NCBI GenBank assembly: GCA_001630475.1
Contig: KV419443.1
Span: forward strand, 141,514-205,513
Direction of reading: 5' to 3'
Length of the DNA stretch: 64,000 bases
Source of the DNA: Sistotremastrum niveocremeum HHB9708
Lineage: Eukaryota > Basidiomycota > Agaricomycetes > Sistotremastrales > Sistotremastraceae
In this document: piece after piece, positions 1-64,000 of the stretch
Layout: the number at the start of each line of letters is the position of its first letter
How positions within the stretch are numbered: the stretch's first letter is position 1
The notes under the pieces: model-generated
What the model was told of the DNA's origin: nothing
What the model saw: the letters and a program-made list of their open reading frames with translations, nothing else
The model's database searches: none
Program-made: the position numbers and the translations under genes

Positions 1-831
1 GTCTCTCTTCGACAGTCTTCCACTTCAACAAAGGATGTTTAGCGCTAATACTGGACCCGAGGAAATGATGCATACCTTTTGAGCTTCCTTCGTTTTAGGA
101 TCCGACGCGGACACCTCTCTTGCAGCAGCCGTAGTTTGGGTATGAGTTCTTAAGACGGGAGGTGGAAATAATTGCGATGCCCGGCTTCGTCGGTTACTGT
201 CTTCTTCCGTCACCTCCGGTACGTTCAACAGCTCTCCATTTGCTTCTTCTTCTCCTTCTTCACGAGCGCTAGCTCCGTGTTGTCTCTGAGATGTAACAGT
301 CGATCTTCTCGTGACATCGTGTGGGCTTGGAGTTGTTTGTGGAAGAGGAGGCTGAGTGTCGAAATAACTGGTTGATTCGGGAGCCGGTTCACGAATACTT
401 CGTTGACGTGGAGATGGAATAGCATCATATACGGCGGGGGTGACAGGAGTCGATGCAGGCCTAGTAATGGTCGGGATTTGAGGGGTACCGCTCGGGGTCT
501 GACGCCGGGATGAGGGTCCTCGACTTAGAGGGGCAGTTTGCGGAATCGGCATTTTGTAATTTAAAGGGCTTCTTGTGTTGTGATTTCGAGATGGGGTTCT
601 CGGATTGCTGGTAACGAAGACGCCTTCATGAGGTAGAGGTGGCAATGGTCGAGTGGGGGCTGTGGGCGTTCTCGATGATGGTATAGGTATTGGTTCGAGG
701 AGCTCCTCAACTAAATCAGATCGGGAGCGCCCCGAGGAGCTCGACGATCCATCATCCACGTCAACGTAGATTGAGATATCAGTAGCAGACCGTGCTGGAG
801 AAGCAGAGCGTTCAGACCCGTCACTCATCAC
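1..831 (-). CDS. Ser/Pro-rich protein, N-terminal part, runs off the window
   Basis: A minus-strand exon opens with two consecutive ATGs (831 and 828) and stays open to a GT donor after position 76 (AAG|gtatgc). The gene then continues towards position 1, probably through an intron with a GCTAAAC-type branch point, and leaves the window. The visible 250 or so residues are low complexity: Ser, Pro, Thr and Arg rich, with SPxR/TPxR sites and an acidic run near residue 195 (REEGEEEANGE). No folded domain, signal peptide or membrane segment is visible. The composition suggests a disordered regulatory or scaffold protein, but I do not recognise it. It is divergent from the BTB gene that starts at 1408. 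Confidence 0.6.
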
Positions 832-1407
832 TGAGATGATCGTTAATAAGAAGAGAGAAGCTGCAGACGCACCACAAGATTCAAAATGAACAAAAGCAGT
901 CTAGATTCTCACCGGTATATCATAGAATACCGGATTGAGAAAAATGTGAAGTGGATGACACGGGTTCAAATGTAAGCGCCCGAACATGTGGCATCGCCGG
1001 ACGGACGTCCGCTTCTATGTCCGGGTCTCGATCATTCCGGCTGTTCTAATTTTGACGTGCCGGCGTACCTGACCGGCATTGACAGAGAGACGCGCCTCGT
1101 CACAGCGTTACGGTCGTGGCTTCGCGCGTCGTTATCTCGCCAACAATTGAGCTCTCGTCGTCTGGTTTTCTTCTCCAGCCACCACCATCATTAGCCATCC
1201 AGCAAGTATCCTATCGTTGCACCCTCTATCCGCGCGCAATTCAAGTCATCTATATCGGAAATCTTTATTCCTGTGCGTGGCCAAATTCTCAGGCGTACGA
1301 AAGACTGACTAACGAATCGTCTGGGTCAGATACGAGCCACCTACTGGACCCCTTGTCTTGAAAGACCGGAAATCAACCCACGTTTAGCTCCTCTCTTGCC
1401 ACTTACG
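832..1407. other. Intergenic region between divergent genes
   Basis: It holds the promoters of the Ser/Pro-rich gene and of the first BTB gene. Two short plus-strand open frames (988-1361) have no paralogue and no clear coding character. Nothing else was seen. Confidence 0.4.
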
Positions 1408-2459
1408 ATGGAGGCCCCTCAATCGACACCCACAACCGCATCCCCTCATTTCCAGTTCCCCGACTCAGATCTCATCATCCGAACTCGAGACCGCGTCGAT
1501 TTTCGCGTCCATAAATCTCTCATGTCTTTCTCTTCGCGCGTATTCCGAGACATGTTGACCCTTGACAATATCACTCCCCCCACCTCGTCCACTCATGTCG
1601 TCGACGTCTCCGAAATCAGCAGCCACATGGAAGCAATCCTTCGCTATATCTATCCCCTCCCCTCCCCCGTTATCCAATCACTCGATCAACTCGTCGTCCT
1701 ATTGGAGATCGCCGATAAATATGACATCTCTGTCATCTTGATCGCTATCGAGGACTTCCTCCTCATCAATACCTTATGGAAGAAAGATCCCATCAAGTCC
1801 TTTGGATTATCCAAGAAGTTCAATCTCAAAAGGTGGCAGGCTGTCGTTGAACCGGAGATCGTCAAGGCTCCAAAACGTATCATGCTCAGTATGTCTTCGT
1901 CACACGTAGGCGATGCAGTTACTGCGGAAGATCTCCGAAGACTCGAGTTCTATCGACAACACAGAGTCTTGCGTGCAGGTGATATTCTCTTTCAACAATG
2001 TCTCTCAAACAAGTCTCGTTGCCATTGTCAGCGTGAAGATGAAGATGGCAATTCTTCTGATGAGGACTCCGATGAATCTGACCCGGAGGACGAGGGCGAA
2101 CGTTCGCCCTGCGAATCGTGGGAGATCTTTGTGGAGGTCTGTCGAGATCAACTGCTCTCACTACCAACTGCGGATATCACTCGTCCTTATCTTCGGAGTC
2201 TGGCGGTTGAGAAATCAGCGTGCAAAGATGCACATCGATACCTGTGTATCTCGAACGACTGGGCCGTTCGCATGGCCAAAAATAACATCCAAGCTCTCCC
2301 TTGGATCTTCCCCGCTGAATATGCACAAACGAAGGCATCGTGAGTCTTTACTCCGACTACTGTCATTCATTACTCACCGATGCAACCATATTTAGCTTGT
2401 ACAAGCCCAGAGCAGACTGGAGAGAGCGAGTGGAATTTGGATATGACAGAACTGCTTGA
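1408..2459 (+). CDS. BTB/POZ domain protein, copy 1
   Basis: Two exons, 1408-2339 and 2396-2459, joined at GCATC|gtgagt...tttag|C, give 331 residues. A BTB/POZ fold covers about residues 18-115, with the family's core pattern SDLIIRTRDxVDFRVHKSL then SRVFRDML and later LLEIADKYD. An acidic low-complexity loop lies at about 209-231, and the C-terminus ends YDRTA. BTB domains dimerise and often recruit partners to cullin-3 ubiquitin ligases; in this fungal family the partner is unknown. The ATG at 1408 matches the start context of copy 2, and no longer in-frame ATG exists. Copies 2 and 3 follow head-to-tail, sharing intron position and phase 2, so this is a local tandem expansion. Confidence 0.88.
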
Positions 2460-3118
2460 TATGTAGGGATGTGTTTCCCAACGCTTCCCCCCTCCTCGGT
2501 CCGTCTACCCCTATATTTATTCATCATCATTGTTCTCAATGTTCCCGCTCTAGCTGTCGTTGTTGTCATGACTGGATAGACCCCCGCGTTGACCCTCCAA
2601 ATGTTCTCTTAAACCTCTTATTCACTAAGCTATATTGTAGGATAGACGAGGATATTTTCTCATTCTTTCTCTCTCTCATATATACATATACGTTGTACTC
2701 ATGATATCTCAATTATTTTCCCGAATGCTCTCCCGTCGGGGACTCGATGCATTTTTCTTGCCGTGAGAATTTACGTCAAGCCATTTCGCGTCTTGTCACA
2801 GCGTTACGTCTTGACTTTTTTAGCTGTCAAGCTCATCGCCTCGCCAGCAACGTTGAGCCCTTTGCGTCTGTTTTTCATCTGCAGTCATCATCACCATTCA
2901 TCCATTCCTCCATTCGGCCTTTCATTAAGCATTCATCTCTAGAAGTTCCCCAAACGCATGGTCCAAACTCATTGACGGCGCAATTTGACGGTCATTTGAC
3001 GGTGCGTAGTCGATTCCTTAGACGTACTACACGACTAAAATAGCGATGCATCGGAGTCAGATTGCAACAGTCTTCACTGACATCGTATCTTGACAGCTAT
3101 CGTAATTTGCCGCCCACT
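2460..3118. other. Intergenic spacer between BTB copies 1 and 2
   Basis: Downstream sequence of copy 1 and promoter of copy 2. It is AT-rich around 2640-2700. The short open frames in it have no support. Confidence 0.4.
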
Positions 3119-4173
3119 ATGGAGGCTTCTCAACCGACATCATCTACAACTCTATCACCTCACTTCCAGTTTTCAGACTCTGATCTCATCATCCGGACTC
3201 GAGACGGAGTCGATTTCCGAGTGCACAGATCCCTCCTGTCTCTCGCCTCGCGTGTCTTCCGAGACATGCTGACCCTTGATCAGACTGCCCTCCCTTCTTC
3301 ATCACCCATTCACGTTGTTGATGTCTCCGAAGTCAGCGCTCACCTCGAAGCGATTCTGCGCTACCTCTATCCATATCCTTCCCCTGTTCTGACTTCCCTG
3401 GATCAACTTGTAGTATTGTTGGAAATCGCCGATAAATACGAATTTTCTGTCATCATGATCGCCCTTGAAGACGTTCTCGTCACAGGCCATTTCTGGAAAA
3501 CGGACAATATTCGTGCATTTGGAGTGTCCCGAAAATTTAAGCTCACGCGATGGCAGGCTGTCGTCGAACCGGAACTACTAAAGCAGCCTTACCATGTAAT
3601 GCATTCCGCTTCTCCTTCGAGCGAGGAGGATGCTGTGACGGCAGAGGATCTCCGGAGGTTTGACTGGTACCGGAACCACAGGGTTTCAGCGGCGGTAGAG
3701 CTCCTTCGCAAGCAGGAGCTTCCAGCAATCCCAATTTGCAATTGTAGACGCCTGCATGAATCTGATACTGATTCTGAGGATGGTGCGGGAGGTGTGGAAG
3801 ACGTCTCTCCCTGCGATGCTTGGCAACAATTCATCGAAGCGTGCCGCCGAAAGCTGCAGCTAGTTCCGACCGAGGACATTGCAGACTACACTATTCGAAG
3901 AGAGGCAATCAAGAACTCTTCTTGTGACGATGCTCATAGAAATTTAACGACATTCTATGAATGGTCCATCAGATCTGCAAACACCAACATACAAAAGCTT
4001 CCATGGATATTTCCCCACGAATACGAAGATTACAAAGCCTCGTGAGTCTGCCGGTCATTCTCAGATGCCTTGTTACTCATGCTATTTCTGATAGTCGAAA
4101 GCTTCCTCAGACGGACTGGAGGGATAAGGTGAACTTTGGATACGATAGACCTGCTGGGGTAATCTATTCGTAG
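3119..4173 (+). CDS. BTB/POZ domain protein, copy 2
   Basis: Exons 3119-4041 and 4095-4173 join at AAAGCCTC|gtgagt...gatag|T and give 333 residues. The protein aligns with copy 1 along its whole length: BTB core SDLIIRTRDGVDFRVHRSL, then SRVFRDMLTLDQ, LLEIADKYEFS, and the same C-terminal module ending PWIFPHEYEDYKAS before the intron. The last exon encodes a conserved tail (DWRDKVNFGYDRPAG). The acidic loop seen in copy 1 is shorter here (ESDTDSEDG). The phase-2 terminal intron is at the same residue. As with copy 1, a role as a protein-interaction adaptor is inferred from the domain only. Confidence 0.88.
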
Positions 4174-4519
4174 TATCTCACCAAATGATATGCTCTCTTC
4201 TGAAATCAAACTTTGATCTCGATTGACAGAGCTGTGACGTCATCAACCAGTCCGAGTAATGGTGTGACAACTATTCTCTTTAAGATTTTCTTCGCGAGTC
4301 AACTGCATCGCTGCAGACATTCCACGCCGCAGACTTCCTTCGAATCCAATTCTGTCATTCGGTATACTCAAAAGCGCATCAATCTCACCCGATTTGTCTT
4401 GAGGAAATCAACTTTCCGCGAGTTATATCTGAGACTTCAGGGCATCTTGTAGTACATCTCAAGGTACTGTCTGTCAATGTTCCTCTCGGCTTTTATCGAC
4501 CATTTCCTTGCAGAAGAAA

Positions 4520-5546
4520 ATGCAAGGAGAAGATACGGTACCCCCAAGGGTACCCCTTCAGCCTTCAATCTCACCCCACTTCCGTTTCCATGATGCCGAC
4601 CCCATCATCCGGACTGATGATAGAGTCGATTCCCGTGTGCACAAATACCTACTAGCTCTCGCTTCGCGTGTTTTCAAAGATATGCTGTCTCTCAACTTGG
4701 TCCTCCCCAGAACACGCCGTTGACGTTTCAGAAGACGGTGCTGCTTTCGATCCCCTGCCACGACCCCGATTCGCCAATCTTGAACCCGTCGCCATGCTTC
4801 TCGAAATAGCGGATAAACGTGACATCCCGATCATTGCATCCGTCGTAGAAGGCTTTCTCTTGATAAGTCCTATATCCCAAGCTTCCGCTGGAAGGACGTT
4901 TGTGATTTCGAAGAAGTTGAAGCTCACTCGGCTAGAGAGCCATATCATTCCCATCGTCCTGAAGCAATCTTATAATCTCACAATCTTCAGCTCGGTACCT
5001 GAGGAGACGAGTTCAGTCACAATAGACGATCTCCGGAAGCTTAGCTTCTACCGATCGAAATCGCGAGGTTGAGTTCGCCAGGTTGGACATTCGGAGCGAT
5101 GATCTCGATCTGCCATCTTATGATTGCCAAAGAAGGGCCGCCAGCTCCACGACCAATTCGAGGCTCTGTCGCACCTGGGAATGCCTCCGCCAGACTCTGC
5201 TCAGAGCCTTGAAACAAAATTCAGATGGCCGAGTCACCGATCTGGGCTATCGGAGACAGGCCGTAGAGGAGGCGTTGCGCTGACGTCATTGTCAATCTAT
5301 ATCAACATTACGAGCCTTTGATTGAGAGCTTCATTTGTAAAGTGACAGAAGATCCCTGGATCTACCCGGAACAATACGAACCAAGAAAATCGATGTGAGT
5401 GAACGGCTTGCCACAATTTTCTTTTGATCACTCAATATACCACTTCCTATAGATCCCAATCGCATACGGAAAGACGAAGAGCTAGCGCTAGATTAGCCTA
5501 CGTCGAAGACCTGGGCCTGGAAGCCCGAACGATCTTGATAGCGTGA
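4520..5546 (+). pseudogene. BTB/POZ copy 3, decayed
   Basis: The region is homologous to copies 1 and 2 from the BTB core (PIIRTDDRVDSRVHKYLLAL, SRVFKDMLSL) to the C-terminal WIYPEQYEPRKS block, but the frame changes near 4710, near 5067 and near 5275. The conserved segments VDVSEDGAAFDP, LLEIADKRDIP, LRKLSFYR and DPWIYPEQY therefore fall in successive frames. The terminal GT donor (5395) and a matching acceptor (5452) are still present, giving a different tail that would end at 5546. No set of introns of normal length repairs all the shifts, so I call it a pseudogene. The BTB part has also lost several charged residues conserved in the other two. Confidence 0.75.
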
Positions 5547-6663
5547 AGGAAAAGACGACTGCCGCGATGTGTGCTAGTTTGCCTATGTGATCTGCTGCTG
5601 TGACTATCAATCAGCCCTATCAATGTAGATAAAAGTGTTCAAGAAATGCCTGCAATTTATCTTGACGAAAATTGCCTCCAGACTCTTCCTTGCGCGCTAG
5701 TCCGTCATGGCCCTATGCCGTGTTCGGCACGCTAGAAAGGGTCGACTTCCGATAAGCCCGAGACCGCCGACTCTGCCACGACATCGAATGCTGCAGGCTC
5801 TGGATTGTCATAGTTTTACTGCTGTTCTATAGGCACTCGGGCATCTCAAGTATCGTGGATCACACAGACAGAATTACTAAGTCTACTCCGCCTCTTTTAT
5901 CCTGTCTTCCTCTGGCGACTTTTCGTTCGGGCGCTGAACGCCAGCTTCAGAACATCTGGCAACACGAGGTCTCTTGTCAATGCTAGAAGGCCGGTGATGG
6001 CTGCGGAGGGACCGCTGAGGATTTTGAGCACTTGTATGATGCGAAAGAGCGCAGGTTCGTTGCACAAGTACCCGACGCAGTGACGAGGCTGACTTTGTCG
6101 ATAAGAGTTCGAGCGGTGCCAGCGGATACTCTCCCTCTCTTCTAACTTCTTCGTAGCGAACTCGAGACCTGAATCTCTAGCAATACATACCGTCTTTGCC
6201 TTCAAGGCCAACCCTCGAGACGACGGTGAGTCTTTGAACCTTTTGTGATTTTTCCTGTTATATTGAAGAACGATCCCGTCAATTTCCAGCTTTTGCATAA
6301 GACAAATTCGACACTGGGGGATGTTCTCAATCCCATGTAATCCAGAAATCTAGACCTGCTGAGTCGTCATCAAGACGTTGTTCCATGCATGAAGACCTCC
6401 TGCTACGAAGACTCCAATCCATTCCCTAACATCAGTCTTCCATGCCATCGTCACACCTCCATATCATTTCTTCAGAGTCTCAGGTGTGGAATCTTCATTC
6501 TAGGACTAACCGATCTGCAACTTCGGTCTTGACTGCCATATCACCCACACCATATTTGCCGATCTACTACATGCACGCTCAGACTGCTAACATTATACAT
6601 CAGAAACAATAAGCATGCGACCCCAATGTTCCTCTTCGATTTCACAGTCACTGGCGATCTATT
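5547..6663. other. Stretch without a confident gene
   Basis: From about 5740 this belongs to duplicated unit A. The motif around 5775 (GCCACGACATC) recurs near 15327. A minus-strand open frame (5883-6298, 133 codons) has no recognisable domain and no open counterpart in unit C, so it is not called as a gene. Confidence 0.35.
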
Positions 6664-7219
6664 CTACGCGTGAGGCTCATATCCTAGCGATCGAATTTGC
6701 TGGCGAAGCATCCTGAAGTGCTCAGTCAATATATGTCGAGTTTTCAGTTTGACCATATGTACTTACCGGATAGCCTCCGCAGCGCTGATATCAACGTCCG
6801 CTTTTACTTTTGGGACCACGTGGGGACCTTCACCAAGTGTCGCTCGAAGATAACTGTGTGCATCGGTGCGACGTTTGCGACATGCTTTCTCGGCATTCCT
6901 TTGACTTTGCTGGGCTCCTGTCATACTGTTGGGTTCTTCGTTCGCTACACTGTCTGTCAAAGATGTGTCAGGTCAATATATTTTCTTTGTTTTCTTGTCT
7001 GCTCACTGTTGACAATGAACAGAGGATCGGGAACCGCGTTGCCATAAGTCTGCCCATAGGACATGAAGTTCGGATCTGCGGCATGTGGGAATCCATTCGA
7101 TTGACCGTTGAAGTTGTCATTCCAGCCTGTCACCCCACGTTCAGATGTGAGGCAAGCCGAAGTTGTTAACCGCGTCACTCACCATTCGGATAGTAGGAGT
7201 GCGCGTTGCCGTTGCTCAT
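6664..7219 (-). CDS. Small single-module bHLH-like protein, copy 1
   Basis: Four exons (7219-7183, 7126-7007, 6953-6767, 6712-6664) keep phase and give 130 residues. After a Gly/Asn/Pro-rich N-terminus comes a module resembling basic helix-loop-helix: basic stretch AEKACRKRR, helix 1 TDAHSYLRATL, loop GEGPHVVPK, helix 2 DISAAEAIRMLRQQIRSLG, then a short tail PHA. The last intron splits an Arg codon in phase 2 within helix 2. A paralogue with the same four exons lies at 16262-16806. bHLH proteins bind E-box-like DNA as dimers in the nucleus; the fold assignment here is inferred from pattern, not from a search. It is divergent from the two-module gene at 9388, with a repeat-rich promoter at 7340-7490. 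Confidence 0.7.
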
Positions 7220-7339
7220 TGTGGAAACGGTGTTAGCAGTGGTGATGAGGGAACCCATCCAGAGACCAGCTGGTGTTATATAGCGTGCATGATCTCAGTG
7301 TAGCAGCCACGCCGCCGAAGGGGGAAGGCGATCAAGCTC

Positions 7340-7490
7340 GTGCCACAAAGGATCGAACCAAAAAGCATCGAACCAGCGGACGTCGAGCCAGAACTGATAG
7401 AACCGAGTTGCATCGAGTCAACGAGGGTCGACCCAGACTACATCGAGTCAACGAGGGTCGACCCAGACTACATCGAACGCCAGAATAACA
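7340..7490 (-). promoter_or_regulatory. TCGAACCA-type motif cluster upstream of small bHLH-like copy 1
   Basis: About 120-270 bp upstream of the ATG at 7219. It contains two exact TCGAACCA words and several variants (TCGAGCCA, TAGAACCG, TCGAGTCA, TCGACCCA). A perfect 30-bp direct duplication occupies 7411-7440 and 7441-7470. A denser cluster of the same word lies at the equivalent place in unit C. Confidence 0.5.
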
Positions 7491-9200
7491 AGACCAAATA
7501 CAAATATTATGATAATATTAGTTTGGCGTACCTTTACTGATCTTTGCTGTGACGTTTAACCAGTAGTTCTTAGGTTATTTTGGTGAATAGACACGATAAC
7601 ATCCCGGCGGCCATGAAAGAGCCACTCTACTACTTATTGTAGTACTTTGGTTTCATGCTTCAAATTGCCTTGGAATCAAAGTGATCATAAACCGCGCATT
7701 TCGCTCCATAGCTGAACATCGTTCTGATCGTCGAATGGTGGTCGAGTAGAATACGAGAAAAATATCTGAACGAAAGTAGAGACTAAGAGTACGAAAGGTT
7801 GGATATACAGGATTCTGATCCTCCTGTCAGCTGTCTACAGGCAGGTTCTGACGCATCTTCTCACTCATGAGCGACGAAATTGAATGGTCAAAGTATTGGG
7901 ATGAATCTTGGTTTATACATCAGTCCATACAGTCACCCCTTCGAAAGTTGCTCTCCGCAAAAAATAGGTTGGACAGAGCTCAACTGCCAATGATTGATCT
8001 AGATTCCGGGCGTCGCAGCGCCGCGCGAATTATGTTATGACCCAGTATCATGATATACAAAAGAATATTTACTCGAGATATCCTTCGGGCGAAACCGTTC
8101 GAAGGAACCTCCTTTGCAGTAGGCCATTCCTGGAGAGGAACGCGAGTCCTCGGCCTTGACATTACACTGCGAGAGAGGTGTCGGTTACACGTGTTCAGGC
8201 CCGTATGGTCACTCAAATGAATGCGGATGTGGGAAACGATCTTGCACAATTTTGGCACGAAAGGTGTCAGTGGACACACTCAGGGCTCAAATATAGTCCA
8301 AGATGAAAAACTCAGAGCCCTGGGCACACGCCGTGATTAATGTAGATGAATTCACACAAGCTGAAGCCATAGCCGCCAGTGTATACATTCGAAGCTCTGG
8401 ATCCGTCTAGCGCTCCGCAGTCCAGGAACTCGAATGTATTGTGAGGAAGCCGAAAAACGTTTATGATTCGAGGAGACTTCGTGATTGATACGGCCGTGAG
8501 CTCACACAATTGAAAGTATAGAGAGGCGCCAGTGAACGTTGGCTGATGCAATACGGGTTTACTGGCTTTGTTTACTGGCCCAGGTCGGGGTTTGAATTTC
8601 AGAAATTCAGATTGATGCCAGACAGTGCCGCAACTACTACACGACAGAAGCTTGGCCCCCAGCGGGCTCTGTGTGAAACCCCTGATTGTTACCACTCAAC
8701 GAAGGTCTGAGCGCAGAACTGATCGCAGTTGGCGCACCACAATCATACCCTAACGCGTCGGCGGCGGCATCGAAAGGTCTATGGAGCATTCTGCATCTAA
8801 TTGAACAACGATGGCACTCCGGGATCTAATCATCGGTCTCCATGGAATCTCATCCAATATGCGAAGTTCTAAATATCTGACAGAGTGACGTCATATGGTC
8901 ATACTTCAAAGACAGCCTTCTATCGTGCCGTCATCGCGTTAGGGGCTTCATCCTTGATCCCGATCCCTCATTCCGTACGACTCTCCCATCGCACCTTATG
9001 TGAACTCGCCGTGCATCTTCACCTTCGTCGCTCTTCAGCACCAGCGGACGACATAACTCAAACCGACGTACTTACTGTAAGTTTGTTTCACAGCCGATTA
9101 TGATGATGATTCAAGGTGACATCTTCCCCTCAATTCTTGACACAGATCGAGACCAGATCTTATCACTCAATTCGGCCGATCGGTCCTCAAGAAGGGCATA
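7491..9200. other. Intergenic stretch with weak minus-strand open frames
   Basis: Open frames at 7980-8279 and 8312-8695 on the minus strand show no domain. A short block at 8705-8735 (GATCGCAGTTGGCGCACCA) recurs near 12222 and, less exactly, near 18248, each time upstream of a two-module bHLH-like gene. It may therefore be a retained promoter block or the relic of a shared gene. Confidence 0.3.
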
Positions 9201-9204
9201 GCGC

Positions 9205-9290
9205 GATGGAATGTGGTTCGATCAAGATGGCTCGAGTTGCAGGAGATCGAGCACGACTGGTTCGAGCGAGTCTGATCCGATCATCTCCGC
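9205..9290 (+). promoter_or_regulatory. TGGTTCGA motif cluster upstream of two-module gene 1
   Basis: Two exact TGGTTCGA words (reverse complement of TCGAACCA) lie about 100-180 bp before the ATG at 9388, within a block that recurs at 18687-18775 before gene 3 (both end near GATCATCTCCG). Confidence 0.45.
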
Positions 9291-9387
9291 TTGACATCCT
9301 GAGAAGAATAGTACGTAGGAAGGTTTATAGAGAGGATAAAACTAGGAATGAGAGGAGTTTCAGCTCACCCTTCCCCTTTCTAATTAA

Positions 9388-10563
9388 ATGGATGCAGTCA
9401 ACGAGCGGCCATCTGATTTTTCATCGAGTTACTACGCCTCCATTTCCAGCTCCTCGACCGGACCGTGGTTGAGCTCTCAACCACATAATACGAATCATTC
9501 GCACTCCCCGGATCCCTTCCATGCAACTTTTAGTCATGAACATCCTCCGACTCCTTCCGCTTGGCCTCCGCAACCCTATTCCTCCCGAGTCTCGATGCCA
9601 GTAGATATTCGTAGTAGCTCATTGAGAACTACTCAAACGAATTCCGATTCAGGTGAGTAATTTAGGCTCGTTGACGCAATGGCTTCTCACCTTTTTCCAA
9701 AATAAGATTCCATCGAAGATTCCGTTCCTCCACCGCCACCGCCACCGCCACCAGGACCATCAGCAACCGTTCGCGAAAAACGCCTTGCACGCGAAAAGGA
9801 AGAAAAACAACGAAGACAAGCCGAAAAACGGAAGGCACGACAGAAGAAAGCGGATGCAAAATATCATGGCAACGTCCGAGAAGCGTTGGAAGAATTGAAG
9901 GATACTCTCAGTGAAGGTCCCGGTGAATGTCCAACTACAATTAGTGAGGTGTACATCGCCGCCGGTGAAGCTGTTATGTGAGTGCTCTCGCTATGATGAA
10001 TCACGTAGAACTGAGGGGATTGAGTTTGTAGAAGACTTCGTCGACAGGATTATGATCGCGGACCGGATGAAGGTTTGTACCCCTGCGGAATGTCACTCTA
10101 CCGCGAATCTCATATCTTCTGTATGCTAATCCAGAAGATTACCTCTCCATTAGGGCCGGCAAACCACCTTGCAAAGCTAACCATCAACTATTCACAGCGA
10201 CTCGGAGCGACTCGGAGGATTCAGATGACAGGCGTGAGTGAACGAGATGTCATCTTTCTAATCTATCTGATTCCGTCGCTGCAGCGTCCAAGAGGAGACG
10301 GCGCTCCGAGCGTGCGGACGGCGCTAGAATGCAACGCAGAGCTGAAAGGAATTATCGAAAACATAGATCCGACGCGTTGCGTTGGTTGAGCAAGGTTGTC
10401 TCCGACCCTTCATCTGGTGATGGTGTTTGCGAGGTGATACATGCGGCAATTGTCGAGATCAAGTACGTTCTCCAATCACAACGCTAGACATAACATTGAC
10501 AAGCTAGTCTGCAGGTGGTATCGAGGGACTCTTCGGAGAAGGGGAAAACCACCAGTCGCATAA
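9388..10563 (+). CDS. Protein with two bHLH-like modules, gene 1
   Basis: Six exons (9388-9652, 9707-9977, 10032-10072, 10135-10233, 10285-10462, 10515-10563) join in phase to 300 residues. Residues 1-90 are Ser/Pro-rich and lead into a ten-proline run. Module A has a long basic stretch, helix 1 (YHGNVREALEELKDTL), loop SEGPGECPTT and helix 2 (ISEVYIAAGEAVIRLRRQD). Module B has AERNYRKHRSDALRWLSKVV, a Gly/Ser loop and VCEVIHAAIVEIKWYRGTL, ending RGKPPVA. In both modules a phase-2 intron cuts helix 2 at the same place. Module B keeps the Glu-Arg dyad that contacts E-box DNA in canonical bHLH proteins; module A has Asp there. A nuclear DNA-binding role is inferred. Confidence 0.72.
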
Positions 10564-11235
10564 GCACACAGAATCCGAAGTCGAAGAGATCTCGAGAAGT
10601 CATGAAGGCCGGGATGCGAGCAGATTTCCATATTCGCGCCTTGAATATACGACAATTGTTTGCCCAGGGCAACCGAGAAGATCACGAGTCCATCACCATC
10701 TTGTCCATCGAAGAGATGTTCGTCGACGCCGTTCAATCAATCTTGACTGCTTTCAATTACCCGTGACCAAGATGAGAGTGCCTAGCATCATCGGCACACG
10801 CTCCAGCATTGAAAGAAAGTTAGTCTTCGAGGCGGATCGGGGTGATTCTCAGGTATGAGAATAAATTGCAAGGCGAAATTCCAATGAAGTCAAGTGTTCA
10901 AACCGAGCACCAGTCTATTAGGGACTCGCTAGGATCGCGCGTAGAAGTAGGCTCAGGATGTAACGTCAGTCCGGGCGAGCTGAAAGGATCTTGAACGATG
11001 CCGCTGAAAGGCGATTCTGTGACATGGTATTCGGCGGCGCAAGAAATTGTAGATATGAGGAACGGTCTCATGTCGCACATAGTTTATATTCACTCTGGCG
11101 AAATTATAGACAAGGGATCGCAGCCGTGATATAGCCATATCACAAGCAGAAATGATATCAGCACTGTTGACGCAGGATCAGGACGAAAAGCAGAACCATA
11201 TCGTAGCGATCGCATACGAAAATACAACGATCATT
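10564..11235. other. 3' flank of two-module gene 1
   Basis: No gene. The first 130 bp after the stop (from AATCCGAAGTCGAAGAG) are conserved after all three two-module genes, which fits segmental duplication or a conserved 3' UTR. Confidence 0.45.
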
Positions 11236-11764
11236 TCAAGACATTACATCTTCCACACTGCCGCCTCCCGTCGCGGTGCTCCACCAGAACCACCCCAACG
11301 CTTTCCATCCAATCCACAGTCCGATAATGCCCAAGACGACGTAGAGGATGATTCGAGTTTGATGAGTGCTGCCGCCCCTTGCAGAAGATAATCCGAAAGC
11401 TCGAGCGAAGCAGGTTGTAGTTGTTGATAAGGAATGGGTAAAATTGGAGAAGGTATTCGACTTCGGGGCGGATGGGGAAGTCAATAGGTAGTCGACTAAG
11501 TTATACGGAATAGACGTACCCCTTCATACAGCATCAGATTCTGTCGCTCTGCGTCATCATCAATGTCGTTGGTAACCTTTGAAGAACGAATTTCAGTCAA
11601 ATCATTCATGGCCGAACAAGACCGAAACGAGGGGACTGAAGACGACGTACGGCTCGCAATTTCCGGATCATGGCATGTAGATCATCCTGTCTCGTATCGG
11701 TTGCAGCTCCTAAGTATCCTCAGTGGGTCGATCCTGTCTTGTTTTTCGTGAAGTCGATGTTGTC
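11236..11764 (-). pseudogene. BET1-like SNARE, copy 1, damaged first exon
   Basis: Exons 3 (11460-11236) and 2 (11576-11520) are open and match the intact copy at 20692-21214: VTNDI, AERQNLMLYEG, FSNFTHSLS, and the membrane segment ILYVVLGIIGLWIGWKAL. The expected first exon (ending at 11651) still encodes DDLHAMIRKLRA, but a frame change and an in-frame stop precede it and the normal ATG is not present. A shorter protein from another start cannot be excluded. The exon 2/3 junction is phase 0 as in the whole copy. It is convergent with the two-module bHLH-like gene upstream. Confidence 0.65.
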
Positions 11765-12639
11765 GTCTGGAAGTGAGAGCTCTTCGGTCCTGATTTTGCG
11801 TTTGAAACATCGGATCGATGGGAACAGCTCATTCATAATCACGTTCTCGGATGTTTTGCCAGGATGCCATTTGAACTGAATCTACTCTTAAGCTCTCGCA
11901 ACCAAAGGTTCACATTGAAAAAAAGCACCTCGGCGATGTAGCCATTTGGACGACTGAACAGGCCGTTGAGCACCAGAGATACGTATTATGATACAGAGAG
12001 GATGTCAGAAAGTCAGTTCAGGTTTCGATCAGAGAGACTTGATTCATAGACAAGGATGAAACGAGAAAGACGGAACGAACCTACGGGCGCCTAAGCAAAG
12101 CAGGACGGCGTGCGGCATCCGGAATGAATTCCTTGCAAGAATGCATTCCATTTCCTTCACTCAGTTGAGCCCATCCTAGCCCTTGGACAAAGATGAAAAA
12201 CTCTTGCACAAGACTGCCAGTGATCGCAGTTGGCTCATCAATCATTGAGATCGTAGTTGATACAATTCCGACCCTGACCCACGTCGGGTCGATTGCCTCG
12301 CGGTTGCCATCTCGCCGGATGTGAGAAGCATCCACAATGGCATTCCTTCGCTATGCATATGGTTACACTTTCGAAGATCCTTAACGGGATATAGGAATAC
12401 CTCTTGACTACCGACAACGTGTATGACTCGCCGTATGTTTGTCACGGTCTTGTTCTTGCTGCGTAACCTAACAGGCCACGTGTTTACGAAGAGAATCGTT
12501 GGATTACCTCGTCTCACACCTGAAATTGATCTTTTTCATTGACAAACTGCAATCGGTCAAACATAAAAGTACTGATTCCCGCTACCGATTCTCCTGTGCT
12601 GTACATTTCGTCGAGTCGGCCCATCAGTGTGAAGAGTGC

Positions 12640-13602
12640 ATGGCTGCATCCTTTCACGAGTCTCTAGACTCTACATGTACACCTGCACATTGCCCCCCTT
12701 CGAATCTCCCGCCTTTCTCCGCTATCTCTCAGCCTTCGTCTATCGCCACGATCCCTGATAGCTCGATAAGGACAGCACGCCCGCATCTCGTTCTTCCTCC
12801 CGTACACACCGTTCGTGAGAAACGTCTTGCTCGTGAAGAGGAAGAAAAGCGACGGAAGCGAGGCGAAAATCGGACGGCCCGACAGAAGAAAGCTGATGAA
12901 AAATATCATGACAACGTCCGAGAAGCGTTGGAAAATCTGAAGGATACTCTCAGTGAGGGTCCCGCGGAACTTCCGACTACAATCAGTGAGGTTTATATCG
13001 CCGCTGGTCAAGCTAGCCTGTGAGTGCCATCGGGATCATGGACTGGTGTGAAGCTGAGGGCATCGAGCGGACAGAAAACTTTTCCGACAATGTGATAAAT
13101 ACGAACAGGATCATGGTTCGCACGACTGCAGGATATCACTCCATTCCGAATTTCTTAACTTCTGTGTGATAATCTAGAAGACTGGCTGACTGGGTGGGCA
13201 GGCGGACCCCCTTGCAAAGCCAAGACTGAGAGATTCACGACAAGCGACTCGGAGGATTCAGAGGACAGGCGTGAGTAAACTAGATTCCGTCATTTCAATC
13301 TATCCGACTCATTTCTTGCAGCGTCCGAGACGAGATGGTGCTCCGATCGTGCTTACGGTCCCAAAGTGCAACGTCAAGCTGAAAAGAAATACCGAGAACA
13401 TCGATCCGATGCGCTCCGCTGGCTGAGAAGGGTTGTCTTTTGGGGCCCATCTAGTCACAGTGTTTGCGAGGTGATAAAGCAGGCAAATGACGATATCAGG
13501 TAGCTTCTCTCCAATCATAACGCTGAACCTGACATTGACAAGCTGGTCTCCAGGTATTATCGAGAGACACTACGGGGACGCGGAGATATACCAGTCGCCT
13601 AA
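12640..13602 (+). CDS. Protein with two bHLH-like modules, gene 2
   Basis: Five exons (12640-13019, 13075-13115, 13178-13270, 13322-13499, 13554-13602) give 246 residues. The N-terminal segment (NLPPFSAIS, SSIRTA) matches gene 3, but the first intron of genes 1 and 3 is absent, so the first two exons are fused and shortened. Module A: basic REKRLAREEEEKRRKR, helix 1 YHDNVREALENLKDTL, helix 2 TTISEVYIAAGQASLKLFRQ. Module B: AEKKYREHRSDALRWLRRVV and VCEVIKQANDDIRYYRETL, ending IPVA. All splice phases equal those of genes 1 and 3. The first-exon start is the least certain part; the ATG at 12640 was chosen by alignment with gene 3. Confidence 0.68.
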
Positions 13603-14374
13603 TTTCGGAATCCGAAGTCGAAGAGACCTGCAGACTCGTGATGCGGTGCCAGATGCGAGCAGATTTTCATCTTCGCGCCTTCAATATACGACAATTCGTT
13701 GCTCAGAGTAATCGAGAATAACCGTGTCCATAATGAGCATGTCAATCTGAGAGGCTTTCCAAGACACTTTCGAATCGAAACTGCAAAGCGTCCTAGTTCG
13801 CTTTGACGAAGGCGACAAGCGTTTAGGCTTCCGGCACACACTCCCACAGTTGACTGTATTCGTTGAGGCAGTTCGGGTCCATCCTCAAGCGCCTGTAGAA
13901 TAGTCTAAGGAGGGTTGAAGAAGGGCGAAGTTTCGATGAAATTGAGTGCAGCCCAAACACTGGTACATAGAAAATCCGCTCCGCAGTCGGACCATTGCAT
14001 CGGACGGAAGTAGCCTTGGAAGTAGCTTGGTTTGCATCGTCGGGCGGTGATTTGAAGGCTGCATATGCTTGAACGAATGTTGTGAAAGGGTGGCATGCGC
14101 TGATTGTGCGTTCGATGTATGGATAAATCAGACTCGAGACCGAGTCTCTAGATAAGTCTAAGACACGAGATTCGACGCCGAAAGAACTTGTAGATCTGGA
14201 GGAATTCTTCTGCAGCGCATAGCGCAATTCCACGCTAGTGAAGTTAACGATTAAGCGTCGCAGTCCTGATATTAATATATTACAAGCAGAAATGACATCA
14301 GTCCTGTCGACGAGAGGATCAGCATGTAAAGTAAAGCCGCATTGTAGTAATCACATACCAGCCTCCCTAACATT
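13603..14374. other. 3' flank of two-module gene 2
   Basis: Begins with the 3' block shared by all three genes (AATCCGAAGTCGAAGAG at about 13609). A minus-strand open frame (13823-14233, 136 codons) has no recognised domain and no open paralogue in the other units; I do not call it a gene. Confidence 0.35.
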
Positions 14375-14915
14375 TCAAGACATGATATCATCCACGCTGC
14401 CGCCTCCTGGACCACTGCTCCACCAGAACCAACTCAAAGCTTTCCACCCAATCCACAATCCGATGATGCCCAAGACGACGTGAAGGATTATTCGAGTCTG
14501 GCGAGTGCCTCCACCTGTTCCGGAAGATAATGCGAGGGCTCGCGCGAAGCAAGTTGTAGTCGTTGGTAGGGAAATAAGTGAAATTGGAGAAGGTAATCGA
14601 CTTCGGGGCGGATGGGGAAGTCAATAGGTATTCGACTAAGTTATAGGGAATAGACGTACCCCTTCATACAGCATCAGATTCTGTCGCTCTGCGTCATCAT
14701 AAATGTCGCCATAAATGTCGTTGGTAACCTTTGAAGAACGGATTTCAGTCAAATTGATGATGGCCGTACAAGACCGAAACAAGAGGCGTAGAGAGACAAC
14801 GACGTACGCTTCGCAATGTCCGGATTTTGGCATGTAGGTGGTCCCGTTTCGTATCATTGGGAAGCTCGTCAGTATTTTCGGTCCATTTAGTCTGGTCACC
14901 GAGTGAAGTCGAAAA
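14375..14915 (-). pseudogene. BET1-like SNARE, copy 2, decayed
   Basis: All three exons of the family can be traced. Exon 1 keeps frame (ENTDELPNDTKRDHLHAKIR) but the start codon position reads TTT (about 14915-14913). Exon 2 (14728-14660) is open and carries a 12-bp tandem duplication giving NDIYGDIYDD. Exon 3 begins FSNFTYF and then shifts by one base, so the membrane segment is read out of frame. Three independent lesions make it a pseudogene. Its position convergent with two-module gene 2 repeats the arrangement of units A and C. Confidence 0.75.
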
Positions 14916-16261
14916 TGTCGTCCAGCAAACGAGTTTTTCAATCCTGACGTCGCGCTTGAGACCTCGAGTTGAGGGGAAACAGCTCAACCACATGCATGTT
15001 TCAGATATGGTCGCCAGAATGACAATCGGGATCTACGGAATTTGGTTGTAAGCACTCGCAACCAAAGGTTCGAATAGAAAATAAGCACCTCGGCGATGTA
15101 ACCACATGTAGGACTGAGCAGGCCGTTGAGCTGCTTGAGCACGATAGAAACGTCAAGAGATACAGATAGGATGTCAGAAAGGCATTCCAGGCTTGGAATG
15201 GAGAGAGGGGACCGATAGACAAGGATGAAACGAGAAAGACTGGGCGAACATACGGGCGTCTAAGTAAAGCAGGACGAATACGTGGACGCCGGAGTGTGTC
15301 GCCGAAATGCCCGAAACTGCCAAACATGCCACGACATCAAATGCTGTGCGCTTTACAAGTAACTCTTGCTCTTACTTGGCTTGCGAAGCCTTCGCTGCTT
15401 TTCTCTGGGAGTCGACCATATCAGAGATCTATGGATTACAGATGGCGTCAAAATTCTCTGTGACTCGCAGATTTAGCTGCATCTACTGTGAATCTTCGTT
15501 AGGCCTTGGAAAGCTCTGATGGTAGCCCGAATTTGTGTGGATGCGAGAGGGCGGGAGCCGATTAACAGGACAGGTCTGGCAATTCTGATATCCTGTTCTA
15601 CGGAAAGGGGATCAGTCAAAGGTTCGTCTCACGTTGATGGACCCCACAAAGTGAACAAGGCTCATTGTTCAGACAGGAGTCCAAGTGATCGCCCCGGTAT
15701 ACTCATTGCGTCTCATAGCAAATTCGTGATTGACTTTTCGCAAAACTTTGACTCTTGGGCCTCAGAGCACCTTCTCCGACCTCACGACGGGCTTCTTCGT
15801 CTGACACAAGGGCAGGGTCACTATTGTAACTCTCTTGTGAGTGTTCCTCCCTTCTTTCAGAAACGATCTAGCTGATTAATCTTCTCATCAGGCTTGAAAA
15901 CGAACGCGTTGGACTCAGACTCGTCCGCATCCCAATAGCCCCGGTATTTGAAATTTTTGACCACGTTGCCATGAACTTATGCCATGCTTACATAACATCA
16001 CCAGGTGCCAAGATTTTTAACGATCGCCTCAAAATTCCGTCTGCAGTGAAGTCGAACTGATCTTATGTCTATTCCTCGGAGATCCGCGTGTGGATGGTCT
16101 CTGTCATCTGATGGTTGTGCGCTAAGACTTCGAAACCTAACCTCGTTATCAGAAGCACATAGTGACCTATATACAACATCGTGCGACTCAGACTATCTCT
16201 ACTAGAATGCGAAAACGACACAGTTGGAAAATTCATCAATTGCGCGTACGCCGACAAATGT
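14916..16261. other. Stretch without a confident gene
   Basis: Joins unit B to unit C (border about 15290). Plus-strand open frames at 15307-15519 and 15519-15875 lack domains and do not correspond to open frames in unit A. Confidence 0.35.
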
Positions 16262-16806
16262 CTATGCGCGAGGCACCTGTCCAAGCAACTGGACCTGCTC
16301 ACGAAGCATACTGAAATTTAATCAGTCAATGGCTTCCCTTTTTCCAAGATTGAAAAGAAATCTGCCTACCGAATAGCTTCCGCAGCGCTGATATCAACGT
16401 CGGCTTTCACCCTTGGAATCACGCGAGGACCTTCACCGAGCGTCGCTCGCAGATGATTATCTGCGTCGGTGCGTCGCTTCCGACATGTTATTTCGGCCTT
16501 TCTTTGGGTTTGCTGGGCGACGGTCAATCCGTTTGGGTCCTTGAAGCCTTCACTGTCTATCATAGATGTGTCAATAATGATAAATATATTTCTTGGCGAT
16601 CACTCACTGTCGACAACATTGTGGAATTCGGGAACCATGTTGCCATAAGGCACGAAGTTCGGATGCGTATATTGTGGGAATCCATTGATTGGAGGATTGA
16701 AATTGTTATCCCAACCTGCTTCCGGAATTGAGATGTGTGACAAGCCGAACTCGTCACGAGCATGCTCACCAGCTGGATAAGATGAGCTTGTGTTGCCGTT
16801 GTTCAT
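16262..16806 (-). CDS. Small single-module bHLH-like protein, copy 2
   Basis: Exons 16806-16770, 16715-16608, 16556-16370 and 16310-16262 join to 126 residues with phases identical to the copy at 6664-7219. The module reads KAEITCRKRR, helix 1 TDADNHLRATL, loop GEGPRVIPRVK, helix 2 DISAAEAIRMLREQVQLLG, tail QVPRA. The N-terminus (NNGNTSSSYPAG) is Asn/Ser rich. The basic region plus two amphipathic helices suggests DNA binding as a dimer, by inference. Because this and its paralogue keep full reading frames through four exons while the nearby BET1 copies decay, the gene is probably under selection. Its promoter holds the densest TCGAACCA cluster in the window. Confidence 0.7.
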
Positions 16807-16914
16807 TGTTGAAAGAGAGATATGACACTGTTGATGAGGGAGCATCCGGAGAACGGGCCCAGTTATATAGAGGATGCATGATCTCAGTGTAGCAGACAAG
16901 CCGCCGAAGCCTGA

Positions 16915-17065
16915 AGGCTAGAGAGCATCGAATCGAAAGCGTCGAACGAGGAACATCGAACCAAAGAGATCGAACCAGATGTATCGACCGAGCAGCATCG
17001 AACAAGAGGTTTCGAACCAAAGACATCGAACCAAAGACATCGAACCAGAAATATCGAGCCAATAG
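16915..17065 (-). promoter_or_regulatory. TCGAACCA motif array upstream of small bHLH-like copy 2
   Basis: Five exact TCGAACCA words and several variants lie within about 130 bp, some as direct AAAGACATCGAACC repeats. The array is about 110-260 bp upstream of the ATG at 16806, the same place as the cluster in unit A, although the internal repeat structure differs. Confidence 0.55.
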
Positions 17066-18680
17066 GAAATAACAAGAGCAAATACCAGATATATTGCGAA
17101 TACTTTCTACGACCATGCTTATAGTAGCCTACCTTTGACCGGGTCTTTGTCGGGCAGGATTGCAAAGGTGCAGCGCATCAAACAAAGTACACCAGAAATC
17201 ATACAGAAACATTCCGGTGATCATTGAAGGCTAGATAGGACGGACTTAATGTTCCTGAATTTCTTGCAGCGTGAAAGCTGGCCAGTCTTGAATTGGATAC
17301 TTTGCGATAGACAGCGCGATCCTCCCTTGTGTGAGCCCCTTGTTGAGACAGAGATTGAGAAAAAAATCAATAAATGCCCACTACTACATGACACGAAATC
17401 ACAGCTATCAAATATGTATACTTTGAACAGAGGACTCGCGCTCTAGCGCTGTGTTCTTCTCACACGGAGCGCAAAAACGGACATGGGCGTTTCCACGGAA
17501 TTCCGACCTCCTGTCCTTAGGTGTACAAGAAAGTGGTAGGTCTTCGAATATTCAGAGAGGTTCTGAGAAAGAAGTCAAACCGTCTGATTGGCGGACCAAT
17601 TCGGGCTACATTACAAGTGTGAAAGCATTTCTAAGCCGGTGTGGCCCGCTCCGTCCAGCTAGAAGTAGAATGACTAGGGTCATCAAGCAAAAGTCTCCAA
17701 TTCCGCGCATACTTCCTTCACAGATATTAGGTCAGGACTCGGATCATTGGAAGCAGCAATAGAGAAGTGTGCTCATACGTGCCAGTATTAGTAACACTGC
17801 ACTTCGAGATTATCTAAATCAAAATGCTGTCAGAGATATGACTGCAAAGTACACAGCCTCAGTTGATGCACTGGCATCCGGGGTTAGAATCACCTTCTTG
17901 GCCATGATACGGGAAGCGCTTAGTGCCCTTGATCTCTGTACCTTGCTGGAATCAGGACCGCATGAATTCAAAGCGCTCCTAAACTGACGCCGTTCATGGG
18001 TGCCGACTCCGGTGGGCTTTCATGCTGAAAAAAGCTGAACAGGGCCACAAGATGGTCTAGTAGCTCAGACGCGCGTTCAATGGTACAAGTCTCGGGGAAG
18101 TGGGTTGATCGCGTTGCGACAATCGCATGGGAGTACAGTATACGTAGTGTCTGCACTGGGGCAAGTCGGAAGTCGGAACGGAATGAATCATATCCACCCC
18201 TTCAACTAGTAAGCCAATGCGGATTGTTGGCAGAAGTTTGCACAGAGCTGAGCGCGGTTGGCTCACCAGGATTACGTCCCAGACGTCTTTACATACATCC
18301 ATGACCCTGAACGACGCCGCAACGGGGTCCAATCTCGCCGAATACTGTATGAGGCTGAAGCCTCCACGACGCCATTTCCTTTGCCAGGAAGGCACTTCCG
18401 GTGAAAAGAATCTGAAAACATGTATGATCCAGCGCGTACAGTATGTGGACTCGCCACATTTTCGTCATGCTCTTACTGTTGAGCCTAGCAGGCCACGTGT
18501 TACTGAGGGAATAAGTGGGTACCGTCGTCTCCCATGCCCGATGGAGTATTAAGGCTGACAGATTTTATTTAAGCAAAGAAAGTATGGCTCCTACTACCGA
18601 TCATTGATCGGCTGTGTTCCCCGATGATTTGGCTTATCACCAAGGAGGATGCTTCCGCAGTAGCATGGCTGCGCTGAATC
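17066..18680. other. Spacer between divergent bHLH-like genes
   Basis: Short open frames on both strands (for example 17451-17762, 17968-18156 and 18057-18395) have no domain and are not open in unit A. The 18240-18560 part matches 12170-12517 in unit B, so it may be the relic of a lost gene. Nothing is called. Confidence 0.3.
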
Positions 18681-18686
18681 GATGCT

Positions 18687-18775
18687 ATGTGGTTCAATCG
18701 ATCTTGTTCGAGGGATAGAGGTTCGAACATCACTGGTTCGAGCGAATCTGATGCGATCATCTCCGGTGACGTGAA
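18687..18775 (+). promoter_or_regulatory. TGGTTCGA-type motif cluster upstream of two-module gene 3
   Basis: One exact TGGTTCGA plus near matches (TGGTTCAA, AGGTTCGA, TTGTTCGA) lie about 115-200 bp before the ATG at 18889, aligned with the block before gene 1. Confidence 0.45.
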
Positions 18776-18888
18776 AGGAAACTAGGAAGCTTGGCGGAGA
18801 AGGTCAGAGAGTATAAGATTGAAAAGGTCGGCAACGCCAGCTTCAATCTTCCTTCGTCACCGACGCCTTCATTAGAGAGCTCTTTTCT

Positions 18889-19979
18889 ATGATCATGGAC
18901 TTTACATTCGGCCACCTCCCAGATTCGGCAGCGCCTTATAGCAACCATCAATTTTTCCCTCTGTCTACGGACTCGACACCTACGCATTGGCACCCTCCGA
19001 CTCTACCGCCTTTCTCAGCCATCTCCCGACCTTCTTTGACCCCTACGGTTCCCAATAGCTCGATACGCACAACACAGTCGGTTTCCGATCCAGGTGAATG
19101 TCTTCAGAGTTGTTGACGTATTCAAAAATCTCAGCGTATCTGAGAAAGACTCAAACCCAGATCCCGTTCTTCCTCCCGTACAAACGGTTCGAGAAAGACG
19201 CCTTGCCCGAGAAAAGGAAGAAAAGGAAGAAAAGCGACGGAAGCAAGTCGAAAAACGGAAGGTCCGACAGAAGAAAGCCGATACAAAATATCATGGCAAC
19301 CTCCGAGAAGCGTTGGAAGAGCTCAAGGATACTCTCAGTGAAGGTCCCGGAGAATGTCCAACTACAATTAGTGAGGTGTACATCGCCGCCGGTGAAGCTG
19401 TTATGTGATTGCCATCGCTACTCTGACTCAATATCGAGCTGATGGCATCGAGAGAGCAGAAAACTTCACCGACAAGATTGTGAGATCGATCCGGATGAAG
19501 GTTCGCACACCTGCCTGATATTATCACTCCACTTCAAATCTCATATCTTCTGTATGCTAATGTAGAAGATTTCCTCTCCCGTCGGGCAGGCGAACCACCT
19601 CACAAGTCAAACCATCGACAGTCCACAGCAAGCGATTCGGAGGAGTCAGATGATAGGCGTGAGTGACCGAAATGCCATCATTGAAATCTACCTGATGCAG
19701 TTGTTGAAGCGTCCAAGAGGAGACGGCGCTCCGATCATGCTGACGGTGCGAAAGCGCAACGTCAAGCTGAAAGCAATTATCGAGAACATAGATCTGATGC
19801 GCTGCGTTGGCTCAGCAACGTTGTAATGTCATATGGAGGTGTTTGCAAAGTGATACATGAGGCGAATGAAAGCATCAAGTACGTTCTCCAATCACAACGC
19901 TAGACATAACATTGACAAGCTGGTGTACAGGGCATATCGAGCAGATATTCGGGTACGCGGAGAATCACCAGTCGCATGA
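18889..19979 (+). CDS. Protein with two bHLH-like modules, gene 3
   Basis: Six exons (18889-19093, 19149-19404, 19460-19500, 19566-19658, 19710-19878, 19931-19979) join in phase to 270 residues. Module A: EKRKVRQKKADTKYHGN, helix 1 LREALEELKDTL, loop SEGPGECPTT, helix 2 ISEVYIAAGEAVIKLHRQD. Module B: AESNYREHRSDALRWLSNVV, loop, VCKVIHEANESIKAYRADI, ending ESPVA. The linker between the modules is Ser/Asp/Glu rich (TASDSEESDDR). The donor after module A is a weaker gtgatt. A nearby second ATG at 18895 is an alternative start. All three genes end in the same Pro-Val-Ala tail. Function is inferred as a transcription factor-like regulator; no canonical bHLH match was run. Confidence 0.72.
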
Positions 19980-20691
19980 GTACACCAAAATCCGAAGTCG
20001 AAGAGGTCCGGAGAAGTCATGCCGGGCGGATGCGGGCAGATTTCCATCTTCATGCTTTCAATGTACGACAATTCTTGACTCAGTGTAACCGGTCAGATCT
20101 CGAACCCATCATCCACGCGTTCAGTCGGGAGGCATCCGATGATGTAATCAGATCTACCTTGACCTCAATTCGCTGCCATGAAGACGAAGATGAATGAGAG
20201 CGCATAACGTCTTGAGGGACACACTTCGGCATTCAAGATTATTCGTTGAGATTGATGGATCCATTCTCGAGCGGAGTCGAGCCCAAGGCGAAATTTGACG
20301 AATCTGAAATCGATGGCAGATTCGCAACGACCGCGCAGAGAAATAAGCTTGGGATGCAACGTCGATCCGGGTTTCGAGGAGCTCAACCGAAGTGATGGCT
20401 CTAAAGGCGGGATCGCGTTCTCAACATCCGTGTATCAAACTTGGGGGGAAGTGAAAGGGGGAGGTTCGATTGTCATATACGATTTTCGGCGGCGAAATAA
20501 ATTGAGAAGGGAACGCACGCTTTCATGTCGCGCAAAGCTCAGCCTTACGCGAGTGAAATCGTACACTAGGCATCGCAGCCTTGATATTGACATAGTACAA
20601 GTAGAAACAATATTAGCACTGTTGACAAGAGGATCAGGATGAAAAGCAGAATCGAATCATAGTGATCACGTACTTGTATCCATCAACCATT

Positions 20692-21214
20692 TCAAGACAT
20701 TACATCTTCCACGCTGCCGCCTCCCGTCGCACTGCTCCACCAGAACCACCCCAAAGCCTTCCAACCTATCCACAGTCCGATAATGCCCAAGACGACGTAA
20801 AGGATTATTCGCGTCTGACGAGTGCCTCCGCCTGTTGCGGAAGATAATCCGAAAGCTCGAGCAAAGCGGGTTGTAGTTGTCGATAGGGAATGGGTGAAAT
20901 TGGAGAAGGTATTCGACTTCGGGTCATGGGGGAGTCAGTATGTGATCAGAGGCAGGAGGTGGTGGTGGACGTACACCTTCATCCAACATCAGATTCTGTC
21001 GCTCCGCATCATCGTATATGTCGTTGGTGACCTTCAAACGAGAAACATCAATCGAGATGTCCAAAGCCGTACAAGACCGAAAGGAGAGGAATAGAGAACG
21101 ACGTACGCCTCGCAATGTCCGGATCTTCGCATGTAAATCATCCAGTCTCGTATCGTTCTGCAATTCATAAGTGTCCTCAGTCGATCCTGTCTGACCGCCG
21201 CGTGATGTTGACAT
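20692..21214 (-). CDS. BET1: BET1-like Qc-SNARE, the only whole copy of three
   Basis: Three exons (21214-21107, 21031-20975, 20916-20692; both introns phase 0) give 129 residues, close to the usual 118-142 of BET1. The N-terminus is short and polar. A SNARE-like heptad region runs from LDDLHAKIRTLRG through DDAERQNLMLDEG and FSNFTHSLS to FARAFGLSS. A C-terminal membrane anchor (about residues 92-115, ILYVVLGIIGLWIGWKAL) is followed by a short tail. BET1 is a Qc-SNARE for ER-to-Golgi vesicle fusion. The NDIYDDAERQNLML part corresponds to the TQN-containing core of known BET1 proteins. As the other two copies are damaged, this is probably the working gene. It is convergent with two-module gene 3. 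Confidence 0.7.
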
Positions 21215-22325
21215 TGTCGTCCAGAAAGGCGAGCTTTTCGATCCTGATTCCGGGACTCAGATCTCAGGTCTATGAGGATGGAGGAAGGGAGCAGAGTCGA
21301 CGTTTCAGGTATTCGTGATGAGTGATACTTGACTATCTTCCAAATTTCCTACAGAGCACTGTTAATAAGAGCTTCAGGGATGAGATGATCGCCTCAGCAT
21401 CATGACCGGTCAAGGGTACGTCATCGGCAAATGCCGGTATATCAGGTAGGTGTGGTGGGTTGTCGAAGAGGTCCTTAAATAAAAAAAGTAACGATTTTTT
21501 TTATTGTTTCTACAGGCTTATAACTAGGTTTGGTACTATACATGAGTAAACCCAACATGTTTTGCACCCTCTCGTCATGTCCACAGTCGTAGGCACCTGG
21601 ATTGACCCTTATTTGGATCTTCGGGTGGCGATAAACTAAGGTCCGGGATCGGCAGCATTTCAATCTCCGACGGCATCTCGGAGATAAAGGACATAAGCGG
21701 ACATGACCGTCGGCTACGGAGATAAGGCCTCCTAAATAGGCTAATCGCCGAGGTGGGTAGTCGCCGAGGGGCTTCATAAAAAAAAGACCTGATATACAAA
21801 AAAAAAAAAAAAAGGCCCCTTGTGACCGGTAGTACGCACTCAATAGGCTGTTAAAGCAGATGAATAGGTATCACAACAAAAGCTTGAAGTCAAAAGGGTG
21901 TTACAGGTTCTGGTTCGACAGGTGGGGGCGATGGTCAAGAATAAGGCGAGCAGCACGACGCAGACGATGAGCACGGGCGTCTAACCACCGCGGGATCAAA
22001 TTGGGATTACGTGGACGTCAGCCGCAGATTTTTCACTGTCGCTCATAATCAAGACGGCCTCGCTATCACTATTGGGATAACATTCTGAACTTTGGGTGGG
22101 ATGCGATGCTCAGGTTCGATATATCATTTTCTATGACCAAACCTATTTTCTGACCTTGCCAGTCGCACTCAATATATATTGAAGGCCTAGGGACACGTTT
22201 TCATACTGCCCTCAAAATGCCAACGCAAAGCTAGAATTTCAAGGCCTCACAAGACATCGCTGGGCGGAGCTCCCTATAAGCCCGAAACCCTAGACACGAT
22301 TCCCTATCCAACTGGACTCAATGCC
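21215..22325. other. Intergenic stretch with homopolymer runs
   Basis: No convincing gene. Oligo-T/A runs occur near 21478-21500 and 21775-21815 (a run of about 17 A). A minus-strand open frame spans 21475-21843, but it includes the homopolymers and has no domain. Confidence 0.35.
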
Positions 22326-24927
22326 TCAGTTCCTCTTCCTGACCCAGCGACTAAACGAGCCACGTCAGCCGCCATCCCGAATTCTACATTTATTAATGGT
22401 TTACCTGATCGCATCCGAAGCCAAGAGTAGCAAGTCCCCCTTATGTCGATGAATACTGTCTTCCAAGGCTTCTCGAACCGCCTCGAAGGAGTCCTTGAGT
22501 CGATCGCTCGCCATCTTGTGTTCACTGCGTTGCGGTATCACTTCAGTCGTTAATTCCAGAAGATCCGGATCATCATCCCCGTCATCTGACAACCATTCTT
22601 TGACTTTGGCTACGTCTGGTCGAGATGAAGGATTGAGAGTCCAGCAATTGATGCATAGCTCCCAGGCCTTCGGACACGCCTGGAATTGATTCGGACCAGG
22701 AGGCATTCGCGCGGTATTGGGACGTTTTTGGCTGGAGACTCTTTCGTATGGAATCTTCCCCAGAACGATGTGCGATACGACTTGGCGATTATCTCGACAG
22801 TCCGAATAAGGCAGAATACCCGCGATTATTTCCTAGACTTTATTCAGAACCAGCTATACCGATCTCGAAGAGACGTACTAGGATAACACAACCGAATGCC
22901 CAGATATCTGCTTCTTTGCTGGGACGTCCCCTGCTTCCTTGCGCTTCGATAAGCTCGGGCGCCATCCACCGGGCTTCTCGGTGGCCTCCAGCACCCTCCG
23001 CTTTATTGTGGATGCCAATAGCATCTATGAAGATCGGATCCAGGGCGGCCAGGCTTTCCATTCCGTAATCGGTGAGCATCGGTCTGCGATCTCCTGCGAT
23101 AAGGATATTTGACTAAGGGCTCACATGAGCGTAGTGCTCGAAATTGCCACGCCAAACTCACGCTTTTCAGATTGCCATGAACAATTCCGAGACTGTGAAG
23201 ATGGGCGAGCCCGTCAATGCACTGTGTGAGCTATATCATATTGATCATTCCCTCGTATCTTTGACGCCTTTCCGGCAGAATAAGTGCATACCAAGTTGAC
23301 TCGGTCGATCTCAGGATTTTCGTCAAGAAATCTAATCACGTTTCCGTGGCTCATATAGGAAGATATCAAAGCAAACGATGTGCGTGGGCTCGGAACCTCG
23401 TCTGTTGTTGATGATTGAGATGTAAAGAAGCCAAAACCCTGAATTCGGAGCACGTTTTGATGATGAATAGACGGCCACGGATTGGCTTTCAGAATTTTCT
23501 AACAGCGAATTTAGCAACATGCATGAATTAAGCAATAAAATCGAACCTTTGCCAGCATAGGTCTAATGTCGTTATAGACTGCTACAAATTTAATGACCTT
23601 CACGGCAACTTGTGTTTCCTCGAGCAGCGCGAACCGGATGTCTGATCGCTCGTTCGACGCAATAGACTCGGAGCCTGGAAATACGAGCAGCCCCGTCAAA
23701 TCTCGAAAAGGTATTTGGGGCCCAATCTCGGCGCCTTCGCCCTGCCGAATATAGGTCTTCAACCTCGAGACCAGCCAAGACGCCGGAGGTCGACGTATCG
23801 CCTCAGTATACCAGCACTGCTCACACACGTTCCACAATCCTGGATATTTTTTGAACTCTGAGGGCATCATAGTGACTCCGGAACTTGACGCCCCGGAAGT
23901 TACTGATTCGTACGGAGGTTTCTTAGTGATGATGTTATGGATGACTTGAGGATCTTTCTTGCAATTGGCATACGGTAGTATCCGAGCGATGACCTCCTGT
24001 CAAGAGCCGATTCCATCATATGGCTGTTATGCTCAAAATATGGCTTACGAGCATAAGACATCCGAGAGCCCAGATATCGGTGGCTTTACTTGGCTTCGGA
24101 GAGAAACTATCGAACATCTCGGGTGCCATGTATCGAGTGGTACCCTTTGGATTTGCGCTGCTGGAAGTGATGGAAGATGTGGTGAAGACCTCGTCGAGTT
24201 CTTCGAGTCTCGAAAGTCCGAAGTCAGCAAGGACAGGATGTCCTCGGTCTGACACGAATATGTTTGGCTGAAGAGATGATTGGCGATGAACTCAATTTGT
24301 CGATTGGTAACAGCTTACTCCTTTCAAATCTCCGTGAATCACGTCCTGCGCGTGAAGATATACAAGTCCTTCACATATCTCAGACATCTATCGCGTGATC
24401 GGTTTTGAGAAATGAAATGACATGTTTTATAATAAAAGCCTTACGATGAGCACTCTGTCCACTTCAGGGTGGTCTTCTATATATTCCATAACGGTACCAT
24501 GGGTCATCCAGGGCGAAACAAGCGAAAAGAGGGAGTCCTCGGAGTCGCCCACAGGAAAAAGCAAAACCCTTTGAAGGCGAGGACGTTAGGATGATGGAGG
24601 GACGACCATATGAATATCTCGTTCCGAGTTTTCTATATCCATCGTCAGATACTCGAAAACAAGCAGAGAAACTGGATTGACCTTGATCAAAGACCGCCTC
24701 TTCCTCGCATCTATCTCAACATGCCTCATAACTTTCACAGCGACTCGCATTCCATCCAGATCTGCAAGGTAAATGTCGGCTTGACCTCCCGAGTTGACCG
24801 CGTATTGACGGTCCTTGAGGTATATAATCCTTTGAGTGACATCCAACGAAGACGAAGAATGATCGTCCCGTGTGTCCTCCGCATTCGAAAGCTCAGAGTC
24901 CGGTTCGACGAGGATTGTGGAGACCAT
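22326..24927 (-). CDS. Tandem kinase-pseudokinase fusion gene, one frameshift
   Basis: Ten exons (24927-24682, 24632-24445, 24387-24319, 24267-24049, 23996-23547, 23498-23292, 23230-23162, 23112-22879, 22832-22405, 22350-22326) would encode about 711 residues. Domain 1: glycine loop SGGQADIY, VAVK lysine (65), HGDLKG (catalytic Asp about 165), DFG (about 183), APEMF. Exon 5 runs without a break from its C-lobe into domain 2, which keeps VAVK but has no clear glycine loop. There HGNLKS replaces the catalytic Asp by Asn, and DYG replaces DFG, so it is probably a pseudokinase. Domain 1 and 2 exons have the same borders. In exon 2 one base is missing near 24554-24560 (FCFF then PVGDSED in another frame): either a real lesion or a sequence error. 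Confidence 0.72.
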
Positions 24928-25390
24928 CCGAGTGATTGGCGCGAGCCGATACAGAGGCGGGCATTTATTTTCAAGGCATTATGAGTGAAATTCAGAGGAT
25001 TAGGGCATGACAGTGCCCTAGAGCTCCGCTGGAAACACAGATAAATATTACTCGGCTTCTGGACCGCCTCGACCAACTGAAATGAAATGATGCGTGCGTG
25101 GATGGAATCGCAGTTCACTAAAGTGTAGCTGAGTGGATGCATGGATGCGTATCTCGAGACTTCACGAAATGTCCTGCATCGGTTGATGAGAGGCGGTCAA
25201 GGGCTCTCTGTCAACTCAGACATGGCGTCCTCGGACGGGTCGGACTTGAAACGTGAGTACATAATAGGCGGACTTCGAAATCTTGGGCTCCATTTGGTAC
25301 AAGTTGATTTCACTTCATTCTCCGAAACGACAGTCCATATCACGTCCCCCACAACCACTCTTTTCTTCCCCCCACTGAGATTTTCGAAAA
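24928..25390. promoter_or_regulatory. Shared promoter region, kinase and F-box genes head-to-head
   Basis: The 463 bp between the divergent start codons at 24927 and 25391. No element was recognised. The same head-to-head pairing of an F-box gene and a kinase gene recurs at 44617-45153. Confidence 0.45.
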
Positions 25391-27336
25391 ATGTCCTTAA
25401 ATATCCTCGAACTCTCTGAAGATGTTATCATCCACATGTTCAAGTTTTCTAGCCTAAGCATCACCGACATCGTTCAGTTTTCACGAGTAAGTCGGCGATT
25501 TGTTGTTCGTAGATCCATCGCAAGCTGATGATGTCGACAGACTTGCAGACCTTTCCGCAAGATTGCGTACTCCTCCATTGAGATCTGGCGAGGAGCATAC
25601 GATCTCTATCGGATCGTGTTCCCTCTTGGCGAGTCTCTCGCCTCCGCCACTCCCCACGAGATGATGCTCTATGCCTGTCGTGCCATGACACAGTCCTCGA
25701 TGTTCCGTCGTCCTGTTATAACTCCGCGCCAGCAGACTCTCCTTCATCCCATAATATCAGATCTTCCGGCTCCTTGGGCTGTGGCTGGGCCCCCCATTTG
25801 GCCCGGAGTCGTCGACTTCCCCCAATGGGTGGATATTCTGCCAGGAGGAAGAGTCATTATGCTCAATTGGCGGTACAAATGCACCTTCCATACCACATCG
25901 GGCCTCAGGATTGGCTATATCCCGTTTTCATTCCTGTTGAATAAAACGTGTCTCGAAGGTGATCGGACCGATCAACGACTCGCAGTCCTGGGTGAAGGAG
26001 GGTACGTCATCTACTGATTCTCGATATATTACATGGAATAACTCTAGTTCATGACAGCGAACTTGTAATTTATTCCATGCAGTTCGAGTACGTCGATTGG
26101 GCCGATCTTGCTGCGCCCGTCGGTTTTCGGCATAGGAAGCTTGCTTCCTTCACCACCTTTCCACTCGTGCGCAGCGTCTTTGGCTTTACCAATGAGCGTG
26201 TCTTACGCTTCATACCTCGTCCCGGAGCCTCTCTGATCATGATGACCCACACCCACACTATCGTCACAGTCGATTACGCGGCCCATACCGCAATAATGCT
26301 CTCACCCGAAGAGTTGTCAAACTCAGCTATACGCCCTCACTCGGTCATCGAACCGAGTCTCGATATCGTCTCTGCGATAGTTCATCCCGACCCAGACTCC
26401 CAGATGATATACCTTCGCACCGATCTCCAGCTGCTTCATGTCATCACGATACCTCACGAAACCGAGTTCCATCCCATACCAATCGAGAACTCCCTTACGG
26501 ACCTCCCTTTCCTCTATTATACCAAGGCATCCACGTTCATCATCCCCGACACTCCGATCGGGGAGTCTTTCCGTAGAACACCATACGAATGCGTCGTCAA
26601 CGTGTTCTACGAAGAGAGCCACCGTCTACCAACGCCAGGTGGCAAGTCGGAAGGGATCGATATAAAGATGATTACCTTGGCTTTGCGAGATGGGTCTCTT
26701 GAGTCTCTGCATCCCCCGATTGCCCTGGATCTCCCACCGATCACAACGATCAAGAGTTTCCGATCGTCGATCGGTCCTCACGGCTCGTTCAGCAGCTTGC
26801 TGACCATAAGCCGCGAAGAGCGGTACCGCCTCGCCTATTCACCATTTCTGCCAGAGGCTCAGAATGGGCTCATCCGAGTTGATCCCACTGCCACGCCCCT
26901 CAATGGAAGAGAGGCGAAGGCGCTGGCTGCCGCCGCTCAGAAAGTCGTCAAGCAACCCTTCCTGGCCCATTTCTTCGGCGACGAGGATGTACCTGACGCG
27001 GGGGGAATAAGTGTCGTAAGTAGAATCAGGAAAGTGAGGGCCACTGACTACATTCAACCTGCATTCGTCACATCTCCCGCCAACAACGCCCATTCCGACT
27101 CTACCGCTAATTCCCAGTCTGTGTCAATGCCCAGCGAAGTCGACGTGTCATTCGATCCCTCCCGGCCGCTCATCACCGTCTTATCGGGACTAATGGACGC
27201 GCCGAAGCAAAGTCCTACTAACTTCTCCGAGTGGTTTGATGGAGTGAAGGACAAAATGAAGGTAATCGCCTTTGATGAGATACATGGGTTGATGGTCGTG
27301 AGTAACGATAAGGTTTTCTACGTTGTTCGTTATTAG
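25391..27336 (+). CDS. F-box protein, 611 residues
   Basis: Exons 25391-25486, 25541-26001 and 26058-27336 join in phase. The N-terminus is a classical F-box (LELSEDVIIHMFKFSSLSI, then DIVQFSRTCRPFRKIAYSSI), which in SCF ubiquitin ligases binds SKP1. The remaining 560 residues are beta-rich with no named repeat. Two minus-strand paralogues at 40819-42520 and 42841-44616 share the exon 1/exon 2 junction right after the Gln/Arg that precedes TC(R/K), and their aromatic C-terminus (here KVFYVVRY). The C-terminal part probably binds a substrate, perhaps as a propeller-like domain; that is inference. The start is the first ATG and gives the full F-box. Confidence 0.85.
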
Positions 27337-28917
27337 TCAGAGTGCGAAAAATTGTGTAGCACGTAAGTAAACGTAAATTGCCTGTCATACTTCGGTTCTA
27401 GTGTATCGCAGAGCTTGTATCGAATCAGCAGAATATCTTCGATTTTACAGATGCTAGTAGCCTTGTATTGTGAACGAGATGATAACTCCGGCGAAAGCCG
27501 TACCCTCCCTGCGGAACCAAGGTCTGTTCACAGAAATTAGCCGAAAGCGGCGATTTCCGAGCCGCGAGAAGCGTGCCGCGTCGGCCGTGCCCTCCGCTTT
27601 CTTATCGCAAGCCGGAGGGTACTTGGCGGCGTTGGCGCGAGCCCATTGGGACTTGTGAAAGCTGAAAAGAATTATATTCACAATGTCAGGTCAAGGAGAG
27701 GTTGGACAGTCTGAAATAGAGAATTGGAGGATGCGAATATTAATACATCCAACCATCCTGAACTGTCAATGTGATAAATTGTGCCAATTTGATATGTAAG
27801 ATCTCTCGAGGTCCATGTCAACACGACATTGACAGTAAATGTCATTAGGAGTATGTAGATAGATAGACAATGGTACTAGGAAAGAAAGGAGAGAAATAAA
27901 GACTTGGGAAGGCAAGCAGAAGCGCAAAAAAAAGAGAAAAAACGTCACCCTCATGTCGCCTGCCATTCCCAGAGGCCCGCTTCTCACCGCATGACTCGAA
28001 TACCCTCACAATGACATCCACGCGCTCTCGACAGGCATCCCAATGCGTTGAACGCGTCTCTCGGCCATTCGCAACAGTTCGCAACGCGACTGCGTCCCCG
28101 ACTCGCGTGCGTCTTGCGTAATAGAGCGTTCGGAGTCGTCCAACTCCTGAAGAATTAACAGCAGTTAGTGACGTTCCGATCTCATCTTCTAAAACCTCTG
28201 ACCTTGTTTTGCAGACCCGCGACAACGTGGGCGACAGAAAGAACGAGCGCGAGGACTCTGAGCTGAGTTCGAACATTCGCCGCTGCCGGGAAGCGGCACG
28301 CTTCTCGCGGCTCGGAAATCGCCGCTTTCGGCTAACTTCTGTGAACAGACCTTGGTTCCCCTCCGTGCCAGGTCATGCCACGTGTACGAAATCGCTCTTC
28401 GTCTCAACCGTCCTGCTAGTTCGATATGCTCACAACCTTCCAATCAATATCATCTTCCTTGATATACTCATGTATTGTCAAGCCAATTTCACCCCTGCTC
28501 TGCCAGCGGTTGTACATTTTTCCCAAGGTAAATCCTTCTCCGATGAGACAATAAATTTCCTTGCCAACGTTTCGACCTTAGCTTCAAAAATTGATTAAAA
28601 TCTGAAGACTGTTCTCTATACAAACGCACTTCAACGTTTTTACACCCCTACCTGGGTCTCAAGGCCGGATTTTTGTTGATAGCGGAGTGCTCCATCGGCT
28701 CGATCATCCGATAGATGCGCTCCTCGTCATCCCAACCATATTAACGTCACCGTCGTCCACCACGACCTATGAAGGTTGGTTTACGTCTTGATTGTGCTCA
28801 TAACATCTCACTCACTTCTCTCATCGTTGTAGTCCCACCGTCGCCCCCAGTAATTCAGACATCCCCTTCTCGCACTATCCATCGATCCTCTTTGCTACTC
28901 TGTCAAGAGTTTGCCTA
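27337..28917. other. Intergenic region holding a long inverted repeat
   Basis: No coding gene is supported. See the inverted repeat entry for 27513-28359. Short open frames here owe their similarity to each other to that repeat. Confidence 0.4.
27513..28359. repeat. 67-bp inverted repeat with a 713-bp spacer
   Basis: Positions 27513-27579 (starting GGAACCAAGGTCTGTTCACA) are the reverse complement of 28293-28359 with about one mismatch. The similarity stops abruptly on both sides. No obvious target duplication or transposase flanks it, so it may be two copies of an unknown short repeat, terminal repeats of an eroded element, or a hairpin-forming locus. Confidence 0.7.
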
Positions 28918-30054
28918 ATGGCTGTCCCAAGCGCTGGGACCTTCACCCAAGCATTCACCTCCGCATTTGCATACATCTCGAGCCTGATCCTTCATTTCAT
29001 CCTCCAACATCGGGATGCTACCCGTAACAAGATTCAGAAGCTCCGAATTGCCCATGCATGGCTCGCACTAAGCCGAAGGCTGGCTCTCACGATCTTTCTT
29101 AACGATGTCACTCTTGTTGAAAAGACCGGAGAATGTCACGCAGAGCTGCTAAAAGTGACTTTGAATCCTATCGTCTTCTTCGTTCGCCTTCGCCCCACTC
29201 CTAACTCAAATCCCAAGGCCGAGTCCGAATCCGAACCGGTGCAACCAAGCTTCATCACTCTCAGCTTTCATCAGCTATTCATCACCGTATCGAGTTCCTC
29301 GGAATCGCCGCCTGATGTCAATACGTGTCGTCAGATGCTTATCCGGGCGATACTGAAAGGGCGATGGAAGCGATTGGATCATATAGTGGCTGGTCTTCAA
29401 TTCGGAACGATCTTGGCTTACGATCCTCCAAGTAGCGAACATGAGGTCGGGGATGGGAGCGGTCACATCAATGGGCATACCAATAGCGTGGGAAGTGAAG
29501 ACGAAGAAGAAGATGAGGTCGGAGCCGAATCTTGCACCCCAAGCCTTAGCAGAAGCATGGAGGTCATTGATGGGACATCCATCAAGGTTCTCATACAAGG
29601 ATATACCACCTCCTACAACTCCCATGATTATATGTTCGACGATCTGGAAGGAATTCTGTCCATACCGGATTTCATAGCGAAGGAAGCCGAACCCGTCGAA
29701 CAAACCTTCCGCATGCGTGTCTCCAGAGCCGTTGTGTCATCTACTACTTCCACCCGGTAAGTACTTCTATGTATCCGTCCTCCTCCGCCTTTGACTGACC
29801 ACCTTCTCAGGTCTATACGCGCGGTCATTAGATCACCGACTTCGGCGCTTAACATACAATTCATTAATTCTCAAATCTTATTCAATCACTTCCGTATCCG
29901 GGATGCGGAACTTCTTCATCAAGTTGGTCAGCTGGTTCTTGAAGAAGACGAGCGAAGAAAACAGAACGGTGACGAAGAGGGTCTATTGGGCGGATTTATA
30001 GGAAGCGCTACGTGGGGCTTATTGGGAGAATTGATCAAGCCCCGCGAAGCTTAG
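28918..30054 (+). CDS. Unknown conserved-looking protein, 360 residues
   Basis: Two exons, 28918-29756 and 29811-30054 (CACCCG|gtaagt...ctcag|G, phase 2). The N-terminus has a hydrophobic segment (FAYISSLILHFILQ, about residues 15-29) that could be a membrane anchor, followed by a basic stretch and a beta-rich part (DVTLVEKTGECHAELLKVTL). An acidic loop (GSEDEEEDEVGAE) sits near residue 200. The C-terminus is helical and charged (VLEEDERRKQNGDEEG) and ends in a Gly-rich segment with LLGGFIGSATWGLLGELI. I do not recognise the family. Reading frame, splice signals and codon use all support a real gene. It stands alone, followed by a 4-kb gap. Confidence 0.75.
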
Positions 30055-33000
30055 ATTGGGTTCTCGTCGTATCAAGACAGATTATCCCAAACCTCCTATT
30101 CGTCCACAACGGAATCGCTAAGGTGTGTCAGATGATCCCTCTGGTCGTAGGCTTATCCTGACTCAAACCAGGTTTATATCCCATCTATGTCTTGCGATAC
30201 CCTCGGCTGGGGTTTGCACTTCATGGAAGGAGACCATCTTGGCCGATGAAGGATGAAATGGAATCCCAGGGGGAAGACAAGCGTAAATTCGACTTGGCTA
30301 GCAGGCAAACACACGACAGCCTCCAACTTTCGCATTGACAACTCACGGGGATATCATTTCGCGACATATCACCCGCAAATAGCTCTTGTTGAGTGGGTGC
30401 AAGTTTTGATGCCGCGTCGATACTCCATGCTCCATCGTACGAGCCGGGATAAACCCGTTGGGAGGATGTGAAATAATATTTGGGTCGAATACTGCCTATA
30501 TGGCTTTGCGTTGTTCGCAATATACTTTCACGCGTACTAGTATGTAGCTCCAGAATTGTTTCTTGGGGTTGATAGAGAGTGCACACGGGAAGCTGGAGCA
30601 GTGCTGGAGCCAGTCTTCGCCCAGCTCGGTCTATCGGCCGATATTGCCGTTACCTGTTCTTCGCTTGTTCAACGAGTCGAGCCATGGCAGACCAGTCGCC
30701 GCATCTTTCCCAATTCAATCCTATCTACGCAGAAGCTCCTATTGATCACTAGACCGGACTGGCCTCAAGATTTATCCGCTGTGTCTTGCATCGAGGCTAG
30801 ATGAAACGTGGATGACGCAAGCTTTCTTCGCGTTCAAACGTATATCTGATTAATTATCTCCCCGAGGTGTTTTACAGAGCCGCCTATCTATCAGTAACTT
30901 TAGGAGTGTCCAGAAAATGCTCCTTGGGGGCAAGATATTTGAATCCAATTCATTCGGCGCGCTACAGATGATGTTTGCCGTCGACTACGCTCATTGACTC
31001 AAGATTATGTCTCTGCTCTATACTCTACGACCTTCAATTCTTCTTCAATAGCCTTCTCCCCCTGGATGCGCTGTATACTCCGACAGACGTTACCAAACGG
31101 AGAAACCAATTTTGGACGAATTCTGCTTAGCCTCTCGTATGACTCGCGGAGAGTAAATTTGTTCAAATTGTCCTCCTCGATAATAAACCTTATATATGCA
31201 TCTTCTCAGGCGTCAATTTCGATTATTGTGCTAATCTTTCTGTCCCCAAGAATTATTCTCCGTCTCTCTCTCATCGTGGCACTCCCCGCTTTTCCTCGTA
31301 CCTGAAGAAGGCCTTCGCAATCGAATTTCATATTGTGGTCTCCTCCATGAACGGTTATTTGTGTTTATTCTTTGGGTCGACAATTGAAATCCCAGCCTAC
31401 GTGTGGATTAGGGCGACCTAGCCGATCGGCACAGTGCAGCCAGGATGAACACATGCATAGCCTCACGACTCTGTGTCCCCTTTGTTCGAAGTCCAGAAAA
31501 AAGGAGTGCCTAAGGGCACCGTTACGCTGGCCCGGTCATAGAAGACTCCCGTTCGTCCCACCCTCGAGGCACTGCATGAGATTCTACAGACCGAACCTTC
31601 CAGATAGTCAGTTTTATCCGCGCCGCCATCTCGAGAATCCGAGAAATTTTGAGGGAATATAGAGGTGCTTTCGGACCAAAGGTTCACTCAATGATGCCAC
31701 GCGAAACTGTGAATTGGGAAGAAATCTTGATCTTTGAATGCTTTCCGCCGGTCGTTTCCGTTAACGCCGCCAGCTTGACAGCGTGTGATTGACGAACAAA
31801 CAAAGACGGAGATTCAAAAGACAGATGGAACCCTTCATTTGCTTTGAACACCGAGGACATGGCTTTCCTTACTTTCTCTCGCTCCACAGCGAGCAGATTT
31901 CAGTTCGTTCTCTGGCTGTACTTTGTACACGTTTTAGGTCGACGGTTCAATGTTTAAGAGCGGAGGGGATGTTCTAGTTGCAACAACAAGATCGGCCGGT
32001 CCAAGCGACTAGTCGTCCCTTGCCTCTATCTCGCAATTCGAACGGAAAGACATAGATACATGGATCAGACAACAGGTCATTCAGAACTCCGGCGTGAAGT
32101 GGAACGGAAGGGACTATGGGTCGGCTGCATCATGCGATGGGGCTGCCTCCTTGTCTTACGACTTGATCCCGAAGCATCCTAAGCCAGGTCAACGCTTCAG
32201 CAAGTTCTCTTGGAGGAAGAAGTGGACGTACAAGATAGTCTCAGAGGCCTTGATCATCACATCGGGCACAGCCTGCGGCACAGGACCTCGAGCTCCTCGG
32301 TTCAACGCCTCCCTCAACGTCGCTATCGCCTTCTTCGCTCGATCTTTGTATCTGAACTCTGCTTGAACTCTGGCTGGTCGACGAGTCGTCGTGCGTTCGT
32401 CGCCGCTGGACAGATCAGGACTGGCCTGTCCCCCAGCCAGACTAGTTCCTGAAAGCGAAATGAATCAGAGAGTATTCAGCATCTCTCAAAGCAAACCGGA
32501 CTCACTGATAGCACTTGTACGAGGCATGGGGAATTTTAGTGGGGAGAGGCTTTTGAAGGCTCAAGCGGGCTTGGAGGCGAGCTCATTTGACACACGAGGC
32601 GCCCCTTTATATCCCCGACCGTCTTCTGAGGATTACGAGAACCGAAGTGTAGTGATGCCAGACCCCTCATTTGTGCCTGTGGATCAAATTCAGATCTTCC
32701 GATCAGCTAACCGGTTGTCCAACCGAACGAATCACCTGGAACGTGTTGAGTGCGTTCCGAACCTCGATCTCTTGAACGCCACAGTCTGCGTTGGTTAGCT
32801 TAGCCTCGAAATGCGAGCTTCAGGAGAGTACTATTTGAATACCCCATCAATTGTCTACCTGGTGCCTCGGACAATTCCCTTCATCCGATTCTTTTAGAAG
32901 TCAATCAAAATAGTGACTTGACTATAACGATTTTCTAGACTAAGCTTCAGCACGACTTCATCACTCGCTCTGTGCTTTGCTTGCGCACACCCGATCTACT

Positions 33001-34132
33001 AGTATGGTTTCAGAGTCTCGAATCTCTATTTCCCCTAAAGATAAAACCGAAAGTCAATGGTCACCAAAGGAGCTTGAGGTCCCGGATTTGATTTTGAGCT
33101 GAATTGTTTATGTCTTGTCTCAAGGCAAGATTTTCTTACAATGTCGTCAAAATAATCACGTCAGGATTACAGGGTCATTTGTGAGCATCCGTCGTGAGTT
33201 TTGACACTCGAGCACCTCTGTGAGCATTAATGTTACTGATGTATTTGGTCGAACCGCCCAACGATATTTGCACGAGAGAGAAGTTGCAGACATGTGTACT
33301 ATGCGATACACACGAGCTCTATCCTGTTATATTCGAGGATATTAGACAGTGACGCCACAAAGCCTTCGGGCACGGATGTCAATCTCACCACTTAAAGTTA
33401 GGCGCCGACGAACCCTAGATTCGACCCTTAATTAGACCAGAAATGGCATGAGGCAAGAGCAATACCAGAGACATTGTTCGGAGGCGAGTTCAATGAGCTC
33501 ATAGTCGAACTATCTATATCGATTGTATTCCAGATATAGCTCGTCCCAATAGCATGCAGTTCAGGAGCAGGTTCGAACTCACAATCCGCAGCAAGGACTC
33601 GGAGGAGCTTGATTTCCGAGCGAACTTATCTACGCAACGCATTAATTACCGTTGTTCAAGTCTTCTTCGAGATTTCACGCAGATCTTCTGCCTGATCGGG
33701 GGCTCAGAAGACGAAATTTGGGCCTGCCGCAACTTGACGAGTGTAGCATGTGAGCATGCGAGATATTTTGTTGTCCGTTCCTAGATCCCTTCTTAAATTG
33801 ATATTAGGTTGTATCGAAATAACTTTACGCTTGACAAGTCAGTGAGTAGGTGTCGGTCCGTTATAAGTCACTGATTTTGATGATCGACAGTGGGCGGACT
33901 CTACGACCGGACGCTTCGGGCAATTCGGAGTTTCGGCACGGGAAGAACTTCTTCGGCCGAGACGGGTCCCCGGTTTTCTGTCCGCCCTTGTCAATCATGC
34001 CATAGCCATGAGCTATCTATTGGCAGCCTACACATTCAGCTTGACATTGACTACGGCGTTTGATTATACTAATACAATTACTGTCGCAGAAACTTCATCG
34101 TTCTGGCATTATTGATGTCCTTCGCGCTCTAT
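30055..34132. other. 4-kb stretch without a confident gene
   Basis: Only short overlapping frames on both strands, none with a domain or a supported splice chain. The longest (32391-32798, plus) encodes a low-complexity peptide. No tRNA, repeat array or terminal inverted repeat was recognised. Confidence 0.35.
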
Positions 34133-34771
34133 TCATTTTCGGTGCTTCCAAGCTTCCTTCAATCCCAGTTTCCCTTCCTCGGCCCCCTTAGGTGCTGGAT
34201 TCCTCTCAGCCATCCCACTCTGTTCCAAGTTTCTCGTACTGCTCTCATCCATCAACCCCAAACCACCGTCTCCACCACCGCTCATTTCTCCTGGTGCACT
34301 TCGATATCTGACAGCCGACGACGACCCCACGCCATCGGGGTTCTGAGGAGCTTGTTTCGTCAATTTGGGATGTGCAGGAGCAGCTGAGGAAGAAGAGCTG
34401 AGCTGCGTAGAGGGAGCAGATGTCGTCTCTTGGATATTATAGGGTGACGTCGATTTATAGGCACCTCTGAACGGAGTGAGATCCTCAGCAACGGTTGGGC
34501 TTCACAAGATAACTTGTCAGACGTACCCTGGGATGTCATATTTCGTTCCCTTTGGGTCAGGTTCGCTCACGACATAAGTCCTCGTTCCCGCGTCAGATAT
34601 CGTCGGATGTCCCATTGGGTCGTCCTGCTTCGCATATGTATTTTCATCCATATTCTGCAGAGGAGACTTTCGAGACGATGGCCCAACAGTGTTGATAGAG
34701 CTGGCATAACGAGCTGTAGATGCTCTAGTCAAAGAAGTGAAAGCTCGACGGGTCGTAGCTGAAGAGATCAT
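34133..34771 (-). CDS. Putative mitochondrial protein, 192 residues
   Basis: Exons 34771-34527 and 34466-34133 (CCCAGG|gtacgt...gttcag|AGG) join in phase. The first 25 residues (MISSATTRRAFTSLTR and on) are rich in Arg, Ser and Thr and lack acids, as in a mitochondrial presequence. The middle has RTYVVSEPDPKGTKYDIPGG followed by AYKSTSPYN, a pattern that looks conserved although I cannot name its family. The C-terminal third is disordered, Gly/Pro/Ala rich, with GMAERNPAPKGAEEGKLGLK. The ATG at 34771 was chosen because it gives the presequence; the upstream 14 in-frame codons do not begin with ATG. Function unknown. Confidence 0.72.
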
Positions 34772-34935
34772 GGTTCGAGTATGAGGAGTAATTGTGACGT
34801 CATAGATCCACAACGTTAATATTCACGCAGTTGCAGTTAATCTTGACCAGCATTTGTATAGGAATCGATGAACATGCTCATCATATAAGTGCAGTGATTA
34901 AACCCCCACAAACTTTCCTAGGAAGTCCGTGATCT

Positions 34936-36552
34936 TTACTGAGTAGCACATCCCATCTCTTCATTGACTTGCAAATAATCCGCGTTTCCGCCATCTTGCT
35001 GCCGCCTCTCTTCGACCTTCTTCACCGCCTCCTTAAGCGGCCCAACAACATCCTTCCAATCCACTTTGGTCAACTTCCTCCCTCTCTTGACCCACTCTCC
35101 TGCGATAATGACACTTTCTACGTCTTCCGACTTAGCCCAGAATACGAGAGCTTGGAATGGATCGATGGCACCGGCCAGGTTGATAGAATCTTCAGCGTCG
35201 ATGATGACGATATCCGCGAGTTTTCCTTTCTCAATGGAACCCAGAGAGGCTTCTTTGTGGATTGCTTCCGCTCCGCCGAGAGTAGCAAGACGGAACGCCG
35301 AAGCCGAAGAATGCGGGGTGAAGAGAGGTGATTTTCCTTGAGCAGCGAGGACTTCGTTGACATGCCCACGCTGCCATTGAAGAGCGAATCGCATCTGAGT
35401 GAATAGATCCGCACTGATAAGGAATTATTGAGCAAGAATTAACGGTGGCACGATATCGAATAACGTACCTTTGTATAGAAACACAGTCCACCCCTAAACC
35501 AACTCTCACCCCCGATCCACAGCTTCGTACGCAACGGGATTTCCATGCGCCATGCCCAATTCGTCCTCGGGAGTCGCTCCGATACTCGCGCCGTATTTCT
35601 TCAACAACTCCCACTCCTCCGGATCAGCTCTCGGATGCGTCAATCCATTAGCATGCGAGAATAATACGTCCCCCGCAAGAAGTCCCGCCTCGTCCCAATC
35701 CTTGATCGAGTGTCTGAAGCTCTGCTGAGGTCCGCCGACGTAATGCGTCGTGATAGGCGATAAGCCGTATTTCCTCGCCAAGCTCAGGACCTCTCGATGA
35801 GGTTGCAGAGGTCCATGGCCCGGAGCGTAAGAATCATAGGCAAGACCTAATTCGACTCTGTCCGATAGACGGCCATGGTCTTTCTGCGCTAGTTCTTCGA
35901 TCTGTTTCATCTGCCATACTCGAGCCTCAGCATCATTCGCATATGCCCAAGGGCTGATGCTGGACGGAGCGGTACCGCGCGTGTAGCAGAATTTGGAGCG
36001 GATGCCGGATTTGATGGTGGCATCGATGAGAGCGGGGGCGTGGTCGGGGGTATTGATGACGTGTGCGTGGTCAACGACGGTGGTTACACCTGCATTGATA
36101 GCTTCTAGACATCCGGCTAGCTGTCCAATGTAGGCTTCGTCAACGGTTATATGACCTGCTTGAGTTCCGGTCATTTTTACGAGACTTGAAGGAGAAGCCG
36201 TTAGATCATCCTGTTAATCGAAGGAGAGAAACGGAAACGCACTATTCGGATAGCATCCAATCCGCTTGTTGAGCACGCATGATACTCATCCAAACGTGAC
36301 TTGAGAGGTCTGTTAGTGAGACTCTTCACGCGCAGCAATGAAAGCTTACCGATGTGTATCGATTTGTCCTGGTGTAATCCATTTCCCTCTACAATCAACA
36401 ACTTCTCCGTCTCCTCCTGGCAAGCTCAAGCTTGTTCCAATATCGACAATAGTACCATTGTCAACCAGAACGTCAGCCTCAAAAGCATGAGGCTTCGGGT
36501 CGTCGTTCTTGAAGGTAAGAACGAGACCGCCTTTGAGGAGAATCGGTGGCAT
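34936..36552 (-). CDS. Metal-dependent amidohydrolase, one apparent frameshift
   Basis: Four exons (36552-36350, 36299-36243, 36184-35469, 35413-34936), about 484 residues after allowing for one missing base. The fold is the amidohydrolase barrel of the chlorohydrolase/deaminase type: N-terminal LLKGGLVLTF, then GKWITPGQIDTHRHVW (metal-binding His-x-His), ITTHYVGG, LFSHANG (His), and GLGVDCVSI (metal-ligand Asp), ending with the beta-rich GSIEKGKLADIVIID. Substrate unknown; relatives hydrolyse C-N or C-Cl bonds on ring compounds or act as deaminases. The C run at 35509-35513 is one base short of keeping DRG and VRVGLGVD in one frame; exon phases then fit exactly. This may be a homopolymer sequencing error or a null allele. 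Confidence 0.8.
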
Positions 36553-39478
36553 GCTCAAAAATTCTTATATCGATGGATTGAGGAGAGTTGAATGGAACAA
36601 TCGCAGGGTACTTCAGATGTTGTTGCGAGACCAGGAGACCGCTGAGGGGTTGATGGGGCATGTCGAGCTGACGATTGACTTTTATCCAGGCTGAGGAAGG
36701 TCGTGAGACTCCAGAAGAACAGAAGACGCTACAGAACAGGTAAAGGCATCCATGGCACTACCCAACGAACGCTCGTCGAACACATCGCCTGTGACTTGGC
36801 GAAGATGATACAAAGCAGCAGGAAAGGTTGAAGCGTGTGGGAAAGCCTTGAGCGATCGGAACACGTTGGAGAATATTTTCAACAGGCGCCCAAATGAATA
36901 TTTCGAAGAATTCTGATTGGCTGTACGACCTTGGTAATCAGTTTTACGAGTTTTACGAGGTCGATGTCTAATCTAGCTTTGTTGTCCGACCACGAATGGA
37001 TAATGAGTTTCCGACACCTTGAGTCATTGAAAGCATACGAATGCTTCCGGCAGCTTCCTCGATTGCTGATGGTCTGAGCGTCATCGTTGTTCTTGCGTGA
37101 TCCTTGTGAATTCCTCACTCAAAAATGGGGATTGGAACAGGCACCGTAATTCACTCGCGGACCGGATTGTAACACTACGGCAGCCTCGTAGGCCAGCACG
37201 CTTCGCAAACCACCGGGTAATGAAGAAGTGCCGTCGGTACAGAAACTGTCTCTTCTGAACACGACTAGAGGAGGGCGAGTCGAGGGATACCAGCATGAAT
37301 ATCAATGACAAGATTTGAGACCGGCTAGACAGTGAGACCAACGCGGGGTGGTTGATCGGCGACCTTGAAATTTGGGAGAAGGGCAGCAGTGATCTCCTGA
37401 CGAGTCTTCCAATGGATAACTAGGAAAAAGTTATGTGCCCAGAAATCTTGAATAGTTTTCTAAGATCCTCGGTAAGCAATGGCCGTTCTACGGGAGAATT
37501 GATCTTCCTACCGGCGTTTGAGAATCGCGGAATAATCAAGATTGTCCAATGCTCGCGAAGAATCACAATCGCACGTTTTTGTGACCTCCGCAGTCCTTGA
37601 AATCCATCTTTGTCTTTGTGTTTTAGATTGCGAGCACATTTCCGAAGCTTGGTAAGAGGCTGAACGTATCATAGGTGTTGACGTATGGCAACGGGGAGTA
37701 CAAAAGGGCAAGATATACAGTGCGGAGATTGCAAGCACGATATTATCGCTTGAAGATCAGACCGTCTTGCTGAAATTAACGTCGAACGACAGAAAAGGGT
37801 GTGAATAAGGGTGTGCAATGGAAAAGCTTTAGAAACGTCCATAGTCGTGAGTCAAAAGTCTACTCCCCCTAGGCTTTCGGCTAAGGAATGACAGTGCTCG
37901 AAGGAAAGACCGGTACCGACAGACGGCGTCAAAAAGCGTGCTAAAGACATCAATAGAGCAGTCTTCATTCTTGTGACTTTCCGAACAGACTTATCATCGA
38001 CCAAAGGCCATAGCGATGCCTCCTTCTCCACTGCAGGCACCGGATCGAGGCTTGACAGACCGAGTAATATTCAAGCAATAGAACTTGTTGAGATAGCGGG
38101 GCGACGATGGCAAAGATAACACGTATGCCTTTCGCAGAGCTGGGAAGCCTGAGAATGGAAGCACAAAGTCAGAACTGACCAGATCAGAATATCCGGCAGG
38201 GTGTGAACTGTACGCACTTCATGTTATCAATGTCTCCTGCGTACTCGACGTCTTTCGAAACTGCTTCGAAGGCTAGACCTCAGATGAGAGATTTGTGGAA
38301 GATGCACGTGCTAATTCAACGAAAGCTGTAAGCTCTCACCGTAATCTTAATCCGTCGAGAATGAGCAGCCCTTAGAGCATAGAAAATCGGTTCAGACCCT
38401 ACGGAGCGAATGCGCCAGAGTCTGCACGGCGGTGCGTTGTCAACGAGAAAACGTTTCGTGACTCCGGTCATTCCCGAAACTTCGGCTACCAACGGGAATA
38501 TTCGGCCTTCCCTTTCCTCCTTCTCGTTGACTCCTTCCCGTGGATGAAAACGAATCTAGGCCGTACGCAGTCTGAGGAACTCGAGAAAACAATAATGGAG
38601 CCCGGTTCTCAAGTTCCCAGCGTCAACTATCTTGAAGGATTTACAGTATTGCCAGTGCATTGTCGGTTCGTGCTCGACGAGTCGAAAAGTCCACGACCAC
38701 GACCCTTCCTGAATGATCCGGGCGTTGATTAGGTTTCTCACCCTTTAATTGATGATGGACTTCATTGTTTCTAGATCACCGCGCGCCATTCCTCGAGCCA
38801 CATCAAACTCCAGCGCCAATCCGAGAATTGTTAGAGAGACTGCGTCATATGATCACGACTCATTATTAAACTCACTGGCAGCCCTCAAAGCTCATCTCTG
38901 TCGACATTGGTTTGGGTCGTTAGTGCTGCGCATTATGTCTAGATTCCACCGCGATTTTATATGCTTCATCTTTCAGACCGTTGGCCTACGATCAAAGAGC
39001 TCGGGCTCGATGGCCGAGGCTTGGATCCGCCAGCGCTGAACTGCATCGCACAAGATATCGCTTGGACAAGCTGCTCAGGAAGTCAGAGGAAACAATACTT
39101 GGCGATGATCCGCATCCTATCTGAGCGCGCTTCTCTCGGTGACGATGCTATGACTCGTTGACTAGCTCCTTCTGAAGGGTGAAGCTGTGCCGCATGAGAA
39201 ACTCAAACTGTCGCAATGGTCCGATTAGGGAAAGGCTAGAAACTCGGCATCAAATGAAGTTTCTTCGTTTTCAATATTTTGTTCCGAGACCCTATTTTGC
39301 CAATGCTAAACGGTCAATTGCGGCAATCTAATATTTCTTCTTGGGAACTCGGGGAGGGAACACAGCCTAAAACGAACGCGAACCCCGTACAGCGCGCCAC
39401 CCCACGATATCCCGACTCGAGTATAAGAATCGCTGTGAGTCCTCCTTCTCTCTGTCTCACGGACGTCTATCTCTAGTT
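36553..39478. other. 2.9-kb stretch without a confident gene
   Basis: Small frames on both strands, none with a domain, paralogue or splice chain. The last 60 bp contain a possible TATA-like box (GAGTATAAGAATCG near 39418) ahead of the SLATT gene at 39479. Confidence 0.35.
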
Positions 39479-40262
39479 ATGAGTAGCGAGGAAACTCACG
39501 GTCCCTATCTCTCAGTCCCTGCTCAACCAGTCAGCCCCAGTCCCGTGTTCACCCCACCCATCCGAACTTCATCCTCATCCATGGGAAGTGCAAAGACCAT
39601 CGCAGTGGACATCCATCCCTATCCTTCCTCAACAAAAGCCGAAATCAAACATACCGAGTTCCCCCAACACACCGTCGCCGCTCGTCTTGCTCCAGTACTA
39701 GACGCAGCCCGTCGTACTCGCCAAAAAGCTTCCCGAAAAGCAAGACATGCCGAGCATTCGCTCAACCTCGCCATCGGTCTTCAGATCGTCATCGGTGCTT
39801 TAACAGCCGGATTGAGCGCAGTCACACCTGGCCGTTCGACGCAGATCATGAACGCTATTCTTGGGATATTTGCAACTATCGTCTCCGGCTTCTTGGCGCG
39901 GATGCGAGGCTCAGGCCAGCCCGAGCTTTCCATAAATACAAAACGTGACATGGATAAGGTACGTTACCTTGGAACACTATATTGATAGAGGATACTGAGG
40001 ATGATTTCGCCTAGCTCATCCGCGATATCGAGGCCTTCATCGTCGACTGGGGCCATAAGACACCTCGATTCACCGTAGCCGCTGAGACCGAGAACCCCGC
40101 TTCCGTCGAAGATCAGGAATTAGCGAAGCGCATTGACTACTTTCGTCGAGAATATGGCTTGTTGGAAGCCAATGCCCATTCGTGAGTCCATTAATTAACC
40201 CATTTCGCACTTCTTGACAGCCTTCCTCTATCAGCAAACGTCAACCGGCTCCGCCAGTCTGA
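39479..40262 (+). CDS. Fungal SLATT-domain membrane protein, copy 1
   Basis: Exons 39479-39958, 40015-40181 and 40235-40262 join in phase to 224 residues. After a Ser/Pro-rich N-terminus and a basic helix, two hydrophobic segments at about 95-114 (LNLAIGLQIVIGALTAGLSA) and 122-140 (IMNAILGIFATIVSGFLA) are followed by LARMRGSGQPELS and LIRDIEAFIVDWG. This is the layout of the fungal SLATT family, two-transmembrane proteins related to bacterial SLATT effectors of nucleotide-sensing conflict systems and thought to form pores. The fungal role is unknown. The last exon adds only SKRQPAPPV, identical in copy 2 at 49133-50866. The intron after DMDK is also shared. Confidence 0.82.
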
Positions 40263-40818
40263 AAACAAAGCTTCGCTTCGGGACCATCTTTCTTACACTA
40301 ATATCGACTTCCATACGCGATGTGTTTCAGTTATCTTATTTTCTTATTGGTTTGTTCGTGACCAACTTCTTCGACGATTTTACGACTTTGAACACCCGAA
40401 CATGCCTTCATGTCCATCATCTTTATTACCATACATAACATGACCCGAATTGTATTCCATCACACATGATAGCTGTATCGTCCGTGTAGTAGTCTTCGGA
40501 TCCAATCACTCATTGGATGAATCCATCGGCAGCGCTGCCACTAATCTAACCGCTACCTCACCCTCGCTCTTGTTCTCACTCACAACGGACCCGACGCTTC
40601 TTTGATTTGAGATTTAAATCAAGCGCAAGATTCTAGAACTTCAGCCATCTCCTGATATTACATTCCAGGTTCATTCCAGTTCCACTCTAGAACAAGAATC
40701 AATTTGCGTGATTGATGAATGAGCGAAGACGCAGACGTCGTTCGCGAACGAAGTCAAATACTAATAAATGGGTGGACAGAATGATTTCGACGGAGACACC
40801 AAACAGCACTTATGAGTA
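40263..40818. other. Intergenic region between convergent genes
   Basis: 3' flanks of the SLATT gene and of the F-box gene. No gene or repeat seen. Confidence 0.4.
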
Positions 40819-42520
40819 TTAATATTCAAAAATGTGGACACAATCCCCATCCGAAAAGAACAACCACCCTCGCAACATATCAAACCCGATTAATGTGATT
40901 TCGATTACTGTTGGGCTGTTCAAGTGCGGGAGACCACATTTGTGGAAGTCTGGCAGCTTTAAGCGAATGAATCCGCTGTCCGGATGATATTCGTCTGCAA
41001 GCCGGAGAGCGTAGAATTCTCTCTCTCTTGAGTTAATGCTCACGTAAGGACTTTCGTTCAGTACTGATGAAAACGATTTGGGGCTATAGTTCGGGTAGCT
41101 TCTCCGAGGATGGAATCCGGGTATTACTGGCACAAAACACGTGGACCAATCGGTTAACGAGATTCTGAGATGCTCGAATCGGCGGTCTGTCTCAGCCGAA
41201 GAAAGCAAATGTAGATAGCGTACAACGTCCATCGTCGAATCCCTTACGTGCGGTCGGACTGTCATGAGATACTCCCTGTTATCTGGCGCGGGATCAAACA
41301 ACATCTTGACGTGGACCTCAAATTTCTCTCGCTCGTTAGTAGCACGGGTTTCGTATCGCGTCATCCCAGATGCGCAGGATATGGGATCTCCAAGTTGGAC
41401 TTTCTCGGCATCGTCAAGCAGGAACAATTTCCCGCTGTCATCGGCAGGAACCAGAGATGGCATCTCAGTCGGAGCCTCGAAGGACAAAAGCCATGGTCGC
41501 GGCCTGTGTCCCCCAATACTCCAAGTGGTACAGTGAAGGATGACCGTTGTGTTGTGCGGATGGAAGTCAAGTTGTAATGCAGTAAACTGATCTGTTGTCA
41601 GAACGGTAAAAATCTAGACTCGTGTTCCAAAAAATACGCACCTGACTGTAATTTGGGATGGGGAGCACGATGGCGGTGTATTTCTTCCAATTACAGAGAA
41701 TGACATTTGGTTTGTAGATGAAAGCTATGAGGTCTCCCTGGAACTTGACGTCTCCGTGACTGTTATGCCCCAACGCCAATGTAATATGGTTCTGGAAGGC
41801 ACCGAATGTATCGGGTCTCAAAGAACACCTTTCTAAAGTGATTTTAGCACGTCCGTGAGGTAGAGTGGTCGGGGAGCCTATGCTGAGAGCGATGAGGACC
41901 TCGTCAGAGGAGTCACAATCATGAAATGAGGTGAGGATAAACGAGTTGTAGGGCCTTTCCACGGAGGAACCTGTCGACAAGTCGACGAAGTATAACGCGT
42001 GGTCGCAGACGAAGATGACGTGGCGATCATTGTAGCGGATGCTCTGTAGACGGCCCTGATCCGGTCGCGATGTTCGGGATTTCTTGGAGAGAATTTCGCG
42101 TTTGTTCAAAGGGGCAGCAATGGGGCCACGAATGCTGCCTGAGAGGCGTCGTGACAGTGCGGTTGCGTTGACAGCTCTGGTGAACAAGTCTTTGCTCGTA
42201 AGTGTCGCCAGAGAATCGTGCGAGGGAAGAATGATGATGTGGAAGTTCAAGGTGTTGATAAGAGCGGACTTGGTTCTAGAAATGCTGTCACGAAGACGTT
42301 TACAAGTCTGGCGATGCGACGTCGTCAAAGATTTTGAGAGATGAGAAGTATATGGTAGGAGACGCACCTGCGACAGCGCAACGATGTCTTGCACACATAG
42401 GTATTCCGATATCAACAACATGATATCCAGTCCTATCCTTGCAAGATTCAGACGCGAGGTTTCAGCTGCCATTCCCAACGAATTGCCCGTGCCTCTGGCG
42501 GTGCTGGATTCCACATTCAC
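40819..42520 (-). CDS. F-box-type protein, tandem copy 1
   Basis: Exons 42520-42368, 42307-41642 and 41586-40819 (both introns phase 0) give 528 residues. The F-box is split by the first intron: IGLDIMLLISEYLCVQDIVA, LSQ, then TCKRLRDSISR. The rest is beta-rich, with repeated patterns such as HVIFVCDHALYFVDL and VILCNWKKYTAIVLP that resemble propeller blades, and it ends FSDGDCVHIFEY. The neighbour at 42841-44616 is a close paralogue with the same introns, and a distant paralogue lies at 25391. A role as substrate receptor of an SCF ubiquitin ligase follows from the F-box. An in-frame second ATG (MAAETSRLN) could be the true start, matching the paralogue. Confidence 0.82.
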
Positions 42521-42840
42521 GTCAGAGTAGGGTTTTCAGCATAAGTGTAGATCTAACAGGTGATCTATCTTGAAAGAGGAGAAATTGAAGTGTTTCCTGG
42601 GCCAGACGTTGCGTACGAAGGTGGTTCTGGTCTTGGAAAAAGTCAACTCGGAAAGGACACGGCGGGATTCGGAAGTCAACATCCTCTCAAGTCTCGACAT
42701 CGATGACGGTTAAAAAAAGGGTAATCGATCATTTATACTGCTAGTAGTCAACGGGATGAATTTATCTCTCGAGGGCTTAAGATGAGCTCGCGATGAAAAT
42801 CGAGAGGCTTCGTTGACGACGGATGAGCTACAGTACATAC
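42521..42840. other. Promoter of the downstream F-box gene
   Basis: 320 bp between two minus-strand genes; no element recognised. Confidence 0.35.
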
Positions 42841-44616
42841 TCAATATTCGAAAATGTGTATACGATCCAGTTCGCTAAATATCAACCACCCTCGTAGAAG
42901 GTCAAATCCAATCATGAACATCCCATTCTCTTCACCAATGTGCCAGAGACCCCAATCTTTGAAAGAGGGCATTTTCAACCGAATAAACACTGTTTCGGGA
43001 TGATACTCATCCGCAAGCCGAAGAACGTATATTTCTTTCTGAGCATTGTTCCAGAATATGGAGCAGTATCCATATGGGAGTAGAGGTGACATAGGACGGG
43101 AGAACGAATCGACGGAGGAGGATGATAGGGAGATCGACGGTAGAGTGATCTTGGAGATAGGGACCGTATTTAGCGAAAGATCGGTCAAGGAGAATGAGAC
43201 GTGTTCCACCGTCATGTCGATCGAGGGTGTAGGAATGAATGCGGGGGTTTTCACAAAGTCAATAGCCCATTCTGAGGTTCCTGAAGAACGCCGGATCTGC
43301 TCTATCCATTGGAAGTTGAAATTCCACTGGGTGCGATCTCTGGGATGAGGGTCAGTCGCTACAAGCGATTGATTGGTGAGCGGCTTCAAAGGATAATTCA
43401 GGACTCGATGATGTGTAGTACGGCATTGGGATGGATCGGTTGGTGAATGTTCAATACGAATGATGAATCTGTCATCAATCGTAAACCTCCATGGATTTTT
43501 CTCAGACATACGGAGAGAGGGCATGTTGTTGGCGAAGTGTATTGTGAAAATCCAATGTTCACGCCTTGGAGGGCGATGATCATCGTGATGTTCCACATAT
43601 GTGATGGTCACGGTAGAGTCGACGGGATGCAAGTGAACCCGCATAGGGTCATACATATCGGTGCTCTGAAATGCCAAATTAATTTTATAGTTCTCCGTGA
43701 GGGCGTCTACCTTGGACAACTCACTCGTACATCAGGAGGAATCTTGAAAGCTTGCCCTGTATTTTTCTTCCAATTGCACACAATAATGTCGGTATCAAAT
43801 GCACTATGGCGGTCGAAAACGGTTACGTAGTCGCCTTCGATCCGCACTCGCGCTCCCCCTCCGGAATTGATGTCAAGGTCGAATGGCTTTCCGGGACCTA
43901 TTGCATCTCCCACAAGCGCATATTGGTCAACAGTGACATGTTGAGAGATTAGACCGAGATTCTCCTCATTCAACACCATCGCAAAACGAACAGATTGATC
44001 TGAGTCGGTAAATTGAATAGCAGAGTCGGCAATAATACCACGCCATCCTCTTGAGCAATGACTCGTGGCGATATCGATTATATATAGCTGAGAAGAGGTG
44101 GTGAAGACAACATGGTGTTCGCTGAGAGCGATGCAAGTTATAGCTTCTGAAGCAGGATGAGGAGTGAGATGAGGGGGGGATTCGGGATCTGTAGGATAAA
44201 ACCACTGGTATTGAAATTCTCGCCTCTTGCGAGCTATAGGTATCCGAATCGAGCTGTCTTCTGCCAGTCGTCGTGAGAGTGACGTGGCTCGGGCTGCTCG
44301 GGCGAATAATTCTTCATTTGATATTGTGATCAAGGTCTCGCCCATAGGTAAATTTATGATATGAGGGTTTAGGGTTTTAATCAGAGCCGACTTTGATTCA
44401 CAGATGTGCTTTCGAAGACTGGTACAAGTCTAGCAGTTGGGCGCAGTTGACGATCGTGTCAGGTGAGTCATTGAGGGGATCAGAAAGATGGCGCACCTGA
44501 GCAAGAGCAACGATATCTTGCACGCAAATATACTCCGCAACTGACAATATTATATCCAGCCCTATCCTTGTCAGATCCACAGCGAGGGTGATGCGCGGGG
44601 CCCGGGGTTCTGCCAT
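42841..44616 (-). CDS. F-box-type protein, tandem copy 2
   Basis: Exons 44616-44497, 44429-43725 and 43665-42841 join in phase 0 to 549 residues. F-box: IGLDIILSVAEYICVQDIVA, LAQ, then TCTSLRKHICESK. Like its neighbour it has beta-rich repeats (HVVFTTSSQLYIIDIATS, DIIVCNWKKNTGQAFKIPP) and the same aromatic end (DRIHIFEY). The donor for intron 2 was set at CGA|gtgagt because it gives equal length to the paralogue; a gtacga site 6 bp upstream is an alternative. The start is uncertain: in-frame codons continue upstream to an ATG in PMFTYND, but MAEPRAP aligns with MAAETSR of the neighbour. Its promoter is shared with the kinase at 45154. Confidence 0.82.
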
Positions 44617-45153
44617 TTTTATGCGTCCTGTGTCCGACTCTGTAATATCATTATAAGTGAACATAGGAAGAGCGATGTTACCCAAGATCTCACCTATTTT
44701 GAGTTTTGTCGGGGGCGGAGAAGCTTACTCTGTCTGATCCATATCGATGGTCAAGGAACGGGTGCAACGTCAACCTGGTTTCCGAACTGACGACTCGGAA
44801 GTTCCTGGCGGGATTCGGATGTTTGAAATCGTGTACTGTATGTTTCCCTCTGTTAGCATATACGCTTTATGTCAATCTCCGAAACGCACAACGTCACTTG
44901 CAACGGAAAATACTTAAGGTAAAAATCCTGGCTTTGCGTTTCTTGTGTCTGCGAGCATCCATAAAAGGACCATAATCTGACACAACCAGGTCACACGCAC
45001 AATCCGCATCGACGGACCGGGTCCGGGGGTGGTTGTCCAACTTGATGTTGACATCTGTACACTGCCTCTCAGGCACGTGTCGGCGTCATACGGTGCATTC
45101 ATTTCTGATCCTGTTGGACTTATCTACGTTCTGAAATACTCCCTCTCCACCGA
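44617..45153. promoter_or_regulatory. Shared promoter region, F-box and kinase genes head-to-head
   Basis: 537 bp between divergent starts. No motif recognised. It is the second F-box/kinase head-to-head pair in the window. Confidence 0.45.
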
Positions 45154-46539
45154 ATGAGCTCGTCCGACTCGGATACTGATGATGTTACAACAGAAGATCA
45201 ACCTTCCGAACCTGTGAGGCCAAGTGTGGTGCCAGAGAGCGTAAGCAGACCGAGAAACGAACCGATCGAAACAGAACGGTGGATCGACGTCACCCCGGAG
45301 ATCAAGTATCTCAGTGAACCCCTCCTGGCTACCAAGTGTGGAGGCCAGGCAGACATCTACGAGGCTGAATATCGGGGGTCGACCGTCGCGGTAAAAGTTA
45401 TGAGATATGTCATGTTGATGGAGAAGAAGAAGGAGTCTCTGTTGAAGGTGAGTAGTGATCTCAATGAAGCGGAAGGGCATTGTGAAGCAACACCATGCTG
45501 TTGCAGAGAACGAAGACCGAGCTCAAATTGTGGTCTTCTTTACATCACAAGAACATCTTATCCTTCATCGGCGTGTGCTTTTTCCCGCTGCGCAATCAGG
45601 AAACCCTGTTTTCTTTAGTTTCACCATGGATGAACCATGGGACGATAGCGGAGTATGTGGATAAACATCCTTGTGTGAACAGGATATCATTGGTGGGTGG
45701 GAGCATTCACGGAGTCACCATTATCTGAACTCTATTGCCACAGATGATCGACGTGGCCCAAGGATTGGAGTATCTTCATTCCAAGTGGATCGTTCATGGC
45801 GACCTCAAGGGAGTAAGCAGCATTCGACTATATTGACAATCTCTCGTCATTAATGTGAGAGAGAATTTAGGGCAACGTCTTGATTACCGACGACAAACGA
45901 GCCGTACTCTGTGATTTTGGCCTGTCCAGGCTTGAAGACCTCGACACCGTCTTCACCAACACTCCAGTTCAGTCAACCACCACTCACAATATGCGAGGTA
46001 CAACCCGTTTCATGGCGCCGGAACTGTTCAAAGACGAAACGCCACGCCCAACTCAAGCCGGTGACATGTGGGCATTCGGATGTTTCGTATTGGTGACTCT
46101 TGTTTCAAATTTTTCATCGAGGTCACGCTATAGTCTCATTTCGTGACAGCAAATCGTATGCCAAACGCTGCCATATGCGCGGTGTAAGAACGATCCGCAG
46201 ATAATCTACCGCATCACGAACGGGGAGCTTCCTCATACAGCCGGAAAGGGGATTGAGAAGGACCTGTTTTACGGTTATGGTGTAGATCTCGAGGCTTGGC
46301 TCATACTCCTTGGCCTCGAACTACAAGGATTTGAACGTAAATTGGAACTGTGGAGAGTGTGCTTTGACTGCTGGTGTCCTGATGCCTTGGGTCGCCCCTC
46401 AGCAGCGGTGGTTGTCTCAAGATTGCAGGCAGTCAATAATCCAGAACTTTTCGACGCCTCGAAGAAGTGGTTTGACGTCTTTACTAAATATCTTGATGAT
46501 CTGTGCGTGACTGTTACCATTGATCCGGACGGAGGTTGA
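45154..46539 (+). CDS. Protein kinase with HGDLKG catalytic loop, 386 residues
   Basis: Exons 45154-45447, 45507-45692, 45744-45812, 45871-46092 and 46150-46539, all introns phase 0. A short acidic N-terminus leads to GGQADIYEAEYRG, VAVK (Lys 81), CFFPLRNQETLFSLVSPWM, HGDLKG (Asp 180), DFG (Asp 198) and FMAPELF. All catalytic residues are present. The HGD in place of HRD, and the closeness to tyrosine kinase-like proteins, are typical of large kinase expansions in Agaricomycetes. The C-lobe contains an unusual insert (GIEKDLFYGYGVDLEAWLI) and ends with a helical tail. Substrate unknown; the location is probably cytosolic as no membrane segment is seen. Two paralogues lie at 52703 and 57053. 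Confidence 0.87.
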
Positions 46540-49132
46540 CGTATCAAGAAGAGCAATCAGGTTCAAGAAAGTGACCGAATGCATGGTTACTCTGCAGAAT
46601 AGGACTCGCGTCGGCGAGTTATCCACAGATGAATCTACAGCTTGACTCTATTGCTTGCCACAGGCCCTATATCTCACCAATGTCATCTTTCGAGGACTCA
46701 AATGAGCGCATCTTTGACATCAGGTTTTTACAATGAAGGCAAAGAAACCGGCGTAGCTTACGTAGGATTTCAGGTTGCGGTATCGCCTCGAAGAATGAAT
46801 TTTTCACACATGTATGAATATTCTCTTCGTTTGAGCTCAATTTTACCGGGTCCTTTCAAAGCTAGCATACCCGACCTTCAACACCAACACGCACTCAAAA
46901 ATCTCAACACGTACTGAGAGTCAGGATCGCAAGGCGCAGGGCTCTAGTCGTCAACGCAAACTCGAGGTTTTTCGCTCGTTCGTCACTGTCAGAAATCAGG
47001 ACCGAGGGGGATGTGGGCTCCGTTTGCGCCGCAGAACCCGCTATTTGGCCGTGAAAGATAGGAGCTGCGAAATAGCTCGGGTAATGATCGGCTTAGGGGG
47101 GATTTCTCAGATGTAGAGGATGTTATCAATTCATAGAAGGCTCGGCTGAACGTTGTCACGACTCGCAATGCGTCATATTTAAAGAATGATCAGCATTGAA
47201 CATGTCGGCAAGGAAGTCAAGGTAGGATCCTAGGAGCAGTGTCAGATCATCAGTGGCACGCAGATACGAGCTACGAAGCAAACGTACTATGTAGATGTTC
47301 AATGATATAACGCGTCTTTCTCTTGGATGTGCCTGTGATGAACCTTGATTATCCACATTGTGAAGAAAGTAGGGTGACGCGGCCAATTTGAGGAGCGAGC
47401 GAATTAGAAACGGAGGATCGGCTTGGGAAAGATTTTCAGGGCTTGATCAATGGAGAAAAGGCTCTATGAATGCTCACCTGCACCAACCATAACTCGCGAC
47501 ATACAGACAACGCGCATGTCCAACCCCAGCGCCACCCGCGAATATCATAGCCACCTCCGCACTGACTCTTCAATCGTCAGCATGCGAAGCCTCGATGACC
47601 AGTCAGCCGGATTGATGTCTAGAACTTTAGATGAACAGAAAGGCACGGCAGGGTCGTGCTATGGTAATGATGTATATGACGGTCGCTTGAGGTCAAGGTG
47701 TCGATGTCGATGTTAATGCTATTATAGTTTACGGGGAGGTCGAGAAGGAGGCAAATCCGGCTGGAATGAGGATCTTCGTCGTACTACATCCGGAGAGGAT
47801 GAAACGGCAGGAGCAGAATCGTATTATCTGTGGGTCGGCTCGGATAGGATATTCCGCATGTCTTACAGATGCATCGTCAACGAGATCCGCGGTTGGGTCT
47901 TTTCCCAATTACTGCGCCGTTGGGTGTAAGAGAGAAGTGAGGTGAGAAATGTTAAGCGAGAGCTTTCACGAATATGGGACGAGATGAATATGAAGTGAGT
48001 TTCAGTGAGGATCGGCTAGGAAGGGATATCAGCATGTGGTAGATCACATCAGGATATTCGGGGAGGCTCACCTGTCCAGCAATCGCTATTATTGGAGGAG
48101 GTGTCGAAGGGTCACGCACGTTCATCTGCTACCTGTGCCCTCCGTCCGCCATAGAACGAAGTACGAAGTAGTCAACTTTCCGATTCGTCATTGCGTCTCC
48201 CTGCTCCTTGGGAATCGAATACTCACGCCGAAATCCGAGAGAGTCGGACGATATTGAAGGTCGAAAGTTCCAGAGACCAAGGGTGGGCACTGAAAATGAA
48301 AATGGATTGAATGTGCGACTGTGAGGATTTTCAGAGAGTCGTCAAACGCTGTATAAGAGGAACATACCAGTTCATACCAGTTCATGCCAATGCAAACTCG
48401 TCATCTCGCTTCTCCACGTGGATGCTCGACGGTTCTGCAACGGGCGCACTTTCTTATTTTGCCTGTCAATTTGATACATGAGATACTAGATCCTAAAGCG
48501 GAAGCATACGCATGCTTCAAGCTTCAAGGGCGCCGCAGATCATAAGGATGAAAATCGATGAAGGAAGTGCTTCCGAATCGAGTCATTCGGACTCTTAATT
48601 GGCTTGGCTTTCGGCTTTCGGCATTGAACTCGGCGCGGGATCGGACTTTCGGAGGAAAATTTTGACTCGCCTCGGATTCCTCGGAAGCACTTCATCTCTC
48701 CTTCATCTCCCCCTCTCCTTCTCTGTCCGTCTGCTTCAACATTGCTTCAACATAGACCTCGATATCGCTGATGTGCAAACGCTTTCTCTCCCGATGGATG
48801 CGATAACGCCCCGGCATCTCCGAATCTCCGTCCTCGTCTCAGTTCAAGTCCAATCTAGGTCGAGATCCATCCAGAATCCAGATCCAGGAACGTAGATCGT
48901 CTTGGCACTCCAGAATCCAGATTCTCTTCCACGCGGGGCGCAATCGCCATCACACCTCACTTCCGATTCAAACTCAATTCTCTCACCGGCGCGATCAGAT
49001 CACCTGTTCACCTCCTGGAGTACTCCCGACGGTCTCGACGTTCTAGAAAAACAATAGAAAATGATAAGCCCTTCTGCATATCATCCGCCCCTCGGTCGAC
49101 GGTCGCTCGGTTCGTTCTAGGATCCGCGTTGT
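46540..49132. other. 2.6-kb stretch, no confident gene
   Basis: A plus-strand frame at 47516-47716 (MSNPSATREYHSHLRTDSS) followed, in another frame, by VNAIIVYGEVEKEANPAGMR (47715-47800) has some coding character. The intron needed to join them would be under 30 nt, so no gene is called. The remainder shows nothing. Confidence 0.3.
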
Positions 49133-50866
49133 ATGTCCCCTCCCCCCGCAGGCGCTGATTCTCCATCTTTCGTTCCTCTCCCTCTTCCTCTCCCTACGCC
49201 CCATCTTCCTGCCCTCCCCCTCCCTGTTGGTGGTGGTCTACGTGTCCCTCCGCTGTTGAATCCTGCGAATCGACCGCTGTCTGCTGATACGATGGTCAAC
49301 GCCTCCGCTGACGAAAAGCAATCTCTCACCGGTCCGTCCTCCCCTCCCCCCTTCTCATCTTCCTAAAACTGATGCATGCCAGGTTCACCCACCGACCACG
49401 ACACCCCCCAACTCTCCGGCGTAGGAACCTCCCACTCCGTCTCATCCCGCCTCCAAAAAACCCTCACCTCCGCCACCGCCACCCTCCAAACCGCAAGCAC
49501 AACAGCCCAACGCGTAGGCTGGGCCCTCAACCTCGCAATAGGCATCCAAATTATCTTAGGGGCGTTAACGGCGGGATTGAGTGCTTTGAATCCGGGGAGA
49601 GGGACGCAGGTTATGAATGTTGTGCTGGGGATTAGTACGACTGTTGTTTCGGGTTTCTTGGCTAGGATGAGGGGGAATGGGGAGCCGGATTTGAGTTTGA
49701 GTACGAAGGCTGATATGGAGAAGGTATGTCTTTCATTCGATCGATGATTATCGTTCGTCTACGTTCATCTACGTTCGTGGGCCTTCCGTTCTTCGCTCCC
49801 CCCTTCACTTCGATTCTGTATTCTCTTTTGACTTTATCCTTATACTCTCCTTATTTCTTCTCTCCCCCGACTTCGGTAATCTATCTCTGATTAACATTCT
49901 TCCCTTCGCCTTCGAGAGCGCTCTTTCGAGTTCTTTTCTTTTCTTTATCTCTCTACTTCTCCCTCCTTTCAACCGGAGGGAGAGGTGAGTATTCATTCTC
50001 TTCGTTTTCTTCTCTTCTCTTCTTATTGTTCTTTACTCTGCGGTCTCCACTCTTTCCTTTCCTTCCGTTTTATTTCTTCCTTCGCTTTCGTTCTCGCTGA
50101 CGATCGTTCGTCGATTCTGCTCCACCCCATCTTCATGTACCTTCTCTCCTTCTCGTTATCCTTGCATTTCCTCCGTCATTCGCTCCTACCCTCCTCCCGT
50201 GCCTCCTTTCGACCGCAGACTTGAGGAGACGTTGCCGTTCATTCTCTTCGTATCTTCGTCTCTGTCCTATCGTTCTCCAAAGTCCTCTATTCCCCTCGTC
50301 CAATTTCCCTTCTCTTCGATCCTCAGTCTTCGTCTTCGCTCTCCTTCCATCGGATTTCTCTTCCCTTTCCTTCAGTCTACGTTCTTCGCTCCTCCCTGTT
50401 TTCTTTCATTTCTTCTTAATCCTTATCGTTTCCTTCTCGTTCCCTATATTTCCTCTCCTTCGGCGCGCTCTACACTCTTCTCTTCGTTCTTCATCCTTCG
50501 CTCCGCTCATTTCACCCTCGCTAACACCCCACCCAGTTAATCCGCGACATCCAATCATTCATAGACGACTGGGGCGACAAAACACCCCTCCTCGTCGTCT
50601 CCGCCCAAACTTCCTCCACCAATCCCAATTCCCCCAACTCAAACCCCAACGATCCGAATGCGAGTTTGAAAGACGCCAAACCGATGCCTCAACCGACGGT
50701 AGAAGATATTCAGCTCAATGCCCGCATCGATTATTTTAGGAATCAATATGCTACGTTGGAGGCTAATGCTTATTCGTACGTCCCTTCTTTCTTCTTTTTG
50801 TGCTTTGGTGTGAGGGTGGGGCTGATCGTGGGTGATAGGAAACGGCAGCCTGCGCCGCCTGTTTGA
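49133..50866 (+). CDS. Fungal SLATT-domain membrane protein, copy 2
   Basis: Exons 49133-49331, 49383-49723, 50537-50775 and 50839-50866 join in phase to 268 residues. The N-terminus is Pro-rich (PSFVPLPLPLPTPHLPALPL). Membrane segments at about 115-135 and 143-159 correspond to those of copy 1, followed by FLARMRGNGEPDLS, LIRDIQSFIDDWG and IDYFRNQYATLEANAYS. The last exon again gives SKRQPAPPV. A Ser/Asn/Pro insert (SSTNPNSPNSNPN) is unique to this copy. The second intron is 813 nt, far longer than others here, and pyrimidine-rich on this strand. The first donor is a non-standard gtccgt. Possible pore-forming effector by family analogy only. Confidence 0.8.
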
Positions 50867-52238
50867 GTTATTACTCGATCGCGATCCCATGTACTTCGTA
50901 TTTACGGTCTCCTTCTTCCTTCTCGTCTCCTGGTCTTTTTGAGGGTTTATATTGTCGTCCTCTCATCTCCTTTCGTACGACTGCGCTCATTCGTACGCGC
51001 GATGTATTGATACCTTTCTTATTCCCTACTTATCGAAACTCTCTTCCGTGCTTGATCGTTCTCTGTCACCGCCCCCATCTCTCCCTCTCTGTGTTGGCTT
51101 TGTCGAGCCTCGCCTCGCTGTGAAAAGTCATCGATCCGCTCATCATCCCTAGACGGTATATGAACTTGTTGACTCTTATCGAAGCTTTTCCTCCCTTCTC
51201 GTTCATCGCTCTCTCTACTGTACTGGGCATAGTCTTTCCCTCCAAGTCCGTCACGTCGATCCATCAATTTGTCGAACGCTTCACTCCTTGAGTACTGTGT
51301 TCCGCAAATCGACGAACGTGCGCAAGCCAATCTCGACAACGACAAGCATAAGATCGAATCCAGGTAGTCGGATCGACGACGCGGAATATAATGGTCTCCG
51401 TTGTCTTTCATCCGGATGCGGAAATTCTTTATCTGAGCTTGGAGCTAAGCGAGATCTTCGTGTGGCTCGAATGAGAAGAACCGCCGATCTGGCGGACCCT
51501 GCGAAGCATGCGGAGGCTGTGAAGAGGGGAAGAAACAAATGCACGTATCCTTGTATCCTACGGAGGCTGCGAAATTGTGTGGATCGGAGGGTATGGATTA
51601 TGAAGCTTCGATGGAGAGGAGTTGATCGATGAGCGCGAGAGAAGATTAAAGAAGGGAGCGAAACAGACATCAATGTTCAAGTTATCGACCGTCAGTGGTT
51701 TTTGGTACCAAGAGACTGAAGTCTCTGCGCCGTAAAGGTATGTACTGATTTGGCGCGATGCAACCTGAGATGTATGTTAAAGGACATGAGAAATACGACA
51801 GGTAGACTATTTCACGCTTTCGATAGACAAATTGAGGAGAAAGAGATAGGGATCGATCTAGTCAAGACTGAGGCTCTTCGAGTCGCGTGTAGTGGGGATC
51901 CGCAACTGCGCTTCAAAATCCGTGACGCTTGCCTGTTCGCACATTTTCGAGGCCTGCACTCCTAACTAAATTTCCAGATATTTCGTAGAGACTATGGAAT
52001 GATCCATAGGAATAAATACGTCAACATCATAATACCTGAATATTGAGAGTGGTCAACAATAATACGTCGCAGCTCGCGACGCACGAAAGCGGCAGCTGTA
52101 GGCGCCCAACTTCTGCCCTTGCATACACAGGCGTAGAGTTCAAAGGTACACTAAAAATGGCCTCGAAAGCCTTCAAAAACGACCTGCAAATTCGGCTCAT
52201 CGTTGATGTATTTATTATGATATTTCCAATAAATATCA
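50867..52238. other. Intergenic stretch with no confident gene
   Basis: Overlapping short frames on both strands (51019-51673) without domains. A polypyrimidine tract lies at about 52245-52300. Confidence 0.35.
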
Positions 52239-52682
52239 TCAAACTCCTTCCCCCCCTCTCTTTCTTCCTTTCTTTTCCTTTCTTTTTCTCTTTCTTCTCG
52301 GGCCGAGATACCCACTACTTTGGGTGGAAGACCATTTTGGAGCCTCGTTGTGGATCCCCACGTATAGGGGGCTCGGAGATCTGCCACTAGACGGGCTGGG
52401 AGTCATAGATCTGCGACGACGTGGGCTGAGGCTCCGAGATCTGGCACGAAGGTAATCAGGTGAGACGGGGTTCAAAAATCTGCCACGAGGTGGGCTGAGG
52501 CTCATAGATCTGTCACGAGGGTACCCAGTTGGGCCGGGGTTCAGAAATCTGCTAGGTGAGACGGGGCCCAGAAATCTGCCAAAAGGTGAGCCGGGGCTCA
52601 GGAATCTGCCACGAGGTGGGCTGGGCGACGGTCTGAAACTGACACTGAAAGACCATTCCTTCGCATCAATTTTCGTTGATTT
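52239..52682 (-). repeat. 30-bp minisatellite that encodes an SP/R-rich repeat on the minus strand
   Basis: Between about 52377 and 52640 there are some eight imperfect units of 27-39 bp, most 30 bp, each beginning (G/A)ATCTG on the plus strand. On the minus strand the frame stays open from 52682 to the stop at 52239 and reads ten-residue units such as RFLSPGSPFG, RSMSLSPPRG and RSRSLSPRRR, then a Lys/Arg tail (RKRKRKEKKGRKRGG). All unit lengths are multiples of three. No upstream ATG precedes the array in this frame; the first is at 52505. It begins just beyond the stop of the kinase at 52703 and might be an exon of an unseen gene, or chance. Confidence 0.6.
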
Positions 52683-52702
52683 TTAAGTTCATTAACCACC
52701 TA

Positions 52703-54053
52703 CTATGCCCAAGGATTCTCAATATATTCGATTAAGCGGCTTATCCACTGTTCAGATGCATCGCTTGGTTCTGGAACTTCGTATGCCTTCAATCCTGACA
52801 CAATTGACGGCGCTGAGGGGCGCTCAGAGAGCGACTCAGACCAACAGTCACAGAACACAATCCATAATTCCAGATGTTTCTTCAGTATGATTTTGTCGGA
52901 GGAACTGGAAGCATGTTCAAGGCTTGCGATACAGGATCTCACGATGATACGCTGTGGCGGAAGAACGGTGATCACTCTTCCACCTGCATAAGGAAGCTCT
53001 CCGCTGGTGATGCGGTAGATGATCTGTGGGTCTTTCTTCCACTTTGCATATGGCAGTGTTCGATATACGATCTCCTGTAAATGATACGATAAAACTTACT
53101 GAACTACTAAATTCCAAGGGAGCCGCACCAGCATAAGGCACCCGAAGGCCCACATATCGGCCGCTTGAGTTGGTGTGGGTGTTTCGTCTCTCAAAAGTTC
53201 CGGTGCCATATAGCGAACTGTCCCTCGAAGATTATGAGTGGTCGTTGACTGAGCTGAGCTATTGTTGAAGACAGTATCAAGGTTCTCAAGCCTCGACAGG
53301 CCAAAATCTGCGAGAACCGCGCGCTTTTGATCCGTGATCAAAACGTTGCCCTAAATGATCTCCAGGGTAAGCCAAAATCCTAAGTATAGAAAAAAACAAA
53401 ATGTACCCCTTTGAGATCTCCATGCACAATCCCCTTCGAGTGGAGATAAGCTATTCCCTCGGCTACGTCAATCATCTATTGCAATAGTCTGCAACAGTTT
53501 ATATTGATTAAGCTGACTCGACATACCAGAGGAATCCTAACCATGTCAGGATGTTCACGTACATATTCGGTAATTGTCCCGTTACTCATCCAAGGCGATA
53601 CCAAGGAAAAGGAAGCTTCTGAATTACTGAGAGGGAAGAAACACACGCCGATGAAGGAAAGGATGCTGCTGTGATCCAATGAAGACCATAGTTTGAGCTC
53701 GGTCTTGGTTCTCTGCGCGTCGGCATGCGACCATGACCTGGTTTGATAGTTGCCTTTGTCTCAGATTGATCATTTCGAACCTTTAACACAGACTTCCTCT
53801 CTCGTTTCCTCAACGTCACTTGTCTCATAACTTTGACTGCGACAATCGATCCGCGAGAATCGGCCTGATAGATGTCCGCTTGGCCTCCATACTTCACGGG
53901 GCGGGGCGGACTGCTGAGGTACTTAATCTCGGAAGTCACGTCGAGCCACTTCTCGGGCGGATGAGACTCGTCTGTATGATCACCTATGTTCAACGCATGT
54001 TCCAGAGGTCCTTCGGTTTCTGAGGTAGCTCTAGCAGGACTGGACGAGCTCAT
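52703..54053 (-). CDS. Protein kinase with HGDLKG catalytic loop, 373 residues
   Basis: Exons 54053-53781, 53712-53527, 53475-53407, 53350-53129 and 53074-52703, all phase 0, matching the kinase at 45154 exon for exon. Landmarks: GGQADIYQADSRG, VAVK (Lys 74), RTKTELKLWSSLDHSS, HGDLKG (Asp 173), DFG (Asp 191) and YMAPELL. The catalytic set is complete. The C-lobe insert differs from the other copies (VITVLPPQRIIVRSCIAS). The ATG at 54053 matches the acidic/Ser-rich N-terminus (MSSSSPARA) of the paralogue (MSSSDSDTD); the longer upstream frame lacks an ATG. Substrate unknown. Confidence 0.87.
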
Positions 54054-57052
54054 TCCGCAACGATGATTCGGAATTGTGGGGCAATTGAAAGGGCTCAGAG
54101 AGAGTAACCTGAAGAACGGAGACCTGCTCGTCCAAAATTGAGCCCCTAACCCGTGTTTGTGAAAGGCAGTGTACAGTTGTTCCACTATCCACGCTCAAGC
54201 GCTAGGATGATGCTAGTAACATGCTACAGCCTGAGCGTGTGAATATGAATGGTCGTGCCAGGTCTTTGAGGCTGGTAGGGTGAAGCGGAAAACTCTGCCA
54301 AGAATATGGTGTGCTGCCTGCCAAAGACATCGAGCAGTGGGTTGTGATATCGAGGAATTGAGTCCAAGCTTTTCCAGTACCATCATTCAGAAATTCAAGT
54401 ATTATTTTCTCCGATTCCGATTCCGATTGCGCGCCGAGATCTATGCCGAATGCAGGGTGAGTCTGATTTAGACTCGGATGGACTCGATTCGGAATTACTT
54501 CTTTTATCGATTTTCATCCGTCTGATCTGCGACGCACTAGTACTTGTAGCCTGAAGCATGCATATGGTTCCGCTTTGTGATCCATCATCTCACGGACCAA
54601 TTTGACAGGGGGCTGGAAGAACGTGCGCGAGCCTATCCAAAATTCAAATTCGAACTCCGTCATTCTCCACATCGACGTCCTCATCCATCAGTCTTCAGCT
54701 TTGCAGCCCTGCAGGCCCTTTACTTTGTCGGCCGATCAATCGGATGCGACAGCGTGCAGAACTCGGTAGAGGCTCAGGAAATTTGCGAACGGTTGTTGAT
54801 CGCTGAAATCGGCGGCGAGTTGAATGTGAAACAATGCTCGTAAAATGCGACATATATCTGTCCTCATCCTCGCCTTTCTCGAATCGGTGGAACCCAGTCG
54901 ATGGTAAGCTCGCTTTCACCTCCCTAACCATCAAATCATGATTTCTCACAGTGAATGTTAATATCACCAAGCCTTCGCCGCGCCAGTTGTCTGAGTCAAG
55001 CCCCTTCTCCGAAGTCTTCTTTCGTCTGGATATGAAACTCCACAGCCGTACTGTCACATCTACCAATTTATGAGCGCGGCCTAGAATGAGAGATCAGTAG
55101 CCCACGACGCAGTCAGTTCGGGCTTGATGATATCGACGAGATGAGCTCAAAGGAAGCTTTGCCTCGATGACTTGAAGGTATGCTACCTCTCCTGCCAACT
55201 ATGTCTCGAGCTCTGATCTGATATAACAACAAGGTCAACTACGTGCTGAAATTGCCCCCAGGTCACCTTACTGAAGAAGCGTCAGCTCTGTGATGTCGAT
55301 GTCGACACCGTTCACGTCAACGCCCATTATCGCCCTCGGTCGTCGTCAAAATGACATTCCATTCACTGTCTTTCTGGTCTTATAATGGCCCGTCGTCATT
55401 CCTCCGCGACCATCGCGAGTCGAGTTGCCTCGATGATACGCATTCTCGTGCACTCGCTAGTCCACGTGGAGAAAAGCATCATTAGGCGTCGAAGGAACAA
55501 TGGTCCATGTGGGAGATCTTTCTCGAGTGCGTTTCATCACGATCTTGTCTCATATATCACATTGATTAAACTCGAATGCAGTCCTCTTTCGGGTGTCGTT
55601 TTCATCCTCCGCATCTACGGCCTGTCTCCAAACTCGACAAGACGTCACCAAATCTGCGTCTTTCATCGTTTTCTCAGCTTCGTCTTTGTCAAGCCCCTAC
55701 CTTCGATACAAATCTGCCTTGAAGAACGAAGTGAAGACCCAGGGCGAATGTTACGTAACAGGACCTGACTGAAGAGAACACCGAACCTGAATCTTGAAGA
55801 ACCAAAGTCAGTGGTCACGATACTGTCGGGGATTGTGGAGATCAAGGTCAAGGAACCGTCCAACCTGCCCCAGCATGGGAAATCGTAGGTCTTTCACTGC
55901 GCCTGTTCCTCTTTCCAACTCAGACTCAGTCTAGCGTGATGTCTTCGGCTTCGCCATGATAGACCTCCCCAGTAGCAAATATTTATTCTGAATATCCCTC
56001 TCAACAGCTCCCGTAGCTCGTCAACCCGAATCGCCCGGACAACGAAGTGATGACCTAGCCAATCTAATCCTCGGAGCCCAAAGCATCTCCCTCCAACACG
56101 GAACGCTCAAGCTTCAATGCCCTGAACATGTCATGGATTGTACCATAATAAATGCATGGTCCGAGGAATCCTCCTCCTCCTCCTTTCCAAGCCGACATCG
56201 TGGTCATCCGAGCAGACCGTTAGCTGCATTATCACCGATCGACACTCTCCCCTCAACATGGACTCACTCTCTTTCTTTGTCCATCTCGAATTTCCTTCGT
56301 ACACGACATGAAGACATCATGGCCGTTCGCCCCGCCCGCTCTGCATCGCGTCATTACGCATTGCATAACATCAGCGAACGGAGAGAGGACATCTGAGAGT
56401 AAACGCAGAGGACTCCTCTGACCTTTACAACACCGTGTCGCTCGGTGGACTCCAGGGGGCTTTTCTGATGGACGACGTGGCAGTTGAAGTGATCGTCGTT
56501 CGCAAGGATATATGCATACCCTCTAGACTGTGCTGTCTGCGTTAGCTCTTACATTCATCGCGTCGTCAAAGCTAGCCATAAAACCTTTAGATGCCAATGC
56601 CGCATCCGGTCAATATAGTAAGATAACGTTGGCAATCGCTCAAATTAACAGATACCAATAGCATCTTCGAGCCATGCTTTACTGGTACCATTGTCGCTGG
56701 TATGAGCTGCCCCACATGCAGACAGAGAGTTAGATAGTCCAAAGTCCTTGCCCCGAAGAGCGCGCCTCCCATAACCCCAGAGATCTGTGCGCCGCTGCCG
56801 CGCGAGCCCCAGTTCCAACTTCAGCCCACGATACTGTTCTATCTAATGATCTTTTCGGTCTCCTTCCTCCCTTTTTTCTCTCCCAGATGGTGATGGGGAC
56901 CGGTCCCGCGTAGGGGAGCTGTTATGGACAGGAGCCGAGCGAACTCTTTTTGAACGAATTGCTGGCAACTGTGGCAAGATTCTGCTAGAAGCCTGTTTCT
57001 GGGCCACCCTTCCTGATCATCAGATTTCGGTCAGTTCAATTGAGATATTCAC
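54054..57052. other. 3-kb stretch with coding-like fragments on the plus strand
   Basis: No complete gene could be joined. Possible exon pairs include 54839-54900 with a spliced VNVNITKPSPRQLSESSPF segment ending at 55072, and MARRHSSATIASRVASMIRI at 55385 with a gtgcgt...gcag intron near 55530-55585. The frame 56133-56396 is Ser-rich. These may belong to one degraded gene or be chance. Nothing else seen. Confidence 0.3.
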
Positions 57053-58371
57053 TTACAAACGCTCGAGATGTCTGACAAAGTCGTCGAACCACCCCTCTGA
57101 GGCATCAAACGGTTCTGGCATATTACATACTTTCAATCTCGAGAGAACTGAAAGGGCTGAGGGTCGCTCCCGGGTAGGAAACCAACACTCGCAACACACA
57201 CACCACAGTTTACGTTTCTCCTCGAATCCTATTGGCTGGTCATTAGCGGAAGAAGTTATAGAGCCGGCACCGTAAATGTATGGCAGCTCCTTATTGCTCT
57301 TTCCAGCTGAGTGAGGAAGCTGTCCACTTGTGATGCGGTAGATGATCTGCGGATCTTTCTTCCATTTTGCATATGGCAGCGTTCGGCATACAATTTGCTA
57401 TTAGTCCCAGAATGAGAACATAGTACGACCTCGTCGGGAAGCTTGAATCAAAAATCACCAGTATGAGGCATCCGAAGGCCCACATGTCAGCGGCTTGGGT
57501 TGGCCGTGGCGTGTCGTCTTTGAACAGTTCCGGCGCCATGAACCGAACAGTGCCACGAATATTGTGAGTGGTGCTTGACTGGACTATGCTGCTAGTGAAG
57601 ACGGCGTCAAGATCCTCAAGCCTAGACAAGCCAAAATCGGCAAGTACAGCTCGTTTGCCATCCGTGATCAGAACATTGCCCTGTATGGTCTTCTACATCA
57701 ACAGAGCAAAGTCTTCCGCAGATTTGACTGCTGCTTACACCTTTAAGGTCGCCGTGAACAATCCCCTTCGAATGAAGATAGGTTAATCCTTGCGCGACAT
57801 CGATCATCTGTCGCAATGAACTGGGAGCATCATAGTCGCAGCTGTTCCGACTTACCAATGACATTCTATCCACGTCAGGATATTTGTGAACGTACTCCCC
57901 TATTGTCCCGTGGCTCATCCAAGGTGAGACCAAAGAAAACAGAGTTTCCGAACGGCTGAGTGGGAAAAAGCATACGCCGCTGAAGGGTAAGGTATTGCTG
58001 TGATCTAAAGAAGACCATAATTTAAGCTCGGTCTTCGTTCTCTGATACAGAGTTATTAATTTCGCGTTAGGATCGACATCCCCCTTATGATCAATACGGA
58101 CCTTGAATACAGCGTCCCTATTCTCCTCCATTAACATGACATATCTCATAACTTTCACTGCGACAGTCGATCCGCGATATTCTGCCTGATAAATGTCTGC
58201 CTGTCCTCCACATTTGATAGGTCGAGGCGGATCGCCGATGTACTCAATGTCCGTTGTGATATCGAGCCACTGATCTGGCGCAATTGGCTTTCCGGCAGGC
58301 CAGTTTATGTCTAGTACGAAATCTTCTGAAGGTCGATCATCCTCCGCTGTGATTTCTTTGAATGGGATCAT
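57053..58371 (-). CDS. Protein kinase with HGDLKG catalytic loop, 363 residues
   Basis: Exons 58371-58102, 58041-57856, 57807-57739, 57680-57459 and 57397-57053, all phase 0. Landmarks: GGQADIYQAEYRG, VAVK (Lys 73), RTKTELKLWSSLDHSN, HGDLKG (Asp 172), DFG (Asp 190), FMAPELF. The family signature before the glycine loop (QWLDITTDIEYIGDPPRP) aligns with RWIDVTPEIKYLSEPL and KWLDVTSEIKYLSSPP of the paralogues. Introns 1 to 3 happen to be free of stops, so a long unspliced frame exists, but the downstream exons need splicing. The C-terminus (FDASEGWFDDFVRHLERL) matches the FDASKKWFDVFTKYL end of the 45154 kinase. Confidence 0.87.
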
Positions 58372-59381
58372 CTATCGATGAAAGTGTAGGTGGGGCAGAA
58401 TCAGAGTGCGAACTGCAGAAACGGACATCTTATGTCGAGTACGTGCCAACGCGTGTATGAGAGAGGCAATGTGCGGTTGTTCAACCGTTGCTGAGACCTG
58501 TGAGGGTTGGCTGTGCCCTGGCCTCGAGGCTCACAGGATACTTTAAACACAGCGGGCCCTGAACAAAAATCCAAATAGAATGGGGTGAGAATATGCTGAG
58601 CTTCAGCCACTTTAGGGCAGGTCATTCTGACTCGGAACATGTTTTGGAATACTCGACATGGTCTTATATATTCGCGTTAGGAATATGATTAGATGGACGG
58701 TCGTGATCCGTCTAATATCTCACCATGTTCCGACACGGATTTTTAAAACAATCGCACGGGCTCAGAATCAGAAAGACCTGAGATCGTGAGGGGCATTCTC
58801 GATGAGTCAGCTCGGGATTGATGAGCCTCATCGCGCCGGGATTTTGCTGAGATCGGCGCTTCTGATCTCAGGCGCTTCGGATAGGAAGCGGCTGAGAAAT
58901 TACCTCGGAAACCGAGGCTGATCGAAATCGGAAATGAGTGAGGATCGTTTCGCACTTCGCGAAGACAATCGGGCTCGGAGAAAAACTGTAATTCAGAGCG
59001 CGAACACGGCTGAGCTGAGAATGGGATGATTTCTAATTTTGATGCCTTATGCGCTCACAGACCGATTGCGAATATAGATCATATTCTCAAAAAAAATCTC
59101 ACTCTATGCTTTTCGCATTCCCGTTCGGAAGGCACTTGGAGTCGTAGCCATAATCTCACAGATATCACAACGCGAAAAGGCCGGCTTTAATGTGAGTAAT
59201 TCTCGGTTATATTCTCACCAAAATCCTGATGCTTTATGACGAATATTCTGACGGGGAATATCGTCCGCAGTGAAGAATCCGCCAGCCGCAGTCAGCTCGC
59301 CAACCTGCGGCGGACGGAAAGTGCATCGCGGATTGCAGACTACGGACTACAGATTGGACTCCACGCCGCGACATTGCAGAC
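58372..59381. other. Intergenic region
   Basis: Promoter of the kinase and about 900 bp of unannotated sequence up to the hAT-type element. No gene seen. Confidence 0.4.
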
Positions 59382-60126
59382 TAGTGTTGTAACGATCAGA
59401 TATAAAATATCGCAAAATATCGCAAATCATATCATATCATATCACTTTGCGATCAGATATGTGATCAAATATCCTGAGTTTGGAGGTGATCATGATCAGA
59501 TATTATCGCCCTTTTCAGATTTCAAAATATCGCAAAATATCGATTTAAACTGATAAAAACTGATGTGATTTTGGGTGAACCTGGGGTCAGTTTTGGGTGA
59601 TATTTGGGGTATCTGGAGCTAATAATAGCAGTATATATCATCTGATAATACCCATATACCCTCTATTGTACTATGTCACAGTGTTTTTGCCCCTTATATC
59701 TCATATATAGGCATATTCTCACCCTCAGGGGTCCAGTTGTCACCCATGTTACTCTCAGTCACAGGTCACCCAGATGCTCATCCTTGCCAGGAAGGCAGCA
59801 TTCAGCCACTTATATCACTGCTTACACCATGTAAGAGGTGATATACCAACCCAGAAGCATGAAAACATGATATATCATTGGTTGGAAATAGATTACAGAA
59901 GGATTTGAGAAAAAACTGCAATATAAATCGATTTTTATCGATTTTTATCGCAAAAGCGATCTAAACTGATTTAAATCGATATTGATATCGCAGTTTGGGG
60001 GAAAAAATATCGATATCGCGATATTGATCAGATATTTTGAGATTTTGGAAATTGCAATATCGATCATGATATCGATATTTCAAAATTTGGGTAAAATATC
60101 TGATTAGATTGCATTTCACAACACTA
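59382..60126. mobile_element. Non-autonomous hAT-type element (MITE), 745 bp
   Basis: The ends are TAGTGTTGT and its reverse complement ACAACACTA, with partial inverted similarity further in (GATCAGATA against TATCTGAT). The element is flanked by a perfect 8-bp duplication TTGCAGAC (59374-59381 and 60127-60134). Eight-base target duplication and TAGTGTTG-like ends are hallmarks of the hAT superfamily. No transposase is present. The interior is AT-rich and packed with ATATCG/CGATAT words, giving self-complementary arms. The target lies in otherwise plain intergenic DNA. Confidence 0.8.
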
Positions 60127-60273
60127 TTGCAGACGGACAGCAAGAATGGTTGGGGGTTTGCAAAGAAGCGGTGACCGATTCTGGCCAGATTAGCTGGTTG
60201 TCCAGCAAATATTACACAAAGCACACACAGTCACGTAGATACATTGCGTTATCAGATTAAAACATCGGTTGCT

Positions 60274-61199
60274 CTAACACGACAAAGTCCGTTCTTCCAA
60301 ACGACGCCTACCTAGGTCCCAGAGACTCAGGGATCCAGATGCCATTGAGTCCCAGTTCCTTGATGGACTGGGAATATCCCTCAAAATCTCAATCACAGCA
60401 ACACGAGAATCCATTCTCTCGCAATCGGCATAGGGGCATGCAACCGTGATGCAGTCCCGCTGTCGCTCTGCCAAGATGTCCCGAGCGATGAAATGGGCAA
60501 AGACGATGATGTCAAGGCGAGGATTTTGGTCGCAGAGTTCCTCCACACCCCGAACGCAAGCGATTTTCCGGTCGGTGATCAAGAGGGCAAGATGCGTGAC
60601 AGTAGTGAGGATATCGAGAAGGTAAGAGAGGGGGGTGAAGTCATTGTGCGTATGCTGGATGGTGAGATGTGTGCATTGTCGGAAGACACCTGGTGCTGGT
60701 AGTCGAAAGCTTTCGAACAGCCTGCAGTCCGTATTGAAGAGAGTGACGTGCTTCGGGGTGGACCTTGCGATCTCGCTAGACCAAATCCCCGCAGTGACGC
60801 CAGGTCGAGTGTGACGGAGACTGACACCTTGAATGCTGAGGCTGTGTAGGCGAGGACAAGCATCGAGGATCTCGAGGGCGAAAAGGGTGTCGTGGGACGT
60901 ATTGAGGAAGAGGTGTTTCGCGAAGGATAATCGTGCGATATTTCGAGGTTCAATGACAAAGGAGCCAAGGGTTCGGTATCCAGAGAGCTTGATACACTCG
61001 TAAAGAATTGGACGAACCCTATGATAGGCAACTGAAGTCAGCGCTAGGAATGAATGTCCAAGAACACGTACCATGCAGCGAAGTTCTTAGAAACCATCAT
61101 GAGTTTTAGGCAATACTGCTTCCCTCCATGAGCTGCCAGCTCTACGATCATCACTTGTACATCGTGTGGGAGGGAGGGAGATAGCAGCAGAAATGACAT
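60274..61199 (-). CDS. F-box-like protein, 290 residues, copy 1
   Basis: Exons 61199-61072 and 61018-60274 join at GCATG|gtacgt...catag|G (phase 2, Trp codon). The N-terminus (LSPSLPHDVQVMIVELAA, then LKLMMVSKNFAAWVRPILYE) has the pattern of the short F-box-like domain common in Agaricomycetes, followed by a leucine-rich-like region (LEILDACPRLHSLSIQGVSL, CTHLTIQHTHNDFTPLSYLL). The end is DLGRRRLEERTLSC. The paralogue at 63025-63978 has the same intron, so the pair is a tandem duplication now separated by about 1.8 kb that includes a hAT-type element. It may recruit a substrate to an SCF ubiquitin ligase. The ATG at 61199 aligns with the paralogue's start. Confidence 0.8.
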
Positions 61200-62298
61200 G
61201 TCACCGGATTCCGTGCGATTCAGGCGTCCGTGTTGTCCAAAACGCGCGATCTTGGATATCTGGGTTGGAGGACATATTTGATTTGACTGGCAGGTTAAGC
61301 AGGTTCTGGTGGACAAGCGAGAATGCCTTTATGAGCATTGGCAGGCTCTGCCCATTACCTTGGCCGTATCGGGAAATAGCCGATGACCGAGAGGCGCCGG
61401 ATCCGGAAAATCGTGCGAAATGCGCTGCAAGCCATTGGCCACGTTTCCGCACTCCCTTCCGCAAGTCGCTATAGTACAACGAATTATTATGTTGAATCTG
61501 TTTGGCTTCAATCTTTGCGCGTCACCAACGGCATTAATATCATTGTCTTCAGGCTGCCTCAACTTAGACAATCATATTAGGACGCCACCTGCCTCGGATA
61601 CCGCTGCGAATCTCGCTGTTCCACCGTGGCCCTTCCGGATCCGTTCTCTCTCTATCCCCTCTGTCTGTTTTGGGTGGTGGTGCTATATCTGCGGAACCTC
61701 ACTGGGAAATCTGGTCTGAAGAAATTCGCATATTCCTCTGGAAATGTCTCACCTGCTAGAATCGGGATCAGTGCGCACGACTAGGCTTCGGTCAAGTCCC
61801 ACGACCACACCTCTGGCTGAACTTTTGGACTGTCTTCGGATGAGGCGAAGACCGGAAGCTCAAGAATGGATCGAGAGGAATGATGGGGCGAGCTACCTCG
61901 TGGCCTGATCACCTACTCATCAAGACATCTGTAGATGCAAGCGAAGTGAACTCACCTGGCCATCGATGTGGGGTCTGGATAATCCAGTGGATTCTGGGAG
62001 CATGCGGAAAGTAGTCAGGCAGAGAGGAGTCAGAGCGTGTTCTATCTCGCTTCAATATCTGACAGTCTGTCAATAATTCTGGACATTATCATGATTTCTG
62101 ATATTTTTTCGCAGCCCATCGTTTCAGGTTTTCTCTGGCACATGTGCTGGGGCTGATTGGATGCATCTGATGCGAACGCGCAGGTAGGCTCACCGAGTAT
62201 GGATCTCTGGTAGCCTCAAATATTATAGATATTTACAAATTCATTGAGTCGCTGTGAATCTCGACCGCTGAATTCGCTTCGAGCATTAATATTACAGT
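61200..62298. other. Intergenic region before the second hAT-type element
   Basis: Frames on both strands overlap without domains. Nothing supported. Confidence 0.35.
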
Positions 62299-62813
62299 TA
62301 GGGTTTTAAGGTCCAGTCATGACTGGACCTTGGCCCTTCTTTCTCATAACCGGCAACTGCCGGTCCGGTTGCGGACCCAATTTTTGCATGACTGGCAGCT
62401 GCAACTGGTTGCAGGGTCTAGCAACCTGTCACAAAAAGACCAGTTGCCTGACCAGTCATGGGCAGCAACTGAGGTCATAACTGGTATAAACTACTATTTT
62501 ATTCATTTATATATTGTTTTTGGGTCTTATCAGTGGTCATATAGTGTCTAGTAATACTTAATAACACTATAGAATGCAATATATGATGAAAACAAGGGTA
62601 TAAAGACCCACTTGAGACCCAAAATACCCAGTGACCACCCTGTTTGGGGACCCTCAAGAGTCCTCAGTTGCGACCACAGTTGTGACTGGTTACAACTGCA
62701 GTTGCCAGTTGCCTAATTTTCAGAAATCAAAAAGACCGCAACTGCAGGTCCAGTTGCAACCTGACTGCAACTGCAGTTTTTTGCAGTCACATGGACTGGA
62801 CCTTAAAACCCTA
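62299..62813. mobile_element. Non-autonomous hAT-type element (MITE), 515 bp
   Basis: Terminal inverted repeats TAGGGTTTTAAGGTCCAGTC and its complement, with a perfect 8-bp target duplication ATTACAGT (62291-62298 and 62814-62821). No transposase. The interior is built from many GCAACTG/CAGTTGC words in both orientations. It differs in sequence from the 59382 element, so the two are separate hAT-type families. It sits between the two F-box-like paralogues. Confidence 0.82.
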
Positions 62814-63024
62814 ATTACAGTCCCAAAATCGAATCCTTGCGTCGATAGTCCTTAGTCTTGTCTTGTTCAACTGTGTGATTTGTTACGTAGCTGGTTCAAG
62901 AGATATTGGGACAATGTCATATGATATATTACATTTAACGTTCAGTTCAGAAGACAGACTGGTCGAGGCGACATGTACTGACGGCGGAAAGGACTTTATT
63001 TGTGTGGAACAGGATATGACGAAA

Positions 63025-63978
63025 TCAGGAGTGTGATAGCTCACGTTTCTGCGCGGCGAGCTCTTCCAAACGCATCCTGCCCAGATCCCAAATATTCAAC
63101 GAGCGTTTGGCCAACGCGCTCCAATTTGTCGATGGGCTGGGAAGATATCTGAGTATCTCAATGAGAGCCACCCTGGCATCCATCGCCTCGAACTTATGAG
63201 ATGGAAGTTGGTAAGACGTTATCCCCTCTTTCTCCCATGCGTCTACGATGTCCTTTTTGATGAACTGAGCGAGGACGATGATGGTCAAGTGAGAGTTCTT
63301 CGCGAAAAACGCTTCGGCGTTCCGAAGGCCGTAGATCCGGGGAAACGTGTAGAGGAGAGCGAAGTGAGTGACAGTCGGAGCAAGACTGAGCACGTATGAA
63401 AGAGGGGAGATGTCGGTGGATGTGTGTTGTATGGCGAGATGTGTGCAATTTTGGAATATGGCTGGCATGGGAAGTTGGAATCGCTCGAAGAGCCAGCAGT
63501 GGGCATTGAAGAGAGTGACGTGGGAAGGGCGACATGTGACAGTCGTACTAGACCAAAACCCTATGTGTTCTCCATGAAGAAAGTCGCGAAGACTTAGCCC
63601 TTGAACGGCAAGGCTCTGAAGTCGGGTGCATGAATTGAGAATTTGGAGATCGAGAGGGGTGCACCGAGATCCATGCAGAAAGAGATGTTTGATGAAAATA
63701 CATCTCCTCGGGTTGCTGGGTTCGAGAAGAAGTGGTCCGAGCGTCTGGGCTCTGACAGTCGAGAGCCTGACCCGCTCATAAAGGATGGGACGGACCCTAC
63801 AAGTCATTGTGGTTAGTAGGTGGGTGTCAGGCGTATGAGGCATGACCAACCAAGCAGCGAAATTCTTCGAGACTAACATCAGTTTTTTGATATATATTTT
63901 GCCACCGCGAGCAGCACACTCGACTATAATGACTTGGACGTCGTGTGGGAGCCGAGGAGATAGGGTGTGATATGACAT
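63025..63978 (-). CDS. F-box-like protein, 299 residues, copy 2
   Basis: Exons 63978-63851 and 63796-63025 join at GCTTG|gttggt...tgtag|G with the same phase-2 Trp junction as its paralogue. N-terminal domain: LSPRLPHDVQVIIVECAA, then KKLMLVSKNFAAWVRPILYE. The remaining part has leucine-rich-like strands (LQILNSCTRLQSLAVQGLSL, CTHLAIQHTSTDISPLSYVL), and the C-terminus is helical and charged (DLGRMRLEELAAQKRELSHS). The intron also reads through in frame by chance, which would add about 17 residues, but the paralogue comparison supports splicing. Role by family: adaptor of an SCF ligase, substrate unknown. Confidence 0.82.
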   Translation of the reverse strand: MSYHTLSPRLPHDVQVIIVECAARGGKIYIKKLMLVSKNFAAWLVMPHTPDTHLLTTMTCRVRPILYERVRLSTVRAQTLGPLLLEPSNPRRCIFIKHLFLHGSRCTPLDLQILNSCTRLQSLAVQGLSLRDFLHGEHIGFWSSTTVTCRPSHVTLFNAHCWLFERFQLPMPAIFQNCTHLAIQHTSTDISPLSYVLSLAPTVTHFALLYTFPRIYGLRNAEAFFAKNSHLTIIVLAQFIKKDIVDAWEKEGITSYQLPSHKFEAMDARVALIEILRYLPSPSTNWSALAKRSLNIWDLGRMRLEELAAQKRELSHS

Positions 63979-64000
63979 CGGAATGGAGATTCAATCGAGA

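Follow-up and report, generated by a model that had tools for sequence, protein, structure and literature searches.

The stretch of DNA analyzed here (64,000 nt, hereafter the window; G+C content of 48.8%; all coordinates are window positions) holds at least 6 genes of one local family, carrying 9 modules in total (Table 1). The gene models are predictions obtained by script splicing of the sequence. Five of the genes, with 8 modules, were spliced within positions 6664–19979: 3 genes on the plus strand (g9388, g12640, and g18889) encode 2 modules each, denoted A and B and separated by a linker of approximately 55 residues (hand count), and 2 genes on the minus strand (m7219 and m16806) encode a single module. 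All introns of these 5 genes are 51–67 nt long with GT-AG borders; introns of the genes in the window are short, as in fungal genes. The first-pass annotation had described the same 5 genes and 8 modules, and these are present where it placed them, with the 3 double chains all ending in Pro-Val-Ala once spliced. The 6-exon structure that it proposed for the double genes holds for g9388 and g18889, whereas g12640 consists of 5 exons and lacks the first intron found in the other two. The limits that it set for the family, 6664–19979, enclose these 5 genes but proved too narrow. A six-frame search of the window with a profile of the 8 modules revealed a ninth, absent from the profile, at E 4.7e-7; it belongs to a sixth gene, m32526, at 32527–32130. 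The same search recovered the 8 input modules at E 2.1e-23 or better, a result which is circular because the profile was built from them.

Table 1. Predicted genes of the family and the 2 module pieces submitted to structure prediction. Exons are listed in the direction of transcription.
Feature	Type	Position	Strand	Number of exons	Exons	Length	C-terminus	Remarks
g9388	double-module gene	9388..10563	+	6	9388-9652, 9707-9977 (module A), 10032-10072, 10135-10233, 10285-10462 (module B), 10515-10563	300 aa	PPVA	end hand-counted from the 300-aa frame; intron phases 1,2,1,1,2
g12640	double-module gene	12640..13602	+	5	12640-13019 (with module A), 13075-13115, 13178-13270, 13322-13499 (module B), 13554-13602	246 aa	IPVA	end hand-counted
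g18889	double-module gene	18889..19979	+	6	18889-19093, 19161-19404 (module A), 19460-19500, 19566-19658, 19710-19878 (module B), 19931-19979	266 aa	SPVA	end hand-counted
m7219	single-module gene	6664..7219	-	4	7219-7183, 7126-7007, 6953-6767 (module), 6712-6664	130 aa	EPHA	end hand-counted
m16806	single-module gene	16262..16806	-	4	16806-16770, 16715-16608, 16556-16370 (module), 16310-16262	126 aa	VPRA	end hand-counted
m32526	single-module gene (sixth gene)	32130..32527	-		32527-32506, 32448-32232 (module), 32178-32130	95 aa	SPIA	based on profile match and splice pattern
Module A of g9388, folded piece	predicted module	9766..9978	+		exon part			helix 2 shortened by intron; D9, Y12, H13
Module B of g9388, folded piece	predicted module	10287..10484	+		exon part			includes 7 intron-encoded residues; E9, R10, Y12, R13

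The relationship among the modules is beyond chance, for the set of 8 as well as for the set of 9. Six columns are invariant among the 8 aligned modules (alignment A1) and 5 among all 9 (alignment A2). The splice pattern is equally conserved, with a phase 2 intron located at the identical codon position of helix 2 in all 9 modules and a phase 1 intron preceding the module exon in 8 of them, module A of g12640 being the exception. The last exon measures 49 nt including the stop codon in each of the 6 genes (hand count), and every chain terminates in P-x-A (PVA in 3 chains, and PHA, PRA, and PIA in 1 each). The shared helix-2 intron and the 49-nt last exon therefore establish a common origin of the modules. 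In alignment A2, the 41-nt exon 3 of the double genes, which follows the helix-2 intron of module A, is matched by the exons that encode the C-terminus in the single-module genes. Modules A and modules B form separate clades, each with a support of 99/98 in a small tree with an arbitrary root and flagged long branches; therefore, the double form predates the triplication. The 3 double genes do not branch in the same order in the A clade as in the B clade. In g9388, the intron interrupting helix 2 of module B (10463..10514, plus strand) shares 49 of 52 bases with its g18889 counterpart; of 14 segments for which these 2 genes were compared, it has the highest identity. From this exon record, we infer a fusion route in which an ancestral gene, consisting of a module exon and the 49-nt C-terminal exon, would have been duplicated and the module and C-terminal exon of the first copy joined to the next copy. 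The first C-terminal exon would thereby have become the 41-nt exon 3, with the following module kept in frame, and the resulting two-module gene would then have been triplicated along with a neighbouring gene.

The modules are probably bHLH domains. We regard a helix-loop-helix (HLH) nature as likely, although less so for module A than for the other modules. The alternative, that the modules are non-bHLH helical hairpins or coiled coils, the basic stretches of which would serve in RNA binding or in another role, appears to us rather unlikely. Profile comparison with hhalign speaks against this alternative: a profile of all 9 modules matched, in register, a manually compiled bHLH set at 70% (P 4e-5, 59 columns), compared with 0.3% for bZIP and 0.1% for the homeodomain, and its score of 27.4 was reached by none of 200 column shuffles, the best of which scored 15.2. 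Combined subsets of the modules gave 67.2% (A with B), 59.1% (single genes with B), and 51.4% (single genes with A), and the separate subsets gave 19.2% (B) and 9.9% (single genes). Module A alone, at 3.6% over 21 columns, was not told apart from the homeodomain (2.0%), as would be expected if the modules were not bHLH domains. In a profile search of the PDB (177,635 sequences, matches at E up to 10), the 8-module profile yielded 3 matches, namely, an uncharacterised protein (E 0.18), Max (0.41), and SREBP-1a (0.47). The 9-module profile yielded 7, with Max (0.41) and SREBP-1a (0.44) in the lead and in register and the other 5 being non-bHLH proteins. E-values of approximately 0.4 are not significant on their own; the lead of the 2 bHLH proteins in the 9-module search nonetheless tells against the alternative. 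A PDB search with m32526 alone returned nothing relevant.

The outcome with Pfam favours the alternative instead, its HLH profile having found no match in any of 12 sequences (6 raw exon modules, 5 spliced proteins, and the sixth gene). NCBIfam, a bacterial and archaeal library, returned no HLH in the 2 proteins tried. Searches of single sequences with a bHLH profile gave weak results. Among 2,084 segments of the window, module B of g9388 ranked first (E 0.044), module B of g12640 sixth, and module A of g9388 thirteenth; unrelated frames were interspersed, and 2 of the top 3 ORF segments were unrelated. Searched singly with the same profile, 5 of the 9 spliced modules scored, each of these scores being equalled in at most 1 of 200 shuffles, whereas the other 4 gave no match. 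If bHLH-type, as is probable, the family is an example of divergent bHLH-like genes that escape Pfam.

Structure prediction supports 2 helices connected by a loop in the exon pieces of both modules. The AlphaFold model of module A of g9388 (71 residues, exon-only piece; pLDDT 83.6, pTM 0.44) has predicted helices at residues 2–49 and 59–70, and that of module B (66 residues, exon-based piece; pLDDT 76.5, pTM 0.41) at residues 2–39 and 46–65; the amphipathy of both helices was inferred via the core sites. The first helix of module A, at 48 residues, is more readily accommodated by a non-bHLH hairpin or coiled coil, as is the outcome of Foldseek searches against the PDB, in which the model of module B obtained 7 matches, all at E 7 or worse and none of them bHLH, and that of module A none. 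Yet a lone two-helix monomer would be expected to be a poor Foldseek query. The bHLH identity advanced in the first-pass annotation is thus upheld in part: the 9-module profile in register with bHLH and the two-helix models lend it real, if indirect, support, whereas Pfam, Foldseek, and the profile of module A alone do not.

Residues are given in the customary bHLH numbering, with core sites 16, 20, 23, 27, 53, 54, 57, 61, and 64. On this numbering, core sites are occupied by L23, V53, and A57, 3 of the 5 invariant residues, which again argues against a non-bHLH fold. Between 6 and 9 of the 9 core sites are hydrophobic in each module. Several non-canonical bHLH sites weigh on the other side. 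Site 16, usually hydrophobic in bHLH domains, is Arg in 5 of the 9 modules (all 3 modules B and 2 single genes), and site 50 is basic in just 2 of the 9. Modules A match 9–10 of 16 customary bHLH sites and the other modules 10–12 of 16.

The 2 modules of the double chains differ in the residues that would face DNA. All 3 modules B have E9, Y12, and R13, in agreement with the AER..YR..R pattern previously noted, although the dyad, described as Glu-Arg or Glu-Lys, is Glu-Ser at sites 9–10 of g18889; accordingly, the pattern E-K/R-x-Y-R is present in 2 of the 3 modules B, that of g18889 reading E-S-N-Y-R. An Arg-rich stretch precedes module B in 2 of the 3 double genes. By contrast, all 3 modules A have D9, as reported before, together with Y12 and H13, and thus lack Glu9 and Arg13, the canonical E-box contacts; as judged from these residues, module A would be at most an HLH domain without canonical contacts. 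Helix 1 carries a net charge of −3 in each of the modules A and of +3, +3, and +1 in the modules B. Y12 is present in 7 of the 9 modules, including that of m32526 (E9, Y12, K13), and is replaced by Cys in m7219 and m16806 (both E9, C12, R13). Fungal bHLH group F4 is presumably the SREBP group, so that Y12, as a residue of F4, fits the appearance of SREBP-1a among the top 2 PDB matches. Among the fungal bHLH groups, Tyr at site 12 is reported in F4 only (PMC3502508).

All frames are open across the family. Pairwise dN/dS values of the 3 double genes, obtained by a simple counting method, were 0.39–0.50 for the whole gene, 0.19–0.35 for module A, 0.41–0.57 for the linker, and 0.56–0.70 for module B, and the value between the 2 single genes compared was 0.27; dS of the N-terminal part was saturated in 1 pair. 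Thus, B, the putative DNA reader, is less constrained than A, which has the lowest dN/dS of all regions in each of the 3 pairs. Because of this lowest dN/dS, the possibility that module A is a decaying copy, despite the lost contacts, was ruled out. The fast evolution of module B and of the N-terminal part, as well as the absence of the first intron from 1 of the 3 copies, could also be explained if A and B were translated from separate transcripts or if the double genes as a whole were decaying copies. We consider this very improbable, given that exons 3 and 4 are open with equal intron phases in all 3 double genes, the DNA gaps there being solely of 0 or 6 bases, and given the low dN/dS of the whole genes and of module A in particular.

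Transcription factors of the bHLH class work as pairs, pairing sets their specificity, and one bHLH module per chain is the norm. The first-pass annotation had stated this norm, which is indeed the usual case, without mentioning that two bHLH domains per chain are already known from the nematode REF-1 family. This family of 6 C. elegans proteins is reported to be defined by the possession of two bHLH domains (PMC3606163, PMC4683635). The REF-1 family (REF-1, HLH-25, HLH-29, and others) resembles the double genes in having two domains per chain and in forming a set of paralogues. It is a nematode, HES-related family that is comparable in domain layout, and no sequence kinship is claimed. With regard to its defining trait, each of the 3 double genes encodes 2 related modules within a single open frame; the bHLH identity of these modules is probable, and more so for B than for A. 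The double genes differ from REF-1 in that neither Glu9 nor Arg13 is present in module A and in that single-module relatives adjoin them. Searches of the open-access literature found no fungal protein with two bHLH domains and no local family of fungal type that combines single-module and double-module members. Searches for relatives of one module A in 2 non-eukaryotic collections gave 44 pattern matches in viral_contigs and 260 in genome_contigs, with 0 confirmed in either.

Three other types of HLH proteins invite comparison. The likeness to SREBP consists of Tyr12 in most modules, E-K/R-x-Y-R in the majority of modules B, and the rank of SREBP-1a in the PDB search. SREBP has a membrane anchor and a SCAP-binding tail, whereas the 6 proteins described here have no membrane segment (top 19-residue hydropathy of 0.98), are only 95–300 aa long, and in 3 cases contain two modules; furthermore, with 15–16 residues left after the helix-2 intron in module B and the single chains, a long zipper could not be accommodated. 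The likeness to Max and other group B proteins consists of the first place of Max, in register, in the 9-module PDB list and of E9 and R13 in the 3 modules B, m7219, and m16806. Points of difference are the E-value of that match (0.41), the absence of proline at site 28 from all 9 modules when the alignment blocks were inspected by eye, the rarity of a basic site 50, and Arg16 in more than half of the modules. Finally, Id and the plant atypical HLH proteins have a weakened basic region, and module A is similar to them in keeping an HLH core without canonical E-box contacts; unlike these proteins, it retains numerous basic residues on its upstream side and is linked to a module that has residues for reading DNA.

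The explanation that we prefer as a whole, and to which we give about an even chance, is that of a local divergent bHLH-type family with a fused double form, in which B reads DNA and A pairs. The 6 genes would encode small divergent bHLH-type regulators, probably nuclear. Module B would be the DNA-reading half, similar to the Tyr12 class of bHLH domains (SREBP-like), and module A, an HLH core with Asp9 and His13, would serve mainly as a pairing module, its partner being either B of its own chain, across the linker, as in the internal dimer that the first-pass annotation had considered, or another family member. The linker should be of sufficient length for A and B of one chain to pair, and the opposite charges of helix 1, acidic in A and basic in B, would suit pairing between the two. 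Points against this explanation include the missing Pfam and Foldseek bHLH matches, the weaker constraint on B as the supposed reader, the discordant branching within the A and B clades, and the lack of a CACGTG excess near the genes. As judged from the sequence features, the double chain may be a gene switch that carries its own partner.

The main rival, suggested by analogy, is that the double chain forms a REF-1-type homodimer between chains, with one module on E-box-like DNA and the other having a stabilising role, A and B not being folded together. We consider this somewhat unlikely; it overlaps with the preferred explanation, in which the partner of A stays unspecified. REF-1 proteins are reported to form homodimers that bind E-box-like sites (PMC4683635), and a stabilising effect on protein contacts has been suggested for the second of their bHLH domains (PMC3606163). 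A pairing domain of this kind would be equally compatible with the strong constraint on module A, whereas the opposite charges of A and B suit A–B pairing at least equally. A further reading, which we judge unlikely, is a single-chain bHLH pseudo-dimer, in which A would fold on B of the same chain and the polypeptide would recognise an asymmetric site free of partner choice, the chain having arisen when two tandem genes with one module each were fused by read-through. If so, one polypeptide would offer both a reading half (E9, Y12, and R13 of B) and an altered half (D9 and H13 of A), with the joined exons of the fused tandem genes remaining visible. Under the preferred explanation, single- and double-module relatives are neighbours, and their exons preserve a legible trace of how the one may have been converted into the other, which would make the step from a free to a built-in partner testable within one family.

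Autoregulation through canonical E-boxes was considered and dropped, there being no excess of CACGTG near the genes. The motif occurs at 10 places in the 64 kb and is found in the 300 nt preceding the start codon in 1 of the 6 genes; a CACGTG common to the upstream regions of g12640 and g18889 is lost in g9388. Upstream repeats were also observed (TGGTTCGA). Gene structure and a SLATT_fungal match suggest that the window is of fungal origin.

The promoters of the bHLH-like genes are partly related among genes of one type, that is, among the single-module genes (m7219, m16806, and m32526, minus strand) or among the double-module genes (g9388, g12640, and g18889, plus strand; hereafter copies 1, 2, and 3), and comparison of 400 nt between the two types revealed no blastn match at E 1e-3. 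On its two strands together, the window contains 14 copies of the sequence TGGTTCGA, 10 of which are located in sense orientation 130 to 241 nt 5' of the start codons of 4 of the 6 family genes, with no such copy upstream of g12640 and m32526. By comparison, TGGTTCGA is present in 1.9% of random 300-nt windows, a background in which the family promoters are included. Upstream of the family genes, TGGTTCGA is a putative site that could possibly serve their common control.

Positions of the upstream repeat, the module B intron and the co-duplicated gene
Feature	Positions	Location or strand
TGGTTCGA, 2 copies	7353-7375	upstream of m7219
TGGTTCGA, 5 copies, inside 14-nt tandem array	16956-17047	upstream of m16806
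TGGTTCGA, 2 copies	9214-9265	upstream of g9388
TGGTTCGA, 1 copy	18734-18741	upstream of g18889
Module B helix-2 intron, copy 1	10463-10514	
Module B helix-2 intron, copy 2	13500-13553	
Module B helix-2 intron, copy 3	19879-19930	
Small gene, three copies	11021-12107, 14162-15276, 20485-21249	minus

The intron interrupting helix 2 of module B is identical at 49/52 positions between copies 1 and 3, exceeding both its flanking exons (131/169 and 35/50) and the other introns of this pair; against copy 2, the identity is 42/52. This high identity may reflect a short gene conversion or a function. An Rfam scan of the window at gathering scores yielded zero matches.

Similarity between the double-module genes extends beyond the coding region, with the 100 nt directly past the stop (10565-10664 and the counterparts after 13602 and 19979) displaying 78-81% identity and containing, in all 3 copies, an open frame that reads MRADFH(I/L)(R/H)A(F/L)N(I/V)RQ. 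Triplicated jointly with the double-module gene is a small gene with an open frame of approximately 95 aa and a hydrophobic C-terminal segment; the one copy searched gave no Pfam matches above the cut-off.

Further local duplications, detected by DNA similarity at 1396-3573 and 45272-58280, comprise a gene pair and a three-copy gene, for which one member each was searched, matching BTB (E 2.1e-11) and protein kinase (E 2.5e-9), respectively. Positions 39371-39982 match the SLATT_fungal domain, a 2TM effector domain (E 2.7e-25).
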